Shown here: positions 1-64,000 of the stretch, piece after piece
Layout: each line of letters starts with the position of its first letter
Numbering within the stretch: position 1 is the stretch's first letter
Assembly: GCF_003611635.1 (NCBI RefSeq)
Contig: NZ_RAVZ01000001.1
Coordinates: forward strand, 1-64,000
DNA from: Corallococcus terminator
Lineage (GTDB): Bacteria > Myxococcota > Myxococcia > Myxococcales > Myxococcaceae
Direction: 5' to 3'
Length of the DNA stretch: 64,000 nucleotides
Program-made: the position numbers and the translations under genes
Notes under the pieces: generated by a model
The model's database searches: none
What the model saw: the letters and a program-made list of their open reading frames with translations, nothing else
Told to the model about the DNA's origin: nothing

Positions 1-226
1 CCGCCCTCCCGCCCAGGCGGAACGAGAGGTCGGCCCATCCCTCTCGCAACACGAGCCGTGCGACGAAGGACGCGACAGCCGGGCACCACATCAGGAGCAG
101 GACCCTGGATGTTGGGTCAAGGAACGCGATGCGGCGGATGATGGCCCACTCCGCGAGCGCCGTGAGAGGAATCAACACCGCGAAGAAAACGCACAAACTC
201 CGGCGGGCGCGTTGGATGTCATCCAT
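1..226 (-). CDS. CPBP-family intramembrane protease, N-terminal fragment (cut by window edge)
   Basis: Seen: a reading frame starting at ATG 226-224 on the minus strand runs off the left edge. It gives 75 residues beginning MDDIQRARR, with two hydrophobic segments (around CVFFAVLIPLTALAEWAI and VLLLMWCPAVASFVARLVL) followed by LREGWADLSFRLGG. Known: this N-terminal pattern, two membrane helices then a 'W.D..FR.GGR' stretch, is typical of CPBP/Abi-type intramembrane glutamic endopeptidases in myxobacteria; the catalytic EExxxR would lie beyond the edge. The gene starts 7 bases after the stop of the preceding gene and is probably the last known member of the operon. CPBP proteins often sit beside toxin or bacteriocin genes as self-protection factors, which would suit the neighbours, but that is inference. 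The start is secure; the family call rests on the fragment only. Confidence 0.6.
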   Translation of the reverse strand, partial: MDDIQRARRSLCVFFAVLIPLTALAEWAIIRRIAFLDPTSRVLLLMWCPAVASFVARLVLREGWADLSFRLGGRA

Positions 227-233
227 GTGAGCG

Positions 234-770
234 TCACTCGAATTCAGGCACGGCCTTCACGTCACCTGTCGTGAAGATGAGGGCGCTGGACGAGGAATTC
301 TCATCCCCATCCTTCCGCGCCATTCCCCTGGCATCATTCTCGCTGCGAATCTCCAGGCAGACAGGAAAACTGTCGCCGGTCGGAGGCGTCGCCCAGGTGA
401 GCCGACCGAAGACACGATCTCGCACAAAGAGCTGTCCGGACAGCACCGTGCGGTCCGGCATGCGCCCCATGTCTCCCACCAGGTGGACTTTGACGAGTCC
501 GTCTCGCACGGTGATGTAGCGGGGCCTCCCCTGGATGAACACCGCAGGCTGTCTCTGGCCCATTGCGATGCCCAGTTTCTCCATGGCCTGGACCGCACCA
601 AGCGGACACCGCGCGGGAGGAAGCGCAGCCGGGAGCACCCGCGCACGAGTGCAGGCAAACGACGTGCAGGCCACCACGAGTCCCAACGCCCGGATCGCTC
701 TGGCATCCAGGCCCTTCTTCGTCGGCTTCGGGGTGTGAGGAAGGGACAGCGTGTCGTTCGTTTGCGTCAT
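234..770 (-). CDS. unknown lipoprotein-like protein, 178 aa
   Basis: Not recognised as a named family. The start is ATG 770-768, whose T-G-A-T-G overlap with the upstream stop (772-770) implies translational coupling. Seen: an N-terminal tail rich in Thr, Lys and Pro, then a hydrophobic stretch RALGLVVACTSFACTRAR with cysteines that could serve as a lipobox, then a compact beta-rich domain (GRPRYITVRDGLVKVHLVG, TVLSGQLFVRDRVFGRLTW) ending GDVKAVPEFE. Similar small proteins with an 'LSG.L....VYGR....G..YPVC.EL' core are, from memory, common in Myxococcaceae and are annotated as hypothetical. It probably acts in the periplasm or membrane. Its place between a DUF5953 gene and a CPBP protease suggests an accessory role in the same toxin-like locus. 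Base composition is less G+C-rich than the metabolic genes to the right. Confidence 0.6.
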   Translation of the reverse strand: MTQTNDTLSLPHTPKPTKKGLDARAIRALGLVVACTSFACTRARVLPAALPPARCPLGAVQAMEKLGIAMGQRQPAVFIQGRPRYITVRDGLVKVHLVGDMGRMPDRTVLSGQLFVRDRVFGRLTWATPPTGDSFPVCLEIRSENDARGMARKDGDENSSSSALIFTTGDVKAVPEFE

Positions 771-1558
771 CACGGCGGTGGAGACCTCTTGGAGCTTCGC
801 GAGGGGCGAGAGTGTCCACCAATCTCCGGGAACCGCTCGTAGGCCCGCAGGACGACTTCCAGATGACCAGGGTTTTCGAAATCGAGCGGCGCCTCCGTGA
901 GGCGAACAATCCACCCACCCGTCGCGGTACTGCGCGACAGCGAGAGCAGCTCCGCATCGCGGTCGGGATCCGGAAACCCGATGGCCCGAGCAGCCGTGGC
1001 CGACCAGTAGTTCAACCATCCCAAGCGGTGCGGAATCTCTGGCGAGCGGATTTCTGCTGGAAGCTTGAGCGCTGGCAGTCCCCGGGGCGGACTGGGCGGC
1101 CCCGCCAACGTGCGACTTGTCTGCCTGGCGATATCGACTGCCGCGCGGAAGGGCGTGGCTTCGCCCCACAGCGCTTGGGTGGCCTCCGCTACGACCTCCA
1201 CCATCTGCGCCGACGCTGCGATGACCTCAGGGGTCAGAGGAAGGTCCGCGTGGACGTCGAGCAGTGGCTGACCGCCAGGAGCGGAGTTCGCTGATATTTC
1301 CAATGCAGACAGCGTCGCCGGATGGTTTTCGTCGTTGTTGCAGACGAAGGGAATTCTCCTGTCCTTCATCGCCTGGAGGAGCCATGCATCACGTTGCGGG
1401 AGGTGGACGAGTTGGTGCTCATCGGAGACAGTCCACTCCAGACGCAGACCGGGGAGCGCACGCTCCAGACCCTGGACCGCGGCAACAAGACGGGTTTCCT
1501 CTCCTCCGGAAAGGGTCGAATAGGATCTGATGCCAAGGGCTTCTTGTGTTGTCGTCAT
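770..1558 (-). CDS. DUF5953-family protein, possible immunity partner, 262 aa
   Basis: The start is ATG 1558-1556, one base after the stop of the upstream DUF6310 gene (TAG A ATG), so the two are translationally linked. Residues run MTTTQEALGIRSYSTLSGGEE and continue with ERALPGLRLEWTVSDEHQLV, RDAWLLQAMKDRRIPFVCN, TLAGPPSPPRGLPALKLP and HRLGWLNYWSATAARAIGFPD. I recognise this set as DUF5953, a family I know only from Myxococcales. No signal peptide is visible, so it is probably cytoplasmic. DUF5953 genes recur next to DUF6310 genes. Given the nuclease-like motif in the DUF6310 partner, an immunity role is a reasonable inference, but I know of no experimental evidence for it. An in-frame extension upstream of this start would overlap the DUF6310 gene and was rejected. 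Confidence 0.75.
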   Translation of the reverse strand: MTTTQEALGIRSYSTLSGGEETRLVAAVQGLERALPGLRLEWTVSDEHQLVHLPQRDAWLLQAMKDRRIPFVCNNDENHPATLSALEISANSAPGGQPLLDVHADLPLTPEVIAASAQMVEVVAEATQALWGEATPFRAAVDIARQTSRTLAGPPSPPRGLPALKLPAEIRSPEIPHRLGWLNYWSATAARAIGFPDPDRDAELLSLSRSTATGGWIVRLTEAPLDFENPGHLEVVLRAYERFPEIGGHSRPSRSSKRSPPP

Positions 1559-1559
1559 T

Positions 1560-2480
1560 CTAGCACCAGGGCATGAGGACGATCGTGAGGTCGGGCGCCA
1601 GGCGCTCCAGCATCGCCTTGTGCTCTTCAGTCCGAACGCCAATGACAAATCGATAGCCACACGCCGCCGCAAGGTCGCGTTCGCGCCGCCCTTCCGCCAC
1701 TTGTTTCTCAAGTTCGATTTGCTGGACGAACCGCTTGTATGTCTCAATGGCGGTGGTTTTGACTTCCCACAATGTGCGCGTGGCAGGCTGCAGCGCGTCA
1801 AATGCCTTGCCATTGACCAGGACGTTGGCACCACGAAATGCATTGAGTGGAACATTGTCAGCGCACATGTTGTGCAAGGAGTTTCCACCCTTGGGGGGCA
1901 CCCGCTTGGGAATGCACTCCGGACCGTGCTCTCGATCTGGAAATTCGGGAGTCCCCGGAGGGAACCAGTCCTGGCCTGATGGCTCAGACCTGGGTCCCCG
2001 CTTCTCCAAAGGAGCATGCGCGATGGGGATTGTTTCAGGCACGGGCTCTCGGGTTATTTCTTCCTCGGGGTATTGCCGCCTCAGTTCATATGCATCCAAC
2101 TCCTCTTGGATGGCGACCGCGACCACCACCACGCCAACGATGATCACCGCTCCCACGACAATCTCTGGCTGCGTCAGGAGGCAGATGCCGACCAGCGTTG
2201 ACACCGTCGCCGCGTCCGTTGAAGCCACGAGGCACCGTCGCTCCGCATCGCGAAAGCGAATCTTCCGGGTATCGAGCGCGTGAAAACACCGCTCCACCAG
2301 CACGGACCAGGAATGAGAAGCCTCCTGGACCGCGCACCGCCCTTCGTCCCTCCAGGGCAACGTGGCTGCTTTCTGAAGGCGGGACATCCTGGGGTTCCAT
2401 GCGACCGGTCCTTCAGGGCTCGGAGCTGTTGTCGCACAAGCCGAAAGGAGCAGCAGGAACGCGAGGCAGATGCGCAACAT
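1560..2480 (-). CDS. DUF6310-family lipoprotein with nuclease-like C-terminal motif, 306 aa
   Basis: Seen: a lipoprotein signal (MLRICLAFLLLLSACATT, lipobox LSAC), a region with WRDEGRC and SWSVLVERCFHAL, one strongly hydrophobic helix near residues 110-130 (EIVVGAVIIVGVVVVAVAI), a Pro-rich linker (QDWFPPGTPEFP), and a C-terminal domain with PPKGGNSLHNMCAD, VLVNGKAFDAL and TRTLWEVKTT. The arrangement D228-(x)10-E239-V-K241 matches the D...(D/E)xK pattern of PD-(D/E)xK restriction-endonuclease folds, common in bacterial toxin tips. The overall sequence matches DUF6310. A secreted or exported nuclease toxin paired with the next gene is my inference; it could instead be a membrane-anchored housekeeping protein. 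It is first in an operon with the three genes to its left, and its base composition is clearly lower in G+C than that of the mxc genes. Confidence 0.75.
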   Translation of the reverse strand: MLRICLAFLLLLSACATTAPSPEGPVAWNPRMSRLQKAATLPWRDEGRCAVQEASHSWSVLVERCFHALDTRKIRFRDAERRCLVASTDAATVSTLVGICLLTQPEIVVGAVIIVGVVVVAVAIQEELDAYELRRQYPEEEITREPVPETIPIAHAPLEKRGPRSEPSGQDWFPPGTPEFPDREHGPECIPKRVPPKGGNSLHNMCADNVPLNAFRGANVLVNGKAFDALQPATRTLWEVKTTAIETYKRFVQQIELEKQVAEGRRERDLAAACGYRFVIGVRTEEHKAMLERLAPDLTIVLMPWC

Positions 2481-2542
2481 GATTTTGTCCGTTCATGAAG
2501 CAGGGGCTCAGCGGACTTCATCACGTCACGCCCCCCAGCGCC

Positions 2543-4228
2543 TCACCCCAGCGCCTTCATCCAGATGACCACCGCCGCCGCGCCCGCATCGGGAATCCCC
2601 TTCGCGCGCTCGCCCAGGTAGCTCGCGCGTCCCAGCCGCGCCGTCATGCCCGCGGTCGCCTCCGCGCCCTGCTCCGCCGCGCGCGTCGCCTCCGCCCACG
2701 CCTCGCCCAGTGACTTCCCCTCGCGCACGGCGCGCGCCATCGCCTCCGCCGCCGGGTGCAGCGCGTCCACCATGGTCCGGTCCCCGGGCCGCGCACCGCC
2801 CAGCTCCGACACCGCCTCGACGGCCACCTGGAACGCCTTGGCCCAGTCCGCCGCGTCCGGCACCTTGTTCGTCAGGTAGCGCGAAGCCCTCAGGAGCGCG
2901 GTCGCGTAGAACGGCCCGGAGCTGCCGCCGATGTTCCTCCGCAACGCCTGCCCCAGCTCCATCAACGCCCCGGACGGCGTGCCCCATGCGCCCTCCGGCA
3001 ACGCGCGGATGGCCGCCGCGCCCCGCGCCAGGCTCAAGCCCAGGTCCCCGTCCCCCGCCGCGCTGTCCAGCTCCGTCAGCTTCGCCTCGGCCGCATCCCA
3101 CGCGTCCGCCACCGCCAACGCTCCCGCCTTCACCTTCGCCATCTGCGGCTGGGGCTTCGGATGTCCCTGGATGGTGGGCAGCGCCCCTCGCGTCGACACC
3201 ACCCGGCGCTGCGCGACCAGCGTCCCCCTGCCCGGCCACGCCGGCGCCTGCGTGGCCGCGTCCAGCCGCGCCAGCCGCGCGTCGTCCACCTTCAGCAACG
3301 TGAGCGAACACCCCGGCATCTCCAGCGCGGACAGGAACGTGCCCTGCCACGCACGCTCCACCTTCACGCCCCGCTCCGCCAGGAACGCCAGCGCCCGGCG
3401 CGTCATGATGGCCAGCTCCATGGGCGGCGTGCCCCCCAGGCCGTTGACCATCAGCGCCACGCGCTCCCCCTTGCCGATGTCGCGGTCCTCCACGATGGTC
3501 GACAGCAACGTGTCCACCAGCGCATCCGCGGGCTGGTGCGCGACGCGGCGAACTCCCTGCTCGCCGTGGATGCCCAATCCCAGCTCCACCTCGCCCTCGC
3601 CCAACGTGAAGCCCGGCCGGCCCGCCGCCGGCACCGTGCACGGCCCCAGCGCCACGCCCATGCTGCCCAGGGCACTGGCCGCCTCCGTCGCCTCGCGCGC
3701 CACCTCCGCCAGCGACGCACCCGCCGCCGCCGCCGCGCCCGCGACCTTGTGCACCAGCACCACGCCCGCGATGCCCCGCCGCCGCGCGGGCTCCACCGTG
3801 TCGCGCAACGCCACGTCGTCCGCCACCACGACGACCTCCGTCGGGATGCCCTCCGCCCGCGCCAGCTCCGCCGCGAGCCCGAAGTTGAGCCGGTCGCCGG
3901 TGTAGTTCTTCACGATGAGCAGCGCGCCCGCCGTTCCCGCCACCGCGCGGATCGCCGCCAGCACCGCGTCCGCGCTGGGCGACGTGAACACATCCCCCGC
4001 CACCGCCGCGTGCAGCATGCCCGCGCCCACATAGCCCGCATGCGCGGGCTCGTGCCCGCTGCCACCACCGGAGAGGATGGCCACCCGCCGCGCGCCCAGC
4101 GCCGCCGGCACGTCCGCGCGCACCACCACCGTCTCCCCCTCCAGCAGCGCCTGTCCGGGCGCGAGCGCCACGAACCCCTCCAGCATCTCCCGGACCACTT
4201 CGAGCGGCGCATTGACGAGCTTCTTCAC
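2543..4228 (-). CDS. ATP-dependent dihydroxyacetone kinase, fused DhaK-DhaL, 561 aa
   Basis: Phosphorylates dihydroxyacetone (and often glyceraldehyde) with ATP in the cytoplasm. Seen: an N-terminal DhaK domain with LSGGGSGHEPAHAGYVG, VKNYTGDRLNFGLA and the substrate-binding histidine in GLGIHGEQGV, then NGLGGTPPMEL. A DhaL domain follows, with DSAAGDGDLGLSLARG (ADP/Mg site), RRNIGGSSGPFYATAL and GDRTMVDALHPA. Length matches single-chain Citrobacter-type kinases (about 550 aa) rather than split PTS-dependent DhaK/DhaL. The start is taken as GTG 4228, preceded by a GAGG ribosome-binding site about 8 bases upstream; the frame stays open far upstream, but that extension is antisense to mxcK and is not coding. 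It is divergent from mxcK across a 273-base gap that holds a Fur box. No glycerol dehydrogenase lies beside it. Confidence 0.93.
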   Translation of the reverse strand: MKKLVNAPLEVVREMLEGFVALAPGQALLEGETVVVRADVPAALGARRVAILSGGGSGHEPAHAGYVGAGMLHAAVAGDVFTSPSADAVLAAIRAVAGTAGALLIVKNYTGDRLNFGLAAELARAEGIPTEVVVVADDVALRDTVEPARRRGIAGVVLVHKVAGAAAAAGASLAEVAREATEAASALGSMGVALGPCTVPAAGRPGFTLGEGEVELGLGIHGEQGVRRVAHQPADALVDTLLSTIVEDRDIGKGERVALMVNGLGGTPPMELAIMTRRALAFLAERGVKVERAWQGTFLSALEMPGCSLTLLKVDDARLARLDAATQAPAWPGRGTLVAQRRVVSTRGALPTIQGHPKPQPQMAKVKAGALAVADAWDAAEAKLTELDSAAGDGDLGLSLARGAAAIRALPEGAWGTPSGALMELGQALRRNIGGSSGPFYATALLRASRYLTNKVPDAADWAKAFQVAVEAVSELGGARPGDRTMVDALHPAAEAMARAVREGKSLGEAWAEATRAAEQGAEATAGMTARLGRASYLGERAKGIPDAGAAAVVIWMKALG

Positions 4229-4383
4229 CTTCGTGACCTCGGCGGAAAAGGAACGGAACAGACAGCTCCAGATCCCACCCTTCCGCCCGCCCACCTGCCC
4301 GTCAAGCGAGCAGGAAGTGGCAAGCCCTCCGTTGGACGGTTGCGTCACGAATCCCGTTTTCCATTGACTTCGCCCCTGTTTCT

Positions 4384-4402
4384 GAGGATGATTCTCATTA
4401 TC
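4384..4402 (+). promoter_or_regulatory. Fur box upstream of mxcK
   Basis: The 19 bases match the classical Fur consensus GATAATGATAATCATTATC at 15 of 19 positions by my count, including the whole right half TCATTATC. The site lies 100 bases upstream of the mxcK start, in the gap divergent from the dihydroxyacetone kinase gene. Iron-loaded Fur would be expected to repress mxcK-mxcL here. It could also affect the divergent kinase gene, but nothing in that gene points to iron control. Confidence 0.8.
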
Positions 4403-4501
4403 ATTCGCTGACTCGCAACAAGCACGGCGGGTCCGGCGCGAGGTGCGTCGGCTCCAGGCCGGAACCTGTCTGGCATTGCCGGACAGGGACAGGGCCGACG
4501 T

Positions 4502-5752
4502 GTGTCTGGATCCCAGGTGACTGTCTTGAGTGTTCCATCCCCGGTCGCGCGAGAGCGCACGCTGCTGTGGCTCCTGGCGGCGGTGCAGTTCACGCACGTC
4601 GTCGACTTCATGATGCTGATGCCGCTGGGGCCCCTGCTGATGCAGCGGCTGGACCTGTCGGCGACGCGGTTCGGTGCGCTGGTGTCCGCGTACACGCTCG
4701 CGTCCGCGGCCATGGGTGTCCTGGGCGTGTTCTGGTTGGACCGGCTGGAGCGCAAGCGCACGCTCTTGATGCTCTACGCGGGCTTCATCACCGCCACGCT
4801 CCTGTGCGGCGCGGCCACCGGGGCCGTGGGGCTGCTCGTGGCACGCACCGTGGCCGGGGCGTGCGCGGGGCTGATGGGCGCGGTGGTCATCGCCATCGTC
4901 AGCGACGTGGTTCCGGCGGAGCGCCGGGGGCAGGCCATTGGCACCGTGATGACGGCGTACGCGCTGTCCGCGGTGGCGGGCGTGCCGCTGGGCCTGGGCC
5001 TCGCGAACCTCTGGGGCTGGCGCTCGCCCTTCGTCGTCCTCGCGGCCGTGGCCGGCCTCGTGTGGCTGCTGCTGCTGCGCTTCCTTCCCCGCGTGGACGG
5101 ACACCTTGCCCGCGCGCCCGGCGCTGGCGATGCCTCGTCGCCCGCCTCCGTCTTCACGCCCCGCCTGGCGCTGGGCTGGGTGCTGACGTTCACGGTGGTG
5201 TTCGCCAGCTTCCTGCTCATCCCCTACCTGGGCGCCTTCATGGTGGGCAACCTGGGCCTGTCCCTGTCGGAATTGCCGTGGGTGTATCTGGCCGGCGGCG
5301 CGGCGACGCTGCTGAGCTCGCGGTGGATTGGCGGACTCGCGGATCGCCTGGGCCCCGCGCGGGTGCTGGCCGGCCTGCTGGTGTTCACCATGGTGCCGCA
5401 CCTGCTCTTCACGCACCTGCCGCCCTCCCCCCTGCCGGTGGTGGCGCTGGTGTTCGTGGTCTTCATGACGCTCACCTCCGGCCGGGCCATCCCCACCATG
5501 GCGCTGGTCGCATCGCGGGTGCCGCCCGTACTGCGCGGGCGCTACCTGGCGGTCAACATGGCCGCCAGCGACGGCGCCTCTGGCCTTGCCGCATGGATGG
5601 GCGGACTGCTCCTGACCACCGCGTCCGACGGCGCGCTCATCGGCTTCGGGCCGCTGGGCTTCTTCGCCGTGGGCATCTCCGCGCTCGCGCTGGGCCTGCT
5701 GTGGGTCTTCGCCGGCCGCGCCGTGCCCGTGAGCGCCACCCCCGCTTCCTGA
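4502..5752 (+). CDS. mxcK: MxcK, MFS transporter (probable myxochelin exporter), 416 aa
   Basis: A cytoplasmic-membrane major facilitator permease with about twelve hydrophobic helices. Seen: VVDFMMLMPLGPLLMQRL in helix 1 (like DHA1 drug-export permeases), the loop WLDRLERKRTLLMLY between helices 2 and 3 (motif A region), and a second-half counterpart WIGGLADRLGPARVL. The start is GTG 4502, the first start codon after the Fur box with a purine-rich stretch just upstream. The stop is 37 bases before mxcL, so the two form one iron-regulated unit. By position and family it probably exports myxochelin. The mxcK name follows the Stigmatella aurantiaca myxochelin locus as I recall it. Direction of transport is inferred, not shown. 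Confidence 0.8.
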   Translation: MSGSQVTVLSVPSPVARERTLLWLLAAVQFTHVVDFMMLMPLGPLLMQRLDLSATRFGALVSAYTLASAAMGVLGVFWLDRLERKRTLLMLYAGFITATLLCGAATGAVGLLVARTVAGACAGLMGAVVIAIVSDVVPAERRGQAIGTVMTAYALSAVAGVPLGLGLANLWGWRSPFVVLAAVAGLVWLLLLRFLPRVDGHLARAPGAGDASSPASVFTPRLALGWVLTFTVVFASFLLIPYLGAFMVGNLGLSLSELPWVYLAGGAATLLSSRWIGGLADRLGPARVLAGLLVFTMVPHLLFTHLPPSPLPVVALVFVVFMTLTSGRAIPTMALVASRVPPVLRGRYLAVNMAASDGASGLAAWMGGLLLTTASDGALIGFGPLGFFAVGISALALGLLWVFAGRAVPVSATPAS

Positions 5753-5789
5753 CAATCCCTCTCCACCCCCTGAACACAAGGACCCTTCC

Positions 5790-7073
5790 ATGTCCCAGGC
5801 CACTCCCCGACACCCGTCCCTGCCGCGCCCCATCGTGGGCGAGATCAAGCTGGAGCGCTCCAACCAACTGCTCGCGGAGGCGCGCAAGCTGGTGCCCGGC
5901 GTCACCCAGACGATGATGAAGAAGCCGGACCACTTCGCCCCCGGCGCCTTCCCCGTGTTCCTCGCCAAGGGCCAGGGCGCGCTGGTGGAGGACGCGGACG
6001 GCCAGGAGTACATCGACTACATCCAGGCGCTGGGCGCCAACATGCTGGGCCACAACCACCCGGCCGTCGCGGAGACCATCCGCAAGCACCTGGCCGAGGG
6101 CATCATCCACTCGCTGCCCACGCCGGTGGAGGTCTCCTCCGTGCGCGCGCTGGTGGACGTCATCCCGGGCGCGGAGATGGCCCGCTTCTTCAAGACGGGC
6201 GCGGACGCCACCTCCGCCGCCGTGCGCCTTTCGCGCCACATCACCGGCCGCGAGTCCATCGTCACCGTGGGCTACAACGGCTGGCACGACCACTTCATGT
6301 ACGACACGCCGGGCATCCCCGCGGCCGTCGCGAAGCTCACCACCCGCCTGCCGCTCTTCACGCCCCCGGACGAGCCCGCCCTGCTCGCGCACATCGAGGC
6401 GCACGGCGCGCAGCTTGCCTGTGTCCTGCTGGCCATCCCCTACAACCGCACCATCACGCGCGAGTTCCTCCAGGCCGTGAAGGACACCTGCGCGAAGCAC
6501 GGCGTGCTCTTCATCCTGGATGAGGTCGTCACCGGCTTCCGCCTGGCCCTGGGCGGCGCGCAGCAGTTCTTCGGCGTCCAGGCCGACTTCGTCACGCTGT
6601 CCAAGGGCATCGCCGCGGGCATGCCCCTGTCCGCCATCGCCGGCCCGGAGAAGTACCTCTCCAAGCTGAGCGACCTCCAGGTGTCCACCACCTTCGGCGG
6701 TGAGATGCTGTCGCTGGCCGTGTGCGAAGCGGTGCTCAAGGAATACAAGAGCACCAACTACATCGAACACATCGCCAACATGGGCCGCCGCCTGCGGGAG
6801 GGCGTCAACGCCCACGCGAAGGCCACGGGCTCCTCGCTGGAGGTCATCGGCTACGACGCCGTGCCCTTCTTCCGCTTCAGCAAGGACATCCCCCAGCACA
6901 TCCAGAAGATGATCCCCTTCCAGGCCGGCATGGCCCGCCGGGGCGTCATCCTGCGCCGCGACCTGAACTTCATCAGCGCCGTGCACACGGAGCAGCAGAT
7001 CGACCACACCATCGCCGCCGCCGGCGAGGTGTTGCGCGAGACGGCCGCCAGCTCCACCGCCAGCGCTGCCTGA
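5790..7073 (+). CDS. mxcL: MxcL, PLP-dependent class III aminotransferase, 427 aa
   Basis: Resembles glutamate-1-semialdehyde aminotransferase. Seen: the N-terminal LVPGVTQTMMKKPDHFAPGAFPVF, the PLP site FILDEVVTGFRLALGGAQQ and the Schiff-base lysine K272 in TLSKGIAAG, followed by STTFGGEMLSLA. In the myxochelin pathway MxcL is known to aminate the aldehyde released by the MxcG reductase, giving the amine form (myxochelin B), in competition with reduction to the alcohol (myxochelin A). Its place in the mxcK-mxcL Fur-controlled unit fits. AAGGACC just upstream of ATG 5790 is a good ribosome-binding site. Length is normal for the family. An unrelated GSA aminotransferase is unlikely because no tetrapyrrole genes are nearby. 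Confidence 0.9.
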   Translation: MSQATPRHPSLPRPIVGEIKLERSNQLLAEARKLVPGVTQTMMKKPDHFAPGAFPVFLAKGQGALVEDADGQEYIDYIQALGANMLGHNHPAVAETIRKHLAEGIIHSLPTPVEVSSVRALVDVIPGAEMARFFKTGADATSAAVRLSRHITGRESIVTVGYNGWHDHFMYDTPGIPAAVAKLTTRLPLFTPPDEPALLAHIEAHGAQLACVLLAIPYNRTITREFLQAVKDTCAKHGVLFILDEVVTGFRLALGGAQQFFGVQADFVTLSKGIAAGMPLSAIAGPEKYLSKLSDLQVSTTFGGEMLSLAVCEAVLKEYKSTNYIEHIANMGRRLREGVNAHAKATGSSLEVIGYDAVPFFRFSKDIPQHIQKMIPFQAGMARRGVILRRDLNFISAVHTEQQIDHTIAAAGEVLRETAASSTASAA

Positions 7074-7098
7074 AACATTCGCAAACCAATCCGCCCGC

Positions 7099-7124
7099 CC
7101 CACCGCGGCGTTTCACGCGGTGGG
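7099..7124 (+). terminator. hairpin terminator after mxcKL
   Basis: A perfect 9-base-pair stem (CCCACCGCG at 7099-7107, CGCGGTGGG at 7116-7124) with an 8-base loop, followed by TCATTT. It lies 26 bases after the mxcL stop and ahead of the mxcC operator. The T-run is weak, as is common in high-G+C genomes, so termination efficiency is uncertain. Confidence 0.6.
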
Positions 7125-7182
7125 TCATTTCGGGCTTGAGCCTTCTTGACAGGAATTCACGACCATGGCACTTCCGGATTCT

Positions 7183-7202
7183 GATTATGAGAACCGTTCT
7201 CA
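7183..7202 (+). promoter_or_regulatory. Fur box upstream of mxcC
   Basis: Contains a perfect 7-1-7 inverted repeat, TGAGAAC-C-GTTCTCA (7188-7202), the Fur arrangement TGATAAT-N-ATTATCA; the overlapping 19-mer 7183-7201 matches the Fur consensus at 14 positions. It lies 29 bases upstream of the mxcC start and should control the six-gene mxcC-aroA5 unit. The inverted repeat argues against an in-frame mxcC start further upstream at 7165, which would make the operator coding sequence. Confidence 0.85.
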
Positions 7203-7234
7203 TTCTCCAGTGGACGGACCGGGCAAGCGGATGA
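7187..7234 (+). other. possible 15-codon leader ORF ending on the mxcC start
   Basis: Seen: ATG 7187-7189 lies inside the Fur box and opens a frame reading [15 protein letters not shown]. Its stop TGA (7232-7234) overlaps the chosen mxcC start ATG (7231-7233) as ATGA. The overlap is the geometry of translational coupling. No ribosome-binding site precedes it, and an ATG is built into the Fur consensus, so it may be chance. No function is claimed. Confidence 0.25.
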
Positions 7235-8007
7235 TGGGTGCGCCGACAGGAATCGCGGTGGTGACGGGCGCGGCCCAGGGCATTGGCGCGGCCGTCGCAC
7301 GGAAGCTTGCGCGCACGATGCACGTGGCCGTGTTCGACCAGAACAGTGCCGGGTTGGAATTGCTGGTGGCGGAGTTGCGCCAGCAGGACTTGAAGGCCAC
7401 CGCGTTCAAGGTGGACGTGCGGGACAAGGACGGCGTCGAGGACGCGGTCGCCATCATCGAAGCGAAGCTGGGCCCCATCCAGGTGCTGGCCAACGTGGCG
7501 GGCATCCTGCGCATGGGCGCGGCGCTGGAGTTGAGCGACGCGGACTGGATGAGCACCTTCGCGGTCAACACCCACGGCGTGTTCCATGTCTCGCGCGCGG
7601 TGGCCAGGCGCATGGTGCCCCGGCGCTCGGGTGCCATTGTCACGGTGGGCTCCAACGCGGCGGGCGTGCCGCGCATGCAGATGGCGGCCTACGCGGCGTC
7701 CAAGGCCGCCTCCACCATGTTCACCAAATGTCTGGGGTTGGAGCTGGCCGAGCACGGCATCCGCTGCAACGTCGTGTCCCCCGGCTCCACCGACACCGCC
7801 ATGCAGCGGGCGCTCTGGTCGGATGACCGCGGGCCGGAGGCCGTCATCGCCGGCTCGTTGCAGTCCTTTCGCACCGGCATCCCCCTGCGCCGCATCGCCA
7901 CGCCAGACGACATCGCCGACTCCGTGGTGTTCCTGGCGTCCGACCAGGCCCGCCACATCACGATGCACGATTTGTGTATCGACGGCGGCGCCACGCTGGG
8001 TGTCTGA
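7231..8007 (+). CDS. mxcC: MxcC, 2,3-dihydro-2,3-dihydroxybenzoate dehydrogenase, 258 aa
   Basis: Oxidises 2,3-dihydro-2,3-dihydroxybenzoate to 2,3-dihydroxybenzoate (DHB) with NAD+, the last DHB step (EntA/DhbA equivalent). Seen: the short-chain dehydrogenase cofactor motif [13 protein letters not shown], the structural motif NVAGILR, and catalytic Tyr154 and Lys158 in [11 protein letters not shown]. The tail [17 protein letters not shown] matches DhbA-type enzymes. ATG 7231 (or 7234) is preferred because the longer frame from 7165 would translate the Fur operator. First gene of mxcC-D-E-F-G-aroA5; length equals the family norm. Confidence 0.92.
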
Positions 8008-8093
8008 AACCCGCCCGCGACGCTTCCGCCTCCCTGAAACACCCCCTTCCTCTCCAGGGTGGACCTTCGTGTCCCCTCCCATGCCTCCGAGTT

Positions 8094-8112
8094 GAGAATG
8101 ATTACTGATACC
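8094..8112 (+). promoter_or_regulatory. weak Fur-like site overlapping the mxcD start
   Basis: Matches the Fur 19-mer at 12 positions by hand count, with a good left half (GAGAATGAT) and a poor right half. It overlaps the mxcD start codon (8098-8100). It lies inside an operon already headed by a strong Fur box, so it may be a coincidence. Confidence 0.2.
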
Positions 8113-9402
8113 AAGATCGTTACGGGGTCAAAGGACCCGCGCGGTGTGACGCTGCCCGTGGACGGCCTGGGGGTGGCCCCGGCCCTGGCGGTGGAGTCGG
8201 AGCAGGAGTCGTTGGCGACGCGGCTGCTGCGCGACTACGACGCCGGCTCGTCGTTCTTCTTCGCGACGCCCAAGCGCACGATGCTGGCGCGCGGCGTGTT
8301 CGCGACGGTGCCGCACGCGGGCGGGACGAACTCCCTGGACGGCCTGCCCGCGCGGGTGGCGGCGGTGCTGGACGCTTCTCGCGAGGCGGCGCACGACATC
8401 CCGGTGGCGGTGGGCGCGGTGCCCTTCGACGGCCGGGTGGAAGCGCAGCTCGTGGTGCCCATGACGTTGCAACGCGCGGGCCCACTGGTGTTCGACGCGG
8501 CCTCCCCCGCGCAGCTCCCCCTGGCGTCGCGCTACACGATGCGCCCCGTGCCGGAGCCGGCCGCGTACCTGAGCGGCGTGGCGGCGGCGCTGAAGCTCAT
8601 GCAGGACGGGCCGCTGCGCAAGGTGGTGCTGTCGCGCTCGCTGCACCTGGACACCGCGACGCCCATTGATTTGCGCCAGCTCCTGCACAACCTGGCCCGG
8701 CGCAACCCGCACGGGTACACGTTCGCGGTGGACCTGCCGCCTCGCGAGGACGCGGCGCCCGGCGCGGGCCGGCGGACGCTCATCGGCGCGAGCCCGGAGC
8801 TCTTGGTGTCGCGCTCCGGGTTGCAGGTCATCGCCAATCCGCTCGCGGGCTCCGCGGCGCGCAGCCCGGATCCGGTGGAGGACCAGGCGCGGGCGGCGCG
8901 GCTGATGACGTCCCCCAAGGATTTGCACGAGCACGCGGTCGTCATCGACGCGGTGGCCGAAGCGCTGCGCCCCTATTGCAAGTCGCTGGATGTGCCCAAG
9001 GGCCCGTCGCTCGTGAGCACGCAGACGATGTGGCACCTGTCCAGCCGCATCCAGGGCGAGCTGAAGGACCCGTCCATCACGTCGCTGACGCTGGCGCTGG
9101 CGATGCACCCCACGCCCGCGGTGTGCGGTCACCCGACGGAGCTGGCGCACGAGGCCATTGGCCACATCGAACCGTTCCAGCGCGGCTACTACACCGGCAC
9201 GGTGGGCTGGTGCGACGCGAACGGCGACGGTCAGTGGGCCGTCACCATCCGCTGCGCGGAGGCGGACGCGAACTCGCTGCGGCTGTTCGCGGGCGCGGGC
9301 GTCGTCGTGGGCTCCACGCCCGAGGCGGAGCTGGCGGAGACCGAGGCGAAGTTCCGCACCATGCTCCAGGCCATGGGCCTGGGCGCCGGGGTGCAGCCGT
9401 GA
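8098..9402 (+). CDS. mxcD: MxcD, isochorismate synthase, 434 aa
   Basis: Converts chorismate to isochorismate, the committed step to DHB (EntC/DhbC equivalent). Seen: [11 protein letters not shown] (conserved lysine region), [66 protein letters not shown] and [12 protein letters not shown]. These are the chorismate-binding and Mg-binding blocks of the MST family in the right order. The start ATG 8098 gives [10 protein letters not shown]; no strong ribosome-binding site is visible, and the codon sits in a weak Fur-like sequence. The stop overlaps the mxcE start by four bases (GTGA). Confidence 0.92.
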
Positions 9403-11033
9403 GCGTCGTCCGCGAACACCTGGCGGGCTGCCCCACGTGGCCGGAGGACTTCGCCCAGCGCTACCGCGAGGCGGGGTACTGGCGCGGGGAGACCTTCGGT
9501 CAGCTCCTGCGCGACCGCGCCCGGGACTTCGGGACGCACGTGGCGCTGGTGGCGGGCACGCACCGCTGGACGTACGCGGAGCTGGACGCGCGCGTGGACC
9601 GCATGGCCGCGGGCTTCCACGCGCTGGGGATCCGCGCTCGCGACCGCGTGGTGGTGCAGCTTCCCAACGTCGCGGAGTTCTACGAAGTCATCTTCGCCCT
9701 CTTCCGCATGGGCGCGCTGCCGGTGTTCGCGCTGCCCGCGCACCGCGCGTCGGAGATCGGCTACTTCTGCGCCTTCACCGAAGCCGTGGCGTACGTCATC
9801 CCGGACCGCTTCGGCGGCTTCGACTACCGCACGCTCGCGGAGCAGGTGCGCGCCGCGACGCCCACGCTGAAGCACGTGCTGGTGCTGGGGGACGCGGGTC
9901 CGTTCACCGCGCTGTCCTCCGTGCCCGCCGACCCCGTGACGCTGGAAGGCCCGTCCCCTTCGGACGTGGCGTTCTTCCAGTTGTCGGGCGGCAGCACGGG
10001 CGTGCCCAAGCTGATTCCGCGCACGCACGACGACTACATCTACAGCCTGCGGGCCAGCGTGGACGTGTGCCGGTTCAACCGCGACACGGTGTACCTGTGC
10101 GCGCTGCCGGCGGCGCACAACTTCCCCATGAGCTCCCCCGGCGTGCTGGGCGCCTTCTACGCCGGTGGCACGGCGGTGATGGCGCTGCACCCGAGCCCCG
10201 ACGTGGCCTTCCCGCTCATCGAGCGGGAGCGCGTCACCGTCACCGCGCTGGTGCCGCCGCTAACGATGGTGTGGCTGGACTCCACGCAGGCGAAGAAGCA
10301 CGACCTGTCCAGCCTCCAGGTGCTCCAGGTGGGCGGGGCCCGGCTGAGCGACGAGGCCGCCGCTCGCGTGCGCCCCACGCTGGGCTGCGCGCTCCAGCAG
10401 GTCTTCGGCATGGCCGAGGGTCTGGTGAACTACACGCGCCTGGACGACCCCGAGCAGCTCATCGTCACCACGCAGGGCCGCCCCATGTCGGACGCGGACG
10501 AGCTGCGCGTGGTGGATGACGACGACGTGGCGGTGGCTCCCGGCGAGACGGGACACCTGCTCACGCGCGGTCCGTACACCATCCGCGGCTACTACAACGC
10601 GGAGGCGCACAACGCGCGCTCCTTCACGACGGACGGATTCTACCGCACGGGCGACCTGGTGCGCCTGACGCCCGAGGGCTACCTCGTGGTGGAGGGACGC
10701 GCGAAGGATCAGATCAACCGGGGCGGCGACAAGGTCGCGGCCGAAGAGGTGGAGAACCACCTGCTCGCGCACCCGTCCGTGAGCGACGCGGCGGTGGTGG
10801 CCATCCCCGACAAGTTCCTGGGCGAGCGCACCTGCGCCGTCGTCATCCCGCGCGGCGAAGCGCCGACCGCGTCGGTGCTCAACGCCTTCCTGCGCCAGCG
10901 GGGCCTCGCCGCCTTCAAGATTCCGGACCGCATCGAGTTCGTCGCGGCCTTCCCCCAGACGGGGGTGGGCAAGGTCAGCAAGAAGGCGCTGCGCGACAGC
11001 CTCCGACAGTCCCTCAACCCTTCTTCTGTCTGA
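9399..11033 (+). CDS. mxcE: MxcE, 2,3-dihydroxybenzoate-AMP ligase, 544 aa
   Basis: A stand-alone adenylation enzyme that activates DHB as the acyl-adenylate and loads it on the aryl carrier domain of MxcF (EntE/DhbE equivalent). Seen: N-terminal [18 protein letters not shown], the AMP-loop [37 protein letters not shown] (the aryl-acid pocket Asn/Ser region of DhbE-type enzymes), [38 protein letters not shown], and the C-terminal lysine in [12 protein letters not shown]. The GTG 9399 start overlaps the mxcD stop as GTGA, so translation is coupled. Length is typical. The mxcF gene follows after 14 bases. Confidence 0.94.
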
Positions 11034-11047
11034 CCCTGGAGCCCTCC

Positions 11048-11953
11048 ATGGCCCTGCCTGCCATTGCCCCCTACGCCATGCCCGGAGCGGCGGACCTGCC
11101 CCGGAACAAGATTTCCTGGACGCCGGAGCCCAAGCGCGCCGTCCTGCTCATCCACGACATGCAGCGCTACTTCGTGGACGCCTTCACGCAAGGGCAGTCC
11201 CCGGTGACGGAGCTGGTCGCCAACATCCAGCGCATTCGCGCCCACTGCACGGCGCTGGGCATCCCCGTCGTGTACTCCGCGCAGCCGCCGGACCAGACGC
11301 CCGAACAGCGCGGCCTCCAGTTGGACTTCTGGGGCAAGGGCCTGAGGGGCGGCCCGGAGCAGAAGCAGAAGATCATCGACGCGCTGGCCCCGGCGGAGGG
11401 CGACATCCTCCTCACCAAGTGGCGCTACAGCGCGTTTCGCAACACCCGGCTGATGGAGGTCATGCGCGATCAGGGCCGTGACCAGCTCATCATCTGCGGC
11501 ATCTACGCGCACATCGGCTGCCTCCAGACGGCCAGCGACGGCTCCATGAGCGAGGTGCGTCCCTTCCTCGTCGCGGACGCGGTGGCGGACTTCTCGCTGG
11601 AGAAGCACCGGCTGGCGCTCGACTACGCCTCGCAGTTGGTCGCGTTCGTCACCTCCACGCAGCAGCTCATGGACGCGATGCCGCTGGCCGCGCCGTCGGT
11701 GGACCGCGCGCAACTGCGCTCGGACGTGGCGGAGCTGTTGATGGAGCCCGTGGCGGCGATTGGCGAGGACGAAAACCTGCTGGAGCGCGGCATGGATTCC
11801 ATCCGCCTCATGAGCCTGGTGGAGCGCTGGCGTCAGCACGGCACGGAGGTGTCCTTCGTGGAGCTGGCCGAGAAGCCGACGCTCACCGACTGGTACGCGC
11901 TGCTCTCCTCGAAGCAGCCCGTCCCCGTCGCGCCCGGCGCCCGCGCCTCGTAA
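11048..11953 (+). CDS. mxcF: MxcF, isochorismatase with aryl carrier domain, 301 aa
   Basis: A bifunctional EntB/DhbB-type protein. The N-terminal half (about 1-210) hydrolyses isochorismate to 2,3-dihydro-2,3-dihydroxybenzoate; the C-terminal domain (about 220-290) carries DHB as a thioester for MxcG. Seen: Asp37 in [11 protein letters not shown], Lys124 in [28 protein letters not shown], and the phosphopantetheine serine Ser251 in [14 protein letters not shown]. The order ([12 protein letters not shown] start, then isochorismatase, then carrier) is the same as in EntB. Both active sites look intact. mxcG follows after 37 bases. Confidence 0.95.
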
Positions 11954-11990
11954 TCCGTCGCACCCCTTCCCCCTCGGAGTTCCCCCCGTC

Positions 11991-16336
<4,346 letters not shown>

Positions 16337-16340
<4 letters not shown>

Positions 16341-17614
16341 CGAACTCTTCCTGGTCTCCCTCCTCCTGGCGCGCGAAGCCAGTCCGCTACATCCCCGACG
16401 ACTACCCCGACCTTCCCGCCCTCGCGCGCGTGGAAGCCGAACTGGCGAAGCTGCCGCCCCTGGTCCCCGCGGAGGAGACGCGCCGGCTGCGCGACGCGCT
16501 GGGACAGGTCGCCGAAGGCAAGGCGTTCCTGCTCCAGGGTGGCGACTGCGCGGAGAGCTTCAAGGAGTTCGGCGCCGAGAACGTCCGGGACACCTTCCAG
16601 CTCCTGTTGCAGATGGCCGGCGTGCTCACGTTCGCGGGCGGCTGCCCGGTGGTGAAGGTGGGCCGCATCGCGGGCCAGTTCGCCAAGCCGCGCTCCAGCG
16701 CCACGGAGACGATCAACGGCGTCACCCTGCCCAGCTACCGCGGCGACATCATCAACGGCATGGACTTCAACTCGCGCGAGCGCACGCCGGATCCGCAGCG
16801 CCTCTTGCGCGCGTACCACCAGTCCGCGGAGACGCTGCAGCTTGTGCGCGCCTTCGCTCGCGAGGGCTACACCGACCTGACCCGCCTCCTGGGACACCGG
16901 CCGGAAGCCGAAGGCGCCGTGCGCCCGGTGGACTTCTTCACCAGCCACGAGGCCCTGCTCCTCAACGTCGAACAGGCGATGACCCGCTTCGATGAGGCGA
17001 CGGGCGGCTGGTACGACACGTCCGCGCACATGCTCTGGATTGGCGAGCGCACCCGCCAGTTGGACGGCGGCCACGTGGAGTTCATGCGCGGCATCCAGAA
17101 CCCCATCGGCCTCAAGTGCGGCCCCACGATGGAGCCGGACGACCTGTTGCGCATCATCGACACGCTCAACCCCCAGGGCACCCCGGGCAAGCTCACGCTC
17201 ATCGGGCGCTTCGGTTCGGATCAGGTCGCCACCGCCCTGCCGCGCCTGATGGCCGCCACCCGCCGCCACGGCGGCCCCGTGGTGTGGTCCATCGACCCGA
17301 TGCACGGCAACACGCACAAGGCGAGCAACGGCTACAAGACGCGCTCGCTGGAGCGCATCCTCGCGGAGGTCATGGCCTTCCTCCAGGTCGCCGCCGCCGA
17401 GGGCGTCCACCCCGGAGGCCTCCACCTGGAGATGACCGGCCAGGACGTCACCGAGTGCCTGGGCGGCCCGCTGGATGTCTCCGAGGACGACCTCTCCAGC
17501 CGCTACCACACGCACTGCGATCCCCGCCTCAACGCGGATCAGGCCCTCCAGCTCGCCTTCCGCGTCGCAGACGGCCTCCACACCGTGCGCGCCCCCCAGG
17601 CCCGCGCGGCCTGA
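16337..17614 (+). CDS. aroA5: AroA5-type class II DAHP synthase, 425 aa
   Basis: Condenses phosphoenolpyruvate and erythrose 4-phosphate to DAHP, the first shikimate step, so feeding chorismate into DHB. Seen: class II (plant/PhzC-like) motifs [99 protein letters not shown] and [17 protein letters not shown]. It is shorter than plant and mycobacterial enzymes and starts close to the core, so an N-terminal feedback-control extension seems to be missing (inference). The GTG 16337 start overlaps the mxcG stop. A DAHP synthase at this place is a known feature of the Stigmatella mxc locus, where I recall the name aroA5; here it is a dedicated iron-responsive precursor supply gene. Confidence 0.92.
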
Positions 17615-17668
17615 CGCGGCGCGCGGCCTTGACAGTCCCGAACCGAAGCGGCTAAACGTCGCGCCGTT

Positions 17669-17688
17669 GATAATGAGAACCATTTTCA
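17669..17688 (+). promoter_or_regulatory. Fur box overlapping the mxcH start
   Basis: The 19-mer 17669-17687 matches the Fur consensus at 16 positions, the best of the three strong boxes; a near-perfect 7-1-7 repeat (TGAGAAC-C-ATTTTCA, 17674-17688) overlaps it. The predicted mxcH start codon (17673-17675) lies within the site. Controls mxcH-mxcI. Confidence 0.85.
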
Positions 17689-20273
17689 TAATTGCGAATG
17701 GGTGGCGGCGGTTCGGGGCGGGCGCGGCGCTGTTGACGGTCCTGTGTCTGGGCGGTCCGGCGCACGCGGGCGCGATGCAGACAAGCGGAGCCGCGCAGGA
17801 GCCGGAGGCCACGCCCTCCGCTCCCGTGGCACCGGTCTCCGCTCCGGCGGCACCGGTCTCCGCTCCGGCGGGTCCGGTCATCGAAGCGCCGAAGCTCATC
17901 CAGAAGACCGAGGCGGCCTACCCCGCCGAGGCCCTGGCGGCGCGCCTGGAAGCGAACGTGCGCCTGCAACTGAAGGTGGACGTCCAGGGACAGGTCACCG
18001 AGGCCGAGGTGATGGAGCCCGTGGGTCACGGGTTCGACGAGGCCGCGCGCACAGCCGCGCTCCAGTTCCGCTTCGAGCCCGGCAAGCGCGACGGCGTCGC
18101 GAAGCGCTTCCGCATCCTCTACACCTACGCCTTCCGGCTCCCGCAGGACGCCGTCCCCCCGGGCCCCGTGGCCGAAGCCGGCACGCCCCCGGACGCGGCG
18201 CAGCCTCCCGAGGTGGCCTCCAGCACTGATGAGAACACCATCGACGTGACCGTCGTCGGCGAGTCCGCCGCCGAGCGCCACCGGCAGTCCGCGGAAGCGG
18301 TGCAGGTCATCGAGATGGAGCAGATCGGCTACGAGACCGCGGACCTGGGCAGGGCCCTGGCGCGGACCGAAGGCGTGGACGTGCGCCGGGCCGGAGGCCT
18401 GGGAAGCAACACGCGCGTCTCGCTGGCCGGCATGTCGGATGATCAGGTTCGCTTCTTCGTCGACGGCATCCCGCTGGAGTTCGCGGGCTACGGGCCGGGG
18501 CTCGCCAACGTGCCGGTGAACCTGGTGCAGCAGATGGAGGTCTACCAGGGCGTCGTACCCATCCGCTTCAGCGCGGACGTGCTGGGCGGCGCCGTGCAGC
18601 TCATCACCGACCAGGACGTCCACGGCTCGGGCGTGGCGGCCTCCTACGAGCTGGGCTCCTTCGACACGCACCGCCTCACCGCGAGCGGCCACCACCTGGA
18701 GGAGTCCACCGGCCTGCTGGTGCGCGCGCACGGCTTCTACGACAACGCCCGCAACGACTACCTGGTGGACGTGCAGGTCACGAACGACGCGGGCAGGCTG
18801 GCGCCCGCGCGACTGCCGCGCTTCCACGACGGATATCAGGCGGGCGGCGCGAGCCTGGAGGTGGGCTTCGTGGACCGCCCGTGGGCCCAGCGCCTGCTGG
18901 TGCGCGCCTTCATCAACGCGACCGACCAGGACATCCAGCACAACACGTCCATGACGCAGGTCTTCGGCGACGTGACGGGCACGGCGGGCTCCGCGGGCAC
19001 CACGTTGCGCTACGCGCAGACCTTCGGCCAGGGCCTCGCCGTGGACACCGTGGGCGGCTACACGTTCCGGCGCAGCCGCTTCCTGGACGTGAGCAAGTGC
19101 CGCTACGACTGGTACGGCCGCTGCTTCGTGACCCTGGAGACCGGGGGCGAGATGGACTCCGGAGCGGTGGAGCGCTACGTCAACCAGCACGCCGTCTTCG
19201 CGCGCCTCAACGCAAGCTGGCAGCCGGGCGGGCCGCACACCCTGCGGCTCGCGGTGGCGCCCACGTTCGTCGTGCGCACGGGCGAGGACCGCCAGCTCCA
19301 GCTCCTCCAGCAGGCGGATCCGCTCTCCGCGGATCGCGACGTGGCCTCGCTGGTGACGGGCCTGGAGTACCAGTACGAAGCGCTGGAGGGCCGGCTGCAG
19401 AACGTCGCCTTCGCCAAGGACTACCTCCAGTCCACGGGCGCGCAGAAGCTGCTCGCGAGCAACGAATTCCTGGACCTGGCCCGGACCGCGCACGAGCTGG
19501 GCGTGGGGGACAGCTTCCGTCTGCGCCTGTCGCCCACCGTCACCGCGAAGGCGTCCTACGAATGGGCCACGCGCCTGCCCCGGCCGGACGAGCTCTTCGG
19601 CGACGGCCTGCTCATCGAGGACAACCTGGAGCTGGTCCCGGAAACCAGCCACAACTTCAACCTGGGACTGGGCGTCTCCCTGCTGCCCGGCCGCCACGGT
19701 TCCTTCCGCGCCAACGTCGGCGGCTTCGCGCGCCTTTCGGATCAGCTCATCACGCTCATCCCGCAGTTGGGCTTCTCCCTCTACCAGAACGTCTTCGCCG
19801 CGCGCTCGCTGGGCGTGGTCGGCGCCGCCGGCTGGACCTCCCCCGGACAGCTCCTGTCGCTGGACGGCAACGCCACCTGGCAGGACGTGCGCAACGTGTC
19901 CGGCGAAGGCAACTACGGCGCCTTCAAGGGGCAGCGCATCCCCAACCGCCCCTCCCTCATGGCCAACGGCAGCGCGCAGGTGAAGATGACGGACCTGCTG
20001 CGCACCCAGGACGAGCTGCTCATCACCCTGCGCTCGCGCTACGTGCACGAGTTCTTCCTCGCCTGGGAGGGCGCGGGCGCCGCGGATACCAAGTACACCA
20101 TCGACACGCAGCTCACGCACTCGGTGGCGCTGACCTACGTGATGCGCGACACCCCCACGAAGCTGAGCTGGACGCTGGACCTGCAGAACCTCACCAACGC
20201 CCGGACCTTCGACTTCTTCGGCGTCCAACGCCCCGGGCGCAGCCTCGCCGCCAAGTTCACGCTGGAGCGCTGA
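17673..20273 (+). CDS. mxcH: MxcH, TonB-dependent siderophore receptor with N-terminal TonB_C domain, 866 aa
   Basis: An outer-membrane receptor for ferric myxochelin. Seen: a signal peptide (RRFGAGAALLTVLCLGGPAHAGA), a Pro/Ala linker, and a TonB C-terminal-like domain at about 65-165 (APKLIQKTEAAYPAEAL, VTEAEVMEPVGHGFDEAA). A second acidic linker leads to the receptor: plug (TIDVTVVGE, DLGRALARTEGVDVRRAGGLG, VPIRFSADVLGGAVQLIT), many beta strands and a C-terminal aromatic/basic end (GRSLAAKFTLER). The fusion of an energy-transducer domain to a receptor is unusual outside myxobacteria. ATG 17673 is chosen because it alone gives a complete signal peptide; it has no ribosome-binding site and lies in the Fur box. 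The next in-frame ATG (17774) would lose the signal peptide. Followed by mxcI. Confidence 0.9.
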   Translation: MRTIFIIANGWRRFGAGAALLTVLCLGGPAHAGAMQTSGAAQEPEATPSAPVAPVSAPAAPVSAPAGPVIEAPKLIQKTEAAYPAEALAARLEANVRLQLKVDVQGQVTEAEVMEPVGHGFDEAARTAALQFRFEPGKRDGVAKRFRILYTYAFRLPQDAVPPGPVAEAGTPPDAAQPPEVASSTDENTIDVTVVGESAAERHRQSAEAVQVIEMEQIGYETADLGRALARTEGVDVRRAGGLGSNTRVSLAGMSDDQVRFFVDGIPLEFAGYGPGLANVPVNLVQQMEVYQGVVPIRFSADVLGGAVQLITDQDVHGSGVAASYELGSFDTHRLTASGHHLEESTGLLVRAHGFYDNARNDYLVDVQVTNDAGRLAPARLPRFHDGYQAGGASLEVGFVDRPWAQRLLVRAFINATDQDIQHNTSMTQVFGDVTGTAGSAGTTLRYAQTFGQGLAVDTVGGYTFRRSRFLDVSKCRYDWYGRCFVTLETGGEMDSGAVERYVNQHAVFARLNASWQPGGPHTLRLAVAPTFVVRTGEDRQLQLLQQADPLSADRDVASLVTGLEYQYEALEGRLQNVAFAKDYLQSTGAQKLLASNEFLDLARTAHELGVGDSFRLRLSPTVTAKASYEWATRLPRPDELFGDGLLIEDNLELVPETSHNFNLGLGVSLLPGRHGSFRANVGGFARLSDQLITLIPQLGFSLYQNVFAARSLGVVGAAGWTSPGQLLSLDGNATWQDVRNVSGEGNYGAFKGQRIPNRPSLMANGSAQVKMTDLLRTQDELLITLRSRYVHEFFLAWEGAGAADTKYTIDTQLTHSVALTYVMRDTPTKLSWTLDLQNLTNARTFDFFGVQRPGRSLAAKFTLER
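17830..17871 (+). repeat. 21-bp tandem repeat, two exact copies, inside mxcH
   Basis: Two exact adjacent copies (17830-17850 and 17851-17871) encode the repeated peptide APVSAPA in the linker between the signal peptide and the TonB_C domain. A degenerate third unit precedes them. Copy number could change by slippage without breaking the frame, altering only linker length. Confidence 0.9.
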
Positions 20274-20328
20274 GACGCGCCTCCCGCATCCGCACGCAGC
20301 ACCCCACACCCCATCGAAAGGGAAGTCC

Positions 20329-21585
20329 TTGAAGCCCTCACCCTTCTTCCGTACCTCGGGCCGCGTCCTCGCGGCGCTCGCCTTCAGCTTCGTCGCGGCC
20401 TGCAGTGACAACACGGATCCGGACAACGGCAACCCGGACGCGGGCACCGGCACCGACACGTCGCCGCTGTACGCGTTCGTGGCGCAGGTGAGCGCGGACT
20501 CCGCCTCCACCAGCTACGTCATCCTCACGGACAAGGTGGACCACACGGAGCCCCTGTCGCTCGCGAACGCCACGGAGATCACCGGCCGCGCGCTGGGCTC
20601 CGGCATCGAGAAGACGGGCGCCCTCTTCGTCTCCAGCAGCGGCTCCGCCGTCGTCACCCGCTACAACGTGACGGCCGACAACAAGCTGGAGAAGGCCGGC
20701 GAGGTGAGCTTCGCGGGCAAGGGCCTGACGACGATTGGCGAGTACCAGAACCAGTTCCAGTTCGCGTCGGACACGAAGGCCTACTACTTCGATGGCCGCA
20801 CCGCGCAGGTCGTCGTCTGGAACCCGAAGGACATGTCGGTGACGAACAGCATCCCGCTGCCGGGCATGACCATCGAGGGGACGGTCCTGTCGTTCGCGTC
20901 CAACCCCATCCGCGTGGGCACCAAGGTGCTGATGCCGCTGGCGTGGCGTCCGTCCGCGGGCATCGGCATCACCAAGAAGGCCGGCATCGTCGTCCTGGAC
21001 ACGGCGACGGACACCGCCCAGATCGCCACCGACGACCGCTGCGGCTACGTGCGTGACGGCGTGGTGGGTTCGGACGGCCAGGTGTACCTGGCGACGGAGG
21101 CGTACGGCGCCGCGGTGAAGCGCACCGCGCAGGCGAACCCGGACGTGCCCGAGCCCTGCCTGCTGAAGTTCGATCCGCAGACGGCCACCTTCGATGCGGC
21201 CTTCTACAAGTCGCTGGGCTCGCTGACCAACGGCAGCGCCACGGGTTCGCTGCTCCAGGGCCCCACGGGCTCGGGCTACCTGCGCGTGCTGGACGAGACG
21301 ACCTACACGGTGGTGGAAGGCACGCACCCGCGCGTCATCGCGAGCGCCGTGGCGTGGAAGTGGTGGAAGCTGGACCTGAAGGCGGACATGACCGCGGCCA
21401 CGCTGGTGGACACGCTGCCGGCCAGCACGGGCAGCTCCTTCCTCTTCCACGCCGGTGACCGCACGCTGTTCACCGAGTTCACCAACAGCAGCAGCACGAC
21501 GAACTTCCGCGAGCTGACCGACCAGAGCGGCAAGCTGGTCGCGACGCACGACGGTCTGTCGTTCTCGTTCCTGCAACTGCGCTAG
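20329..21585 (+). CDS. mxcI: MxcI, DUF4374-family lipoprotein, 418 aa
   Basis: Seen: a lipoprotein signal ending VAACSDN, an Asn/Asp/Gly-rich spacer (NTDPDNGNPDAGTGTD), then a beta-propeller-like domain with LYAFVAQVSADSASTSYVIL, YQNQFQFASDTKAYYFDG and TAQVVVWNPKDMSV. This matches DUF4374, a family regularly placed after TonB-dependent siderophore receptors. The start is TTG 20329, supported by AAGG nine bases upstream; no better start exists in frame. Probably periplasmic or outer-membrane attached, and it may handle the ferric siderophore after or during uptake, but its biochemical role is unknown. Co-transcribed with mxcH (55-base gap) and followed by a terminator. Confidence 0.85.
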   Translation: MKPSPFFRTSGRVLAALAFSFVAACSDNTDPDNGNPDAGTGTDTSPLYAFVAQVSADSASTSYVILTDKVDHTEPLSLANATEITGRALGSGIEKTGALFVSSSGSAVVTRYNVTADNKLEKAGEVSFAGKGLTTIGEYQNQFQFASDTKAYYFDGRTAQVVVWNPKDMSVTNSIPLPGMTIEGTVLSFASNPIRVGTKVLMPLAWRPSAGIGITKKAGIVVLDTATDTAQIATDDRCGYVRDGVVGSDGQVYLATEAYGAAVKRTAQANPDVPEPCLLKFDPQTATFDAAFYKSLGSLTNGSATGSLLQGPTGSGYLRVLDETTYTVVEGTHPRVIASAVAWKWWKLDLKADMTAATLVDTLPASTGSSFLFHAGDRTLFTEFTNSSSTTNFRELTDQSGKLVATHDGLSFSFLQLR

Positions 21586-21605
21586 TCACAGCCCCGTTGG
21601 GAAGC

Positions 21606-21632
21606 AGGGCCCCTTGCGTCACCGGGGGCCCT
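21606..21632. terminator. hairpin terminator between mxcI and the histidine kinase gene
   Basis: A perfect 8-base-pair stem (AGGGCCCC 21606-21613, GGGGCCCT 21625-21632), 11-base loop, then TCTTCATTT on the plus strand. It sits between convergent genes (mxcI stop 21585, kinase stop 21658) and may serve both. Confidence 0.75.
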
Positions 21633-21657
21633 TCTTCATTTCCACACCCTTCCGGGC

Positions 21658-24105
21658 TCAGGCGTGAAACGCGTCCTGCCGCTCCGCGGGTGGCTGCGCC
21701 GGGAGCGTGAAGAAGAACGTGCTCCCCGCCCCCGGATGGCTCTCCACCCCCAACTGTCCGCCGTGGGCCTCGACGAGCCCCTTCACGATGGCGAGCCCCA
21801 GGCCCGCGCCTTCCTTGCGCTTCGCGTGGGCCTGCCAGAAGGGTTCGAAGAGGTGCGGGAGGTCGTCCGGCGGAATCCCGGGCCCCGTGTCACGCACCGA
21901 GAAGCGCACCTGACCGCCTTCGGCCTGGACGCGAAGGAAGATGCTCCCGCCTTCAGGGGTGAACTTGAGCGCGTTGCCCACGAGGTTGGAGAAGATCTGA
22001 AGGGCCCGCTCGCGGTCGGCGAGCACGGTGGGCAGCCCCTCCGGCACGACCGCCACCAACTGGAGTGATTTCGCCTCCGCGAGGGCCCGGTGCAGCTCCA
22101 CGGCCTCGCGGACCAGCGGCGCCACGTCCAGCGCCTCGCGCTCCACCGACAGGCCCCCGCCCTCCAGGCGGGCCACGTCCAACAGGTCCTGGATGAGCCG
22201 GTTCGCCCGCTGGAGCGACTTCTCCAGCGAGTCCAGGGGCCGCTGGAGGGCGCGGCTTTCGGGCAGCCCCTTCCTGAGCACCCCGGCGCTCAGGGCGATG
22301 ACGTTGAGGGGCGCGCGCAGGTCGTGGGCGACGATGCGCAGCACCTCGTCGCGGACGCGGGTCGCCTGTTGGGACTTCTCCAGCATGAAGCGCCACGCCT
22401 GCTCCATCTGCTTGCGCTCCGTGATGTCCTGGATCTGCGAGACGAAGTGCAGCGGCGCCCCGTGGGCATCGCGGACCATCGAGGCCCGCATCTGGGTGGT
22501 CACGACGTGCCCATCGCGGTGGAAGTAGCGCTTTTCCATCTGGTACGTGTCGATGTCGCCCTGGAGCAACCGGCGCACGTTCAGCAGATCCAGCTCCAGG
22601 TCCTCCGGGACGGTGATGTCCTGGAACGTCCTCGCCAGCAGCTCCGCCTGTGAATAGCCGACGATGTGGCGCAGCGACGCGTTCACGTTGAGGAACCGGC
22701 CGTCCAGGCCGACCAGCGCCATGCCGATGGGCGCATCCTCGAACGAGGTCCGGAAGCGCTCCTCGCTGTTGCGCAGCACCTCCTCCGCCCGCTTGCGCGC
22801 GGTGATGTCGCGAAGGATGACGGTGAGGATCCTTGTGCCCTCCACCTCCAGCTTGGAGATGCTGGCCTCCGCCGGGAACGTCTCCCCTCCCTTGCGCCGG
22901 CCGGAGATGGGCAGCCGCTCCCCCATGTGCCGGGAAGTCATGGCGCCCTGGGCGAAGTGCCGGACGTGCCGCGCGTGGAGCGCCTGGAGGCTCTCCGGCA
23001 GCAGCACCCCCAGCGGGCGCCCGACTATCTCATTCGCGGCGTAGCCGAAGATGCGTTCAGCGCTCGCGTTGAACAGGACGATGCGCTGCGCATCGTCGAT
23101 GGAGATGATGGCGTCCGCCGCGTTGGAGACGATGCCGGCGAATCTCGCCTCCGACAGCCGCAGGGACTGCTCCGACAGTTGGCTCCTGGCATCCAACCGG
23201 GAGAGGGCCTTCGCATTCCAGAAGGTCACCGCGAGGAAGGCGGCCATCATCAGGCTCGCGAACAGCATGACCCCGGAGATGGGCCCGAAGAGCGTCAGCC
23301 GCTCCCCCAGCAACCGCGCCGCGACCACGACCAGCGGCGTGAGGAGGGCCGCCGGGAGGAGCCGGCGCGCCAACAGGCCGCCGAGATCCTTCTTCAGAAG
23401 CATGCCCATCAGCCCCTGCTCGGGGTGGACGGAGAGGATGGCGAGCGACAACAGCATCAGCAGCAGCGCCGAGTTGAGCCCCATGGGGGTGGAGGACGAC
23501 TCGAAGTTGACGGACGCGAGCTCGGGGCCCACCTCCCGCAGCAGGAAGCCCAGGAGGACCCACGAGGCCATCACCAGGGTCACCAGGGCCAGCCACCGGG
23601 CGGGATACCAGCCCTGGCGCGTCCGCACGTGCAGGAGCAGGAGCGCCAGTCCCGTGAGACAGAGGCCCAGCGCGCTGCCCGGCCTGGACAGACCGGACGA
23701 CACCGCGCTGCCTCCGTCCCCCAGCAGCAGCCGGTGGACGCCCGAAACGCCCCCGAGCGCGGACCAGCCCAGGGCTCCGACCCCCAGCAACACGGTGACC
23801 GTCGCCAGCCCCCGCCCCGCCTTCTGTCGCCAGCCCTGCTCCGTCTCCCGGTGAAGCCACCCCAGGGCGACGCCCGCCAACACGTAGCCCAGCGCCGTGC
23901 CGGGCGACATCACGACCGTGTCCGCGGAGAAGGCCAGGATGAGATGGGGAACGCCCAACCCCCAGCTCAGCAGCACGAAGAGGCCCGCTCCCACCAGGAG
24001 AGCGCGCGCGGCGGGCACCAGCCTGCCCATCACCCACTGGAGTCGCTGGAGCGAATCCCTCCGCGAGCGTCCTGGCGCACGGGCAGCCGACCACGGTTCA
24101 CTCAT
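21658..24105 (-). CDS. membrane sensor histidine kinase with two PAS domains, 815 aa
   Basis: Seen: an N-terminal membrane region with about seven to eight hydrophobic helices (residues about 30-300), including VMSPGTALGYVLAGVALGWL and STPMGLNSALLLMLLSLAI, resembling MASE-like sensory modules. Two PAS domains follow: FAGIVSNAADAIISIDDAQRI with the PAC end RDITARKRAEE, and FRTSFEDAPIGMALVGLDGRF ending IQDITERKQMEQ. HisKA has the phospho-accepting His in LRIVAHDLRAPLN; HATPase_c has NLVGNALKFTPEGG, DTGPGIPPDD and GAGLGLAIVKGLVEAHGG. All catalytic boxes are intact. No response regulator gene is adjacent, so the partner is unknown (an orphan kinase, common in myxobacteria). It is convergent with the mxc genes; no evidence links it to iron. 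Confidence 0.92.
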   Translation of the reverse strand: MSEPWSAARAPGRSRRDSLQRLQWVMGRLVPAARALLVGAGLFVLLSWGLGVPHLILAFSADTVVMSPGTALGYVLAGVALGWLHRETEQGWRQKAGRGLATVTVLLGVGALGWSALGGVSGVHRLLLGDGGSAVSSGLSRPGSALGLCLTGLALLLLHVRTRQGWYPARWLALVTLVMASWVLLGFLLREVGPELASVNFESSSTPMGLNSALLLMLLSLAILSVHPEQGLMGMLLKKDLGGLLARRLLPAALLTPLVVVAARLLGERLTLFGPISGVMLFASLMMAAFLAVTFWNAKALSRLDARSQLSEQSLRLSEARFAGIVSNAADAIISIDDAQRIVLFNASAERIFGYAANEIVGRPLGVLLPESLQALHARHVRHFAQGAMTSRHMGERLPISGRRKGGETFPAEASISKLEVEGTRILTVILRDITARKRAEEVLRNSEERFRTSFEDAPIGMALVGLDGRFLNVNASLRHIVGYSQAELLARTFQDITVPEDLELDLLNVRRLLQGDIDTYQMEKRYFHRDGHVVTTQMRASMVRDAHGAPLHFVSQIQDITERKQMEQAWRFMLEKSQQATRVRDEVLRIVAHDLRAPLNVIALSAGVLRKGLPESRALQRPLDSLEKSLQRANRLIQDLLDVARLEGGGLSVEREALDVAPLVREAVELHRALAEAKSLQLVAVVPEGLPTVLADRERALQIFSNLVGNALKFTPEGGSIFLRVQAEGGQVRFSVRDTGPGIPPDDLPHLFEPFWQAHAKRKEGAGLGLAIVKGLVEAHGGQLGVESHPGAGSTFFFTLPAQPPAERQDAFHA

Positions 24106-24406
24106 GGCGGCGCGGCCCCCATGAGGGACCGGGAAGGCGGGCGCGACACCGGCCAGGAACGCGAGCGCTCGGTGTCCGCATGGCCATGCCAGCCCAGGGC
24201 CTCATCGCGTCCGGAGCGCGAGCGGCGCACGGGCAGTTCGCGGAAGCCCGCTCCCCCCACTGCTTCGGTGGGACCAGGCAGGCGGCTGACGCGGACGGGG
24301 ATTCGCATGGCGGGGCCCAGAGGGGAACCTGGAGTCCCTTCGGGGGTCTGGCAAGGGCGGCGCCCGCAAGGACGCCGCCCCGGTACAACAGCCCCTCAGG
24401 GAGGGA
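24106..24406. other. intergenic region, 301 bases
   Basis: Lies between the M19 gene stop and the histidine kinase start, both minus strand. It holds one strong hairpin near its right end (annotated separately) and presumably the kinase promoter. No gene, tRNA or repeat was seen; short open frames here lack supporting signals. Confidence 0.5.
24355..24380 (-). terminator. hairpin after the M19 peptidase gene
   Basis: A perfect 8-base-pair GC stem (24355-24362 with 24373-24380) and 10-base loop, 27 bases beyond the stop codon on the minus strand. There is no T-run after it, so it is a probable rather than certain terminator. Confidence 0.5.
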
Positions 24407-26443
24407 TCAGGTGCACATCAGCCACGAGCACTTGTTCGACTGGCACTCGCGCCCGCTGGAGCAGATGGAGCCCTTGGCCCGCTTCTCCACGCACTTGCCG
24501 GAGTTGGTGCCCCAGCCGCAGAACTGGGTGGCGCCGCAGTGCGAATCGGTGGTGCAGGAGCACGTGCCGTTCAGCCCGCTGCAACCGTCGATGGCGTTGC
24601 AGGAGCCGCTCTTGCACTCCTGGTTGAAGCGGCACGTCTCCGCGACGGCCTTGGTGGCGGGCGAGTAGGCCTTGCCGCAGATCTGCGGGTACGTCGCCTC
24701 ACGGGTGGCCTTGGGGACGTAGGCCGCGACACCACCGGTGTCGATGTCGTTCGCCGCGTCGGCCATGCCGGAGCGGGCGCTGTTCGCGCGCTCCCACATC
24801 CGGATGTAGTTCTCCGACGAGCCTTCCAGACCGCTGGTGTTCACGCCGAGCTGCTTCAGGTCCTTCACCACGTCCGGCAGCAGGCCCACGTGGGCCAGAC
24901 CGTAGATGTCGAAGTCGGTGCCCAGGCGGGCCGGGCCGGAGACGCGCTGCTGCTCACGCTGCGCATCCGCCTCCGCGCGGAAGCCCGCCGAGCACGCGCC
25001 GAAGTCACCGAAGCGCGGCCGCGTCTGCTGGATGAAGCCGTTGAGGTCCGCGCCGAAGCCCATGTTGACCTTGAGGCCCTGGCGGCCGAACTCGTACGCC
25101 TGCGCGAGCGAGCGCGTGGAGCCCTGGCAGGAGTTGGCCACGGTCGTGCGGGTGTAGGCGCGCGTCTCGTCATGCGCGGTGCGCAGGCCGAACATGCCGC
25201 CCGTCTGGCGCACGTAGCGCACCACCCAGGACGGGGTGGTCTTCTCGTTGGCGGCGAGCGCCGGGTTCATGATCTCGCGGAAGTGGCCGTGGGAGATCAT
25301 CAGCGGGTAGTACGTGTTCGCCTGGGACACGGCATACGTGTCCTGAACGCTCTTCTCGGACATGTGGGCGATGTCGATGATCATCCCCTTGGCGATCATC
25401 TCCTGGACCAGCGCCTTGCCGTCCGCGGTGAGGCCCTTGGTGTTGCGGCAGTTCGCGTCCACGTCGAAGCCCAGCGTGAAGCCGGAGCCGGTGAGACCGC
25501 AGTCCGTGTCGATGTGGCAGTTCTCCAGGAACTGGGCGACCTGGAAGATGGCGTTGTGGGGCGCGGCGCCGCCAAAGCGGTTGTCCAACTGGTGCACGGG
25601 CTGCAGCGAGCGCACGCCCAGCGAATAGACGCGGTTCAACTCCGAGCGCCAGTCCTTGGTGCCGAACAGCTTGCTGGATTCGATGGAGAGCACCATCGCC
25701 AGCTTGCCGGAGGCGATGATCTGCCGGGCATGCGCGGGCGACAGGGCGATCTCCGCCCAGTCGGTGCGGGCATCGAAGTCGCGCGCCATCTGGAGCTGGA
25801 TGTCCACGTCCATCATCTCGTCACAGGGCCGCTTGAGGTTCTGGTACGGCAGCGCCTTGCAGAGGAACTCGTTGCTGACGAGCGACACCATGACCAGGGA
25901 CATGCCGCCCTGGCGGGCCTTGTTGAGCCACCCTTCCCACGCCTGCTGGTGCGCGATGGTGTCCCAGCGCGGCCACTGGGTGTTCACGTTCTTGCGGCCC
26001 AGGTGCAGGCCGGTGTCGCCCTCGGTGCCTTCCACCTGACCGATGACCTCCGAGGCCAGCGCGCCGCCGACGCCGAAGACGTCCGACAGGATGGGCACGC
26101 CGCCCAGGTTCACGCTGCCCGCGTTGGGACAGAGGTTGAGCATGTCCCGCAGGTCCATGCGGACCCGAGCATGGTCGCTCTCCGGTTCACCGCCGTCACA
26201 GCTCGCGAGCGTGCCGGTGTGGCCGCCATGGAACCAGCCACCGCTGAAGGCCTCCTCGGCGAACATGTGGTGGTGCATCTCCGCGAAGCCGCCCACCGCC
26301 AGCGGCTGGGCGACCTCCGCGGGCGCTTCGGGAAGCGTCGCGGGAGCCTCTTCGGAGACCGGGCCACAGCCCAGCGCGAGCGCCGAGGCCGCGAGGAACG
26401 GGGCGAACAGACTTCGGGAACTGAAACGGGAACGACGTTGCAT
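24407..26443 (-). CDS. M19 membrane-dipeptidase-like lipoprotein with Cys-rich tail, 678 aa
   Basis: Seen: a lipoprotein signal (FAPFLAASALALGCGP), then an amidohydrolase-type barrel with FAEMHHHMFAEE (first metal site), MVLSIESSKLFG, LQPVHQLDNRFGG, KGMIIDIAHMSEKSV, YPLMISHGHFREI and NMGFGADLNGF. The order matches peptidase family M19 (renal dipeptidase), with an N-terminal His cluster, an IDIAHMS block and a SHG block. About 70 C-terminal residues form a Cys-rich module (CRFNQECKSGSCN, CSCTTDSHCGATQFCG, CSSGRECQSNKCSWLMC) like those on many secreted myxobacterial enzymes. The substrate may be dipeptides or D-amino-acid peptides from prey or peptidoglycan (inference). ATG 26443 is chosen over an ATG ten codons upstream because AAAGG precedes it at good spacing. 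Confidence 0.8.
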   Translation of the reverse strand: MQRRSRFSSRSLFAPFLAASALALGCGPVSEEAPATLPEAPAEVAQPLAVGGFAEMHHHMFAEEAFSGGWFHGGHTGTLASCDGGEPESDHARVRMDLRDMLNLCPNAGSVNLGGVPILSDVFGVGGALASEVIGQVEGTEGDTGLHLGRKNVNTQWPRWDTIAHQQAWEGWLNKARQGGMSLVMVSLVSNEFLCKALPYQNLKRPCDEMMDVDIQLQMARDFDARTDWAEIALSPAHARQIIASGKLAMVLSIESSKLFGTKDWRSELNRVYSLGVRSLQPVHQLDNRFGGAAPHNAIFQVAQFLENCHIDTDCGLTGSGFTLGFDVDANCRNTKGLTADGKALVQEMIAKGMIIDIAHMSEKSVQDTYAVSQANTYYPLMISHGHFREIMNPALAANEKTTPSWVVRYVRQTGGMFGLRTAHDETRAYTRTTVANSCQGSTRSLAQAYEFGRQGLKVNMGFGADLNGFIQQTRPRFGDFGACSAGFRAEADAQREQQRVSGPARLGTDFDIYGLAHVGLLPDVVKDLKQLGVNTSGLEGSSENYIRMWERANSARSGMADAANDIDTGGVAAYVPKATREATYPQICGKAYSPATKAVAETCRFNQECKSGSCNAIDGCSGLNGTCSCTTDSHCGATQFCGWGTNSGKCVEKRAKGSICSSGRECQSNKCSWLMCT

Positions 26444-26542
26444 GCGGTGTACCTTTCTTGGGGGGGAAGGCACACCGGGCGTATCAGCAGTCGTTCCAGC
26501 TAATCAAATCTCGCGGCGTATGCGCATTAATACATCACACGC

Positions 26543-26902
26543 TCATTCGTCGAAACACGGGCCGCTCTGACGCACCTCGACGATGGACCACTCCGCCGCG
26601 GGACACTCGCTGGCGATGGCGAGCGCTTCCTCCCGGGTGTGGACGTCGATGAGGAAGAAGCCCCCGACGATCTCCTTCGATTCGGTGAAGGGGCCGTCGC
26701 TGAAGGACCGCTTGCCCTCGCGCACCTGGATGCGGACGCCCTCCTCGTCGGAGCGGAGCGAGTCGCTGGCCAGCAGCAGGCCTCGCGTCTGGAGGTCCGC
26801 GCCATAGCGCTGCATGCGCGCCATCCGCTCGGCGGCGACACGGCGCTCCCCCTCCGTGCTCGGCCGGGCTCCTGACTGCTGGATCAACACCATGAACGAC
26901 AT
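26543..26902 (-). CDS. YciI-family (YCII-related) protein, 119 aa
   Basis: A small dimeric alpha+beta barrel-type protein. Seen: MSFMVLIQQSGARPSTEGER, LQTRGLLLASDSLRS, REGKRSFSDGPFTESKEIVGGFFLIDV and EEALAIASECP, which together match the YCII-related domain often annotated in DGPF-domain proteins (here DGPFTESKE). Such genes often accompany ECF sigma factors, but none is present here. Its function is unknown. It is divergent from the NRPS/PKS operon and shares the 159-base gap with its promoter; no functional link is shown. A second in-frame ATG three codons in (26893) is possible. Confidence 0.85.
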   Translation of the reverse strand: MSFMVLIQQSGARPSTEGERRVAAERMARMQRYGADLQTRGLLLASDSLRSDEEGVRIQVREGKRSFSDGPFTESKEIVGGFFLIDVHTREEALAIASECPAAEWSIVEVRQSGPCFDE

Positions 26903-27061
26903 CGCGTGCTCCCCTCCGGCCGGGAACGGACCGGACCACTGACGCTCGCCTGATACCTACTCGGGCAGGTAGAAGCCTGGGTTTTTTCTGACTTCCGTTT
27001 CCATCCAGGCCCAGAGCATTTTAATAGTGGTTCACAGGACGCCCGTTCAAAACCCAGCTCT
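26903..27061 (+). promoter_or_regulatory. presumed promoter region of the lipopeptide operon
   Basis: A gap between divergent genes, containing an AT-rich pocket unusual for this genome (GGGTTTTTTCTG near 26980 and CATTTTAATAGT near 27018). It also holds an interrupted inverted repeat TACCT-(8)-AGGTA at 26954-26971, which could be an operator. No Fur box is visible. No clear ribosome-binding site precedes the ATG at 27062. Promoter class cannot be assigned by eye. Confidence 0.4.
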
Positions 27062-30000
27062 ATGAACTTTCTTCAAATCATTGCCTTGCGCGCTGCATCA
27101 AAACCCGACGCGCGGGCCTTCGTCTTCCTGGATGACGGAGAGAGCGAAGGCGGGAGCCTCACGTACGCGGAGCTGCAGCGGCGCACGTTGGAGGTCGGCG
27201 GCATGCTCCAGGAGGCCGGCGCGCGTGGCGAGCGCGTGCTCCTGCTGTTTCCGCCAGGTCTGGACTACCTCGTGGCGTTCCTGGGATGTCTCCAGGCGGG
27301 GGCGGTCGCCGTCCCCGCCTACCCGCCGGATCCCGCCCGGCTGGCGCGCACCCTGCCCCGACTCGAGGCGTTGACCGCGGATGCGCAGGTCCGCTTCGTC
27401 CTGGCCCCCTCCTTCATTCGCGACATGGCCCAGGGGTTGTTCGAACAGTCCGGGGCGCTCGCGCGGGCCTCGTGGCTCGCCATCGAGGACGCGGCCCACG
27501 GACACGCGGGCGCGTGGAAGGCCCCGGACACGACGCCGGACACGGTGGCGTTCCTCCAATACACGTCCGGCTCCACCGGCTCGCCGCGCGGCGTGGTGCT
27601 CACCCACGGCAACCTGCTGCACAACTCCCAGGCCATCCAGCGCTGCTTCCAGCACGACGCGGACAGCGTGGGCGTCATCTGGCTGCCGCCGTACCACGAC
27701 ATGGGCCTCATCGGCGGCATCCTCCAGCCGCTCTTCGTGGGCTTCCCCGTCGTGCTGATGTCGCCCATGGACTTCCTGGCGCGCCCGCTGCGCTGGTTGC
27801 AGGCGGTGTCCCGCTACCGCGCCACCACCAGCGGCGGACCCAACTTCGCCTACGAGCTGTGCGTCCGGAAGGCGACCCCGGAACAGGTGGCGGCGTTGGA
27901 CCTGCGCTCCTGGCGCCTCGCGTTCAACGGCGCGGAGCCCATTCACCCCGCCACGCTGGAGCGCTTCCGCGACACCTTCGCGCCCGCGGGCTTCCGCCCC
28001 GAGGCGATGTATCCCTGCTACGGGCTGGCGGAGGGCACGCTCATCGCCTCCGGCAAGGCAGCGGCCCTGCCCCTGCTGCGCGCCTTCCGCAAGGACGCGC
28101 TGGCTGACAACGAGGCCGTGCCCGTCGCCGCCACGGAGCCGGGCGCGCTCCAACTGGTGGGCTGTGGCGTGCGCCTGCCGGATCAGGAGCTGCTCATCGT
28201 GGATCCCACGCGGCGGCTGCCCCTGCCCGAAGGCAAGGTCGGGGAGGTGTGGCTGCGCGGGCCCTCCGTCGCCCAGGGCTATTGGAACCGCCCCGAGGAG
28301 ACAGCGGAGAGCTTCCAGGCACGGCGCGCGGATGCGCCCACCGAAGGCCCCTACCTGCGAACTGGCGACCTGGGCTTCCTGCGCGAAGGCGAGCTGTTCG
28401 TCAGCGGGCGCCTCAAGGACCTGATCATCGTCCGGGGCCGCAACCACCATCCCCACGATCTGGAGCGGACCGCCGTCGCCAGCCATCCCGCGCTGCGGCC
28501 CGGGTGCTCCGCGGCGTTCGGCGTGCAGACCCACGGCGCGGAGCGGCTGGTGCTGGTGCAGGAGGTGGACACGCGCAAGGCGTTCGACGCCACGGAGTGC
28601 GCGCGCGGCCTGCGCGAGGCCGTCGTGCGGGAGCACGGCGTCCAGTTGGACGAGGTGGTGTTCATCGAGCCCGGCAGCCTGCCCAAGACGTCCAGCGGCA
28701 AGGTGCAGCGCCGCGCCACCCGGGCGGCCTGGCTCGAGGGCCAGCTCCAGGTGGTGGCCCACGACACCTCCGGTGCGCACGACGGGGCGCCTTCCGCCGT
28801 CCCGGAGCTGCCGCCGCTCGACGCGTTGCGCGCCCTGACGTCGGACGTGCGCGACGCGCGGATCGCGGACTGGCTGCTGGCGCGCGCCTCGGCGGCGCTG
28901 CGCGTGGCCCCAGGCAGCGTGGACCGCGAGGCCCCGCTCGTGCAGTTGGGCCTGGACTCGCTGGCGTCGGTGGAGCTGCGGGCCGACATCGAATCGGCGC
29001 TCGGCCTGTCCATTCCGCTGCCCGAGCTGCTGGGGAGCATCACGCTCACGGAGCTGACGCGGCGCTGTCAGGGCGCGCTCGACTCCGGGCCGGGCCTGGC
29101 GCTGCGGCCCACCCCGGTGCCTCGCGACGGGGCGCTGCCGCTGTCGTTTCCGCAGGAGGAGCTGTGGCTCGCCTCGCGGTTGGACCCAAGCGGCGGCGGG
29201 TACAACATCTCCTCGGCCCTGAGCCTGCGGGGGACGCTGAAGACGGCGTGGCTGGAGGCGGCCCTGCTGGAGATTTGCCGTCGCCACGAGGCCCTGCGGA
29301 CCTGCTTCCCCGAAGTGGACGGGCGTCCGGTGCAGCGCATCCTGGCCGCCGGGCCCCTGGAGATTCCCGTGGAGGACCTGCGCGCGCTCGCGCCGGAGGC
29401 CCGCGAGGCCCGCCTCCAGGAGGTGGCGCTTTCGGAGGCGAGGGCCCCGTTCGCGCTCCAGCACGGCCCCCTGCTGCGGGCCCGGCTGCTCTGGCTGGAG
29501 GATGCGCGGCACGTGCTGCTCTTCACCGTGCACCACATCGTCGCGGACGGCTGGTCCATGCGCCTGATCATCCAGGAGCTCACGGCCCTGTATTCCGCCT
29601 TCCAGGCGGGCGTGACGCCCACCCTGCCCGCGCTGCCCTACCAGTACGCGGACTTCGCGGTGTGGCAGCGCCAGCGGCTGACGGGCGCGCATCTGGAGTC
29701 GCTGCTCGACTGGTGGCGCGCGGAGGTGGCGGGACTTCCCACCGGCCTGAAGCTGCCCACGGACCGTGAGCCCGGAGGCCCGCCGGATGCCCGCGGCGGC
29801 ACGCTGAGCACGCGGTTGTCGCCAGAGCTGGCGGCGCGCCTGCGGGAGGGCTGCGCCCGGCAGGGGGTGACGCCGTTCATGTGGATGCTCGCGGTCTTCC
29901 AGACGCTGCTGGCGCGCACCACCGGGCAGGAGGACGTCCCGGTGGGCGTCGCGGACCTGGGCCGCGCCGCCCCGGGCTCCGAGCGCGTCATCGGCAACTT

Positions 30001-30544
30001 CGTCAACATGCTGGTGCTGCGCACGCCGCTGGGCGGCGATCCCCCGTTCAGCGAAGTGCTGCGCCACGTAAAGGAGCGCTCGCTGGGCGCCGCCGCCCAC
30101 GCCGAGCTTCCCTACGAGCAGTTGGGCCGCGGCCGGCCTCCGCTGTTCCGCGCCGCGTTCGGCACCCAGAACCAACCGCGCGAGCGCGTGTCGCTGCCCG
30201 GCCTGGAGGTGGAGCCGCTGCTGTTCGACTCCGGCGTGTCCCGGCTGGACCTCACGCTGTGGGCGTCGGAGACACCCGAAGGGCTGCGCTGTCACTGGAC
30301 CTACGCCACCCGCCTGTTCGACGCGTCCAGCGTGGAGCGGCTGCACCGCCGCTTCGTGCGCCTGCTGGAGGATTCGCTGGCGCGCCCGGACACGCGGCTC
30401 GCGGCGCTCGCCCTGGACTCCGACGACGATGCGACACCCCAGCTCCAGGGCGCCCTGGGCCGGCTGGGCACCCGGCGGCGCCGCGGCGCTGGCCCGGACG
30501 GCGGCACCCCTCCACCCGGCACGTCAGGAAACCCCACCTCATGA
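27062..30544 (+). CDS. fatty acyl-AMP ligase-ACP-condensation protein (FAAL-ACP-C), 1160 aa
   Basis: The start enzyme of the lipopeptide assembly line. Domains seen: an adenylating domain (about 1-580) with LQYTSGSTGSPRGVVLTHG, WLPPYHDMGLIGGIL and GRNHHPHDLE, signatures of fatty acyl-AMP ligases rather than acyl-CoA synthetases, plus the C-terminal lysine region KTSSGKVQRRA; an ACP with Ser633 in LGLDSLASVEL; and a condensation domain (about 685-1110) with intact H824-H-I-V-A-D-G. There is no A domain after the C domain, so it must act on an amino acid held by another protein, most simply the NRPS two genes downstream. A low-complexity Arg/Gly/Pro tail follows the C domain. The stop overlaps the next start (ATGA). 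Activation of a free fatty acid in the cytoplasm and N-acylation of the first residue are inferred. Confidence 0.92.
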   Translation: MNFLQIIALRAASKPDARAFVFLDDGESEGGSLTYAELQRRTLEVGGMLQEAGARGERVLLLFPPGLDYLVAFLGCLQAGAVAVPAYPPDPARLARTLPRLEALTADAQVRFVLAPSFIRDMAQGLFEQSGALARASWLAIEDAAHGHAGAWKAPDTTPDTVAFLQYTSGSTGSPRGVVLTHGNLLHNSQAIQRCFQHDADSVGVIWLPPYHDMGLIGGILQPLFVGFPVVLMSPMDFLARPLRWLQAVSRYRATTSGGPNFAYELCVRKATPEQVAALDLRSWRLAFNGAEPIHPATLERFRDTFAPAGFRPEAMYPCYGLAEGTLIASGKAAALPLLRAFRKDALADNEAVPVAATEPGALQLVGCGVRLPDQELLIVDPTRRLPLPEGKVGEVWLRGPSVAQGYWNRPEETAESFQARRADAPTEGPYLRTGDLGFLREGELFVSGRLKDLIIVRGRNHHPHDLERTAVASHPALRPGCSAAFGVQTHGAERLVLVQEVDTRKAFDATECARGLREAVVREHGVQLDEVVFIEPGSLPKTSSGKVQRRATRAAWLEGQLQVVAHDTSGAHDGAPSAVPELPPLDALRALTSDVRDARIADWLLARASAALRVAPGSVDREAPLVQLGLDSLASVELRADIESALGLSIPLPELLGSITLTELTRRCQGALDSGPGLALRPTPVPRDGALPLSFPQEELWLASRLDPSGGGYNISSALSLRGTLKTAWLEAALLEICRRHEALRTCFPEVDGRPVQRILAAGPLEIPVEDLRALAPEAREARLQEVALSEARAPFALQHGPLLRARLLWLEDARHVLLFTVHHIVADGWSMRLIIQELTALYSAFQAGVTPTLPALPYQYADFAVWQRQRLTGAHLESLLDWWRAEVAGLPTGLKLPTDREPGGPPDARGGTLSTRLSPELAARLREGCARQGVTPFMWMLAVFQTLLARTTGQEDVPVGVADLGRAAPGSERVIGNFVNMLVLRTPLGGDPPFSEVLRHVKERSLGAAAHAELPYEQLGRGRPPLFRAAFGTQNQPRERVSLPGLEVEPLLFDSGVSRLDLTLWASETPEGLRCHWTYATRLFDASSVERLHRRFVRLLEDSLARPDTRLAALALDSDDDATPQLQGALGRLGTRRRRGAGPDGGTPPPGTSGNPTS

Positions 30545-31593
30545 AGGATGCCCTGTCAGGACTGGGGGCGCGCTCACGCCGCCCCGTGAAGCTGTCGCGT
30601 ACGGACCTGGTGACGACGCGCCTTCCCGAAGGCGAGGACTGTCCGCTCATCATCGAGCCCCGCGTGGAGGGGCTGGAGCTGGTGCAGTGGGCGGGTGACC
30701 ACCGCGCGTATCTGGAGGAGGAGCTGGCCCGGGTGGGCGGCCTGATGCTGCGCGGCTTCCGCATGGGCGGCGTGGACGGCTTCGCGGACTTCGTGCGGGC
30801 GACGTCCGGCGCGCCCCTGCCCTACACGGAGCGCTCCTCTCCGCGCGAGGTCGTCAAGGATCAGATCTACACGTCCACGTCGCACCCGTCGGACCAGGAG
30901 ATCTTTCCGCACACGGAGCAGTCCTACAACCTGACGTTCCCGCAGAAGATCTACTTCCACTGCGTGACGGCGCCCACCGAAGCCGGCGCCACGCCCATCA
31001 CCAGCACCCGCCGCATCCTGCGCGAGCTGCCGCGCGACGTGGTGGAGCGCTTCGTGGCGCGCGGCTACCGCTACGTGCGCAACTTCGGTGACGGCCTGGG
31101 CCTGTCGTGGCAGGAGGCCTTCCAGACGACGGAGCGCGCGGAGGTGGAGCAGTACTGCCGCGACAGCCAGATCGACTTCCAGTGGCCAGGCCAGGGCCGG
31201 CTGCGCACCAGCCAGCGGCGTCCGTGCGTGGCCCGCCATCCGACCACCGGGGAGCTGGCGTGGTTCAACCACGCCACGTTCTTCCACGTGAGCACCCTGC
31301 CCGCGCCCCTCGTCGCCCACCTGCGCTCGCTCTACGCCGAGGAGGAGATGCCCAACAACACCTTCTACGGCGACGGGTCCCCCATCGAGCCGGAGGTGCT
31401 GGAGCTTCTGCGCGCCGCCTACCTGCGCGCCCGCGTGGCGGTGCCGTGGCAGGTGGGGGACGTGCTGCTCTTGGACAACATGCTCATGGGACACGGTCGC
31501 CAGCCCTTCAAGGGTGAGCGCAAGGTCGTGGTCGCCATGGCGGACCCCCGGCGCTGGGCGGACGTCGTCTTCGACGGGCCGCTGCCTGCCTGA
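30541..31593 (+). CDS. SyrP/TauD-like Fe(II)/2-oxoglutarate oxygenase 1, 350 aa
   Basis: Seen: metal ligands H124-T-E126 in FPHTEQSYN and H318 in LMGHGRQPF, with the 2-oxoglutarate-binding arginine region GERKVVVAM. The variant with Glu in place of Asp (HxE) is, as I recall, seen in SyrP-like enzymes that hydroxylate carrier-bound amino acids at the beta carbon. Other blocks: GLMLRGFRM, YVRNFGDGLGLSWQEAFQTT, RRPCVARHPTTGELAWFNHATFFH and NNTFYGDGSPIEPEVL. ATG 30541 overlaps the previous stop, giving coupled translation. It is a clear paralogue of the next gene. Likely role: hydroxylation of one PCP-bound residue of the lipopeptide; which one is unknown. Confidence 0.85.
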   Translation: MKDALSGLGARSRRPVKLSRTDLVTTRLPEGEDCPLIIEPRVEGLELVQWAGDHRAYLEEELARVGGLMLRGFRMGGVDGFADFVRATSGAPLPYTERSSPREVVKDQIYTSTSHPSDQEIFPHTEQSYNLTFPQKIYFHCVTAPTEAGATPITSTRRILRELPRDVVERFVARGYRYVRNFGDGLGLSWQEAFQTTERAEVEQYCRDSQIDFQWPGQGRLRTSQRRPCVARHPTTGELAWFNHATFFHVSTLPAPLVAHLRSLYAEEEMPNNTFYGDGSPIEPEVLELLRAAYLRARVAVPWQVGDVLLLDNMLMGHGRQPFKGERKVVVAMADPRRWADVVFDGPLPA

Positions 31594-31618
31594 CGCCCCC
31601 GCGCACACGAGAGAACAC

Positions 31619-32665
31619 ATGACGCGCAAATCCGACATCGCAGGCCCCGGCATCCCTTCGCGCCGCCGCGCGCCCATGAAGCTGTCCACCACGTCGCTGG
31701 TGAAGGTGGGCAGCCTTCCTGGCGCCGAGGGCTTCCCGCTCGTCGTGGAGCCCACGCTGGAGGACCTGGACCCGGCGGACTGGGCCGCGAACCACCGCGA
31801 GTGGATCGACGCGAAGCTGCAGGAGTCCGGCGCCCTGCTGTTCCGCGGCTTCCGCGTGCCGGATGCCTTCGCCTTCCGCGCCTTCGTGGGAGCGCTCAGC
31901 AGCGAGCTGCTGGACTACGTGGAGCGCGCGGCGCCTCGCACGCAGGTGGCGCCCAACGTCTACACCTCCACCGAGTTCGCCGCGGATCAATCCATCCCGC
32001 TGCACCACGAGATGTCCTACTCCCACAACTGGCCCTCCCGGTTGTGGTTCTTCTGCGACGTGCCCTCGCCGGTGGGAGGCGCCACGCCGCTCGCGCCGGA
32101 GCGACTGGTCACGTCGCGCATCCCGGAGGACATCCGGCGGCGCTTCCTGGAAAAGAAGGTCATGTACGTCCGCAACTACGGCGAGGGCGTGGACCTGTCG
32201 TGGCAGGAGGCGTTCCAGACGCAGGATCGCGCGGAGGTGGAGCGCTACTGCCAGAGCTGCGGCATGACCTGCGAGTGGCGCGACGGCGATCGGCTGCGCA
32301 CGCGCGCGGTGCGCCAGGTGATGGCCACCCACCCGCGCACCGGCGAAGCGCTGTGGTTCAACCACGCGCCCATCTTCCATGAGACGAACCTGTCCCCTTC
32401 CGTGCGCGAAGCGCTGCGGGCCCAGTTCCGTCCGGACGAGATGCCGCGCAACGCCTTCTATGGCGACGGCAGCCCGCTGGAGCCGGAGCTCCTGGAGCGC
32501 ATCCGCGGCGTCTACGCCGACGCCACCGTGCGCTTCCCCTGGCAGAAGGGCGACGTCCTCATGGTGGACAACTTCCTCGCGGTCCACGGACGCGACCCCT
32601 TCGAGGGCGAGCGCTCCATCCTGGTCGCCATGGCCGAGCTGTACGTGAGCCCGGGCCCGGCCTGA
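31619..32665 (+). CDS. SyrP/TauD-like Fe(II)/2-oxoglutarate oxygenase 2, 348 aa
   Basis: A paralogue of the preceding gene with the same architecture. Metal ligands are H129-H-E131 in IPLHHEMSYSH and H323 in LAVHGRDPFEGER. LHHEMSY is closer to the SyrP form than the first copy. Shared blocks include GALLFRGFRV, YVRNYGEGVDLSWQEAFQT, GEALWFNHAPIFHET and RNAFYGDGSPLEPELL. The start ATG 31619, preceded by GAGAG, lies 25 bases after the first copy; an internal ATG (31676) would give a shorter form that aligns with the first paralogue's PVKLSRTDLV. Tandem duplication with divergence is likely, so the two may hydroxylate different residues. Confidence 0.85.
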   Translation: MTRKSDIAGPGIPSRRRAPMKLSTTSLVKVGSLPGAEGFPLVVEPTLEDLDPADWAANHREWIDAKLQESGALLFRGFRVPDAFAFRAFVGALSSELLDYVERAAPRTQVAPNVYTSTEFAADQSIPLHHEMSYSHNWPSRLWFFCDVPSPVGGATPLAPERLVTSRIPEDIRRRFLEKKVMYVRNYGEGVDLSWQEAFQTQDRAEVERYCQSCGMTCEWRDGDRLRTRAVRQVMATHPRTGEALWFNHAPIFHETNLSPSVREALRAQFRPDEMPRNAFYGDGSPLEPELLERIRGVYADATVRFPWQKGDVLMVDNFLAVHGRDPFEGERSILVAMAELYVSPGPA

Positions 32666-32726
32666 GCAGCATGCCGCCCCAACCTCCCCTCCCTTTCATC
32701 CTTCCGCACGCAGGAGCAACACGACG

Positions 32727-35700
32727 ATGAGCATCGACGAGATCGAGGGCTATCCCCTCTCCGCCGAGCAGCGGCGCCTCTGGGCCACTGGCGGCCCGTC
32801 CGGCACGCAGCGGGTGCGCGCGGAGCTGCGCCTCACGGGCCCCCTGCGCGTGGAGGCGCTCGAGCGGGCCCTGGCCGACACGGGCCAGCGCTATGAGGTC
32901 CTCCGCACGCGCCTGTCGCGGCTGGCCGGCATGAGCACGCCGCTGCAGGCCGTGGCGGAGCTGTCCGTCGGACTCCACCGGGGTGTTGCTCCGCCGGAGC
33001 CCGTCGCCCAGGCCCCGGAGGAAGGCCCGCTGCGCTGCACGGTGCACTCGGAGGACGCCCAGCATCACCGGCTCTGGCTGGAGCTGCCGGCGCTGTGCAT
33101 GGATCCGTTCGCGCTGCGCGACCTGACGACCGCGCTGGGCCGCGCCTACGCGGGCGAGCCGGGCCCGGACGAACCGCTCCAGTACATCGACTACGCGGAC
33201 TGGCAGCGCGAGTTCCTCGCGGGCGAGGACAAGGCCGAGTCCGCCGCGTACTGGCGCCAGCTCGCGGAGTCCCTCCCCGCGCCCACGACCCTGCCCTACG
33301 AGCGCAAGGAAGGCGCCCGGGCGCCAACGTCCTTCCAGGTGTTGGAGGCGGAGGTGGCGGGCACCGGGCCGCTGCGCGCGCTGGCGGGCCGCTTCAGCGT
33401 GGAGCTGGACACGCTCACGCACGCCGCGTTCCAGGGACTCCTGTGGCGACTGACGGGGCGCGGGCCGGTGGTGTCCACGCTCCGGGTCGATGGTCGTGCG
33501 TACGAACAGCTTGAGGGCGCGCTGGGCACCTTCGCCCGTTCGCTGCCGGTGGTGACGACGATCCCCTCCGACTACCGGCTGGCGGATCTGCTGGAGCGGC
33601 TGCGCCAGACGCACGTAGCCCACCGCAAGCACGCCATCGCCTTCGACGCGGACGCCTACCCCTCGCTGGTGCCGTCCGCCGCGCAGGCCCCGTGCGCGTT
33701 CCGCTTCGTCTCCTGGCCCGACGAGGAGCACGCGGGCACGCGCTTCCACCTGGAGCAACTGGAGGCTCACGAGGACGTGGCGGGCCTGATGCTCGCCGTC
33801 ACCGACGACGGCCGTCGCCTCGCGCTGCGCCTGGAGTACGACGCGGGCCGCTTCGAGGAAGCGGACATGCGGCGGCTGCTCCAGACCTACCGCGTCTTGT
33901 TGGACGAGCTGGTCGCGCACCCCGAAGCCCGCCTGGGAACGCTGCGCCTGCTGGACGCGGAAGAAGAGCGCCGCGTGGTGCACGCCTGGAACGCCACCGC
34001 GCTGAGCGTGGAGGGCGGCTGCGTCCACGAGCACTTCGCTGCCGTGGCGGCCTCCCAGCCGGACGCCATCGCCCTGGTCTGCGAGGGCGTGCGGTTGACG
34101 TTCCGCGAGGCCAACCAGCGCGCCAACCAGTTGGCCGCGCACCTGCGCGCCATCGGTGTCGCGACGGGGGACGCCGTGGGCCTGTGCATGCCCCGATCGG
34201 TGGACGCCATCGTCGCCCTGCTGGGCATCCTCAAGGCGGGCGCGGCCTACGTACCGCTCGATGCGGAGCTGCCGGCGAAGCGGCTCGTCTTCATCCTGGA
34301 GAACACGCGCGCGTCCGTCGCCGTCACCACGGCGGAGCTGGAGGGGCGCCTGGAGGGCTTCACCGGCACGCGGGTGCGCCTGGACGCGGACGCCGCGAAC
34401 CTCGCCTCGCGAAGCGACGCGGATCCTTCGCTGCCCCTGGATCCGGAGCACGTGGCCTACGTGCTCTACACGTCCGGCTCCAGCGGCCAGCCCAAGGGCG
34501 TGATGGTGCGCCACCGGGGGCTGACCAACCTGGGCGCGGCGCTCGAACAGGCCGTCTATCGCGGACGCGGCCCCCGGCTCGCGGTAGGCCTCAATGCGTC
34601 CCTCGCCTTCGACGCCTCCGTGAAGCAGCTCATCCAGGTGTGCCAGGGCCACACGCTCCACGTGCTCACCGACCGCATCCGGCTGGACGGCAAGGCGCTG
34701 GCGGCCTCGCTGCGCGAACACCCGCTGGACGTGTTGGATCTCACGCCCACGCAGTTGCGGCTGTTGCTGGAGAACGAGGACGGCGCGAGCCTGGCCCAAC
34801 TGCCGGTGCTGCTGCTGGGGGGCGAGGCCATCACCCCGGACCTCTGGAAGCGCCTGGCCCTGGAGGGGCGCGGTGCCTTCAACCTCTACGGTCCCACCGA
34901 GTGCACGGTGGACACCACGGCGGTGGCCGTCACGGCCCAGGCGCCCGAGCCCACCATCGGCGGACCACTGGCCAACGTGCGCGTGTACCTGCTGGACGCG
35001 GACGGGCGGCCCGTACCCGTGGGCGTCCCCGGCGAGCTGTTCATCGGCGGGGATGGCGTGGCGCGGGGCTACCACGGCCGGCCGGACCTGACCGCGGAGC
35101 GCTTCGTGCCCGACCCGTTCAGCGGCGTCCCCGGCGCACGGATGTACCGCAGCGGCGACGTGATGCGCTTCAACGCGCAGGGGCAGCTTGTCTTCATGGG
35201 CCGCGCCGACTTCCAGGTGAAGGTGCGCGGCTTCCGCATCGAGCTGGAGGAGATTGAACAGGCCCTGGGAAGCCACGCGTCGGTGAAGCACGCCGCCGTC
35301 GTCGCCCGGACCGATGCGCAGGGTGAGCAGCAGCTTGTCGCCTATGTGGTCCCCAAGCGCCGCCATGGCACCCGGCTGGACTCGCGCGCCCGGTACCCGC
35401 TGCCCAACGGCATGGCGGTCCTCCACCAGAACAAGAACGAGACGGACTACCTCTACCGCGAGCTGTTCCACGAGCGGCTGTACATCCGCCACGGCGTCCA
35501 GCTCCCGGCACGGGGCGTCATCCTGGATGTCGGGGCGAACATCGGCATGTTCTCGCTGTTCGCCAGCCTGAACGCGCCGGAGTGCCAGGTGTATGCCTTC
35601 GAACCGCTCGCGCCCCTGTACGAGACGGCCGCCGCGAACTGCGAGCTGTACGGCCCCCGGGTGAAGGTGTTCCCGGTGGGGCTGTCCAACCACGAGCACT

Positions 35701-36755
35701 CCGCGACGTTCACGTACTACAGCCGCTACACGATGATGTCCGGCCAGAGCGAGTACGCGAACGCCGTGGACGAGGTGAGCGTCATCAAGACGTTCCTGCG
35801 CAACCAGCGCACCGCGGGGGACTCGGCCGCGGACACGCTGCTGACCAACGCGGACGAGCTGCTGGAGGGCCGCTTCGCCGAGGAGCGCCACACGGCGCGG
35901 CTGCGCCGCCTGTCCGACGTGATGCGCGAGGAAGGCATCCGCCACGTCGACCTGTTGAAGGTGGACGTGCAGCGCGCGGAGCTGGACGTGCTGGAGGGCA
36001 TCGACGCGGAGCATTGGCCGGGCATCCAGCAGGTGGTGATGGAGGTGCACGACGCCCGGGGCCACGCGAGCGAGGGCCGGGCCCAGCGCATCACCGGGCT
36101 GCTGGAGTCGAAGGGCTTCCGCGTGCGGGTGGATCAGGATCCGCTCCTGGAAGGCACGGACCGTCACAACCTCTATGCCTGGCGCGAGGGCGGACCGGTG
36201 GTGGCGGCCCCGGCCTCCGCCGCACTGGACGCGAGGACGGTGGCGACCCCGCTCACCGACGATGCGGTGCGCACGCACCTGCGGCAGGTGCTGCCGGAGT
36301 TCATGCTGCCGCGCCATGTCGTTTTCCTGGACGCGCTGCCGCTCACCCTCACCGGCAAGGTGGACCGCAAGGCCCTGCCCGCGCCGGAGGCGGTGGCATC
36401 CAGCGCGCGCGCCGCCTACGTGGAGCCGCGCAACGAGCTGGAGCGCCGCATCGCGGCCGTGTTCGCGGACGTGCTGAAGCTGGAGAAGGTGGGCATCCAC
36501 GACGCCTTCTTCGACCTGGGCGGGCACTCGCTGCTGCTCGTGCAGGCGCACAACCGGCTGGGCAAGGTGCTGGAGACGCCCCTGTCCATGTTGGATCTCT
36601 TCCGCCATCCCACGGTGGCCTCGCTCGTCGCGTTCCTGGAGGCGGGCAAGGCGCCCGCGCGCGAGACGACCGAGGACGTGGACGAAGCCGCCCGTCGCCG
36701 GGTGGAAGCCATGAAGCGTCAGAAGGACCGCAGCAAGGGCAGGGGTGACACATGA
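32727..36755 (+). CDS. NRPS: degenerate C, Glu-type A interrupted by FkbM methyltransferase, PCP (1342 aa)
   Basis: Domains seen. (1) A C-like domain (about 8-410) in which HHxxxDG is replaced by P121-A-L-C-M-D-P, so it lacks the catalytic histidines. (2) An A domain from about 440 with VLYTSGSSGQPKGVMV, FDASVKQLI and FNLYGPTECTVD; specificity positions read D-A-K-D-L-G-L-V-D-K, one change from the surfactin Glu code as I recall it. (3) After FQVKVRGFRIELEE (near 829), about 300 residues of FkbM-family methyltransferase with VILDVGANIGMFSLF near 930 and HVDLLKVDVQRAELDVLEG, before the A domain resumes (LPEFMLPRHVVFLDALP, LTGKVDRKAL). (4) A PCP with Ser1268 in FFDLGGHSLLLVQ. An AGGAG site at 32712-32716 supports ATG 32727. 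The stop overlaps the PKS start (ATGA). It probably supplies a methylated Glu-like first residue. Confidence 0.9.
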   Translation: MSIDEIEGYPLSAEQRRLWATGGPSGTQRVRAELRLTGPLRVEALERALADTGQRYEVLRTRLSRLAGMSTPLQAVAELSVGLHRGVAPPEPVAQAPEEGPLRCTVHSEDAQHHRLWLELPALCMDPFALRDLTTALGRAYAGEPGPDEPLQYIDYADWQREFLAGEDKAESAAYWRQLAESLPAPTTLPYERKEGARAPTSFQVLEAEVAGTGPLRALAGRFSVELDTLTHAAFQGLLWRLTGRGPVVSTLRVDGRAYEQLEGALGTFARSLPVVTTIPSDYRLADLLERLRQTHVAHRKHAIAFDADAYPSLVPSAAQAPCAFRFVSWPDEEHAGTRFHLEQLEAHEDVAGLMLAVTDDGRRLALRLEYDAGRFEEADMRRLLQTYRVLLDELVAHPEARLGTLRLLDAEEERRVVHAWNATALSVEGGCVHEHFAAVAASQPDAIALVCEGVRLTFREANQRANQLAAHLRAIGVATGDAVGLCMPRSVDAIVALLGILKAGAAYVPLDAELPAKRLVFILENTRASVAVTTAELEGRLEGFTGTRVRLDADAANLASRSDADPSLPLDPEHVAYVLYTSGSSGQPKGVMVRHRGLTNLGAALEQAVYRGRGPRLAVGLNASLAFDASVKQLIQVCQGHTLHVLTDRIRLDGKALAASLREHPLDVLDLTPTQLRLLLENEDGASLAQLPVLLLGGEAITPDLWKRLALEGRGAFNLYGPTECTVDTTAVAVTAQAPEPTIGGPLANVRVYLLDADGRPVPVGVPGELFIGGDGVARGYHGRPDLTAERFVPDPFSGVPGARMYRSGDVMRFNAQGQLVFMGRADFQVKVRGFRIELEEIEQALGSHASVKHAAVVARTDAQGEQQLVAYVVPKRRHGTRLDSRARYPLPNGMAVLHQNKNETDYLYRELFHERLYIRHGVQLPARGVILDVGANIGMFSLFASLNAPECQVYAFEPLAPLYETAAANCELYGPRVKVFPVGLSNHEHSATFTYYSRYTMMSGQSEYANAVDEVSVIKTFLRNQRTAGDSAADTLLTNADELLEGRFAEERHTARLRRLSDVMREEGIRHVDLLKVDVQRAELDVLEGIDAEHWPGIQQVVMEVHDARGHASEGRAQRITGLLESKGFRVRVDQDPLLEGTDRHNLYAWREGGPVVAAPASAALDARTVATPLTDDAVRTHLRQVLPEFMLPRHVVFLDALPLTLTGKVDRKALPAPEAVASSARAAYVEPRNELERRIAAVFADVLKLEKVGIHDAFFDLGGHSLLLVQAHNRLGKVLETPLSMLDLFRHPTVASLVAFLEAGKAPARETTEDVDEAARRRVEAMKRQKDRSKGRGDT

Positions 36756-39700
36756 GCGGCACCGGTGGACAGGAAGGGCTGGAGGGCATCGCCGTCGTCG
36801 GCATGGCGGGCCGTTTTCCCGGCGCCGCGGACGTGGACGCGTTCTGGAAGAACCTCCGCGAGGGCGTGGAGTCCATCCGCTTCTATTCCGAGGCGGAGCT
36901 GCTGGACGCGGGCGTGTCCCCGGAACTCCTGGCGGATCCCGCCTACGTGCGGGCCAACGCGGCCCTGGAGGGCGTGGAGCTGTTCGACGCCGGGTTCTTC
37001 GGGATGAACCCCGGCGTGGCGCAGATCACCGACCCGCAGCAGCGCGTGTTCCTGGAGGTGGCGTGGCACGCCCTGGAGCACGCGGGCTACGACGCGGAGC
37101 GGTTCTCCGGTGACATCGGCGTCTTCGGCGGGCTCAGCATCAACACGTACCTGCTGGAGAACCTGGCCGGCAACCGGCAGCTCATCGAATCCCACGGCCT
37201 GCTCCAGGCGGCCATCGCCAACCGTGGCGACCATCTGGCCACGCTGACGGCCTACAAGCTCAACCTGCGCGGCCCCGCCTTCACCGTGCAGAGCACCTGT
37301 TCCACCGCCCTGTCCGCGGTGCACCTGGCGTGTCAGGCGCTGCTCTCGTACCAGACGGACATGGCCCTGGCTGGCGGCGTCGCGGTGCGCGTGCCGCAGA
37401 CCATGGGCTACCTGTTCCAGGAAGGGGGCGTGGCCTCTCCGGACGGACACTGCCGCCCCTTCGATGCCCAGGCGAAGGGTACCGTCTTCGGCAGCGGCGC
37501 CGGCGCCGTCGTCCTCAAGCGCCTGGAGGACGCCATCGCCGCGGGCGACACCATCCACGCCGTCATCCGGGGCTCGGCGGCCAACAACGATGGCGCGGCG
37601 AAGATCGGCTACACGGCGCCCTCCCCCGAAGGCCAGCGCCGCGCCATCAGCATGGCCCTGGCGGTGGCGGGCGTGTCCCCGGAGACCGTGGGGTACGTGG
37701 AATGTCACGGCACCGGCACCGTGCTGGGAGACCCGATAGAGGTGGAGGCCCTCACCCAGGCCTTCGGTGCGAAGACGCAGCGGCGACAGTTCTGCGCGCT
37801 CGGGTCGGTGAAGAGCAACATCGGCCACCTGGACACGGCGGCGGGCATCGCGGGGCTCATCAAGACGGTGCTCTGCCTGAAGCACCAGCAGCTTCCGGCC
37901 ACCCTGCACTTCGAGTCGCCCAACCCGGCCATCGACCTGCAGAAGAGTCCCTTCTACGTCAACGCGCGCCTGAGCGACTGGGCCCGGCCGGCCACGCATC
38001 CCCGGCGCGCGGGCGTGAGCTCGTTCGGCATCGGTGGCACCAACGTGCACCTGGTGCTGGAGGAAGCGCCGCCCGTGCAGGCCGCGCGTGCGTCCGACGG
38101 CTGGCACACGCTGGTGCTGTCGGCGCGCACCGCGAGCGCGCTGGAGGCCCAGACGGAGGAGCTGCGGCGGCACCTGCAAGCGCACCCGGAGCTGGACCTG
38201 GCGGACGTGGCCTTCACGCTCCAGCAGGGGCGCAGGTCCTTCGAGGTGCGGCGCGCCCTCACCTGCCGCTCGCTGGCAGACGCGGTGGAGACCCTGGAAC
38301 GCCTGCCCCCGGAGCGCACGTGGACGGGCAAGGTGGAGGGCCATGCCCGCTCCGTCGCGTTCCTCTTTCCCGGCGTGGGCAGTCAGCATCCGGGCATGGC
38401 GCGCGAGCTGGCTGAAGCGCTGCCTGTCTTCCGTGAGCATCTGGACGCGTGCCTGAAAGCGCTGGACGCGGCGCTGGGCATGGACCTGCGTCCCCTGCTC
38501 TTTCCCCGTCCCGGCGCCGAAGCCTCGGCCGCGGAGGCCCTGTCCCATACGCACGTGGCCGAACCCGCGCTCTTCGCGGTGGAGTACGCGCTGGCGGCGA
38601 CGTGGAAGGCCTGGGGTGTCCAGCCGCGCGCGGTGCTGGGCGAGGGCATTGGCGAGTACACCGCCGCGTGTGTCGCGGGCGTGGTGTCCTTCGCGGACGC
38701 CGTCACCCTGGTGGCGCTGCGCAGCCGGTTGGTGAAGCGCCTGCCCGAGGGCGCCATGACGCTGGTCATGCTCCCCGAGCGCGAGCTTGAAGCGCTGCTG
38801 CCCCAGCACGGCCTGTCCCTGGCCTGGGTGGGCCGGCCCTCGGTGGGCACGGTGTCCGGCCCGAAGGCCGGCATCGAAGCGCTGGAGGCGGGGCTGCGGC
38901 AGCGGGGCGTCGCCTTCCGGCGTCTGTTGGGAGACCGGGCGCTCCAGTCACCTGACGTGGATGGCATCAGCGCGGAGCTGGGCACCGCCGTGCGCCGCGT
39001 CTCCTTCCAGCCCCCCACCGTCCCCTTCTTCTCCGGCGTCCACGCCGGCTGGGTCACGGGGACGGAGGTGGCGGAGGCGTCGTGGTGGGCATCGCAGTTG
39101 CGGCGCACGCTGCGGCTGTCGCCGGGGATTGAAGCGCTGTTCCAGGAGCCGGACCGGTTGCTGCTGGAGGTGGGCCCGGGGCGGACCTGGCTCAACATCG
39201 CCCGGCTGCACCCCGCGAAGTCCCCCCGGCAGACGGTGCTGGGCTCGCTCGCGCAGGACGTGAAGGAGGCCTCGGAGCCCAAGGCGATGCTGGCCGCGCT
39301 CGCGCGCCTGTGGGTTTCCGGCGCGCCCCTGGATTGGGAAGGCGTGCATGCGGGGGCGTCGCGACGTCGCGTCCCGCTGCCGCAGTACCCCTTCGAGCGG
39401 CAGCGGCTGTGGCTGGACCCGACGCCGCGCACCCCCGCGCGCACCGTGACGGAGGAGCCGCTGCCCCCGCGCCGGGTGGATCCCGCCGACTGGTTCTTCG
39501 TCCCCTCGTGGAAGCGGACCGCGCCGCCAGTGCCTGCTTCGCGCGAGCCGGAGCGCGTGCTGCTCTTCGTGGACGCCTTCGGCCTGGGGGAGCTACTGGC
39601 CTCCCGCCTGGAGCAGCGCGGCCACACGGTGCTGCGCGTGGAGCGGGGCACCTCTGGGGCCTCCGCGCCTTCCGCGGGCCGCTACACGCTGGATCCCCGC

Positions 39701-42439
39701 TCGCCCGGTGACTACCGGCGACTGTTGCAGGAGCTCAAGGATCAGGGCCGTTCGCCCGCGCGCATCGTGCACCTGTGGAGCGTGGATCCGCAGCGCACCT
39801 CGGGCTCGCGCCTGGACGTGCTGCCCCGCGTGGAGGAGGCGGGCTTCCGCAGCTTGATGTACCTGGCCCAGGCGGTGGGCGCCGTGTACGCCACCACGCC
39901 CGTGGAGTTGCAGGTGCTCGCAAGCCAGCTCTTCTCCGTGTCGGGTGAGGAGACGATCTGTCCGGAGAAGGCGACCCTGCTGGGGCCCTGTCTCGTCATC
40001 GGGCAGGAGTACCCGAACGTGCGGTGCCGGCTCATCGACGTGCCCCTGCCCACCCCCGGCAGCACCGGGGAGGCGGGGCTCGTCGGGCACCTGCTCGCGG
40101 ATTTGGAGTCGCGCGCGGTGGACGCTGTCACCGCGTGGCGTGGACGGCACCGCTGGGTGCGCACGCACGAGTCCGTGCGCCTGGAGGCACCGCAAGGCCG
40201 CGTGCCCCGGCTGCGTCCGGGGGGCGTGTATCTGGTGACGGGCGGCCTGGGCGGCATCGGCCTGGTGCTCGCGCAGGACGTGGCGAGGATGGCGGGGGGC
40301 GGCCGGCTGGTGTTGCTGGGACGTCAGCCGCTGCCGGACCGCGCGACCTGGAGCGCCCTGCTGGAGTCGCAACCCCAGTCACCCCACGCGAGCATCATCC
40401 GCGCCATCCGCGACCTGGAGCGCGGCGGCTCCGAGGTGATGACCGTCGCCGCGGACGTGACGGACCGGGCGCGCATGGCCGAGGTCCTGGCCGACGTGCG
40501 CGCGCGCTTCGGCGCCGTGCACGGCCTCATCCACGCGGCGGGCGTGCCGGCGGGCGGCGCGCTCCAGCTCAAGACGGATGAGATCGCGCAGCGCGTGTTC
40601 GCCCCCAAGGTGCGGGGCACGCTCGTGCTGGACTCGCTCCTGGAGGGCCAACCGCTCGACTTCGTCATCCACTGCGCGTCCCGCACCTCCGTGCTGGGCG
40701 GCTTCGGACAGGCGGACTACGTCGCGGCCAACGCCTTCCTGGACGCCTGGGCGCACCACAAGTCCCTCACGTCCTCCACCTTCACCGTCGCCGTGGACTG
40801 GTGTTCGTGGCGCGACGTCGGGATGCTCGCCAACGCCGCCGGAGCGAAGGCCGCGTTGCCGGTCCGGACCCCTGCGGCGGCCATCAGCGGCGCACCCGTG
40901 GAGCTGGGACACCCCCTGCTTTCGCGGCGGATGCCCTCCGCCCCCGGCACGGAGGTGTACGAGACGGTGCTCCGCGTGGACACGCACTGGGTGCTCGACG
41001 ACCACCGCATCCTGGGCAACCCGGTCATCGCGGGCACGACCTACCTGGAGATGGTGCGCGCCGCGTTCGCGCAGCGCTCGGAACGCCAGGACCTGGAGAT
41101 CTCCGACGTCTACTTCCTCACCCCGCTGTCGGTGCGCGTGGGCGACCAGCGCGTGGCGCGACTGGAGCTGACCGACGAGGGCGCGGAGGGCTTCAGCTTC
41201 CACGTCAGCAGCCGGAGCGCGGAGGGCGCGGACCTCATCCGTCACGTCATGGGACGGGCGCGGGTGATGGCCTCCACCCCGGCGCCCCAGCACGACCTGG
41301 CGGCGCTCACGGCGGGCTGCCCCACGGTGAAGGTCTTCACCGACGACGACTCGCACGACGAGGACCACGGTCCCCGGTGGCAGTGCGTGCGGCAGGTGCG
41401 CTGGGGCGAACAGCAGGTGCTGGCCACCCTGGAGCTTCCGGCCGAGTTCGCCTCCGACCTGGACGTGATGAAGCTGCACCCGTCGCTGCTGGACAAGTCC
41501 ATTGGCACCGGGCGCGACTTCATCCTGGGCGCGGTGCCGTACATGCCGTACTCGTACCAGCGCCTCGTCTTCCGGCACCCCTTCACGCGCCGCATCCACG
41601 TGCACACGCGCTCGCACGGTGAAGGCTCCAACCGCAGCGAGACCCCGGCCTTCGACCTGCGGATCATGGACGACACGGGCCGGGAGCTGGTGGAGATCAC
41701 CCGCTTCGCGCTCAAGCGCGTCAACGACGTGGGCGCCATGTACAAGAACCTGGCGAGCCGCGAAGCCGCGCCCGCCGCCGCGGTCGTGAGGGCACCGGCC
41801 ACCGCGCCCGCGTCCGCCCCCGCGGAGAACGTCTTCCAGCAGATCCTCCGCCAGGAGGCCATCTCCCCGGAGGAGGGCGTGGACCTGCTGCGGCGCGTGC
41901 TCGCGAGCGCGGACCTGCCGCAGGTGGTGGTGTCCACGCGCGACCTGAACGCCCTCCTGGCGCGTGGCCTCATCCACACGTCGCCCTCCAAGGCCGCCGA
42001 GGAGGAGGTGGAGGCGGAGGCCAGCACCGACGCGTCCTCCCAGGCCATCCGGCGGCCCCGGCCCGAGCTGCCCATCCCCTTCCAGGCCCCCGAAACGAAG
42101 TTGCAGGAGCAACTGGGTGACATCCTGAAGGAGGTCCTCGCGGTGGACCGGGTGGGCCTGCGCGACAACTTCTTCGACCTGGGCGGGGACTCCGTGATGG
42201 CCATCCAGATCGTCTCCCGCATCAAGAAGCGCCTGGGGCGGGAGATCGCGGTGGTGCAGCTCTTCGAGGCCCCCACGCTGGGCGCCCTGGCCACGCTGCT
42301 GGGTGGCGCGGCGGGAGGCCTGGAGGACGCGACCTCCGCGCAGGCGGCGGACGCCACACCTGCCGGCGAGGACAGCGCGAGCCGGGGTGCTCGCCGTCGC
42401 GCCAGGGCCATTGCCCGGCGCGGTCCCGAGGGCGAGTAG
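36752..42439 (+). CDS. type I PKS: KS, inactive AT, KR, DH-like, ACP (1895 aa)
   Basis: Seen: a KS (about 10-440) with Cys183 in VQSTCSTALSA and the histidines in CHGTGTVLGDP and KSNIGHLDTAAG, all intact. An AT-like domain (about 540-830) starts VAFLFPGVGSQHPGMA, but the nucleophile motif GHSxGE reads G-E-G632-I-G-E and the HAFH motif reads RALQ, so Ser and His are both lost. A KR region (about 910-1355) has YLVTGGLGGIGLVL and Ser1310/Tyr1323/Asn1327. A DH-like domain follows, with His1418 in DDHRILGNPVIAG and Asp1581 in HPSLLDKSIG, so KR precedes DH. ACP Ser1814 is in LGGDSVMAIQ. The extender unit must come from another AT, perhaps the intact one in the KS-AT-ACP module of the next synthase. 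Expected product: a beta-hydroxy or, if the DH works, an alpha,beta-unsaturated ketide. Confidence 0.9.
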   Translation: MSGTGGQEGLEGIAVVGMAGRFPGAADVDAFWKNLREGVESIRFYSEAELLDAGVSPELLADPAYVRANAALEGVELFDAGFFGMNPGVAQITDPQQRVFLEVAWHALEHAGYDAERFSGDIGVFGGLSINTYLLENLAGNRQLIESHGLLQAAIANRGDHLATLTAYKLNLRGPAFTVQSTCSTALSAVHLACQALLSYQTDMALAGGVAVRVPQTMGYLFQEGGVASPDGHCRPFDAQAKGTVFGSGAGAVVLKRLEDAIAAGDTIHAVIRGSAANNDGAAKIGYTAPSPEGQRRAISMALAVAGVSPETVGYVECHGTGTVLGDPIEVEALTQAFGAKTQRRQFCALGSVKSNIGHLDTAAGIAGLIKTVLCLKHQQLPATLHFESPNPAIDLQKSPFYVNARLSDWARPATHPRRAGVSSFGIGGTNVHLVLEEAPPVQAARASDGWHTLVLSARTASALEAQTEELRRHLQAHPELDLADVAFTLQQGRRSFEVRRALTCRSLADAVETLERLPPERTWTGKVEGHARSVAFLFPGVGSQHPGMARELAEALPVFREHLDACLKALDAALGMDLRPLLFPRPGAEASAAEALSHTHVAEPALFAVEYALAATWKAWGVQPRAVLGEGIGEYTAACVAGVVSFADAVTLVALRSRLVKRLPEGAMTLVMLPERELEALLPQHGLSLAWVGRPSVGTVSGPKAGIEALEAGLRQRGVAFRRLLGDRALQSPDVDGISAELGTAVRRVSFQPPTVPFFSGVHAGWVTGTEVAEASWWASQLRRTLRLSPGIEALFQEPDRLLLEVGPGRTWLNIARLHPAKSPRQTVLGSLAQDVKEASEPKAMLAALARLWVSGAPLDWEGVHAGASRRRVPLPQYPFERQRLWLDPTPRTPARTVTEEPLPPRRVDPADWFFVPSWKRTAPPVPASREPERVLLFVDAFGLGELLASRLEQRGHTVLRVERGTSGASAPSAGRYTLDPRSPGDYRRLLQELKDQGRSPARIVHLWSVDPQRTSGSRLDVLPRVEEAGFRSLMYLAQAVGAVYATTPVELQVLASQLFSVSGEETICPEKATLLGPCLVIGQEYPNVRCRLIDVPLPTPGSTGEAGLVGHLLADLESRAVDAVTAWRGRHRWVRTHESVRLEAPQGRVPRLRPGGVYLVTGGLGGIGLVLAQDVARMAGGGRLVLLGRQPLPDRATWSALLESQPQSPHASIIRAIRDLERGGSEVMTVAADVTDRARMAEVLADVRARFGAVHGLIHAAGVPAGGALQLKTDEIAQRVFAPKVRGTLVLDSLLEGQPLDFVIHCASRTSVLGGFGQADYVAANAFLDAWAHHKSLTSSTFTVAVDWCSWRDVGMLANAAGAKAALPVRTPAAAISGAPVELGHPLLSRRMPSAPGTEVYETVLRVDTHWVLDDHRILGNPVIAGTTYLEMVRAAFAQRSERQDLEISDVYFLTPLSVRVGDQRVARLELTDEGAEGFSFHVSSRSAEGADLIRHVMGRARVMASTPAPQHDLAALTAGCPTVKVFTDDDSHDEDHGPRWQCVRQVRWGEQQVLATLELPAEFASDLDVMKLHPSLLDKSIGTGRDFILGAVPYMPYSYQRLVFRHPFTRRIHVHTRSHGEGSNRSETPAFDLRIMDDTGRELVEITRFALKRVNDVGAMYKNLASREAAPAAAVVRAPATAPASAPAENVFQQILRQEAISPEEGVDLLRRVLASADLPQVVVSTRDLNALLARGLIHTSPSKAAEEEVEAEASTDASSQAIRRPRPELPIPFQAPETKLQEQLGDILKEVLAVDRVGLRDNFFDLGGDSVMAIQIVSRIKKRLGREIAVVQLFEAPTLGALATLLGGAAGGLEDATSAQAADATPAGEDSASRGARRRARAIARRGPEGE

Positions 42440-42519
42440 CCCAAGGCCCCCGCCGGCCCCGACACCCTTCTTTTTTCTTCTTCCGATTCCGACGACACGA
42501 ACCCCCCGCGGTGACATCC

Positions 42520-43599
42520 ATGAAGGTCGAAAGCCCTCTTTCCGAGAGCGTCGCGCAGCACCTGCGCACGCGGATCGAACAGTCCGCCCGCCGTCCCCTC
42601 TCCCCCCAGGAGCAGGCCGTGCTGGACACCGAAGGCCCCAAGGCCTTCATCCTCAAGCAGCTCTTGTCGAAGAAGTTCCGCAAGTGGTCCGTGGACGCGG
42701 ACACGCAGCAGAACATCACGCGCACGGTGGACGCCGCGCTGAAGGAGCAGAAGCCCATCGAGCTCGTGCACCCCATGGGCGGCTACAAGATCTGGCGGCT
42801 GCCGTCCTCGCCCGAGGTGGACTGGGCGGAGTTCTTCGGCATCTCCCACATCCTCCAGTACCTCAGTGGGATCGCCGCGGGGTACGCGCCCGGCGTGCAC
42901 ATGCAGTTCTTCATGTACACGTTCCTCCCCCAGCGCCACGACAACATCAGCGCGGAGGACATCGAGCGCTACGTGAGCTCCTTCCAGGCGCTGCTGGACG
43001 CGTTCAGCGAACACCTGCCGTCCAACGTGAAGCTCTCCATCGTCCGGGACGCGGCCTTCTACAGCCGTGAGGAGTACTTCGGTCTGCTGGACGAGCGGTA
43101 CGAGATGATGGCCATGGGGTTCAACGACTTCCCGCAGAAGCAGCGGGACACGTTCCTCACCTGGGCGCGCCAGAACATCCAGTGGAAGGGCGTGGAGGAC
43201 TGGACCCAACTGACGCACGAGCAGAAGGAGGAGAAGATCCTCCGGGGCGCCGTCTACGAGGTGGTCGGCATCTACACGGTGGAGAAGACCGCCGAGTTCA
43301 TCATGGGCGGCCAGCGCATCGTCGTCTTCGTGTCGCCGGGCACCAACACCATCGGCATTGGCAGCACGAAGTCCTCGCGCGCCAAGTTCTGGATTGGCAC
43401 CGGCGTCCTGGAAGACCGCGAAGGCGCGCTCTACGACGTGGTGCTCACGCCCAGCCAGTGGGAGCGCACCGCGGACCTGTCCCGCACCGTGCTGGAGGTC
43501 AACCTGCTGCCGCTGCGCAACCTGGGCAGCATCCAGGTGGTGCACCAGCGGCTGGACTTCTCCCAGCCCGGTGAGAGCACCCCCGCCGCCACCGGCTAG
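42520..43599 (+). CDS. unrecognised protein in the NRPS/PKS operon, 359 aa
   Basis: I do not recognise a characterised family. Seen: no signal peptide or membrane helix; an N-terminal helical part (SESVAQHLRTRIEQSARRPLS, FILKQLLSKKFRKW); and a conserved-looking core ELVHPMGGYKIWRLPSSPEV, DWAEFFGISHILQYLSGIA, AGYAPGVHMQFFMYTFLPQ and DIERYVSSFQALLDAF, then AAFYSREEYFGLLDERYEMM. I recall uncharacterised bacterial proteins sharing the 'GGYK.W..PEvDWAElF...Y.PGv' pattern. The order (basic/aromatic block, DxAE, Y.PG, an acidic residue, then an R-Y helix) loosely recalls DIT1/PvcA isocyanide synthases; that is a remote hypothesis. It sits between two PKS genes (80 bases after one, 59 before the next), so it is probably a tailoring enzyme. 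ATG 42520 is chosen; GTG 42511 is possible, and neither has a clear ribosome-binding site. Confidence 0.75.
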   Translation: MKVESPLSESVAQHLRTRIEQSARRPLSPQEQAVLDTEGPKAFILKQLLSKKFRKWSVDADTQQNITRTVDAALKEQKPIELVHPMGGYKIWRLPSSPEVDWAEFFGISHILQYLSGIAAGYAPGVHMQFFMYTFLPQRHDNISAEDIERYVSSFQALLDAFSEHLPSNVKLSIVRDAAFYSREEYFGLLDERYEMMAMGFNDFPQKQRDTFLTWARQNIQWKGVEDWTQLTHEQKEEKILRGAVYEVVGIYTVEKTAEFIMGGQRIVVFVSPGTNTIGIGSTKSSRAKFWIGTGVLEDREGALYDVVLTPSQWERTADLSRTVLEVNLLPLRNLGSIQVVHQRLDFSQPGESTPAATG

Positions 43600-43658
43600 T
43601 CGCGCGCCGCTCCGCCGCTCCCCTTCCTTCCAGACGTCCGTAGCACGAGAGAACCGCC

Positions 43659-46600
43659 ATGAGCCGCACCGGAACTGAAATCGCCATCATCGGCATCGCC
43701 GGGCACTACCCGAAGTCCGAACGGGTCCAGGACTTCTGGCGGCAGGTGCGCGAAGGCACGGAGCTGGTGTCGTTCTTCACGCCGGAGGAGCTGGTCCAGC
43801 GCGGCGTGCCGGCGGAGCAGGTGGCCCAGCCCGGGTACGTCCGGGCCGCGGCGTACCTGGAGGAGATGGAGCAGTTCGACGCCACGTTCTTTGGCATCAC
43901 GCCCCGGGAAGCGGCGCTGCTGGATCCGCAGCACCGTCACTTCCTGGAGTGCGCCTGGGAGGCGCTGGAGGACGCCGGGTACAACCCGCAGCAGGTGCCG
44001 GGCCGCGTGGGCGTCTACGCGGGCGCGGCCATGGACACGTACCTGCTCTACAACCTGATGCGCAATCCGGTGGCGCTGGCCACGGATCCGCTCCAGCTCC
44101 AGTTGGCCAACGACAAGGACTACCTGACGACGCGGGTGTCCTACAAACTGAACCTCCGCGGGCCCAGCCACCTGGTGCAGTCCGCGTGCTCCTCGTCGCT
44201 CGTCGCCACGCACGTCGCCTGTCAGGCCCTGCTCAACGAGGAGTGCGACGTCGCCCTCGTCGGCGGCGCCTCCGTGCTCGTGCACACCCGCAATGGCTAC
44301 ATGCACTCCGCCGGGGGCGTGGCCTCCGTGGATGGGCACTGCCGCAGCTTCGACGCGGACGCCACGGGCACCCTCTTCGGCAGCGGCGTGGGCTGCGTGG
44401 TGCTCAAGCCGTTGGACCGGGCGATGGCGGACGGCGACACCGTCCACGCCATCATCCTGGGCACCGCCATCAACAACGACGGCAGCAACAAGGTCGGCTT
44501 CACCGCCCCCAGCATGGACGGCGTGTCGGAGGTGGTGCTGGAGGCGCTCGGCAACGCGGGCGTGGAGCCGGACAGCATCGGCTACGTGGAGGCCCACGGC
44601 ACCGCGACGCGGCTGGGCGACCCCATTGAATTGCAGGGCCTGACGCGGGCGTGGCGCAAGTCCACCCGGCGCAAGCAGTTCTGCGCCATCGGTTCGGTGA
44701 AATCCAACGTGGGCCACCTGGACGCCGCGTCCGGCGTGACGGGCCTCATCAAGGTCGCGCTCGCGCTGCGCGACCGGGTCATCCCCCCCAGCCTGCACTT
44801 CCGGCGCCCCAACCCGGCGCTGGAGCTGCCGGAGAGCCCCTTCTTCGTCAACGACCGCCCCCTGCCCTGGGATGCCCCTCCGGGCGGCGCCCCCCGGCGC
44901 GCGGCCGTGTCCTCGCTGGGCATTGGCGGCACGAACGCGCACGTCATCCTGGAGGAGCCGCCCCGCGCGGAAGCCTCCGCCCCCGCGGATCCCTACCAGC
45001 TCCTGGTGCTCAGCGCGCGCACGGCCGGAGCGCTGCAACGGGCCACCGACAACCTGGCGGATCATCTGGCCGAACAGCCGGACGCGCCGCTCGCGGACGC
45101 GGCGTTCACGCTCCAGGCCGGACGCCAGCACTTCACGCACCGCCGCTTCGCCGTGGTGCGCGACGCGCAGGACGCGCTCGCGGCGCTCTCCACCCCGGAG
45201 CGGCTGCCCACGCGCCAGCAGGCCGCCCAGCGCCCCCCGGTGGCGTTCCTGTTCTCCGGCCAGGGCTCGCAGTACGCCGGCATGGCCGCGGGCCTCCACC
45301 GCCGCGAGCCGGTGTTCCGCGAGCACTTCGACGCGTGCGCGGAGCGGGTGCGCGCCCTGCGCGGCGTGGACCTGCGCACCCTGGTGCTGGGCGGCGCGGG
45401 CGAGGAAGCCGACGCGCGACTGAAGGCGACGGAGTGGGCCCAGCCCGCCCTCTTCGCGGTGGAGTACGCGCTGGCGCGGCTCTTGATGCACTGGGGCCTG
45501 CGCCCCTCGGCACTGCTGGGACACAGCATCGGTGAGTACGTCGCCGCGTGTCTTGCGGGCGTCTTCTCCCTGGCGGACGCGGTGACGCTGGTGTGCGAGC
45601 GCGGCCGGTTGATGGCGGGCCTGCCCCCGGGCGCGATGAGCGCGGTGCCCCTCGCGGAGGAGGCGGTGCTGCCCCTGCTGGGGCGGGAGCTGTCGCTCGC
45701 GGCGGTGAACGCCCCCGGCCGCTGTGTCGTCGCAGGTCCCCTGGCGGCGGTGGAGTCACTCGAACGGCTGCTGGACGCGCGCGGCCTCAAGGCACGGCGG
45801 CTGCACACGTCGCATGCCTTCCACTCCTCCATGATGGACCCCATCCTGGAGCCCTTCACCCGCGCGGTGCGCGCGGTGGAACGCAAGGCGCCGCAGGTGG
45901 AGCTGTACTCCAACCTCACGGGCCAGCCCCTGACGGCGGCGGAGGCCACGGATCCCGACTACTGGGCCCGGCACCTGCGGGGCGCCGTCCGCTTCTCCCA
46001 GGGCATCACGGCCCTGCTGCGCAAGCCGGACCTGCTCGCGCTGGAGGTGGGCCCCGGCAACGCGCTGACGACCTTCGCGCTCCAGCACCCGGAGCGCGCG
46101 GCGGGCGTCGTCGTGTCCCCCACGCTGCCCCACGCGCTGGAGCGCGAGCGCGACGTGCCCGTCCTCCTGGAGGCCGTGGGCAAGGCGTGGCAGGCGGGCG
46201 TGGACGTGGACTGGAAGGCCTTCAACAGCCGCGCGGCGCGCCGCCGCGTGTCGCTGCCCACCTACCCCTTCGAGCGGCAGCGCCACTGGCTGGAGCCCAC
46301 CCTGGGGCCGGGAGCGCCGCCGCCGGGCGCCATCCAGGCAGCGCCCTTGGCGCACGAACCCGCGGACACCGTGGACAGGAGCGCGGACACTGCGGCCGTC
46401 CCGGGCAACCGGCCGGAGATGAGCGTCTCCCACGCGCCGCCGCGCGACGCTTTGGAGACGGAGTTGTGTGAGGTGTGGAGCGGGCTGCTCGGCATCCACC
46501 CCATCGGCATCCACGACAGCTTCTTCGAGCTGGGTGGGGACTCCGTCATCGGTCTGCAACTGCTCGGGGCCCTGCGCGACCGGTGCCGCGTGGAGCTGGC

Positions 46601-49600
46601 GGTGCGCGAGCTGTTCGAGTCGCCCACGGTGGCGCGGCTCGCGGAGCGCGTGCGCGAGCGCCAGCGTCCCCGGTCGGAGGCCCCGGCCGTGCTGGCGCTC
46701 CCGCCGCTGGTGGCGAGCGGACGCGAAGGCCCGCTGCCGCTGTCCTCCTCGCAGCAGCGCCTGTGGTTCCTGGAGCAGCTCGAACCCGACACCGCCACGT
46801 ACAACCTGCCCGCGGTCCTCCAGATGGAGGGCGCGCTGGACGTGGAGGCGCTGCGCCGCAGCCTGGACGCGCTCGTGCAGCGTCACGAAGCGCTGCGCAC
46901 CACCTTCGCGTCCGAGGACGACCAGGGCGTGCAGCGCATCCACCCACCCGCGCCGGTGCCGCTCGAATGGGTGGAATTGCGCGCGCTCCCGCCGGAGACC
47001 CGCGACGCCGAGGCGCGGCGGCGGGCCCTGGAGGAGCTGTCCCGCCCGTTCGACCTCACCCAGGGTCCCCTCCTGCGCGCCACCCTGCTGCGCCTGGATG
47101 ACGCGCGGCACGTGCTGGCGCTGGTGATGCACCACATCGTCTCCGACGGCTGGTCCATGGGCGTGCTGGTGCGGGAGCTTGCCGCGCTCTACCTGTCCTT
47201 CCGGGCCGGACAGCCTCCAGCGCTCCCTCCGCTGCCGGTGCAATACGCCGACTACGCGCTCTGGCAGCACCGCTTCCTCACCCAGGGCGACGGCCTGCTC
47301 ACGCAGCTTGCGTGGTGGCGTGAGGCGCTGGCCGGTGCGCCCGCGACGCTGGAGCTGCCCACCGACTTCCCGCGTCCCCCGGTGCGCTCGTTCCGGGGCG
47401 CCGTCGTTCCCCTCCACCTGCCGCGCGAGCTGGCGGACGCGATCAAGGAGCGGGCCCGCCAGCAGGAAGCCACGCCCTTCATGGTGCTGCTGGCCGCCTG
47501 GTACACGCTGCTCCACCGCTACAGCGGGCAGGGCGACATCCTCGTCGGCTCGCCCATGGCCGGCCGCCGCTTCTCGGAGCTGGAAGGCCTCATCGGCTTC
47601 TTCGTCAACACGCTGGTGCTGCGCGCCCGCCCCGGACAGGCCGCGTCCTTCCGCGCCCTGGTGGATCAGGTGCGGGAGATGACGCTGGGCGCCTACGCGC
47701 ACCAGGACGTGCCCTTCGAGAAGCTGGTGGAGGAGCTCCAGCCCGCGCGCGACCTGGGCCTCCCGCCGCTCTTCCAGGTGTTCTTCGCTCTCCAGAACGC
47801 GCCGCAGGGCGTGCTGGAGGTGCCGGGCATGAAGTTGCAGCCCCTGGACCTGGATCCGGGCACGTCGAAGTTCGACCTGGAGGTGTCCCTCTTCCCCACG
47901 CGTGACGGCTTCCACGGCACCCTCACGTACAACACCGACCTGTACACGCCGGCCACAGCCGAGCGCCTCGCGGGACACCTGCGCGTGCTGCTGGAGGGCG
48001 CGCTCGCTTCGCCCGACGCGCCGCTGGCCACCCTGCCCCTGATGCCCGTGACCGAGCGGCTCCAGGTGATGGAGGGCTTCAACGCGACCGACACGGACTA
48101 CCCCGCGGACACCTGCCTGCACACCCTGGTGGAGCGGCAGGCCGCGCTGCGTCCGGACTCGGTGGCCGTGGAGTCCGGCGAGCACCGCCTCACGTATGCG
48201 CAGCTCGACGCGCTCGCCAACCGGCTCGCGCACCGCCTGCGCTCGCTGGGCGTGGGCCCCGACGTGGCCGTGGCGCTGTGCCTGGAGCGATCGCCGGAGC
48301 TGGTGGTGTCGCTGCTGGCCATCCTCAAGGCCGGCGGCGCCTATGTGCCGCTGGACGCGTCCTATCCCGCCCAGCGCCTGACGCACATGCTGGAGGACTC
48401 CGGCGCGCGGGTGCTCGTCACCACGCGGGAGCTGGGCGCGAAGCTGCCGGAGCTGGAGTCCGCGCGGCGCGTCTACGTGGAGGAGGACGGCTGGAAGGCC
48501 CTGCCGTCCACGCTGCCCTCCACCGGGGTGTCGGCGCGAAACCTGGCCTACGTCGTCTTCACCTCCGGGAGCACCGGCCGTCCCAAGGGCGTCGCGGTGG
48601 ACCACCGGAGCCTCCAGCGGCTGCTGCACGCGCCCCGCTACGCGCACCTGGGGCCCGAAGAGACCTTCCTGCTCATCGCGCCGGTGTCCTTCGACGCCTC
48701 CGTCCTGGAGCTGTGGGGGCCGCTCGCCTTTGGCGGCCGGCTGGTGCTCTTCCCGCCCCAGTCCCCCAGCGACCTGGAGCTGCTGGGCCACGTCCTGGAG
48801 CACCACCGCGTCACCACGCTGCACCTCACCTCCGGCCTGTTCACCCAGGTGGTGGACCTGAAGCCGGAGATCCTGCGCGGCGTCCGGCAGTTGCTCACCG
48901 GCGGCGACGTCGTCTCCGCCCCGCACGTGCGCAAGGTGCTGGAGACGCTGCGCATCCCCGTCACCGCCTGCTACGGCCCCACGGAGGCCACGCTCTTCAC
49001 GACGTGCTTCCGGATGACGCGGCCGGAGCATCCGGGCACCACCGTGCCCATTGGCCAGCCCCTCTCCAACACGCGCGTGTACCTGCTGGATGACCACTTC
49101 CAGCCCATGCCCGTGGGCGTCCCGGGGGAGCTGTACGTCGGCGGATCCGGAGTCGCGCGGGGCTACCTGGGCCGGCCGGACCTCACCGCCGAGCGCTTCG
49201 TGCCGGATCCGTTCGGCGCCGAGCCGGGGGCCCGGCTCTACCGCACCGGCGACAAGGCGCGCTGGCGCGTGGACGGGGTGCTGGAGTTCCTGGGCCGCAT
49301 CGACACCCAGGTGAAGGTGCGCGGCTTCCGCGTGGAGCTGTCCGAAGTGGAGGCCGCGCTGCTCGCGGCGCCGGGCATCCGCGCCGCCGTGGCCGTGGTG
49401 CGCGAAGACGTGCCGGGCGACAAGCGGCTCGTGGGCTACGTGGTGCCCGCCGAGGGCCAGGTGCTGGACCTCGCCGCGCTGCGCGCTTCGCTCCAGCAGC
49501 GCCTGCCCGAGTACATGGTTCCGTCGGCCATCGTCCCGCTGGACGCCCTGCCCCTCACGGCGAACGCCAAGGTGGACCGCAAGGCACTGCCCGCGCCGGA

Positions 49601-52600
49601 AGGCGCGCTCACGCAGCGCGCCTACGTGGCCCCACGCACGGACACGGAGCGGCGCCTGGCCCTCCTGCTGGCGGAGGTGCTGCGCGTGCCGGACATGGGC
49701 GCGCAGGACGACTTCTTCGAACGGGGCGGCCACTCGCTGCTCGCCACCCAGGCCCTGTCCCGCCTGCGCGCGGCTTTCGGCATCGCCCTGCCGCTGCGGG
49801 CCCTCTTCGAGTCGCCTTCCGTGGAGCGCCTGGCCCTCCAGGTGGACGCCGCGCTCCTGGCCGGACCGGGCAGCCGGCTCGCGCCGCTCAAGCTCGCGCC
49901 TCGCGACGGCGCGCTCCCGCTGTCCTTCGCGCAGCAGCGCCTGTGGTTCCTGGAACAGCTCCAGCCCGGCACCGCCACGTACAACATCCCGGCGGCGCTC
50001 CGCATGGAGGGGGCGCTGGACGTGGAGGCGCTGCGCCAGGGCTTCGACGCGTTGGTGCTCCGCCACGAAGCCCTGCGCACCACCTTCCGTGACGCCTCCG
50101 GCAGGCCGGTCCAGGTCATCCATCCGGCCGCGCCCGTGCCCCTGCCCGTGGTGGACCTGTCCGGCCACGCGGAGCCCGAAGCGGAGGCCACGCGCCTCAT
50201 GCTGGCGGAGGCCGTGCGGCCCTTCGACCTGGAACACGGTCCGCTCCTGCGCATGACGCTGCTGAAGCTGCACGCCACGCGGCACGTGCTCCTGATGACG
50301 ATGCACCACATCGTCTCCGACGGCTGGTCCATGGGCGTGCTCATCCGCGAGATGGCCGCCCTCTACCGCGCCTTCCGGTCCGGACAGCCCGCGCCGTTGA
50401 CGCCGCTGCCGGTGCAGTACGCCGACTATGCGCACTGGCAGCGCGACGTGCTCCAGGCCGAAGCGCTGGAGTCCCAGCTCGCGTACTGGCGGCGTCAGTT
50501 GGCCCACGTGCCGCGCTCGCTGGAGCTGCCCACCGACTTCCCCCGCCCCGCCACCCTGTCCCCGCGCGGCGCCTCGCAGCCCGTGCACCTGCCGCGCGCG
50601 CTCACCACCGCGCTGGAGGCGTTCTGCCTGCACCAGGGCGTCACGCCCTTCATGGCGTTGCTCGCGACCTTCCAGGCGCTGCTGGGTCGCTACAGCGGTC
50701 AGGACGACGTCGTCGTGGGCACGCCCGTGGCGGGCCGCGAGCGGCCGGAGTGGGAGGGCCTCATCGGCCTGTTCGTCAACACGCTGCCCCTGCGCGCGCG
50801 CCTGTCCGGCCCGGAGAGCTTCCTGACACTGCTGGGACAGGTGCGGGAGACGACGCTGGGCGCGCTCGCGCACCCGTCGGTGCCCTTCGAGCGGCTGGTG
50901 GAGGCCCTGGACCTGGAGCGCGATCTCAGCCGGCCGCCGCTCGTCCAGGTGCTGTTCGCCCTGCAGAACGCTCCGGGCGAAGCGCTGGAGGCCGGTGGGC
51001 TGACGTTCGTCCCGGTGGAGCAGGAGAGCCAGACGGCCAAGCTGGAGCTGGTGCTGTCCCTGACGGACACCGGGGATGGCTACCGGGGCTCGCTGGAGTA
51101 CAGCACCGACCTGTTCACCGCGGCGACGGCGGCCCGGATGGTGACGCACCTGGGGGTGCTGCTGGAGTCCGCCCTGGCCCGGCCGGAGGCGCGCCTGGAC
51201 GACCTGGCCTGGCTCACGCCCCCGGAGCAGCAGCGGATCGTCGAAGCGTGGAACGACACCCGCGCCGACTTCCCGTGCGAGCGCTGCCTGCATGAGCTGT
51301 TCATCGCGCAGGCCCTGCGCACCCCGGAGGCCATCGCCGCGGAGCTGGGCTCCGAACGGCTCACGTACCGCGAGCTGCACCTGCGCTCCAACCGCCTCGC
51401 GTGGCACCTGCTGTCCCTGGGCGTCCGGCCGGAGCAGACCGTGGCCTTCTGCCTGGAGCGCTCCTTCGACCTGCTGGTCGCGATGCTCGGCATTCTCAAG
51501 GCGGGGGCCGCGTACGTGCCCATCGACGCGGAGTACCCCGCGGATCGCTCCGCCTTCATCCTGCGCAACTCCGGCGCGGCCATCCTGCTCACCCAGGCCC
51601 CCCTGGCGGACGCGTTCAGCGACACCGGCGCGCGCGTCCTCTGTCTGGGCGAGGGCGGGCTGGAGCTTGTCACCGGCCGCGAGGACACCCCGACGACGGA
51701 CGTGCGGCCGGACAACCTGGCGTACATCATCCACACGTCGGGCTCCACGGGCCGGCCCAAGGGCGTCTCCGTGCGCCACGCGCCCGCCATCAACCTCATC
51801 CACTGGGTGAACACCACGTTCCAGGTGGGCCCGTCGGACCGGCTGCTCTTCGTCACCTCGCCCTGCTTCGACTTGTCCGTCTACGACGTGTTCGGCGTGC
51901 TCGCCGTCGGCGGGACGTTGGTCGTCGCCACCGCGAAGGACCTGCGCGATCCACCACGGCTGGCCGCGATGCTGCGCGAGCGCGACATCACCTTCTGGGA
52001 CAGCGCCCCCGCCGCGCTCCAGCAGCTAACGACCCACTTCGGCGCGGGAGGCCCGGCCCTGCGGCGCGTGTTCCTCTCCGGCGACTGGATCCCCCTCACC
52101 CTGCCGGACGCCATCCGCGCCGTCTTCCCCCGCGCCCAGGTCATCAGCCTGGGCGGCGCCACGGAAGCGACCATCTGGTCCAACTTCTTCCGCGTGGGCG
52201 CGCTGGAGCCCGCGTGGACGTCCATCCCGTATGGCCGCCCCATCTCCAACGCCCGCTACTACGTGCTCGACGCGCGCCTGCGTCCCCAGCCGGTGGGCGT
52301 CACGGGCGATCTCTTCATCGGCGGCGAGTGCCTGGCCGACGGCTATGCCCACGCCCCGGCGCTCACGGCCGAGCGCTTCGTGCCGGATCCCTTCCAGGCC
52401 GGGCCTGGGGCGCGCATGTACAAGACGGGAGACCGGGCCCGCTTCTTCCCGGACGGCAACATCGAGTTCCTGGGCCGCGCCGACCAGCAGGTGAAGGTGC
52501 GCGGCTTCCGCGTGGAGACCGGCGAAATCGAGACGGTGCTCGCGGAGCATCCGGCGGTGCACGAGGCGGTGGTGGACGCCCGGGGTCCCGCGCGGGGAGA

Positions 52601-55600
52601 CCGGCGGCTGGTGGCGTACCTGGTGGCGCGCGCGGGCGAAGCCCTGCCCTCCGTGTCCGAGCTGCGCCGCTGGGCGGGCCGCAAGCTGCCCGAGTACATG
52701 GTGCCCTCGGCCTTCCTCGCCGTGCCGGCCATTCCCATCACCTCCAACGGCAAGGTGGACAGGAAGGCGCTGCCGGATCCCGACGGCGCCCGCCCGGAGT
52801 TGGAGCGCGAGTTCGTGGCGCCCCGCACCGCCCTGGAGCAGGCGCTCGCGTCACTGTGGGCGCAGGTGCTGCGGCTGGAGCAGGTGGGCCTGCACGACAA
52901 CTTCTTCGAACTGGGCGGCCACTCGCTCCTGGCCACGCAGGTCATCTCCCGCGTGCGCGAGTCCCTGGACGCGGACCTGCCCGTGCGCGAGCTCTTCGTC
53001 GCCCCCACGGTGGCGGAGCTGGCCGCGCGCATCGAACTGCTGCGGGCCCAGCCGTCGGTCGCGAAGACGCCCCTGCTTGCCCAGGCCCGCGACGGGCGGG
53101 CCTTCCCGCTGTCGTTCGCCCAGCAGCGGCTGTGGTTCCTGGACCAGATGGAGCCCGGCAGCCCCTTCCACAACATCGCCACCGCGGTCCGGATGGACGG
53201 GCCGCTGGACGTGGCCGTGCTGGAGCGCTGCTTCCAGCACCTGGCGCGGCGGCACGAAGCGCTGCGCACCACGTTCCGCTCGGAGGCGGACGGTCCCGTG
53301 CAGGTGCTGGCCGGGGACACGTCGCTGACGCTGGAGCGCGTGGATCTGGAGGCCCTGCCCCCGGCCGAGCGCGAGCGCGAGTCCGCGCGCCTCACGGCCG
53401 AGGAGGGCCTGAAGCCCTTCGACCTGGCGCGAGGCCCCCTGATGCGCGCGACGCTGCTGCGCCTGGAGCCCCAGCGGCACCTGCTGCTGCTGACCCTGCA
53501 CCACGTCGTCTCCGACGGCTGGTCCATGGGCGTGGTGGTGCGGGAGATCGCCTCGCTCTACGCGGACCTCTGCGCGGGCGGTGAGCCCACCCTGCCCCCG
53601 CTGCCCGTGCAGTACGTGGACTACACCGTGTGGCAGCGGCGCATGCTCCAGGGCGAGGTGCTGGAGCAGCAACTGGGGTACTGGAAGGAGAGGCTCGCGG
53701 GCGCGCCCCGCGTGCTGGAGTTGCCCACGGACCGCCCGCTCCCCGCGGCCCAGACGTTCCACGGCGCCCGGGTGCCGGTGCGGTTGCCGAAGGACGTCTC
53801 CCAGGCGCTCAAGGCGCTCGCGCTGCGCGAGGGCGCCACGCCCTTCATGGTGCTGCTCGCGGCGTGGCAGACGTTGCTGCACCGGTATTCAGGGCAGGAG
53901 GACGTGCTGGTGGGCTCTCCGGTGGCCGGGCGCCACCGGGTGGAGACCGAGGCGCTGGTGGGCTGCTTCGTCAACACGCTGGTGCTGCGGGCGAAGCCCC
54001 GGGGCGACCTGCGCTTCAGCGAGCTGCTGGCCCAGGTGCAGGAGGCCGCGCTGGGGGCCTTCGCGCACCAGGACCTGCCCTTCGAGAAGCTGGTGGAGGC
54101 GCTCCAGACCGAGCGCAGCCTGAGTCATCCGCCGCTGTGCCAGGTGACGTTCACCCTGCACAACACGCCGATGCCGGAGCTGTCCGTGCGAGGGCTCGCG
54201 CTGCGGCTGCTGGAGCCGGAGCCGCGCACGTCGCCCTTCTTCCTCTCGCTGCACCTGGAAGAGACGGCGGAGGGCTTCACCGGCGCGCTCGTCCACAACA
54301 CCGACCTCTACGACACCGCCACGGTGGCGGCGATGGCCTCCCATCTGGCCACGCTGGCCCGGGGCATCGCCGAAGCGCCGGAGCGCACGCTCGGAGCGCT
54401 GCCGCTGATGGACGCGGCGGAGCAGGAGCGGCTGCTGCGCGAGTGGAACGCCACCGCGTCGGACTACCCGCGCGATGCGTCCATCCACGAGCGTTTCTCC
54501 GCGCAGGCCGCGCGCACGCCGGACGCGGTCGCAGTGGTCCAGGCGGAGCGGCCTCTGACGTACGCGGAGCTGGAGCGAGCCTCCAACCAGGTCGCGCACC
54601 ACCTCCGGGCGCTGGGCGTGACCACCGGCGCGCGCGTGGGCGTGTACCTGGAGCGTTCAGTGGAGCTGGTCGTGGCGCTGCTGGGCGTGCTGAAGGCCGG
54701 AGCCGCCTACGTGCCCATCGACGCGGGGGCTCCCGCGCAGCGGCAGTTGTTCATGCTGTCGCAGGCGCGCGTGGGCGTGCTGCTGACGCAGTCCTCGCTG
54801 GCGGACGACCTTCCGGAGACCGGCGCCCTGCTGGTGCTCCTGGACGAGGAGGCGAAGGTGCTCGCGGCCCGGCCGGTGAGCGCGCCCGAGTCGCGCGGAG
54901 GCGCGGAGGCCCTGGCCTACGTGATGTTCACCTCCGGGAGCACGGGCCAGCCGAAGGGCGTGTGCGTGCCCCACCGGGGCGTGGTGCGGCTCGTGGAGGG
55001 ACAGGGCTTCGCGCGCTTCGGACCGGAGCGCATCTGGCTCCAGGCCGCGCCGGTGGCCTTCGACGCGTCGACGCTGGAGATCTGGGGAGCGCTCCTGCAC
55101 GGAGCGCGGCTGGTGCTGGCCCCGCCTCACGCGCTGTCGCTGGAGGAGTTGGGCGGGCTGCTGTCGCGGCACGCGGTGGACTCGCTCTGGCTCACCGCCG
55201 CGCTGTTCGAACAGATGGCGCAGCACCAGCCGGACGCACTGGCGGGCGTGAACCAACTGCTGGCCGGAGGCGACGTGCTCCCCGCCGTGCGCGTCCGCGA
55301 GCACCTGGCGCGGATGCCGCCGGGCGCGGTGCTGATCAACGGCTACGGGCCCACGGAGAACACCACCTTCTCCGTGACGCAGGCGCTGCGGCACGGCGAT
55401 GCGGTGGAGCACCAGGTGCCCATTGGACGGCCCCTGGCGCACTCCTCGGCGTACGTTCTGGATCCGGCCGGGCGGCCCGTGCCGGTGGGCGTGCCCGGTG
55501 AGCTGCACGTCGGAGGCGACGGGCTCGCGTGGGGCTATCTGGAGCAGCCGGAGCTGACCGCGGAGCGCTTCATCCCGAATCCCTTCGGGACCCTGCCGGG

Positions 55601-58600
55601 GACGCGGCTGTACCGCACCGGCGATCAGGTGAAGTGGCGGGCGGACGGCACGCTGGCGTTCCTGGGCCGCACCGACTTCCAGGTGAAGGTGCGCGGCTTC
55701 CGCATCGAACTGGGCGAGGTGGAGGCCGCGGTGCGCCGCTGTCCTGGCGTGGCGGAGGCCGTGGTCGTGGTGCGCGAGGACGTGCCGGGCGACAAGCGGC
55801 TCGTCGCGTACGTGGCGGGCACGCAGGTGGACGGCAAGGCGGTCCGGACCTGGGTGCAGAAGGTGCTGCCGGACTACATGGTGCCCTCGGCGGTGGTCCT
55901 GCTGGACGCGCTGCCGCTGTCGCCCAACGGCAAGGTGGACAGGAAGGCCCTGCCCGCGCCGGAGGCCCCGGCACCGGCCCAGGCGGACGCCTTCACCGCG
56001 CCCCGCAACGAGACGGAAGCACGCCTCGCCGCCATCTGGGCGGAGGTGCTGCACCTGGAGCGCGTGGGCGTCGGTGACGACTTCTTCGAGCTGGGAGGCC
56101 ACTCCCTGCTGGCGACCCAGGTGGTCTCCCGCATCCGCGCCACGCTGGGCGTGGAGCTGCCCCTGGGCCAGTTGTTCGAAGCGCCCACGGTAGCGTTGCT
56201 CGCGGAGCGCCTGGAGCACCTGCCGCGCGTCACCGCGCCCGCGATGCAGCGGGTGGAGCGCGTGGGCGCCCCGCCCCTGTCATTCGCCCAGCAGCGACTC
56301 TGGTTCCTGGATCAGCTCCAACCGGGCGGCACGACCTACAACGTGCCCAGCGTGGTGCGGCTGGACGGCGCGCTCGACACGGAGGCCCTGCGTCGGGCGC
56401 TCCACGCCCTGGTCCTGCGTCACGAAGTGCTGCGCACCACCTTCCCGCTCCAGGGCGATGCTCCCGTGCAGCACGTCCACCCAGAGCCGCTCACGGAGCT
56501 GGCCGTCGTGGACCTGGAGCCCCTGCCCGCGGCGACGCGCGAGCAGGAGGCACAACGGCTGGCGGTGACGGAAGCCTGGCGCCCGTTCGACCTGGCGCGC
56601 GGGCCGCTGATGCGGACCACGCTGCTGCGCCTTGAGTCTCAGCGGCACCTGCTGCTGCTGACGCTGCACCACATCGTCACCGACGGTTGGTCCATCGCGG
56701 TCCTGGTGCGCGACCTGGGCGAGCTGTACCGCGCCTTCCACGAAGGAGGGACACCCGCCCTGCCGCCGCTGCCCCTCCAGTACGCGGACTACGCCTTGTG
56801 GCAGCACCAGTGGCTGCGGGAAGAGACGCTGGGGCGCGAACTGGCCTGGTGGCGCGACGCCCTGGAGGGAGCGCCCGCGGCCCTGGAGCTGTCCACGGAC
56901 CGTCCCCGGCCCGCGGTGCAGACCTTCCTTGGCGCGGCGGTCCCCGTGCGGCTGGACCGCGCGCTGGGTGACGCCGTGAAGCAACTGGCCCAGAAGCACG
57001 GCGCCACCGACTTCATGGTGCTCCTGGCGGCCTGGCAGTTGTTGCTGTCGCGCTACTCCGGCCAGGACGACGTGAGCGTCGGCTCTCCCATCGCGAACCG
57101 CCACCATGCGGAGACCGAGGGCCTCGTCGGCTTCTTCGTGAACACCCTGGTGCTGCGCGCCCGCATCGACGCACGGGACTCCTTCGCCGGGCTGCTGGCC
57201 CGCGTGCGGGCCACGGCGCTTTCGGCCTACGCGCACCAGGACGTGCCCTTTGAATCGCTGGTGGAAGCGCTGCACCCCCAGCGCGACCTGAGCCGGGGTC
57301 CGCTGTTCCAGGTGATGTTCGCGCTCCAGAACGCTCCGGGCATGACGCTCGCGCTGCCCGGCCTGGTGTTGGGCGTGGAGCCGGTGGAGGACACCAGCGC
57401 CAAGTTCGACCTCGGCTTCAGCCTGGAGGAGCGCGACGGCGTGTTCGTCGGGACGCTCGGCTACAACACCGACCTCTTCGACAACGCGACGGTGGCGCGC
57501 ATGGCGCGACACTTCGTGCGACTGCTCACGGCGGTGACGGCGGACGCGGATGCGCCCGTGTCCCACGTCAGCCTGCTGGACGCGACCGAGCGCGCCCAGG
57601 TGCTCGTCGAATGGAACCGCACGGGCCCGGTGCCTTCGACGGCCGGAGCCCTGCACCACCTGGTGGAAGCCCAGGTGGAGCGCACGCCGGACGCCATCGC
57701 GTTGGTGGTGGGCACGCAGCGGCTCACCTACGGGCAGCTCGACGCACGGGCCAACCAGCTCGCGCACCACCTGCGCGCGTTGGGCGTGGGCCCGGACGTC
57801 GCGGTGGCCGTGTGCCTGGAGCGCACCATCGAACTGGTGGTGGCGCTGCTGGGCGTGCTGAAGGCTGGCGGTGCCTATGTTCCGCTGGATCCGAGCTACC
57901 CCCAGGAGCGGCTGACCTCCATGCTGGAGGACTCGCGCGCGCCCGTGCGGCTGACGCAGCGTTCGGTGGCGCAGCGGCTGGCGGCCCCTGGCGTCCAGGA
58001 CGTGCTGCTGGACGGCTTCGCGGCCGTGGCGCACCAGCCGTCGCACCGACCGGAGCGAAGCGACCTGCCGGAGGCGCTGGCGTATGTGCTCTACACGTCC
58101 GGAAGCACGGGGCGCCCCAAGGGCGTGGCGGTGGCGCACCGCAGCGCGGTGGCGTTCGTGCACTGGGCGCTGGACACCTTCTCCCGTGAGCAGTTGGCCG
58201 GCGTGCTGGCGGCGACGTCGGTGAGCTTCGACCTGTCGGTGTTCGAGCTGTTCGTCCCCCTGGCCCGTGGCGGCCGGGTGTACCTGGCGGACAACGCCCT
58301 GGCGCTGGCGTCGCTGCCGGCGAGGGACGAGGTGACGCTCGTCAACACGGTGCCCTCCGCGATGGCGGAGCTGCTGCGGATGGAGGCACTGCCCCCGGGA
58401 GTCCGGACGGTGAACCTGGCCGGGGAACCGCTGCCGGCGGCGCTGGCCCGGGCGCTGTACGCCACCGGAACGGTGCGGGACGTGTACAACCTCTACGGCC
58501 CCACGGAGGACACGACCTATTCGACGTACGCGCGGGTGTCGGAGCAGTCCGCGCTGCCGCCGTCCATCGGCCGTCCGCTCGCGGGCACGCAGGCGTACGT

Positions 58601-61600
58601 GCTGGACGCGGAGCTGCGCCCCGTGCCGGTGGGTGTGTCCGGAGAGCTCTACCTGGGCGGGGCCGGGCTGGCGCGGGGCTACCTGCACCGGCCGCACCTG
58701 ACGGCGGAGCGCTTCGTCCCGGATCCGTTCGCTTCCGTTCCGGGCGCGCGCATGTACCGGACGGGCGACAAGATCCGTTGGAAGGCGGACGCCACGCTGG
58801 AGTACCAGGGCCGCATCGACTTCCAGGTGAAGGTGCGCGGCTTCCGCATCGAACTGGGCGAGGTGGAAGAGGCCCTGCGCGCCTTCCCCGGCGTGCACGA
58901 AGCCGTGGTGGTGGTACGCGAGGATGTGTCCGGCGACCGTCGGCTCGTCGCCTACGTGGCACCGACCCAGGCCGGTGCCCTCCCGGACGTGGCGGCGTTG
59001 CGCGCGCACGTACAGCAGCGGCTGCCCGGCTTCATGGTGCCCTCGGCCCTGGTCGTGCTGCCCGCGCTGCCCCGGACGCCCAACGGGAAGGTGGACCGCA
59101 AGGTGCTGCCCGTGCCAGAGCAGCCCACCGGGAGCGCAAGCTTCCAGCCGCCCTCCACCCCCACCGAGCAGGCGCTCGCCGGACTGTGGTCGCAGGTGCT
59201 GGGCATCTCACGCATCGGCGCGGAGGATCATTTCTTCGAGTTGGGGGGACACTCCCTCCTCGCGACCCGGGTGGTCAGCCGCATCCGCTCCACCTTCGGG
59301 GTGGAGCTGCCGCTGCGCGTGCACTTCGAAGCGCCCACCCTCCGGGAGCTGGCCCGGAGGATCGACGACACCGCGAAGGGCATTCCCGGGCTCCCCCCGC
59401 TGGTGCCCACGTCGCGAGACGGCGTCCTGCCGCTGTCGTACGCGCAGCAGCGACTGTGGTTCCTGGACCAACTGCAACCCGGCTCCCCCGCGTACAACAT
59501 GCCCGTGGCGCTGCGCGCGGAGGGGCCCCTGGACATCGAGGCCCTGGAGCGCGCCTTCGAAGCGCTGGTGCACCGGCATGAAACGCTGCGCACCACCTTC
59601 GCGCAGCGCGACGGCGCGCCCGTGCAGCACATCCACCCGCCCGCGCCCTTCCACCTGCCGCGCACGGACCTGACGGACGCCGCGAACCCCGAAGCCGAAG
59701 TGCACCGGCTCGCAGCGGAAGAGGCCGCGCGTCCCTTCGACCTCGCCACCGGTCCGCTGCTGCGGGTCCACCTGCTGAAGCTGGGTGGAGCCCAGCACGT
59801 CCTCTTGCTGACGCTGCACCACATCATCTCCGACGGCTGGTCCACCGGCGTGCTGGTGCGGGAGATGGCCGCGCTCTACCAGGGCTTCCACGACGGCAGG
59901 CCCACGGCCCTGCCCGCGCTGCCGGTGCAGTACGCCGACCATGCCGCGTGGCAGCGCTCGTGGCTGCACGGTGACGTGCTGGAGCAGCAGGTCTCCTGGT
60001 GGCGCCAGCACCTGGCCGGCGCCCCCACGCAACTGGAGCTGCCCACCGGGACGCCGCGCGCTTCCGTCCCGGACGCGCAGGCCTCTCGCATCCCGCTGCG
60101 GCTGCCCCGGGAGCTGGGCCACGCCGTCGAGGCCCTGGCCCGGAAGGAAGGGGCCACGCCCTTCATGGTCCTGCTGGCCGCGTACCAGCTCCTGCTCTCG
60201 CGCTACACCGGGCAGGACGACCTGCTGGTGGGCACGCCCATCGCGGGCCGGCGCTTCTCGGAGCTCGAAGGCCTCATCGGCTTCTTCGTCAACACGCTGG
60301 TGCTGCGCGCGCGGCCCGGCGCGACGGCTTCGTTCCGGGAGCTGCTGGCCCAGGTGCGGGAAGGCACGTTGGGGGCCTTCGAGCACCAGGACGTCCCGTT
60401 CGAGAAGCTCGTCGAGGAGCTCCATCCCGAACGCGACCTGGACCGCACGCCCCTCTTCCAGGCGTTCTTCGTGTTGCAGAACCTGCCGGTGGAGGCGCTC
60501 GCCCTGCCCTCCCTGACGCTGCGTCCCTTCGGGGAGGAGCTCGCGGCCCCCAGCAAGTTCGAGCTCTCCCTCAACCTGAGCGACACGCCGGACGGCCTCC
60601 AGGGCGTGCTCCAGTACCGCGCCGCGCGGATCTCCAAGGCCACGGCCACCGGCCTCGCACGGCACTTCCAGGTGCTGCTGGAGTCCCTCGTCGCCCGCCC
60701 CGAGCAGGCCCTCCACGCCCTGACGCTGCTAACGCCCGAGGAGCGCCAGCGGATGCTCGTGGACTGGAACGACACCGCCCGGGAGCCGGTGCGCGAAGGC
60801 ACCTTCCACCACCTCTTCGAACAGCAGGTGGCGCGCACGCCCGACGCCCCCGCGGTGCGCTTCGAGAACGAAGTCCTGACGTTCGCCCAGCTCAACGCCC
60901 GATCGAACCAGCTCGCCCACGCGCTGCGTGCCCGGGGCGTCGGGCCGGAGGTGCGCGTCGCGCTCTGCTTCGAGCGGTCCGTGCAGATGGTGGTCGCGCT
61001 GCTCGGGGTGCTCAAGGCCGGTGGCGCCTACGTGCCCCTGGACCCCGCCTGGCCGGTCCAGCGCAGGACCTTCGCCATCCAGGACAGCGCGGCCCGCGTC
61101 GTCCTCACCCCAGCACGACTGGCAGCGGAGCTGGAGGAAACGGGCCTCCAGACGCCGTGCCTGGACGCGGCCGGGGAACACCTGGCTTCGGAGCCGACGC
61201 ACGATCCTGCGCCGTGGGCCGGCCCCGACAATCTGGCCTACGTCATCTACACCTCGGGCTCCACGGGCACGCCCAAGGGCGTCATGGTGCAGCACCGCTC
61301 GGTGCTCAACCTGCATGCGGCGCTGAAGCGGACCGTCTACGCAGGACAGCCGTCCGGCCTGCGGGTCAGCGTCAACGCGCCGCTGGCCTTCGACGGCTCC
61401 GTCAAGCAGGTCGTGCAACTGCTGGACGGCCACTGCCTGTGCATCGTCCCGGACGCCCTCCGTCAGGACGCGGAAGCGATGGTGCCCTGGGTGCGCGAGG
61501 TCGGCGTGGACGTGCTGGACTGCACGCCCTCGCTGCTGCGGCTGCTGCTCCAGGCGGGCCTGCTGGACGGAGACTTCGCTCCGGCCCTGCTCGTGCCCGG

Positions 61601-64000
61601 CGGTGAAGCCCTGGATGAAACGACGTGGGCGACGCTCGCAGCCTCGACGCGCACGCGCACCTTCAACGTCTACGGCCCCACCGAGTGCACCGTGGACGCC
61701 ACCGCCTTCGCCGTCCTTCCGCGGACGCACCCCACCCTGGGCGGGCCGCTGCTCAACGTGCGCACGTACGTACTGGATGCGCACCAGCAACCCGTGCCCG
61801 TCGGTGTCGCGGGTGAACTCTTCATCGCGGGCGCGGGCCTGGCGCGCGGCTACCTGGGTCAGCCCTCCCGCACCGCCGAGCGCTTCGTCCCGAACCCCTT
61901 CGCCACCACCCCCGGCGAGCGCATGTACCGCACGGGAGACAAGGCGCGCTGGAGCGAGGACGGCACGCTCGAATACCTGGGCCGCATCGACTTCCAGGTG
62001 AAGCTGCGCGGCTTGCGCATCGAGCTGGGTGAAATCGAAGCCCTGCTGCGTCAGCACCCCGCCGTCGCCCAGGCGCTCGTCCTGGTGCGCGAGGACGTGC
62101 CGGGCAATGCACGGCTCGTCGCCTACGTCGTCCCGAGCACCCGCGCGCCCGACGCCGTCGAGCTGCGCGACTTCCTCCTGCGGACGCTGCCCGAGTCCAT
62201 GGCGCCCGCCGCCTACGTGATGCTGGACGCCCTGCCCCTGACGCCCAACGGCAAGGTGGACAGGAAGGCGCTGCCCGCGCCCGAAGCCCAGGCGCACGCC
62301 CACGAAGCCCCCCGTCCCGGGACCGAGGAGAAGCTCGCGGCGCTCTGGGCCGACGTGCTGCGCGTGCCCACCATCGGCGCGCAGGATGACTTCTTTGCCC
62401 TGGGCGGCCACTCCCTGCTGGCCACGCGGGTGGTTGCCCGGATCCGCGCGGCCTTCGACGTGGAGCTGCCCGTGCGCGCCCTCTTCGAGGAGCCCACGCT
62501 GCGAAGGCTCGCCGCGCGCATCGAGCACGCAGGCCGTGCCAGGGACCTGCCCGCGTTCGTGCCCGTCCCGCGCACGGACGCGCCGCTCCCCCTCTCCTTC
62601 GCCCAGCAGCGGATGTGGTTCCTGGACCAACTGCAACCGGGCTCGCCTGCGTACAACATCCCCGTGGCGCTGCGGATCCACGGCGCCCTGGACGCCGCGG
62701 CCCTGGAGCGCGCCTTCGAAGCGCTGGTGCACCGGCACGAAGCCTTGCGCACCACCCTCGCGCAGCATGAGGGCGTGCCCGTACAGCACATCCACCCGCC
62801 CGCGCCCTTCCACCTGCCGCGCACGGACCTGACGGACACCGCGAACCCCGAAGCCGAAGCGCGACGGCTCGCCGCGGAAGAGGCCGCACGTCCCTTCGAC
62901 CTCGCCACCGGACCGCTGCTGCGCACCCACCTGTTGCGGTTGGGTGGATCCCAGCACGTCCTCTTGATGACGCTGCACCACATCATCTCCGACGGCGAGT
63001 CCACCGGCGTGCTGGTGCGCGAGGTGGCCGCGCTCTACCAGGGCTTCCACGACGGCACGCCCACGGCCCTGCCCACGCTGCCGGTCCAGTACGCCGACCA
63101 TGCCGCGTGGCAGCGCTCGTGGCTGCACGGTGACGTGCTGGAGCGCCAGGTCGCCTGGTGGCGCCAGCACCTCGCCGAGGCCCCGGCACACCTGGAGCTG
63201 CCTGCGGACTTCGCGCGTCCGCCCGTCCCGTCCACGCGCGGGGCCTCGGTGCACTTCCAGCTCCCCGCGTCGCTGCTGCGGACCCTGGAGACCTTCAGCC
63301 AGCAGGAAGGCGCCACCCTCTTCATGGGACTGCTGGCGGCGACGTCCGCGGTGTTGTCCCGCTACACCGGCCAGGACGACGTCGTCATCGGCACGCCCAT
63401 CGCGGGCCGGCGCTTCGCGGAGCTCGAAGGGCTCATCGGCCTCTTCGTCAACACGCTGGCCCTGCGGGCCCGCCTGGAGGACGGGGCGTCGTTCCGAAAG
63501 CTCCTGGCGCAGGTGCGGGAAACCACCCTGGAGGCCCACTCGCACCAGGATGTCCCGTTCGAGAAGCTCGTCGAGGAGCTGCGCCCCCGGCGCGACCTGA
63601 GCCGCGCGCCCCTCTTCCAGGCGATGCTCCTGGTCCAGAATGCGGCGCCTCACGCCCTCCAGACGTCCCACCTCTCCTTCGAGCCCGTCGAAGTCGAGCA
63701 GGTCACCGCGAAGTTCGACCTGACCTTCGCCTTCTCGGCCTCCCCCGAAGGGCTGTCCGGCTCCGTCACGTACAGCACCGACCTCTTCCGTGAGGACAGC
63801 ATCCGCCGGCTCGTCGGCCACTTCCAACGGTTGCTGGAAGGCGCCCTGGCCCATCCAGAAACCCCGCTCCAGGAGCTGTCCCTCTTGAGCACCGGGGAGC
63901 GCGCGCAGTTGCTCACCGCGTGGGACGCCGACGCCCCGCCCCTGCGCCGGGCCCCGCTCCACCAGCGCATCGAAGCGCAGGTGCTCCGCACCCCTGAATC
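43659..64000 (+). CDS. giant hybrid PKS-NRPS: KS-AT-ACP-(C-A-PCP)x5-C-A... (at least 6780 aa, cut by window edge)
   Basis: Open without a stop from ATG 43659 to the right edge. PKS module: KS Cys177 (VQSACSSSL), an intact AT with Ser623 in GHSIGEY and SHAFHS (malonyl-type), ACP Ser962. The NRPS modules are given as C-domain His / A code / PCP Ser. M1: H1158 / D-A-L-H-L-G-C-L-F-K, not assigned / S2026. M2: H2216 / D-L-Y-D-F-S-L-I-W-K, Cys-like / S3089. M3: H3281 / D-A-L-W-L-G-G-T-F-K, Val / S4149. M4: H4337 / D-L-F-N-N-A-L-T-Y-K, Ala / S5199. M5: H5387 / D-G-K-D-V-G-V-V-D-K, Glu/Gln-like / S6252. M6: C (H6440, HHIISDGES) and the first residues of an A domain. Codes were read by aligning to GrsA from memory. 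No epimerase, cyclisation, methyltransferase or thioesterase domain is present so far. Last known gene of the operon. Confidence 0.93.
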   Translation, partial: MSRTGTEIAIIGIAGHYPKSERVQDFWRQVREGTELVSFFTPEELVQRGVPAEQVAQPGYVRAAAYLEEMEQFDATFFGITPREAALLDPQHRHFLECAWEALEDAGYNPQQVPGRVGVYAGAAMDTYLLYNLMRNPVALATDPLQLQLANDKDYLTTRVSYKLNLRGPSHLVQSACSSSLVATHVACQALLNEECDVALVGGASVLVHTRNGYMHSAGGVASVDGHCRSFDADATGTLFGSGVGCVVLKPLDRAMADGDTVHAIILGTAINNDGSNKVGFTAPSMDGVSEVVLEALGNAGVEPDSIGYVEAHGTATRLGDPIELQGLTRAWRKSTRRKQFCAIGSVKSNVGHLDAASGVTGLIKVALALRDRVIPPSLHFRRPNPALELPESPFFVNDRPLPWDAPPGGAPRRAAVSSLGIGGTNAHVILEEPPRAEASAPADPYQLLVLSARTAGALQRATDNLADHLAEQPDAPLADAAFTLQAGRQHFTHRRFAVVRDAQDALAALSTPERLPTRQQAAQRPPVAFLFSGQGSQYAGMAAGLHRREPVFREHFDACAERVRALRGVDLRTLVLGGAGEEADARLKATEWAQPALFAVEYALARLLMHWGLRPSALLGHSIGEYVAACLAGVFSLADAVTLVCERGRLMAGLPPGAMSAVPLAEEAVLPLLGRELSLAAVNAPGRCVVAGPLAAVESLERLLDARGLKARRLHTSHAFHSSMMDPILEPFTRAVRAVERKAPQVELYSNLTGQPLTAAEATDPDYWARHLRGAVRFSQGITALLRKPDLLALEVGPGNALTTFALQHPERAAGVVVSPTLPHALERERDVPVLLEAVGKAWQAGVDVDWKAFNSRAARRRVSLPTYPFERQRHWLEPTLGPGAPPPGAIQAAPLAHEPADTVDRSADTAAVPGNRPEMSVSHAPPRDALETELCEVWSGLLGIHPIGIHDSFFELGGDSVIGLQLLGALRDRCRVELAVRELFESPTVARLAERVRERQRPRSEAPAVLALPPLVASGREGPLPLSSSQQRLWFLEQLEPDTATYNLPAVLQMEGALDVEALRRSLDALVQRHEALRTTFASEDDQGVQRIHPPAPVPLEWVELRALPPETRDAEARRRALEELSRPFDLTQGPLLRATLLRLDDARHVLALVMHHIVSDGWSMGVLVRELAALYLSFRAGQPPALPPLPVQYADYALWQHRFLTQGDGLLTQLAWWREALAGAPATLELPTDFPRPPVRSFRGAVVPLHLPRELADAIKERARQQEATPFMVLLAAWYTLLHRYSGQGDILVGSPMAGRRFSELEGLIGFFVNTLVLRARPGQAASFRALVDQVREMTLGAYAHQDVPFEKLVEELQPARDLGLPPLFQVFFALQNAPQGVLEVPGMKLQPLDLDPGTSKFDLEVSLFPTRDGFHGTLTYNTDLYTPATAERLAGHLRVLLEGALASPDAPLATLPLMPVTERLQVMEGFNATDTDYPADTCLHTLVERQAALRPDSVAVESGEHRLTYAQLDALANRLAHRLRSLGVGPDVAVALCLERSPELVVSLLAILKAGGAYVPLDASYPAQRLTHMLEDSGARVLVTTRELGAKLPELESARRVYVEEDGWKALPSTLPSTGVSARNLAYVVFTSGSTGRPKGVAVDHRSLQRLLHAPRYAHLGPEETFLLIAPVSFDASVLELWGPLAFGGRLVLFPPQSPSDLELLGHVLEHHRVTTLHLTSGLFTQVVDLKPEILRGVRQLLTGGDVVSAPHVRKVLETLRIPVTACYGPTEATLFTTCFRMTRPEHPGTTVPIGQPLSNTRVYLLDDHFQPMPVGVPGELYVGGSGVARGYLGRPDLTAERFVPDPFGAEPGARLYRTGDKARWRVDGVLEFLGRIDTQVKVRGFRVELSEVEAALLAAPGIRAAVAVVREDVPGDKRLVGYVVPAEGQVLDLAALRASLQQRLPEYMVPSAIVPLDALPLTANAKVDRKALPAPEGALTQRAYVAPRTDTERRLALLLAEVLRVPDMGAQDDFFERGGHSLLATQALSRLRAAFGIALPLRALFESPSVERLALQVDAALLAGPGSRLAPLKLAPRDGALPLSFAQQRLWFLEQLQPGTATYNIPAALRMEGALDVEALRQGFDALVLRHEALRTTFRDASGRPVQVIHPAAPVPLPVVDLSGHAEPEAEATRLMLAEAVRPFDLEHGPLLRMTLLKLHATRHVLLMTMHHIVSDGWSMGVLIREMAALYRAFRSGQPAPLTPLPVQYADYAHWQRDVLQAEALESQLAYWRRQLAHVPRSLELPTDFPRPATLSPRGASQPVHLPRALTTALEAFCLHQGVTPFMALLATFQALLGRYSGQDDVVVGTPVAGRERPEWEGLIGLFVNTLPLRARLSGPESFLTLLGQVRETTLGALAHPSVPFERLVEALDLERDLSRPPLVQVLFALQNAPGEALEAGGLTFVPVEQESQTAKLELVLSLTDTGDGYRGSLEYSTDLFTAATAARMVTHLGVLLESALARPEARLDDLAWLTPPEQQRIVEAWNDTRADFPCERCLHELFIAQALRTPEAIAAELGSERLTYRELHLRSNRLAWHLLSLGVRPEQTVAFCLERSFDLLVAMLGILKAGAAYVPIDAEYPADRSAFILRNSGAAILLTQAPLADAFSDTGARVLCLGEGGLELVTGREDTPTTDVRPDNLAYIIHTSGSTGRPKGVSVRHAPAINLIHWVNTTFQVGPSDRLLFVTSPCFDLSVYDVFGVLAVGGTLVVATAKDLRDPPRLAAMLRERDITFWDSAPAALQQLTTHFGAGGPALRRVFLSGDWIPLTLPDAIRAVFPRAQVISLGGATEATIWSNFFRVGALEPAWTSIPYGRPISNARYYVLDARLRPQPVGVTGDLFIGGECLADGYAHAPALTAERFVPDPFQAGPGARMYKTGDRARFFPDGNIEFLGRADQQVKVRGFRVETGEIETVLAEHPAVHEAVVDARGPARGDRRLVAYLVARAGEALPSVSELRRWAGRKLPEYMVPSAFLAVPAIPITSNGKVDRKALPDPDGARPELEREFVAPRTALEQALASLWAQVLRLEQVGLHDNFFELGGHSLLATQVISRVRESLDADLPVRELFVAPTVAELAARIELLRAQPSVAKTPLLAQARDGRAFPLSFAQQRLWFLDQMEPGSPFHNIATAVRMDGPLDVAVLERCFQHLARRHEALRTTFRSEADGPVQVLAGDTSLTLERVDLEALPPAERERESARLTAEEGLKPFDLARGPLMRATLLRLEPQRHLLLLTLHHVVSDGWSMGVVVREIASLYADLCAGGEPTLPPLPVQYVDYTVWQRRMLQGEVLEQQLGYWKERLAGAPRVLELPTDRPLPAAQTFHGARVPVRLPKDVSQALKALALREGATPFMVLLAAWQTLLHRYSGQEDVLVGSPVAGRHRVETEALVGCFVNTLVLRAKPRGDLRFSELLAQVQEAALGAFAHQDLPFEKLVEALQTERSLSHPPLCQVTFTLHNTPMPELSVRGLALRLLEPEPRTSPFFLSLHLEETAEGFTGALVHNTDLYDTATVAAMASHLATLARGIAEAPERTLGALPLMDAAEQERLLREWNATASDYPRDASIHERFSAQAARTPDAVAVVQAERPLTYAELERASNQVAHHLRALGVTTGARVGVYLERSVELVVALLGVLKAGAAYVPIDAGAPAQRQLFMLSQARVGVLLTQSSLADDLPETGALLVLLDEEAKVLAARPVSAPESRGGAEALAYVMFTSGSTGQPKGVCVPHRGVVRLVEGQGFARFGPERIWLQAAPVAFDASTLEIWGALLHGARLVLAPPHALSLEELGGLLSRHAVDSLWLTAALFEQMAQHQPDALAGVNQLLAGGDVLPAVRVREHLARMPPGAVLINGYGPTENTTFSVTQALRHGDAVEHQVPIGRPLAHSSAYVLDPAGRPVPVGVPGELHVGGDGLAWGYLEQPELTAERFIPNPFGTLPGTRLYRTGDQVKWRADGTLAFLGRTDFQVKVRGFRIELGEVEAAVRRCPGVAEAVVVVREDVPGDKRLVAYVAGTQVDGKAVRTWVQKVLPDYMVPSAVVLLDALPLSPNGKVDRKALPAPEAPAPAQADAFTAPRNETEARLAAIWAEVLHLERVGVGDDFFELGGHSLLATQVVSRIRATLGVELPLGQLFEAPTVALLAERLEHLPRVTAPAMQRVERVGAPPLSFAQQRLWFLDQLQPGGTTYNVPSVVRLDGALDTEALRRALHALVLRHEVLRTTFPLQGDAPVQHVHPEPLTELAVVDLEPLPAATREQEAQRLAVTEAWRPFDLARGPLMRTTLLRLESQRHLLLLTLHHIVTDGWSIAVLVRDLGELYRAFHEGGTPALPPLPLQYADYALWQHQWLREETLGRELAWWRDALEGAPAALELSTDRPRPAVQTFLGAAVPVRLDRALGDAVKQLAQKHGATDFMVLLAAWQLLLSRYSGQDDVSVGSPIANRHHAETEGLVGFFVNTLVLRARIDARDSFAGLLARVRATALSAYAHQDVPFESLVEALHPQRDLSRGPLFQVMFALQNAPGMTLALPGLVLGVEPVEDTSAKFDLGFSLEERDGVFVGTLGYNTDLFDNATVARMARHFVRLLTAVTADADAPVSHVSLLDATERAQVLVEWNRTGPVPSTAGALHHLVEAQVERTPDAIALVVGTQRLTYGQLDARANQLAHHLRALGVGPDVAVAVCLERTIELVVALLGVLKAGGAYVPLDPSYPQERLTSMLEDSRAPVRLTQRSVAQRLAAPGVQDVLLDGFAAVAHQPSHRPERSDLPEALAYVLYTSGSTGRPKGVAVAHRSAVAFVHWALDTFSREQLAGVLAATSVSFDLSVFELFVPLARGGRVYLADNALALASLPARDEVTLVNTVPSAMAELLRMEALPPGVRTVNLAGEPLPAALARALYATGTVRDVYNLYGPTEDTTYSTYARVSEQSALPPSIGRPLAGTQAYVLDAELRPVPVGVSGELYLGGAGLARGYLHRPHLTAERFVPDPFASVPGARMYRTGDKIRWKADATLEYQGRIDFQVKVRGFRIELGEVEEALRAFPGVHEAVVVVREDVSGDRRLVAYVAPTQAGALPDVAALRAHVQQRLPGFMVPSALVVLPALPRTPNGKVDRKVLPVPEQPTGSASFQPPSTPTEQALAGLWSQVLGISRIGAEDHFFELGGHSLLATRVVSRIRSTFGVELPLRVHFEAPTLRELARRIDDTAKGIPGLPPLVPTSRDGVLPLSYAQQRLWFLDQLQPGSPAYNMPVALRAEGPLDIEALERAFEALVHRHETLRTTFAQRDGAPVQHIHPPAPFHLPRTDLTDAANPEAEVHRLAAEEAARPFDLATGPLLRVHLLKLGGAQHVLLLTLHHIISDGWSTGVLVREMAALYQGFHDGRPTALPALPVQYADHAAWQRSWLHGDVLEQQVSWWRQHLAGAPTQLELPTGTPRASVPDAQASRIPLRLPRELGHAVEALARKEGATPFMVLLAAYQLLLSRYTGQDDLLVGTPIAGRRFSELEGLIGFFVNTLVLRARPGATASFRELLAQVREGTLGAFEHQDVPFEKLVEELHPERDLDRTPLFQAFFVLQNLPVEALALPSLTLRPFGEELAAPSKFELSLNLSDTPDGLQGVLQYRAARISKATATGLARHFQVLLESLVARPEQALHALTLLTPEERQRMLVDWNDTAREPVREGTFHHLFEQQVARTPDAPAVRFENEVLTFAQLNARSNQLAHALRARGVGPEVRVALCFERSVQMVVALLGVLKAGGAYVPLDPAWPVQRRTFAIQDSAARVVLTPARLAAELEETGLQTPCLDAAGEHLASEPTHDPAPWAGPDNLAYVIYTSGSTGTPKGVMVQHRSVLNLHAALKRTVYAGQPSGLRVSVNAPLAFDGSVKQVVQLLDGHCLCIVPDALRQDAEAMVPWVREVGVDVLDCTPSLLRLLLQAGLLDGDFAPALLVPGGEALDETTWATLAASTRTRTFNVYGPTECTVDATAFAVLPRTHPTLGGPLLNVRTYVLDAHQQPVPVGVAGELFIAGAGLARGYLGQPSRTAERFVPNPFATTPGERMYRTGDKARWSEDGTLEYLGRIDFQVKLRGLRIELGEIEALLRQHPAVAQALVLVREDVPGNARLVAYVVPSTRAPDAVELRDFLLRTLPESMAPAAYVMLDALPLTPNGKVDRKALPAPEAQAHAHEAPRPGTEEKLAALWADVLRVPTIGAQDDFFALGGHSLLATRVVARIRAAFDVELPVRALFEEPTLRRLAARIEHAGRARDLPAFVPVPRTDAPLPLSFAQQRMWFLDQLQPGSPAYNIPVALRIHGALDAAALERAFEALVHRHEALRTTLAQHEGVPVQHIHPPAPFHLPRTDLTDTANPEAEARRLAAEEAARPFDLATGPLLRTHLLRLGGSQHVLLMTLHHIISDGESTGVLVREVAALYQGFHDGTPTALPTLPVQYADHAAWQRSWLHGDVLERQVAWWRQHLAEAPAHLELPADFARPPVPSTRGASVHFQLPASLLRTLETFSQQEGATLFMGLLAATSAVLSRYTGQDDVVIGTPIAGRRFAELEGLIGLFVNTLALRARLEDGASFRKLLAQVRETTLEAHSHQDVPFEKLVEELRPRRDLSRAPLFQAMLLVQNAAPHALQTSHLSFEPVEVEQVTAKFDLTFAFSASPEGLSGSVTYSTDLFREDSIRRLVGHFQRLLEGALAHPETPLQELSLLSTGERAQLLTAWDADAPPLRRAPLHQRIEAQVLRTPE
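59440..60450 (+). repeat. near-identical C-domain block, copy 1 (module 5)
   Basis: Nucleotide-level similarity to 62599-63609 at an in-frame offset of 3159 bases, one module length. Long exact or nearly exact stretches cover 59447-60015 (peptides VQHIHPPAPFHLPRTDLTD and LPVQYADHAAWQRSWLHGD). The block diverges near 60020-60200, then resembles copy 2 again around the GTPIAGRRF region. Confidence 0.85.
62599..63609 (+). repeat. near-identical C-domain block, copy 2 (module 6)
   Basis: Partner of 59440-60450. Third-position bases are conserved too, which points to recent duplication or gene conversion rather than selection on protein sequence alone. A visible difference is HHIISDGES here against HHIISDGWS in copy 1. 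Confidence 0.85.

What the first reader, a model, noticed from the sequence alone, without database searches (positions are those of the whole stretch)
38633..38653. PKS acyltransferase domain has lost both catalytic residues
The nucleophile motif GHSxGE reads G-E-G-I-G-E (Gly632 for Ser) and the usual SHAFHS is replaced by DRALQS, so the Ser-His dyad is gone while KS, KR and ACP stay intact. An otherwise cis-AT protein thus seems to need loading in trans. The next synthase has an intact malonyl-type AT (Ser623, SHAFHS) that could serve both modules.
Basis: partly seen in the sequence, partly recalled or inferred. Interest (0 to 1): 0.72.

Follow-up and report, generated by a model that had tools for sequence, protein, structure and literature searches.

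The report
Conserved dead acyltransferase in myxobacterial synthase
One module of a large myxobacterial lipopeptide assembly line keeps the folded loading domain that should supply its building block, but that domain lost its catalytic residues long ago, and the loss is shared by eight genomes, so the module must be fed by another enzyme or else not extend the chain.

Summary
The 1,895-aa protein at 36752-42439 is KS-AT-KR-DH-ACP. Its AT lacks the nucleophile (Ser→Gly632), the flanking His (→Glu631), the catalytic His (→Gln732), a conserved Asn (→Gly694) and the oxyanion Gln (→Val542). KS, KR, DH and ACP motifs are intact. It is the only one of 24 AT-like domains in the genome without the serine. 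Sequencing error is excluded: seven further genomes (Corallococcus, Myxococcus, Archangium MAG, Paraliomyxa) carry the same GVG…GEGIGE loss. Paraliomyxa still has the catalytic His, so the decay was stepwise. The dead ATs form one clade, stay under purifying selection and keep the AT fold. Of 25 columns ≥95% conserved in active ATs, 19 are kept; four of the six lost are active-site positions. Reductive domains stay conserved, so extension probably still occurs with malonyl supplied in trans. The data do not choose between them. It is a conserved variant of known AT-inactive modules, not a new principle. No enzyme was assayed.

The parts
36752..42439 (+). PKS module, 1895 aa: KS-AT(inactive)-KR-DH-ACP
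   Evidence: Pfam; translation
36782..37915 (+). KS domain, Cys183 and both His motifs intact
38360..39322 (+). AT domain, full length, catalytically dead by sequence
   Evidence: PF00698 147.7 bits; residues; fold
38372..38386 (+). GVGSQ: oxyanion Gln replaced by Val542
38639..38656 (+). GEGIGE in place of GHSxGE: His to Glu631, Ser to Gly632
38933..38950 (+). DRALQS in place of SHAFHS: catalytic His to Gln732
40223..40816 (+). KR domain, catalytic residues intact
40910..41731 (+). DH domain placed after the KR, His1418 and Asp1581 present
42110..42301 (+). ACP, phosphopantetheine Ser1814 present
43659..64000 (+). Next synthase, KS-AT-T followed by NRPS modules; continues beyond the window
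45246..46199 (+). Intact malonyl-type AT of the next synthase (GQGSQ, GHSIGE, SHAFHS), candidate trans donor
27062..30544 (+). Fatty acyl-AMP ligase-T-C, start of the assembly line
31514..32665 (+). TauD-family Fe/oxoglutarate dioxygenase
32727..36755 (+). NRPS module C-A-(FkbM-type methyltransferase)-T, directly upstream of the dead-AT module
42511..43599 (+). 362-aa orphan protein between the two PKS genes, present in 6 of the 8 genomes

Best explanation
The module takes the acyl-aminoacyl chain from the upstream NRPS, condenses it with malonyl, then reduces and dehydrates it, probably giving an alpha,beta-unsaturated (vinylogous) amino acid inside a lipopeptide. Its own AT cannot load malonyl and survives as part of the KS-AT scaffold. 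Malonyl is placed on its ACP in trans by a malonyl transferase, either the cell's FabD or the intact AT of the partner KS-AT-T synthase. Shown by sequence: the loss, its conservation, the intact KS/KR/DH/ACP motifs, the predicted fold, and the presence of both donor types. Inferred: that extension still happens, that loading is in trans, and which enzyme does it.
For: Residues lost are mainly catalytic: of 25 columns at least 95% conserved in 57 active ATs the dead ATs keep 19, and the six lost include His631, Ser632, Asn694 and His732. Same loss in eight genomes. Dead-AT dN/dS is 0.12-0.43, similar to KR and DH of the same protein and about 1.2-1.5 times the intact neighbouring AT. AT fold predicted at pLDDT about 70-90 with VIA Z about 19-22 to PKS ATs. 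KS, KR, DH and ACP catalytic residues conserved. Within the family the partner AT at 82% identity or more occurs only in genomes with the dead AT; it also accompanies it in Paraliomyxa, where it is encoded divergently, and as a partial contig in the Archangium MAG. The G068 and Paraliomyxa clusters hold no other AT. Precedents: FabD serves AT-less BrnF in barnesin (PMC13096860); inactivated cis-ATs were rescued by a trans AT in auroramycin (PMC6943886).
Against: No biochemical or product data. Co-occurrence of the partner AT does not prove trans loading, since both proteins belong to one assembly line. The domain may have non-catalytic roles not visible here. The Arg that binds malonyl carboxylate in active ATs (Arg657) is kept in all eight, so some ligand binding cannot be excluded.
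Confidence: 0.72

Rival explanations
1. Donor is the AT of the downstream KS-AT-T synthase, which serves both modules.
For: Malonyl-type and intact; found with the dead AT in all eight genomes, including where gene order differs; only intact AT of the cluster in G068 and Paraliomyxa.
Against: A close relative in G067 (contig C82, 82% identity) works in a cluster stretch without a dead-AT module next to it, so nothing marks this AT as adapted to double duty. A neighbouring cis-AT serving another module has less precedent than FabD.
Confidence: 0.35
2. Donor is the housekeeping malonyl transferase FabD (the other sub-case of the best explanation).
For: A stand-alone AT of FabD size is present in every genome with the dead AT; those of the window genome, Paraliomyxa and Archangium fall in one FabD-like clade. 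FabD is the reported donor for barnesin, and the same paper cites pseudotetraivprolide and detoxins (PMC13096860).
Against: The precedent module lacks an AT altogether, unlike this one. FabD is universal, so its presence is not informative.
Confidence: 0.4
3. The module no longer extends: the chain passes through it, or a neighbouring module acts twice instead.
For: Irumamycin module 12 has the same Ser-to-Gly loss and was explained by iteration of module 11 (PMC11672594).
Against: KR, DH and ACP catalytic residues are conserved in the orthologues (domains also in Paraliomyxa) and these domains are under purifying selection, which is hard to explain if no beta-keto group is formed here.
Confidence: 0.17
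4. The AT retains or gained another activity, with Glu631 or another residue replacing the dyad.
For: Val542, Glu631 and Gly632 are invariant in eight orthologues although only 37% of AT columns are. Arg657 is retained.
Against: The other GEGIGEY sequences found (a cyanobacterium, two Legionella-family MAGs) are truncated AT remnants, which fits decay better than a new activity. Paraliomyxa keeps the His that the others lost, so the pocket is not fixed.
Confidence: 0.06

Closest known systems
Irumamycin PKS module 12 (PMC11672594)
   Same: Full cis module whose AT has Ser replaced by Gly and degraded motifs, judged inactive by its authors.
   Different: Streptomyces macrolide line; explained there by iteration of the previous module; conservation across genomes was not part of the passages read.
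Barnesin A BrnF with FabD (PMC13096860)
   Same: KS/DH/KR/ACP module after an NRPS in a lipopeptide line, malonyl supplied in trans.
   Different: BrnF has no AT domain at all; here a full-length dead AT is kept, the order is KR then DH, and the line otherwise uses cis-ATs.
Colibactin ClbG to ClbK (PMC10924459)
   Same: Mixed NRPS-PKS line in which a separate AT delivers an extender to a module.
   Different: Dedicated transferase for aminomalonyl encoded in the cluster; no such gene was found here.
FK228 DepB/DepC AT-deficient modules (from memory, not checked)
   Same: PKS modules of an NRPS-PKS line reported to depend on FabD-type enzymes.
   Different: Not compared by sequence here.

Membership tests
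Catalytically inactive AT in a type I PKS module | AT domain present by homology | tested here: met
   PF00698 147.7 bits, cut-off 32.7; AT fold by VIA Z about 22
Catalytically inactive AT in a type I PKS module | Nucleophilic Ser and catalytic His absent | tested here: met
   Gly632 and Gln732; the His is kept only in Paraliomyxa
Catalytically inactive AT in a type I PKS module | No malonyl transfer by the domain | not testable with these tools
   needs an in vitro loading assay
Trans-AT PKS | Module lacks an AT domain | tested here: not met
   full-length AT retained; the other modules of the line have intact cis-ATs
Trans-AT PKS | Dedicated stand-alone AT encoded in the cluster | tested here: not met
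   No stand-alone AT in the cluster region of the window genome, G068 or Paraliomyxa
Functional cis-AT module | GHSxG and HAFHS/YASHS dyad | tested here: not met
   GEGIGE and DRALQS

The most novel reading that the evidence does not exclude
The dead AT is a true pseudoenzyme domain: its altered pocket (Val542, Glu631, Gly632, with Arg657 kept) is maintained for a non-catalytic job, such as recruiting a donor AT or positioning the ACP, in an otherwise cis-AT line.
Probability: 0.15. Interest if true: 0.65.

Novelty: new variant of a known kind. Interest (0 to 1): 0.42.

Why it matters
Inactive ATs are usually noted one cluster at a time and could be passed off as recent damage. Here the loss is old, apparently arose once, and is kept in eight genomes under purifying selection, so it is a working state of an assembly line. 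The set offers a natural series (an intact relative in an Acidobacteriota MAG, Ser lost but His kept in Paraliomyxa, both lost elsewhere) for asking how a cis module becomes dependent on trans loading and why the AT fold is then kept. It also makes a testable prediction that FabD or a neighbouring AT serves secondary metabolism in myxobacteria.

Tried and rejected
Sequencing error or frameshift: rejected, eight assemblies share the replacements. Recent pseudogenisation: rejected by dN/dS and intact reading frames. Downstream ATs at about 79 and 100 kb on the contig as the obligate donor: no counterpart in the G068 and Paraliomyxa clusters. The stand-alone AT on contig C848 (L019): no counterpart among the small open frames in G022 and G068, so not a general donor. 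The 362-aa orphan at 42511-43599 as donor: no Pfam or PDB match at E up to 10, AlphaFold model unusable at pLDDT 39.5, absent beside the module in Archangium and Paraliomyxa. The KS half of the KS-AT model was too poor to use. A paper search for a named product of this cluster found none; searches for standard phrases on inactive ATs returned little. A plasmid search gave only a 246-base, 76% match.

Full report
Observation. The protein at 36752-42439 is a PKS module with the order KS-AT-KR-DH-ACP. In its AT the nucleophile motif reads GEGIGE at 38639-38656, with Gly632 for Ser and Glu631 for His. The region of SHAFHS reads DRALQS at 38933-38950, and Gln732 occupies the position of the catalytic second His. 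Val542 replaces the oxyanion Gln, and a conserved Asn is Gly694. KS Cys and His, KR Lys/Ser/Tyr, DH His and Asp, and ACP Ser are present.

Is it more than chance. Of 24 AT-like domains in this genome this is the only one without the serine. Against 57 active ATs, the dead ATs keep 19 of 25 columns that are at least 95% conserved; the six not kept are His631, Ser632, Asn694, His732 and two hydrophobic positions. So catalysis is lost while the structural core is kept.

Conservation. All have GVGSQ and GEGIGEY. Paraliomyxa has DRALHS, retaining the catalytic His, so the simplest history is that Ser, His631, Asn694 and Gln were lost first and the catalytic His later. The dead ATs are one clade with 100/100 support, whose branching order mirrors that of the partner AT; the nearest intact AT is from an Acidobacteriota MAG, with modest support of 91/90. 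A collection scan with two peptide patterns found this full-length family only in myxobacteria.

Constraint and fold. Pairwise dN/dS of the dead AT is 0.12-0.43, similar to KR and DH of the same protein and 1.2-1.5 times that of the intact neighbouring AT. An AlphaFold model built on only eight sequences predicts the AT part at about 70-90 pLDDT; VIA-align gives Z 19-22 to PKS AT domains. The KS part of that model is not usable.

Context. The line starts with a fatty acyl-AMP ligase-T-C protein, a TauD dioxygenase and a C-A-methyltransferase-T module, then this module, an orphan 362-aa protein, and a KS-AT-T synthase running into a long NRPS. The ligase, dioxygenase, NRPS and dead-AT genes keep this order in Paraliomyxa, where the KS-AT-T synthase is encoded divergently. 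In the Archangium MAG the dead-AT gene is followed by what looks like a tRNA nucleotidyltransferase gene (by inspection), while a partial copy of the partner AT lies on another contig.

Mechanism. Because KR, DH and ACP remain conserved, the module most likely still extends, which requires malonyl from elsewhere (inference). Candidates present wherever the dead AT is present are the partner AT and FabD. The partner AT is supported by exclusive co-occurrence at 82% identity or more within the family and by being the only intact AT of two clusters. But both proteins are parts of one line, so co-occurrence is expected anyway, and a close relative in G067 sits directly after an NRPS without a dead-AT module. 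FabD has published precedent in barnesin, whose module also makes a vinylogous amino acid (PMC13096860). The present data do not decide. Skipping, or iteration of a neighbour as proposed for irumamycin module 12 (PMC11672594), is less likely given the conserved reductive domains.

Classification. It works like an AT-inactive module fed in trans. It is not a trans-AT PKS module in the strict sense: the AT is present and no dedicated trans-AT was found. The variant features are a full-length AT, folded by prediction and selectively stripped of catalytic residues, fixed across several genera, with a stepwise loss visible.

Limits. No enzyme was assayed, the product is unknown, and organism names for G000, G022, G025 and G068 were not given by the tools. 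The scan can only find sequences that match its two peptide patterns. The alignment used letters copied; rebuilt a longer alignment from locus references and shows the same invariant residues.

Noticed in passing
window 42511-43599: 362-aa orphan protein with no Pfam or PDB match, found in 6 of 145 genomes of the order, the same six that have the dead-AT gene apart from the Archangium MAG.
   Followed up: partly
window 40223-41731: DH follows KR instead of preceding it; the same KR-DH order occurs in an intact-AT Acidobacteriota module (L075, 1252-8409).
   Followed up: partly
L080, L081, L102, L106, L079: Truncated AT remnants with GEGIGEY (GCGIGEY in L102) in PKS modules of two Legionella-family MAGs and a cyanobacterium; the middle part of the AT is missing. 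They lie apart from the window's clade in the tree, so the GHS-to-GEG change seems to have happened more than once.
   Followed up: partly
window 32727-36755: FkbM-type methyltransferase domain inserted in the C-terminal part of an adenylation domain, conserved to Paraliomyxa.
   Followed up: no
window 27062-36755: Two consecutive C domains (end of the FAAL-T-C protein and start of the next) with a TauD dioxygenase gene between them; one may recruit the hydroxylase.
   Followed up: no
window 5790-21585: Catecholate siderophore locus of myxochelin type (aminotransferase, SDR, isochorismate synthase-like, AMP ligase, C-A-T-reductase, DAHP synthase, TonB-dependent receptor), named from Pfam domains only.
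   Followed up: no
L139 (G067 contig C82): A second KS-AT-T synthase, AT 82% identical to the partner AT, directly after an NRPS and without the dead-AT module.
   Followed up: partly
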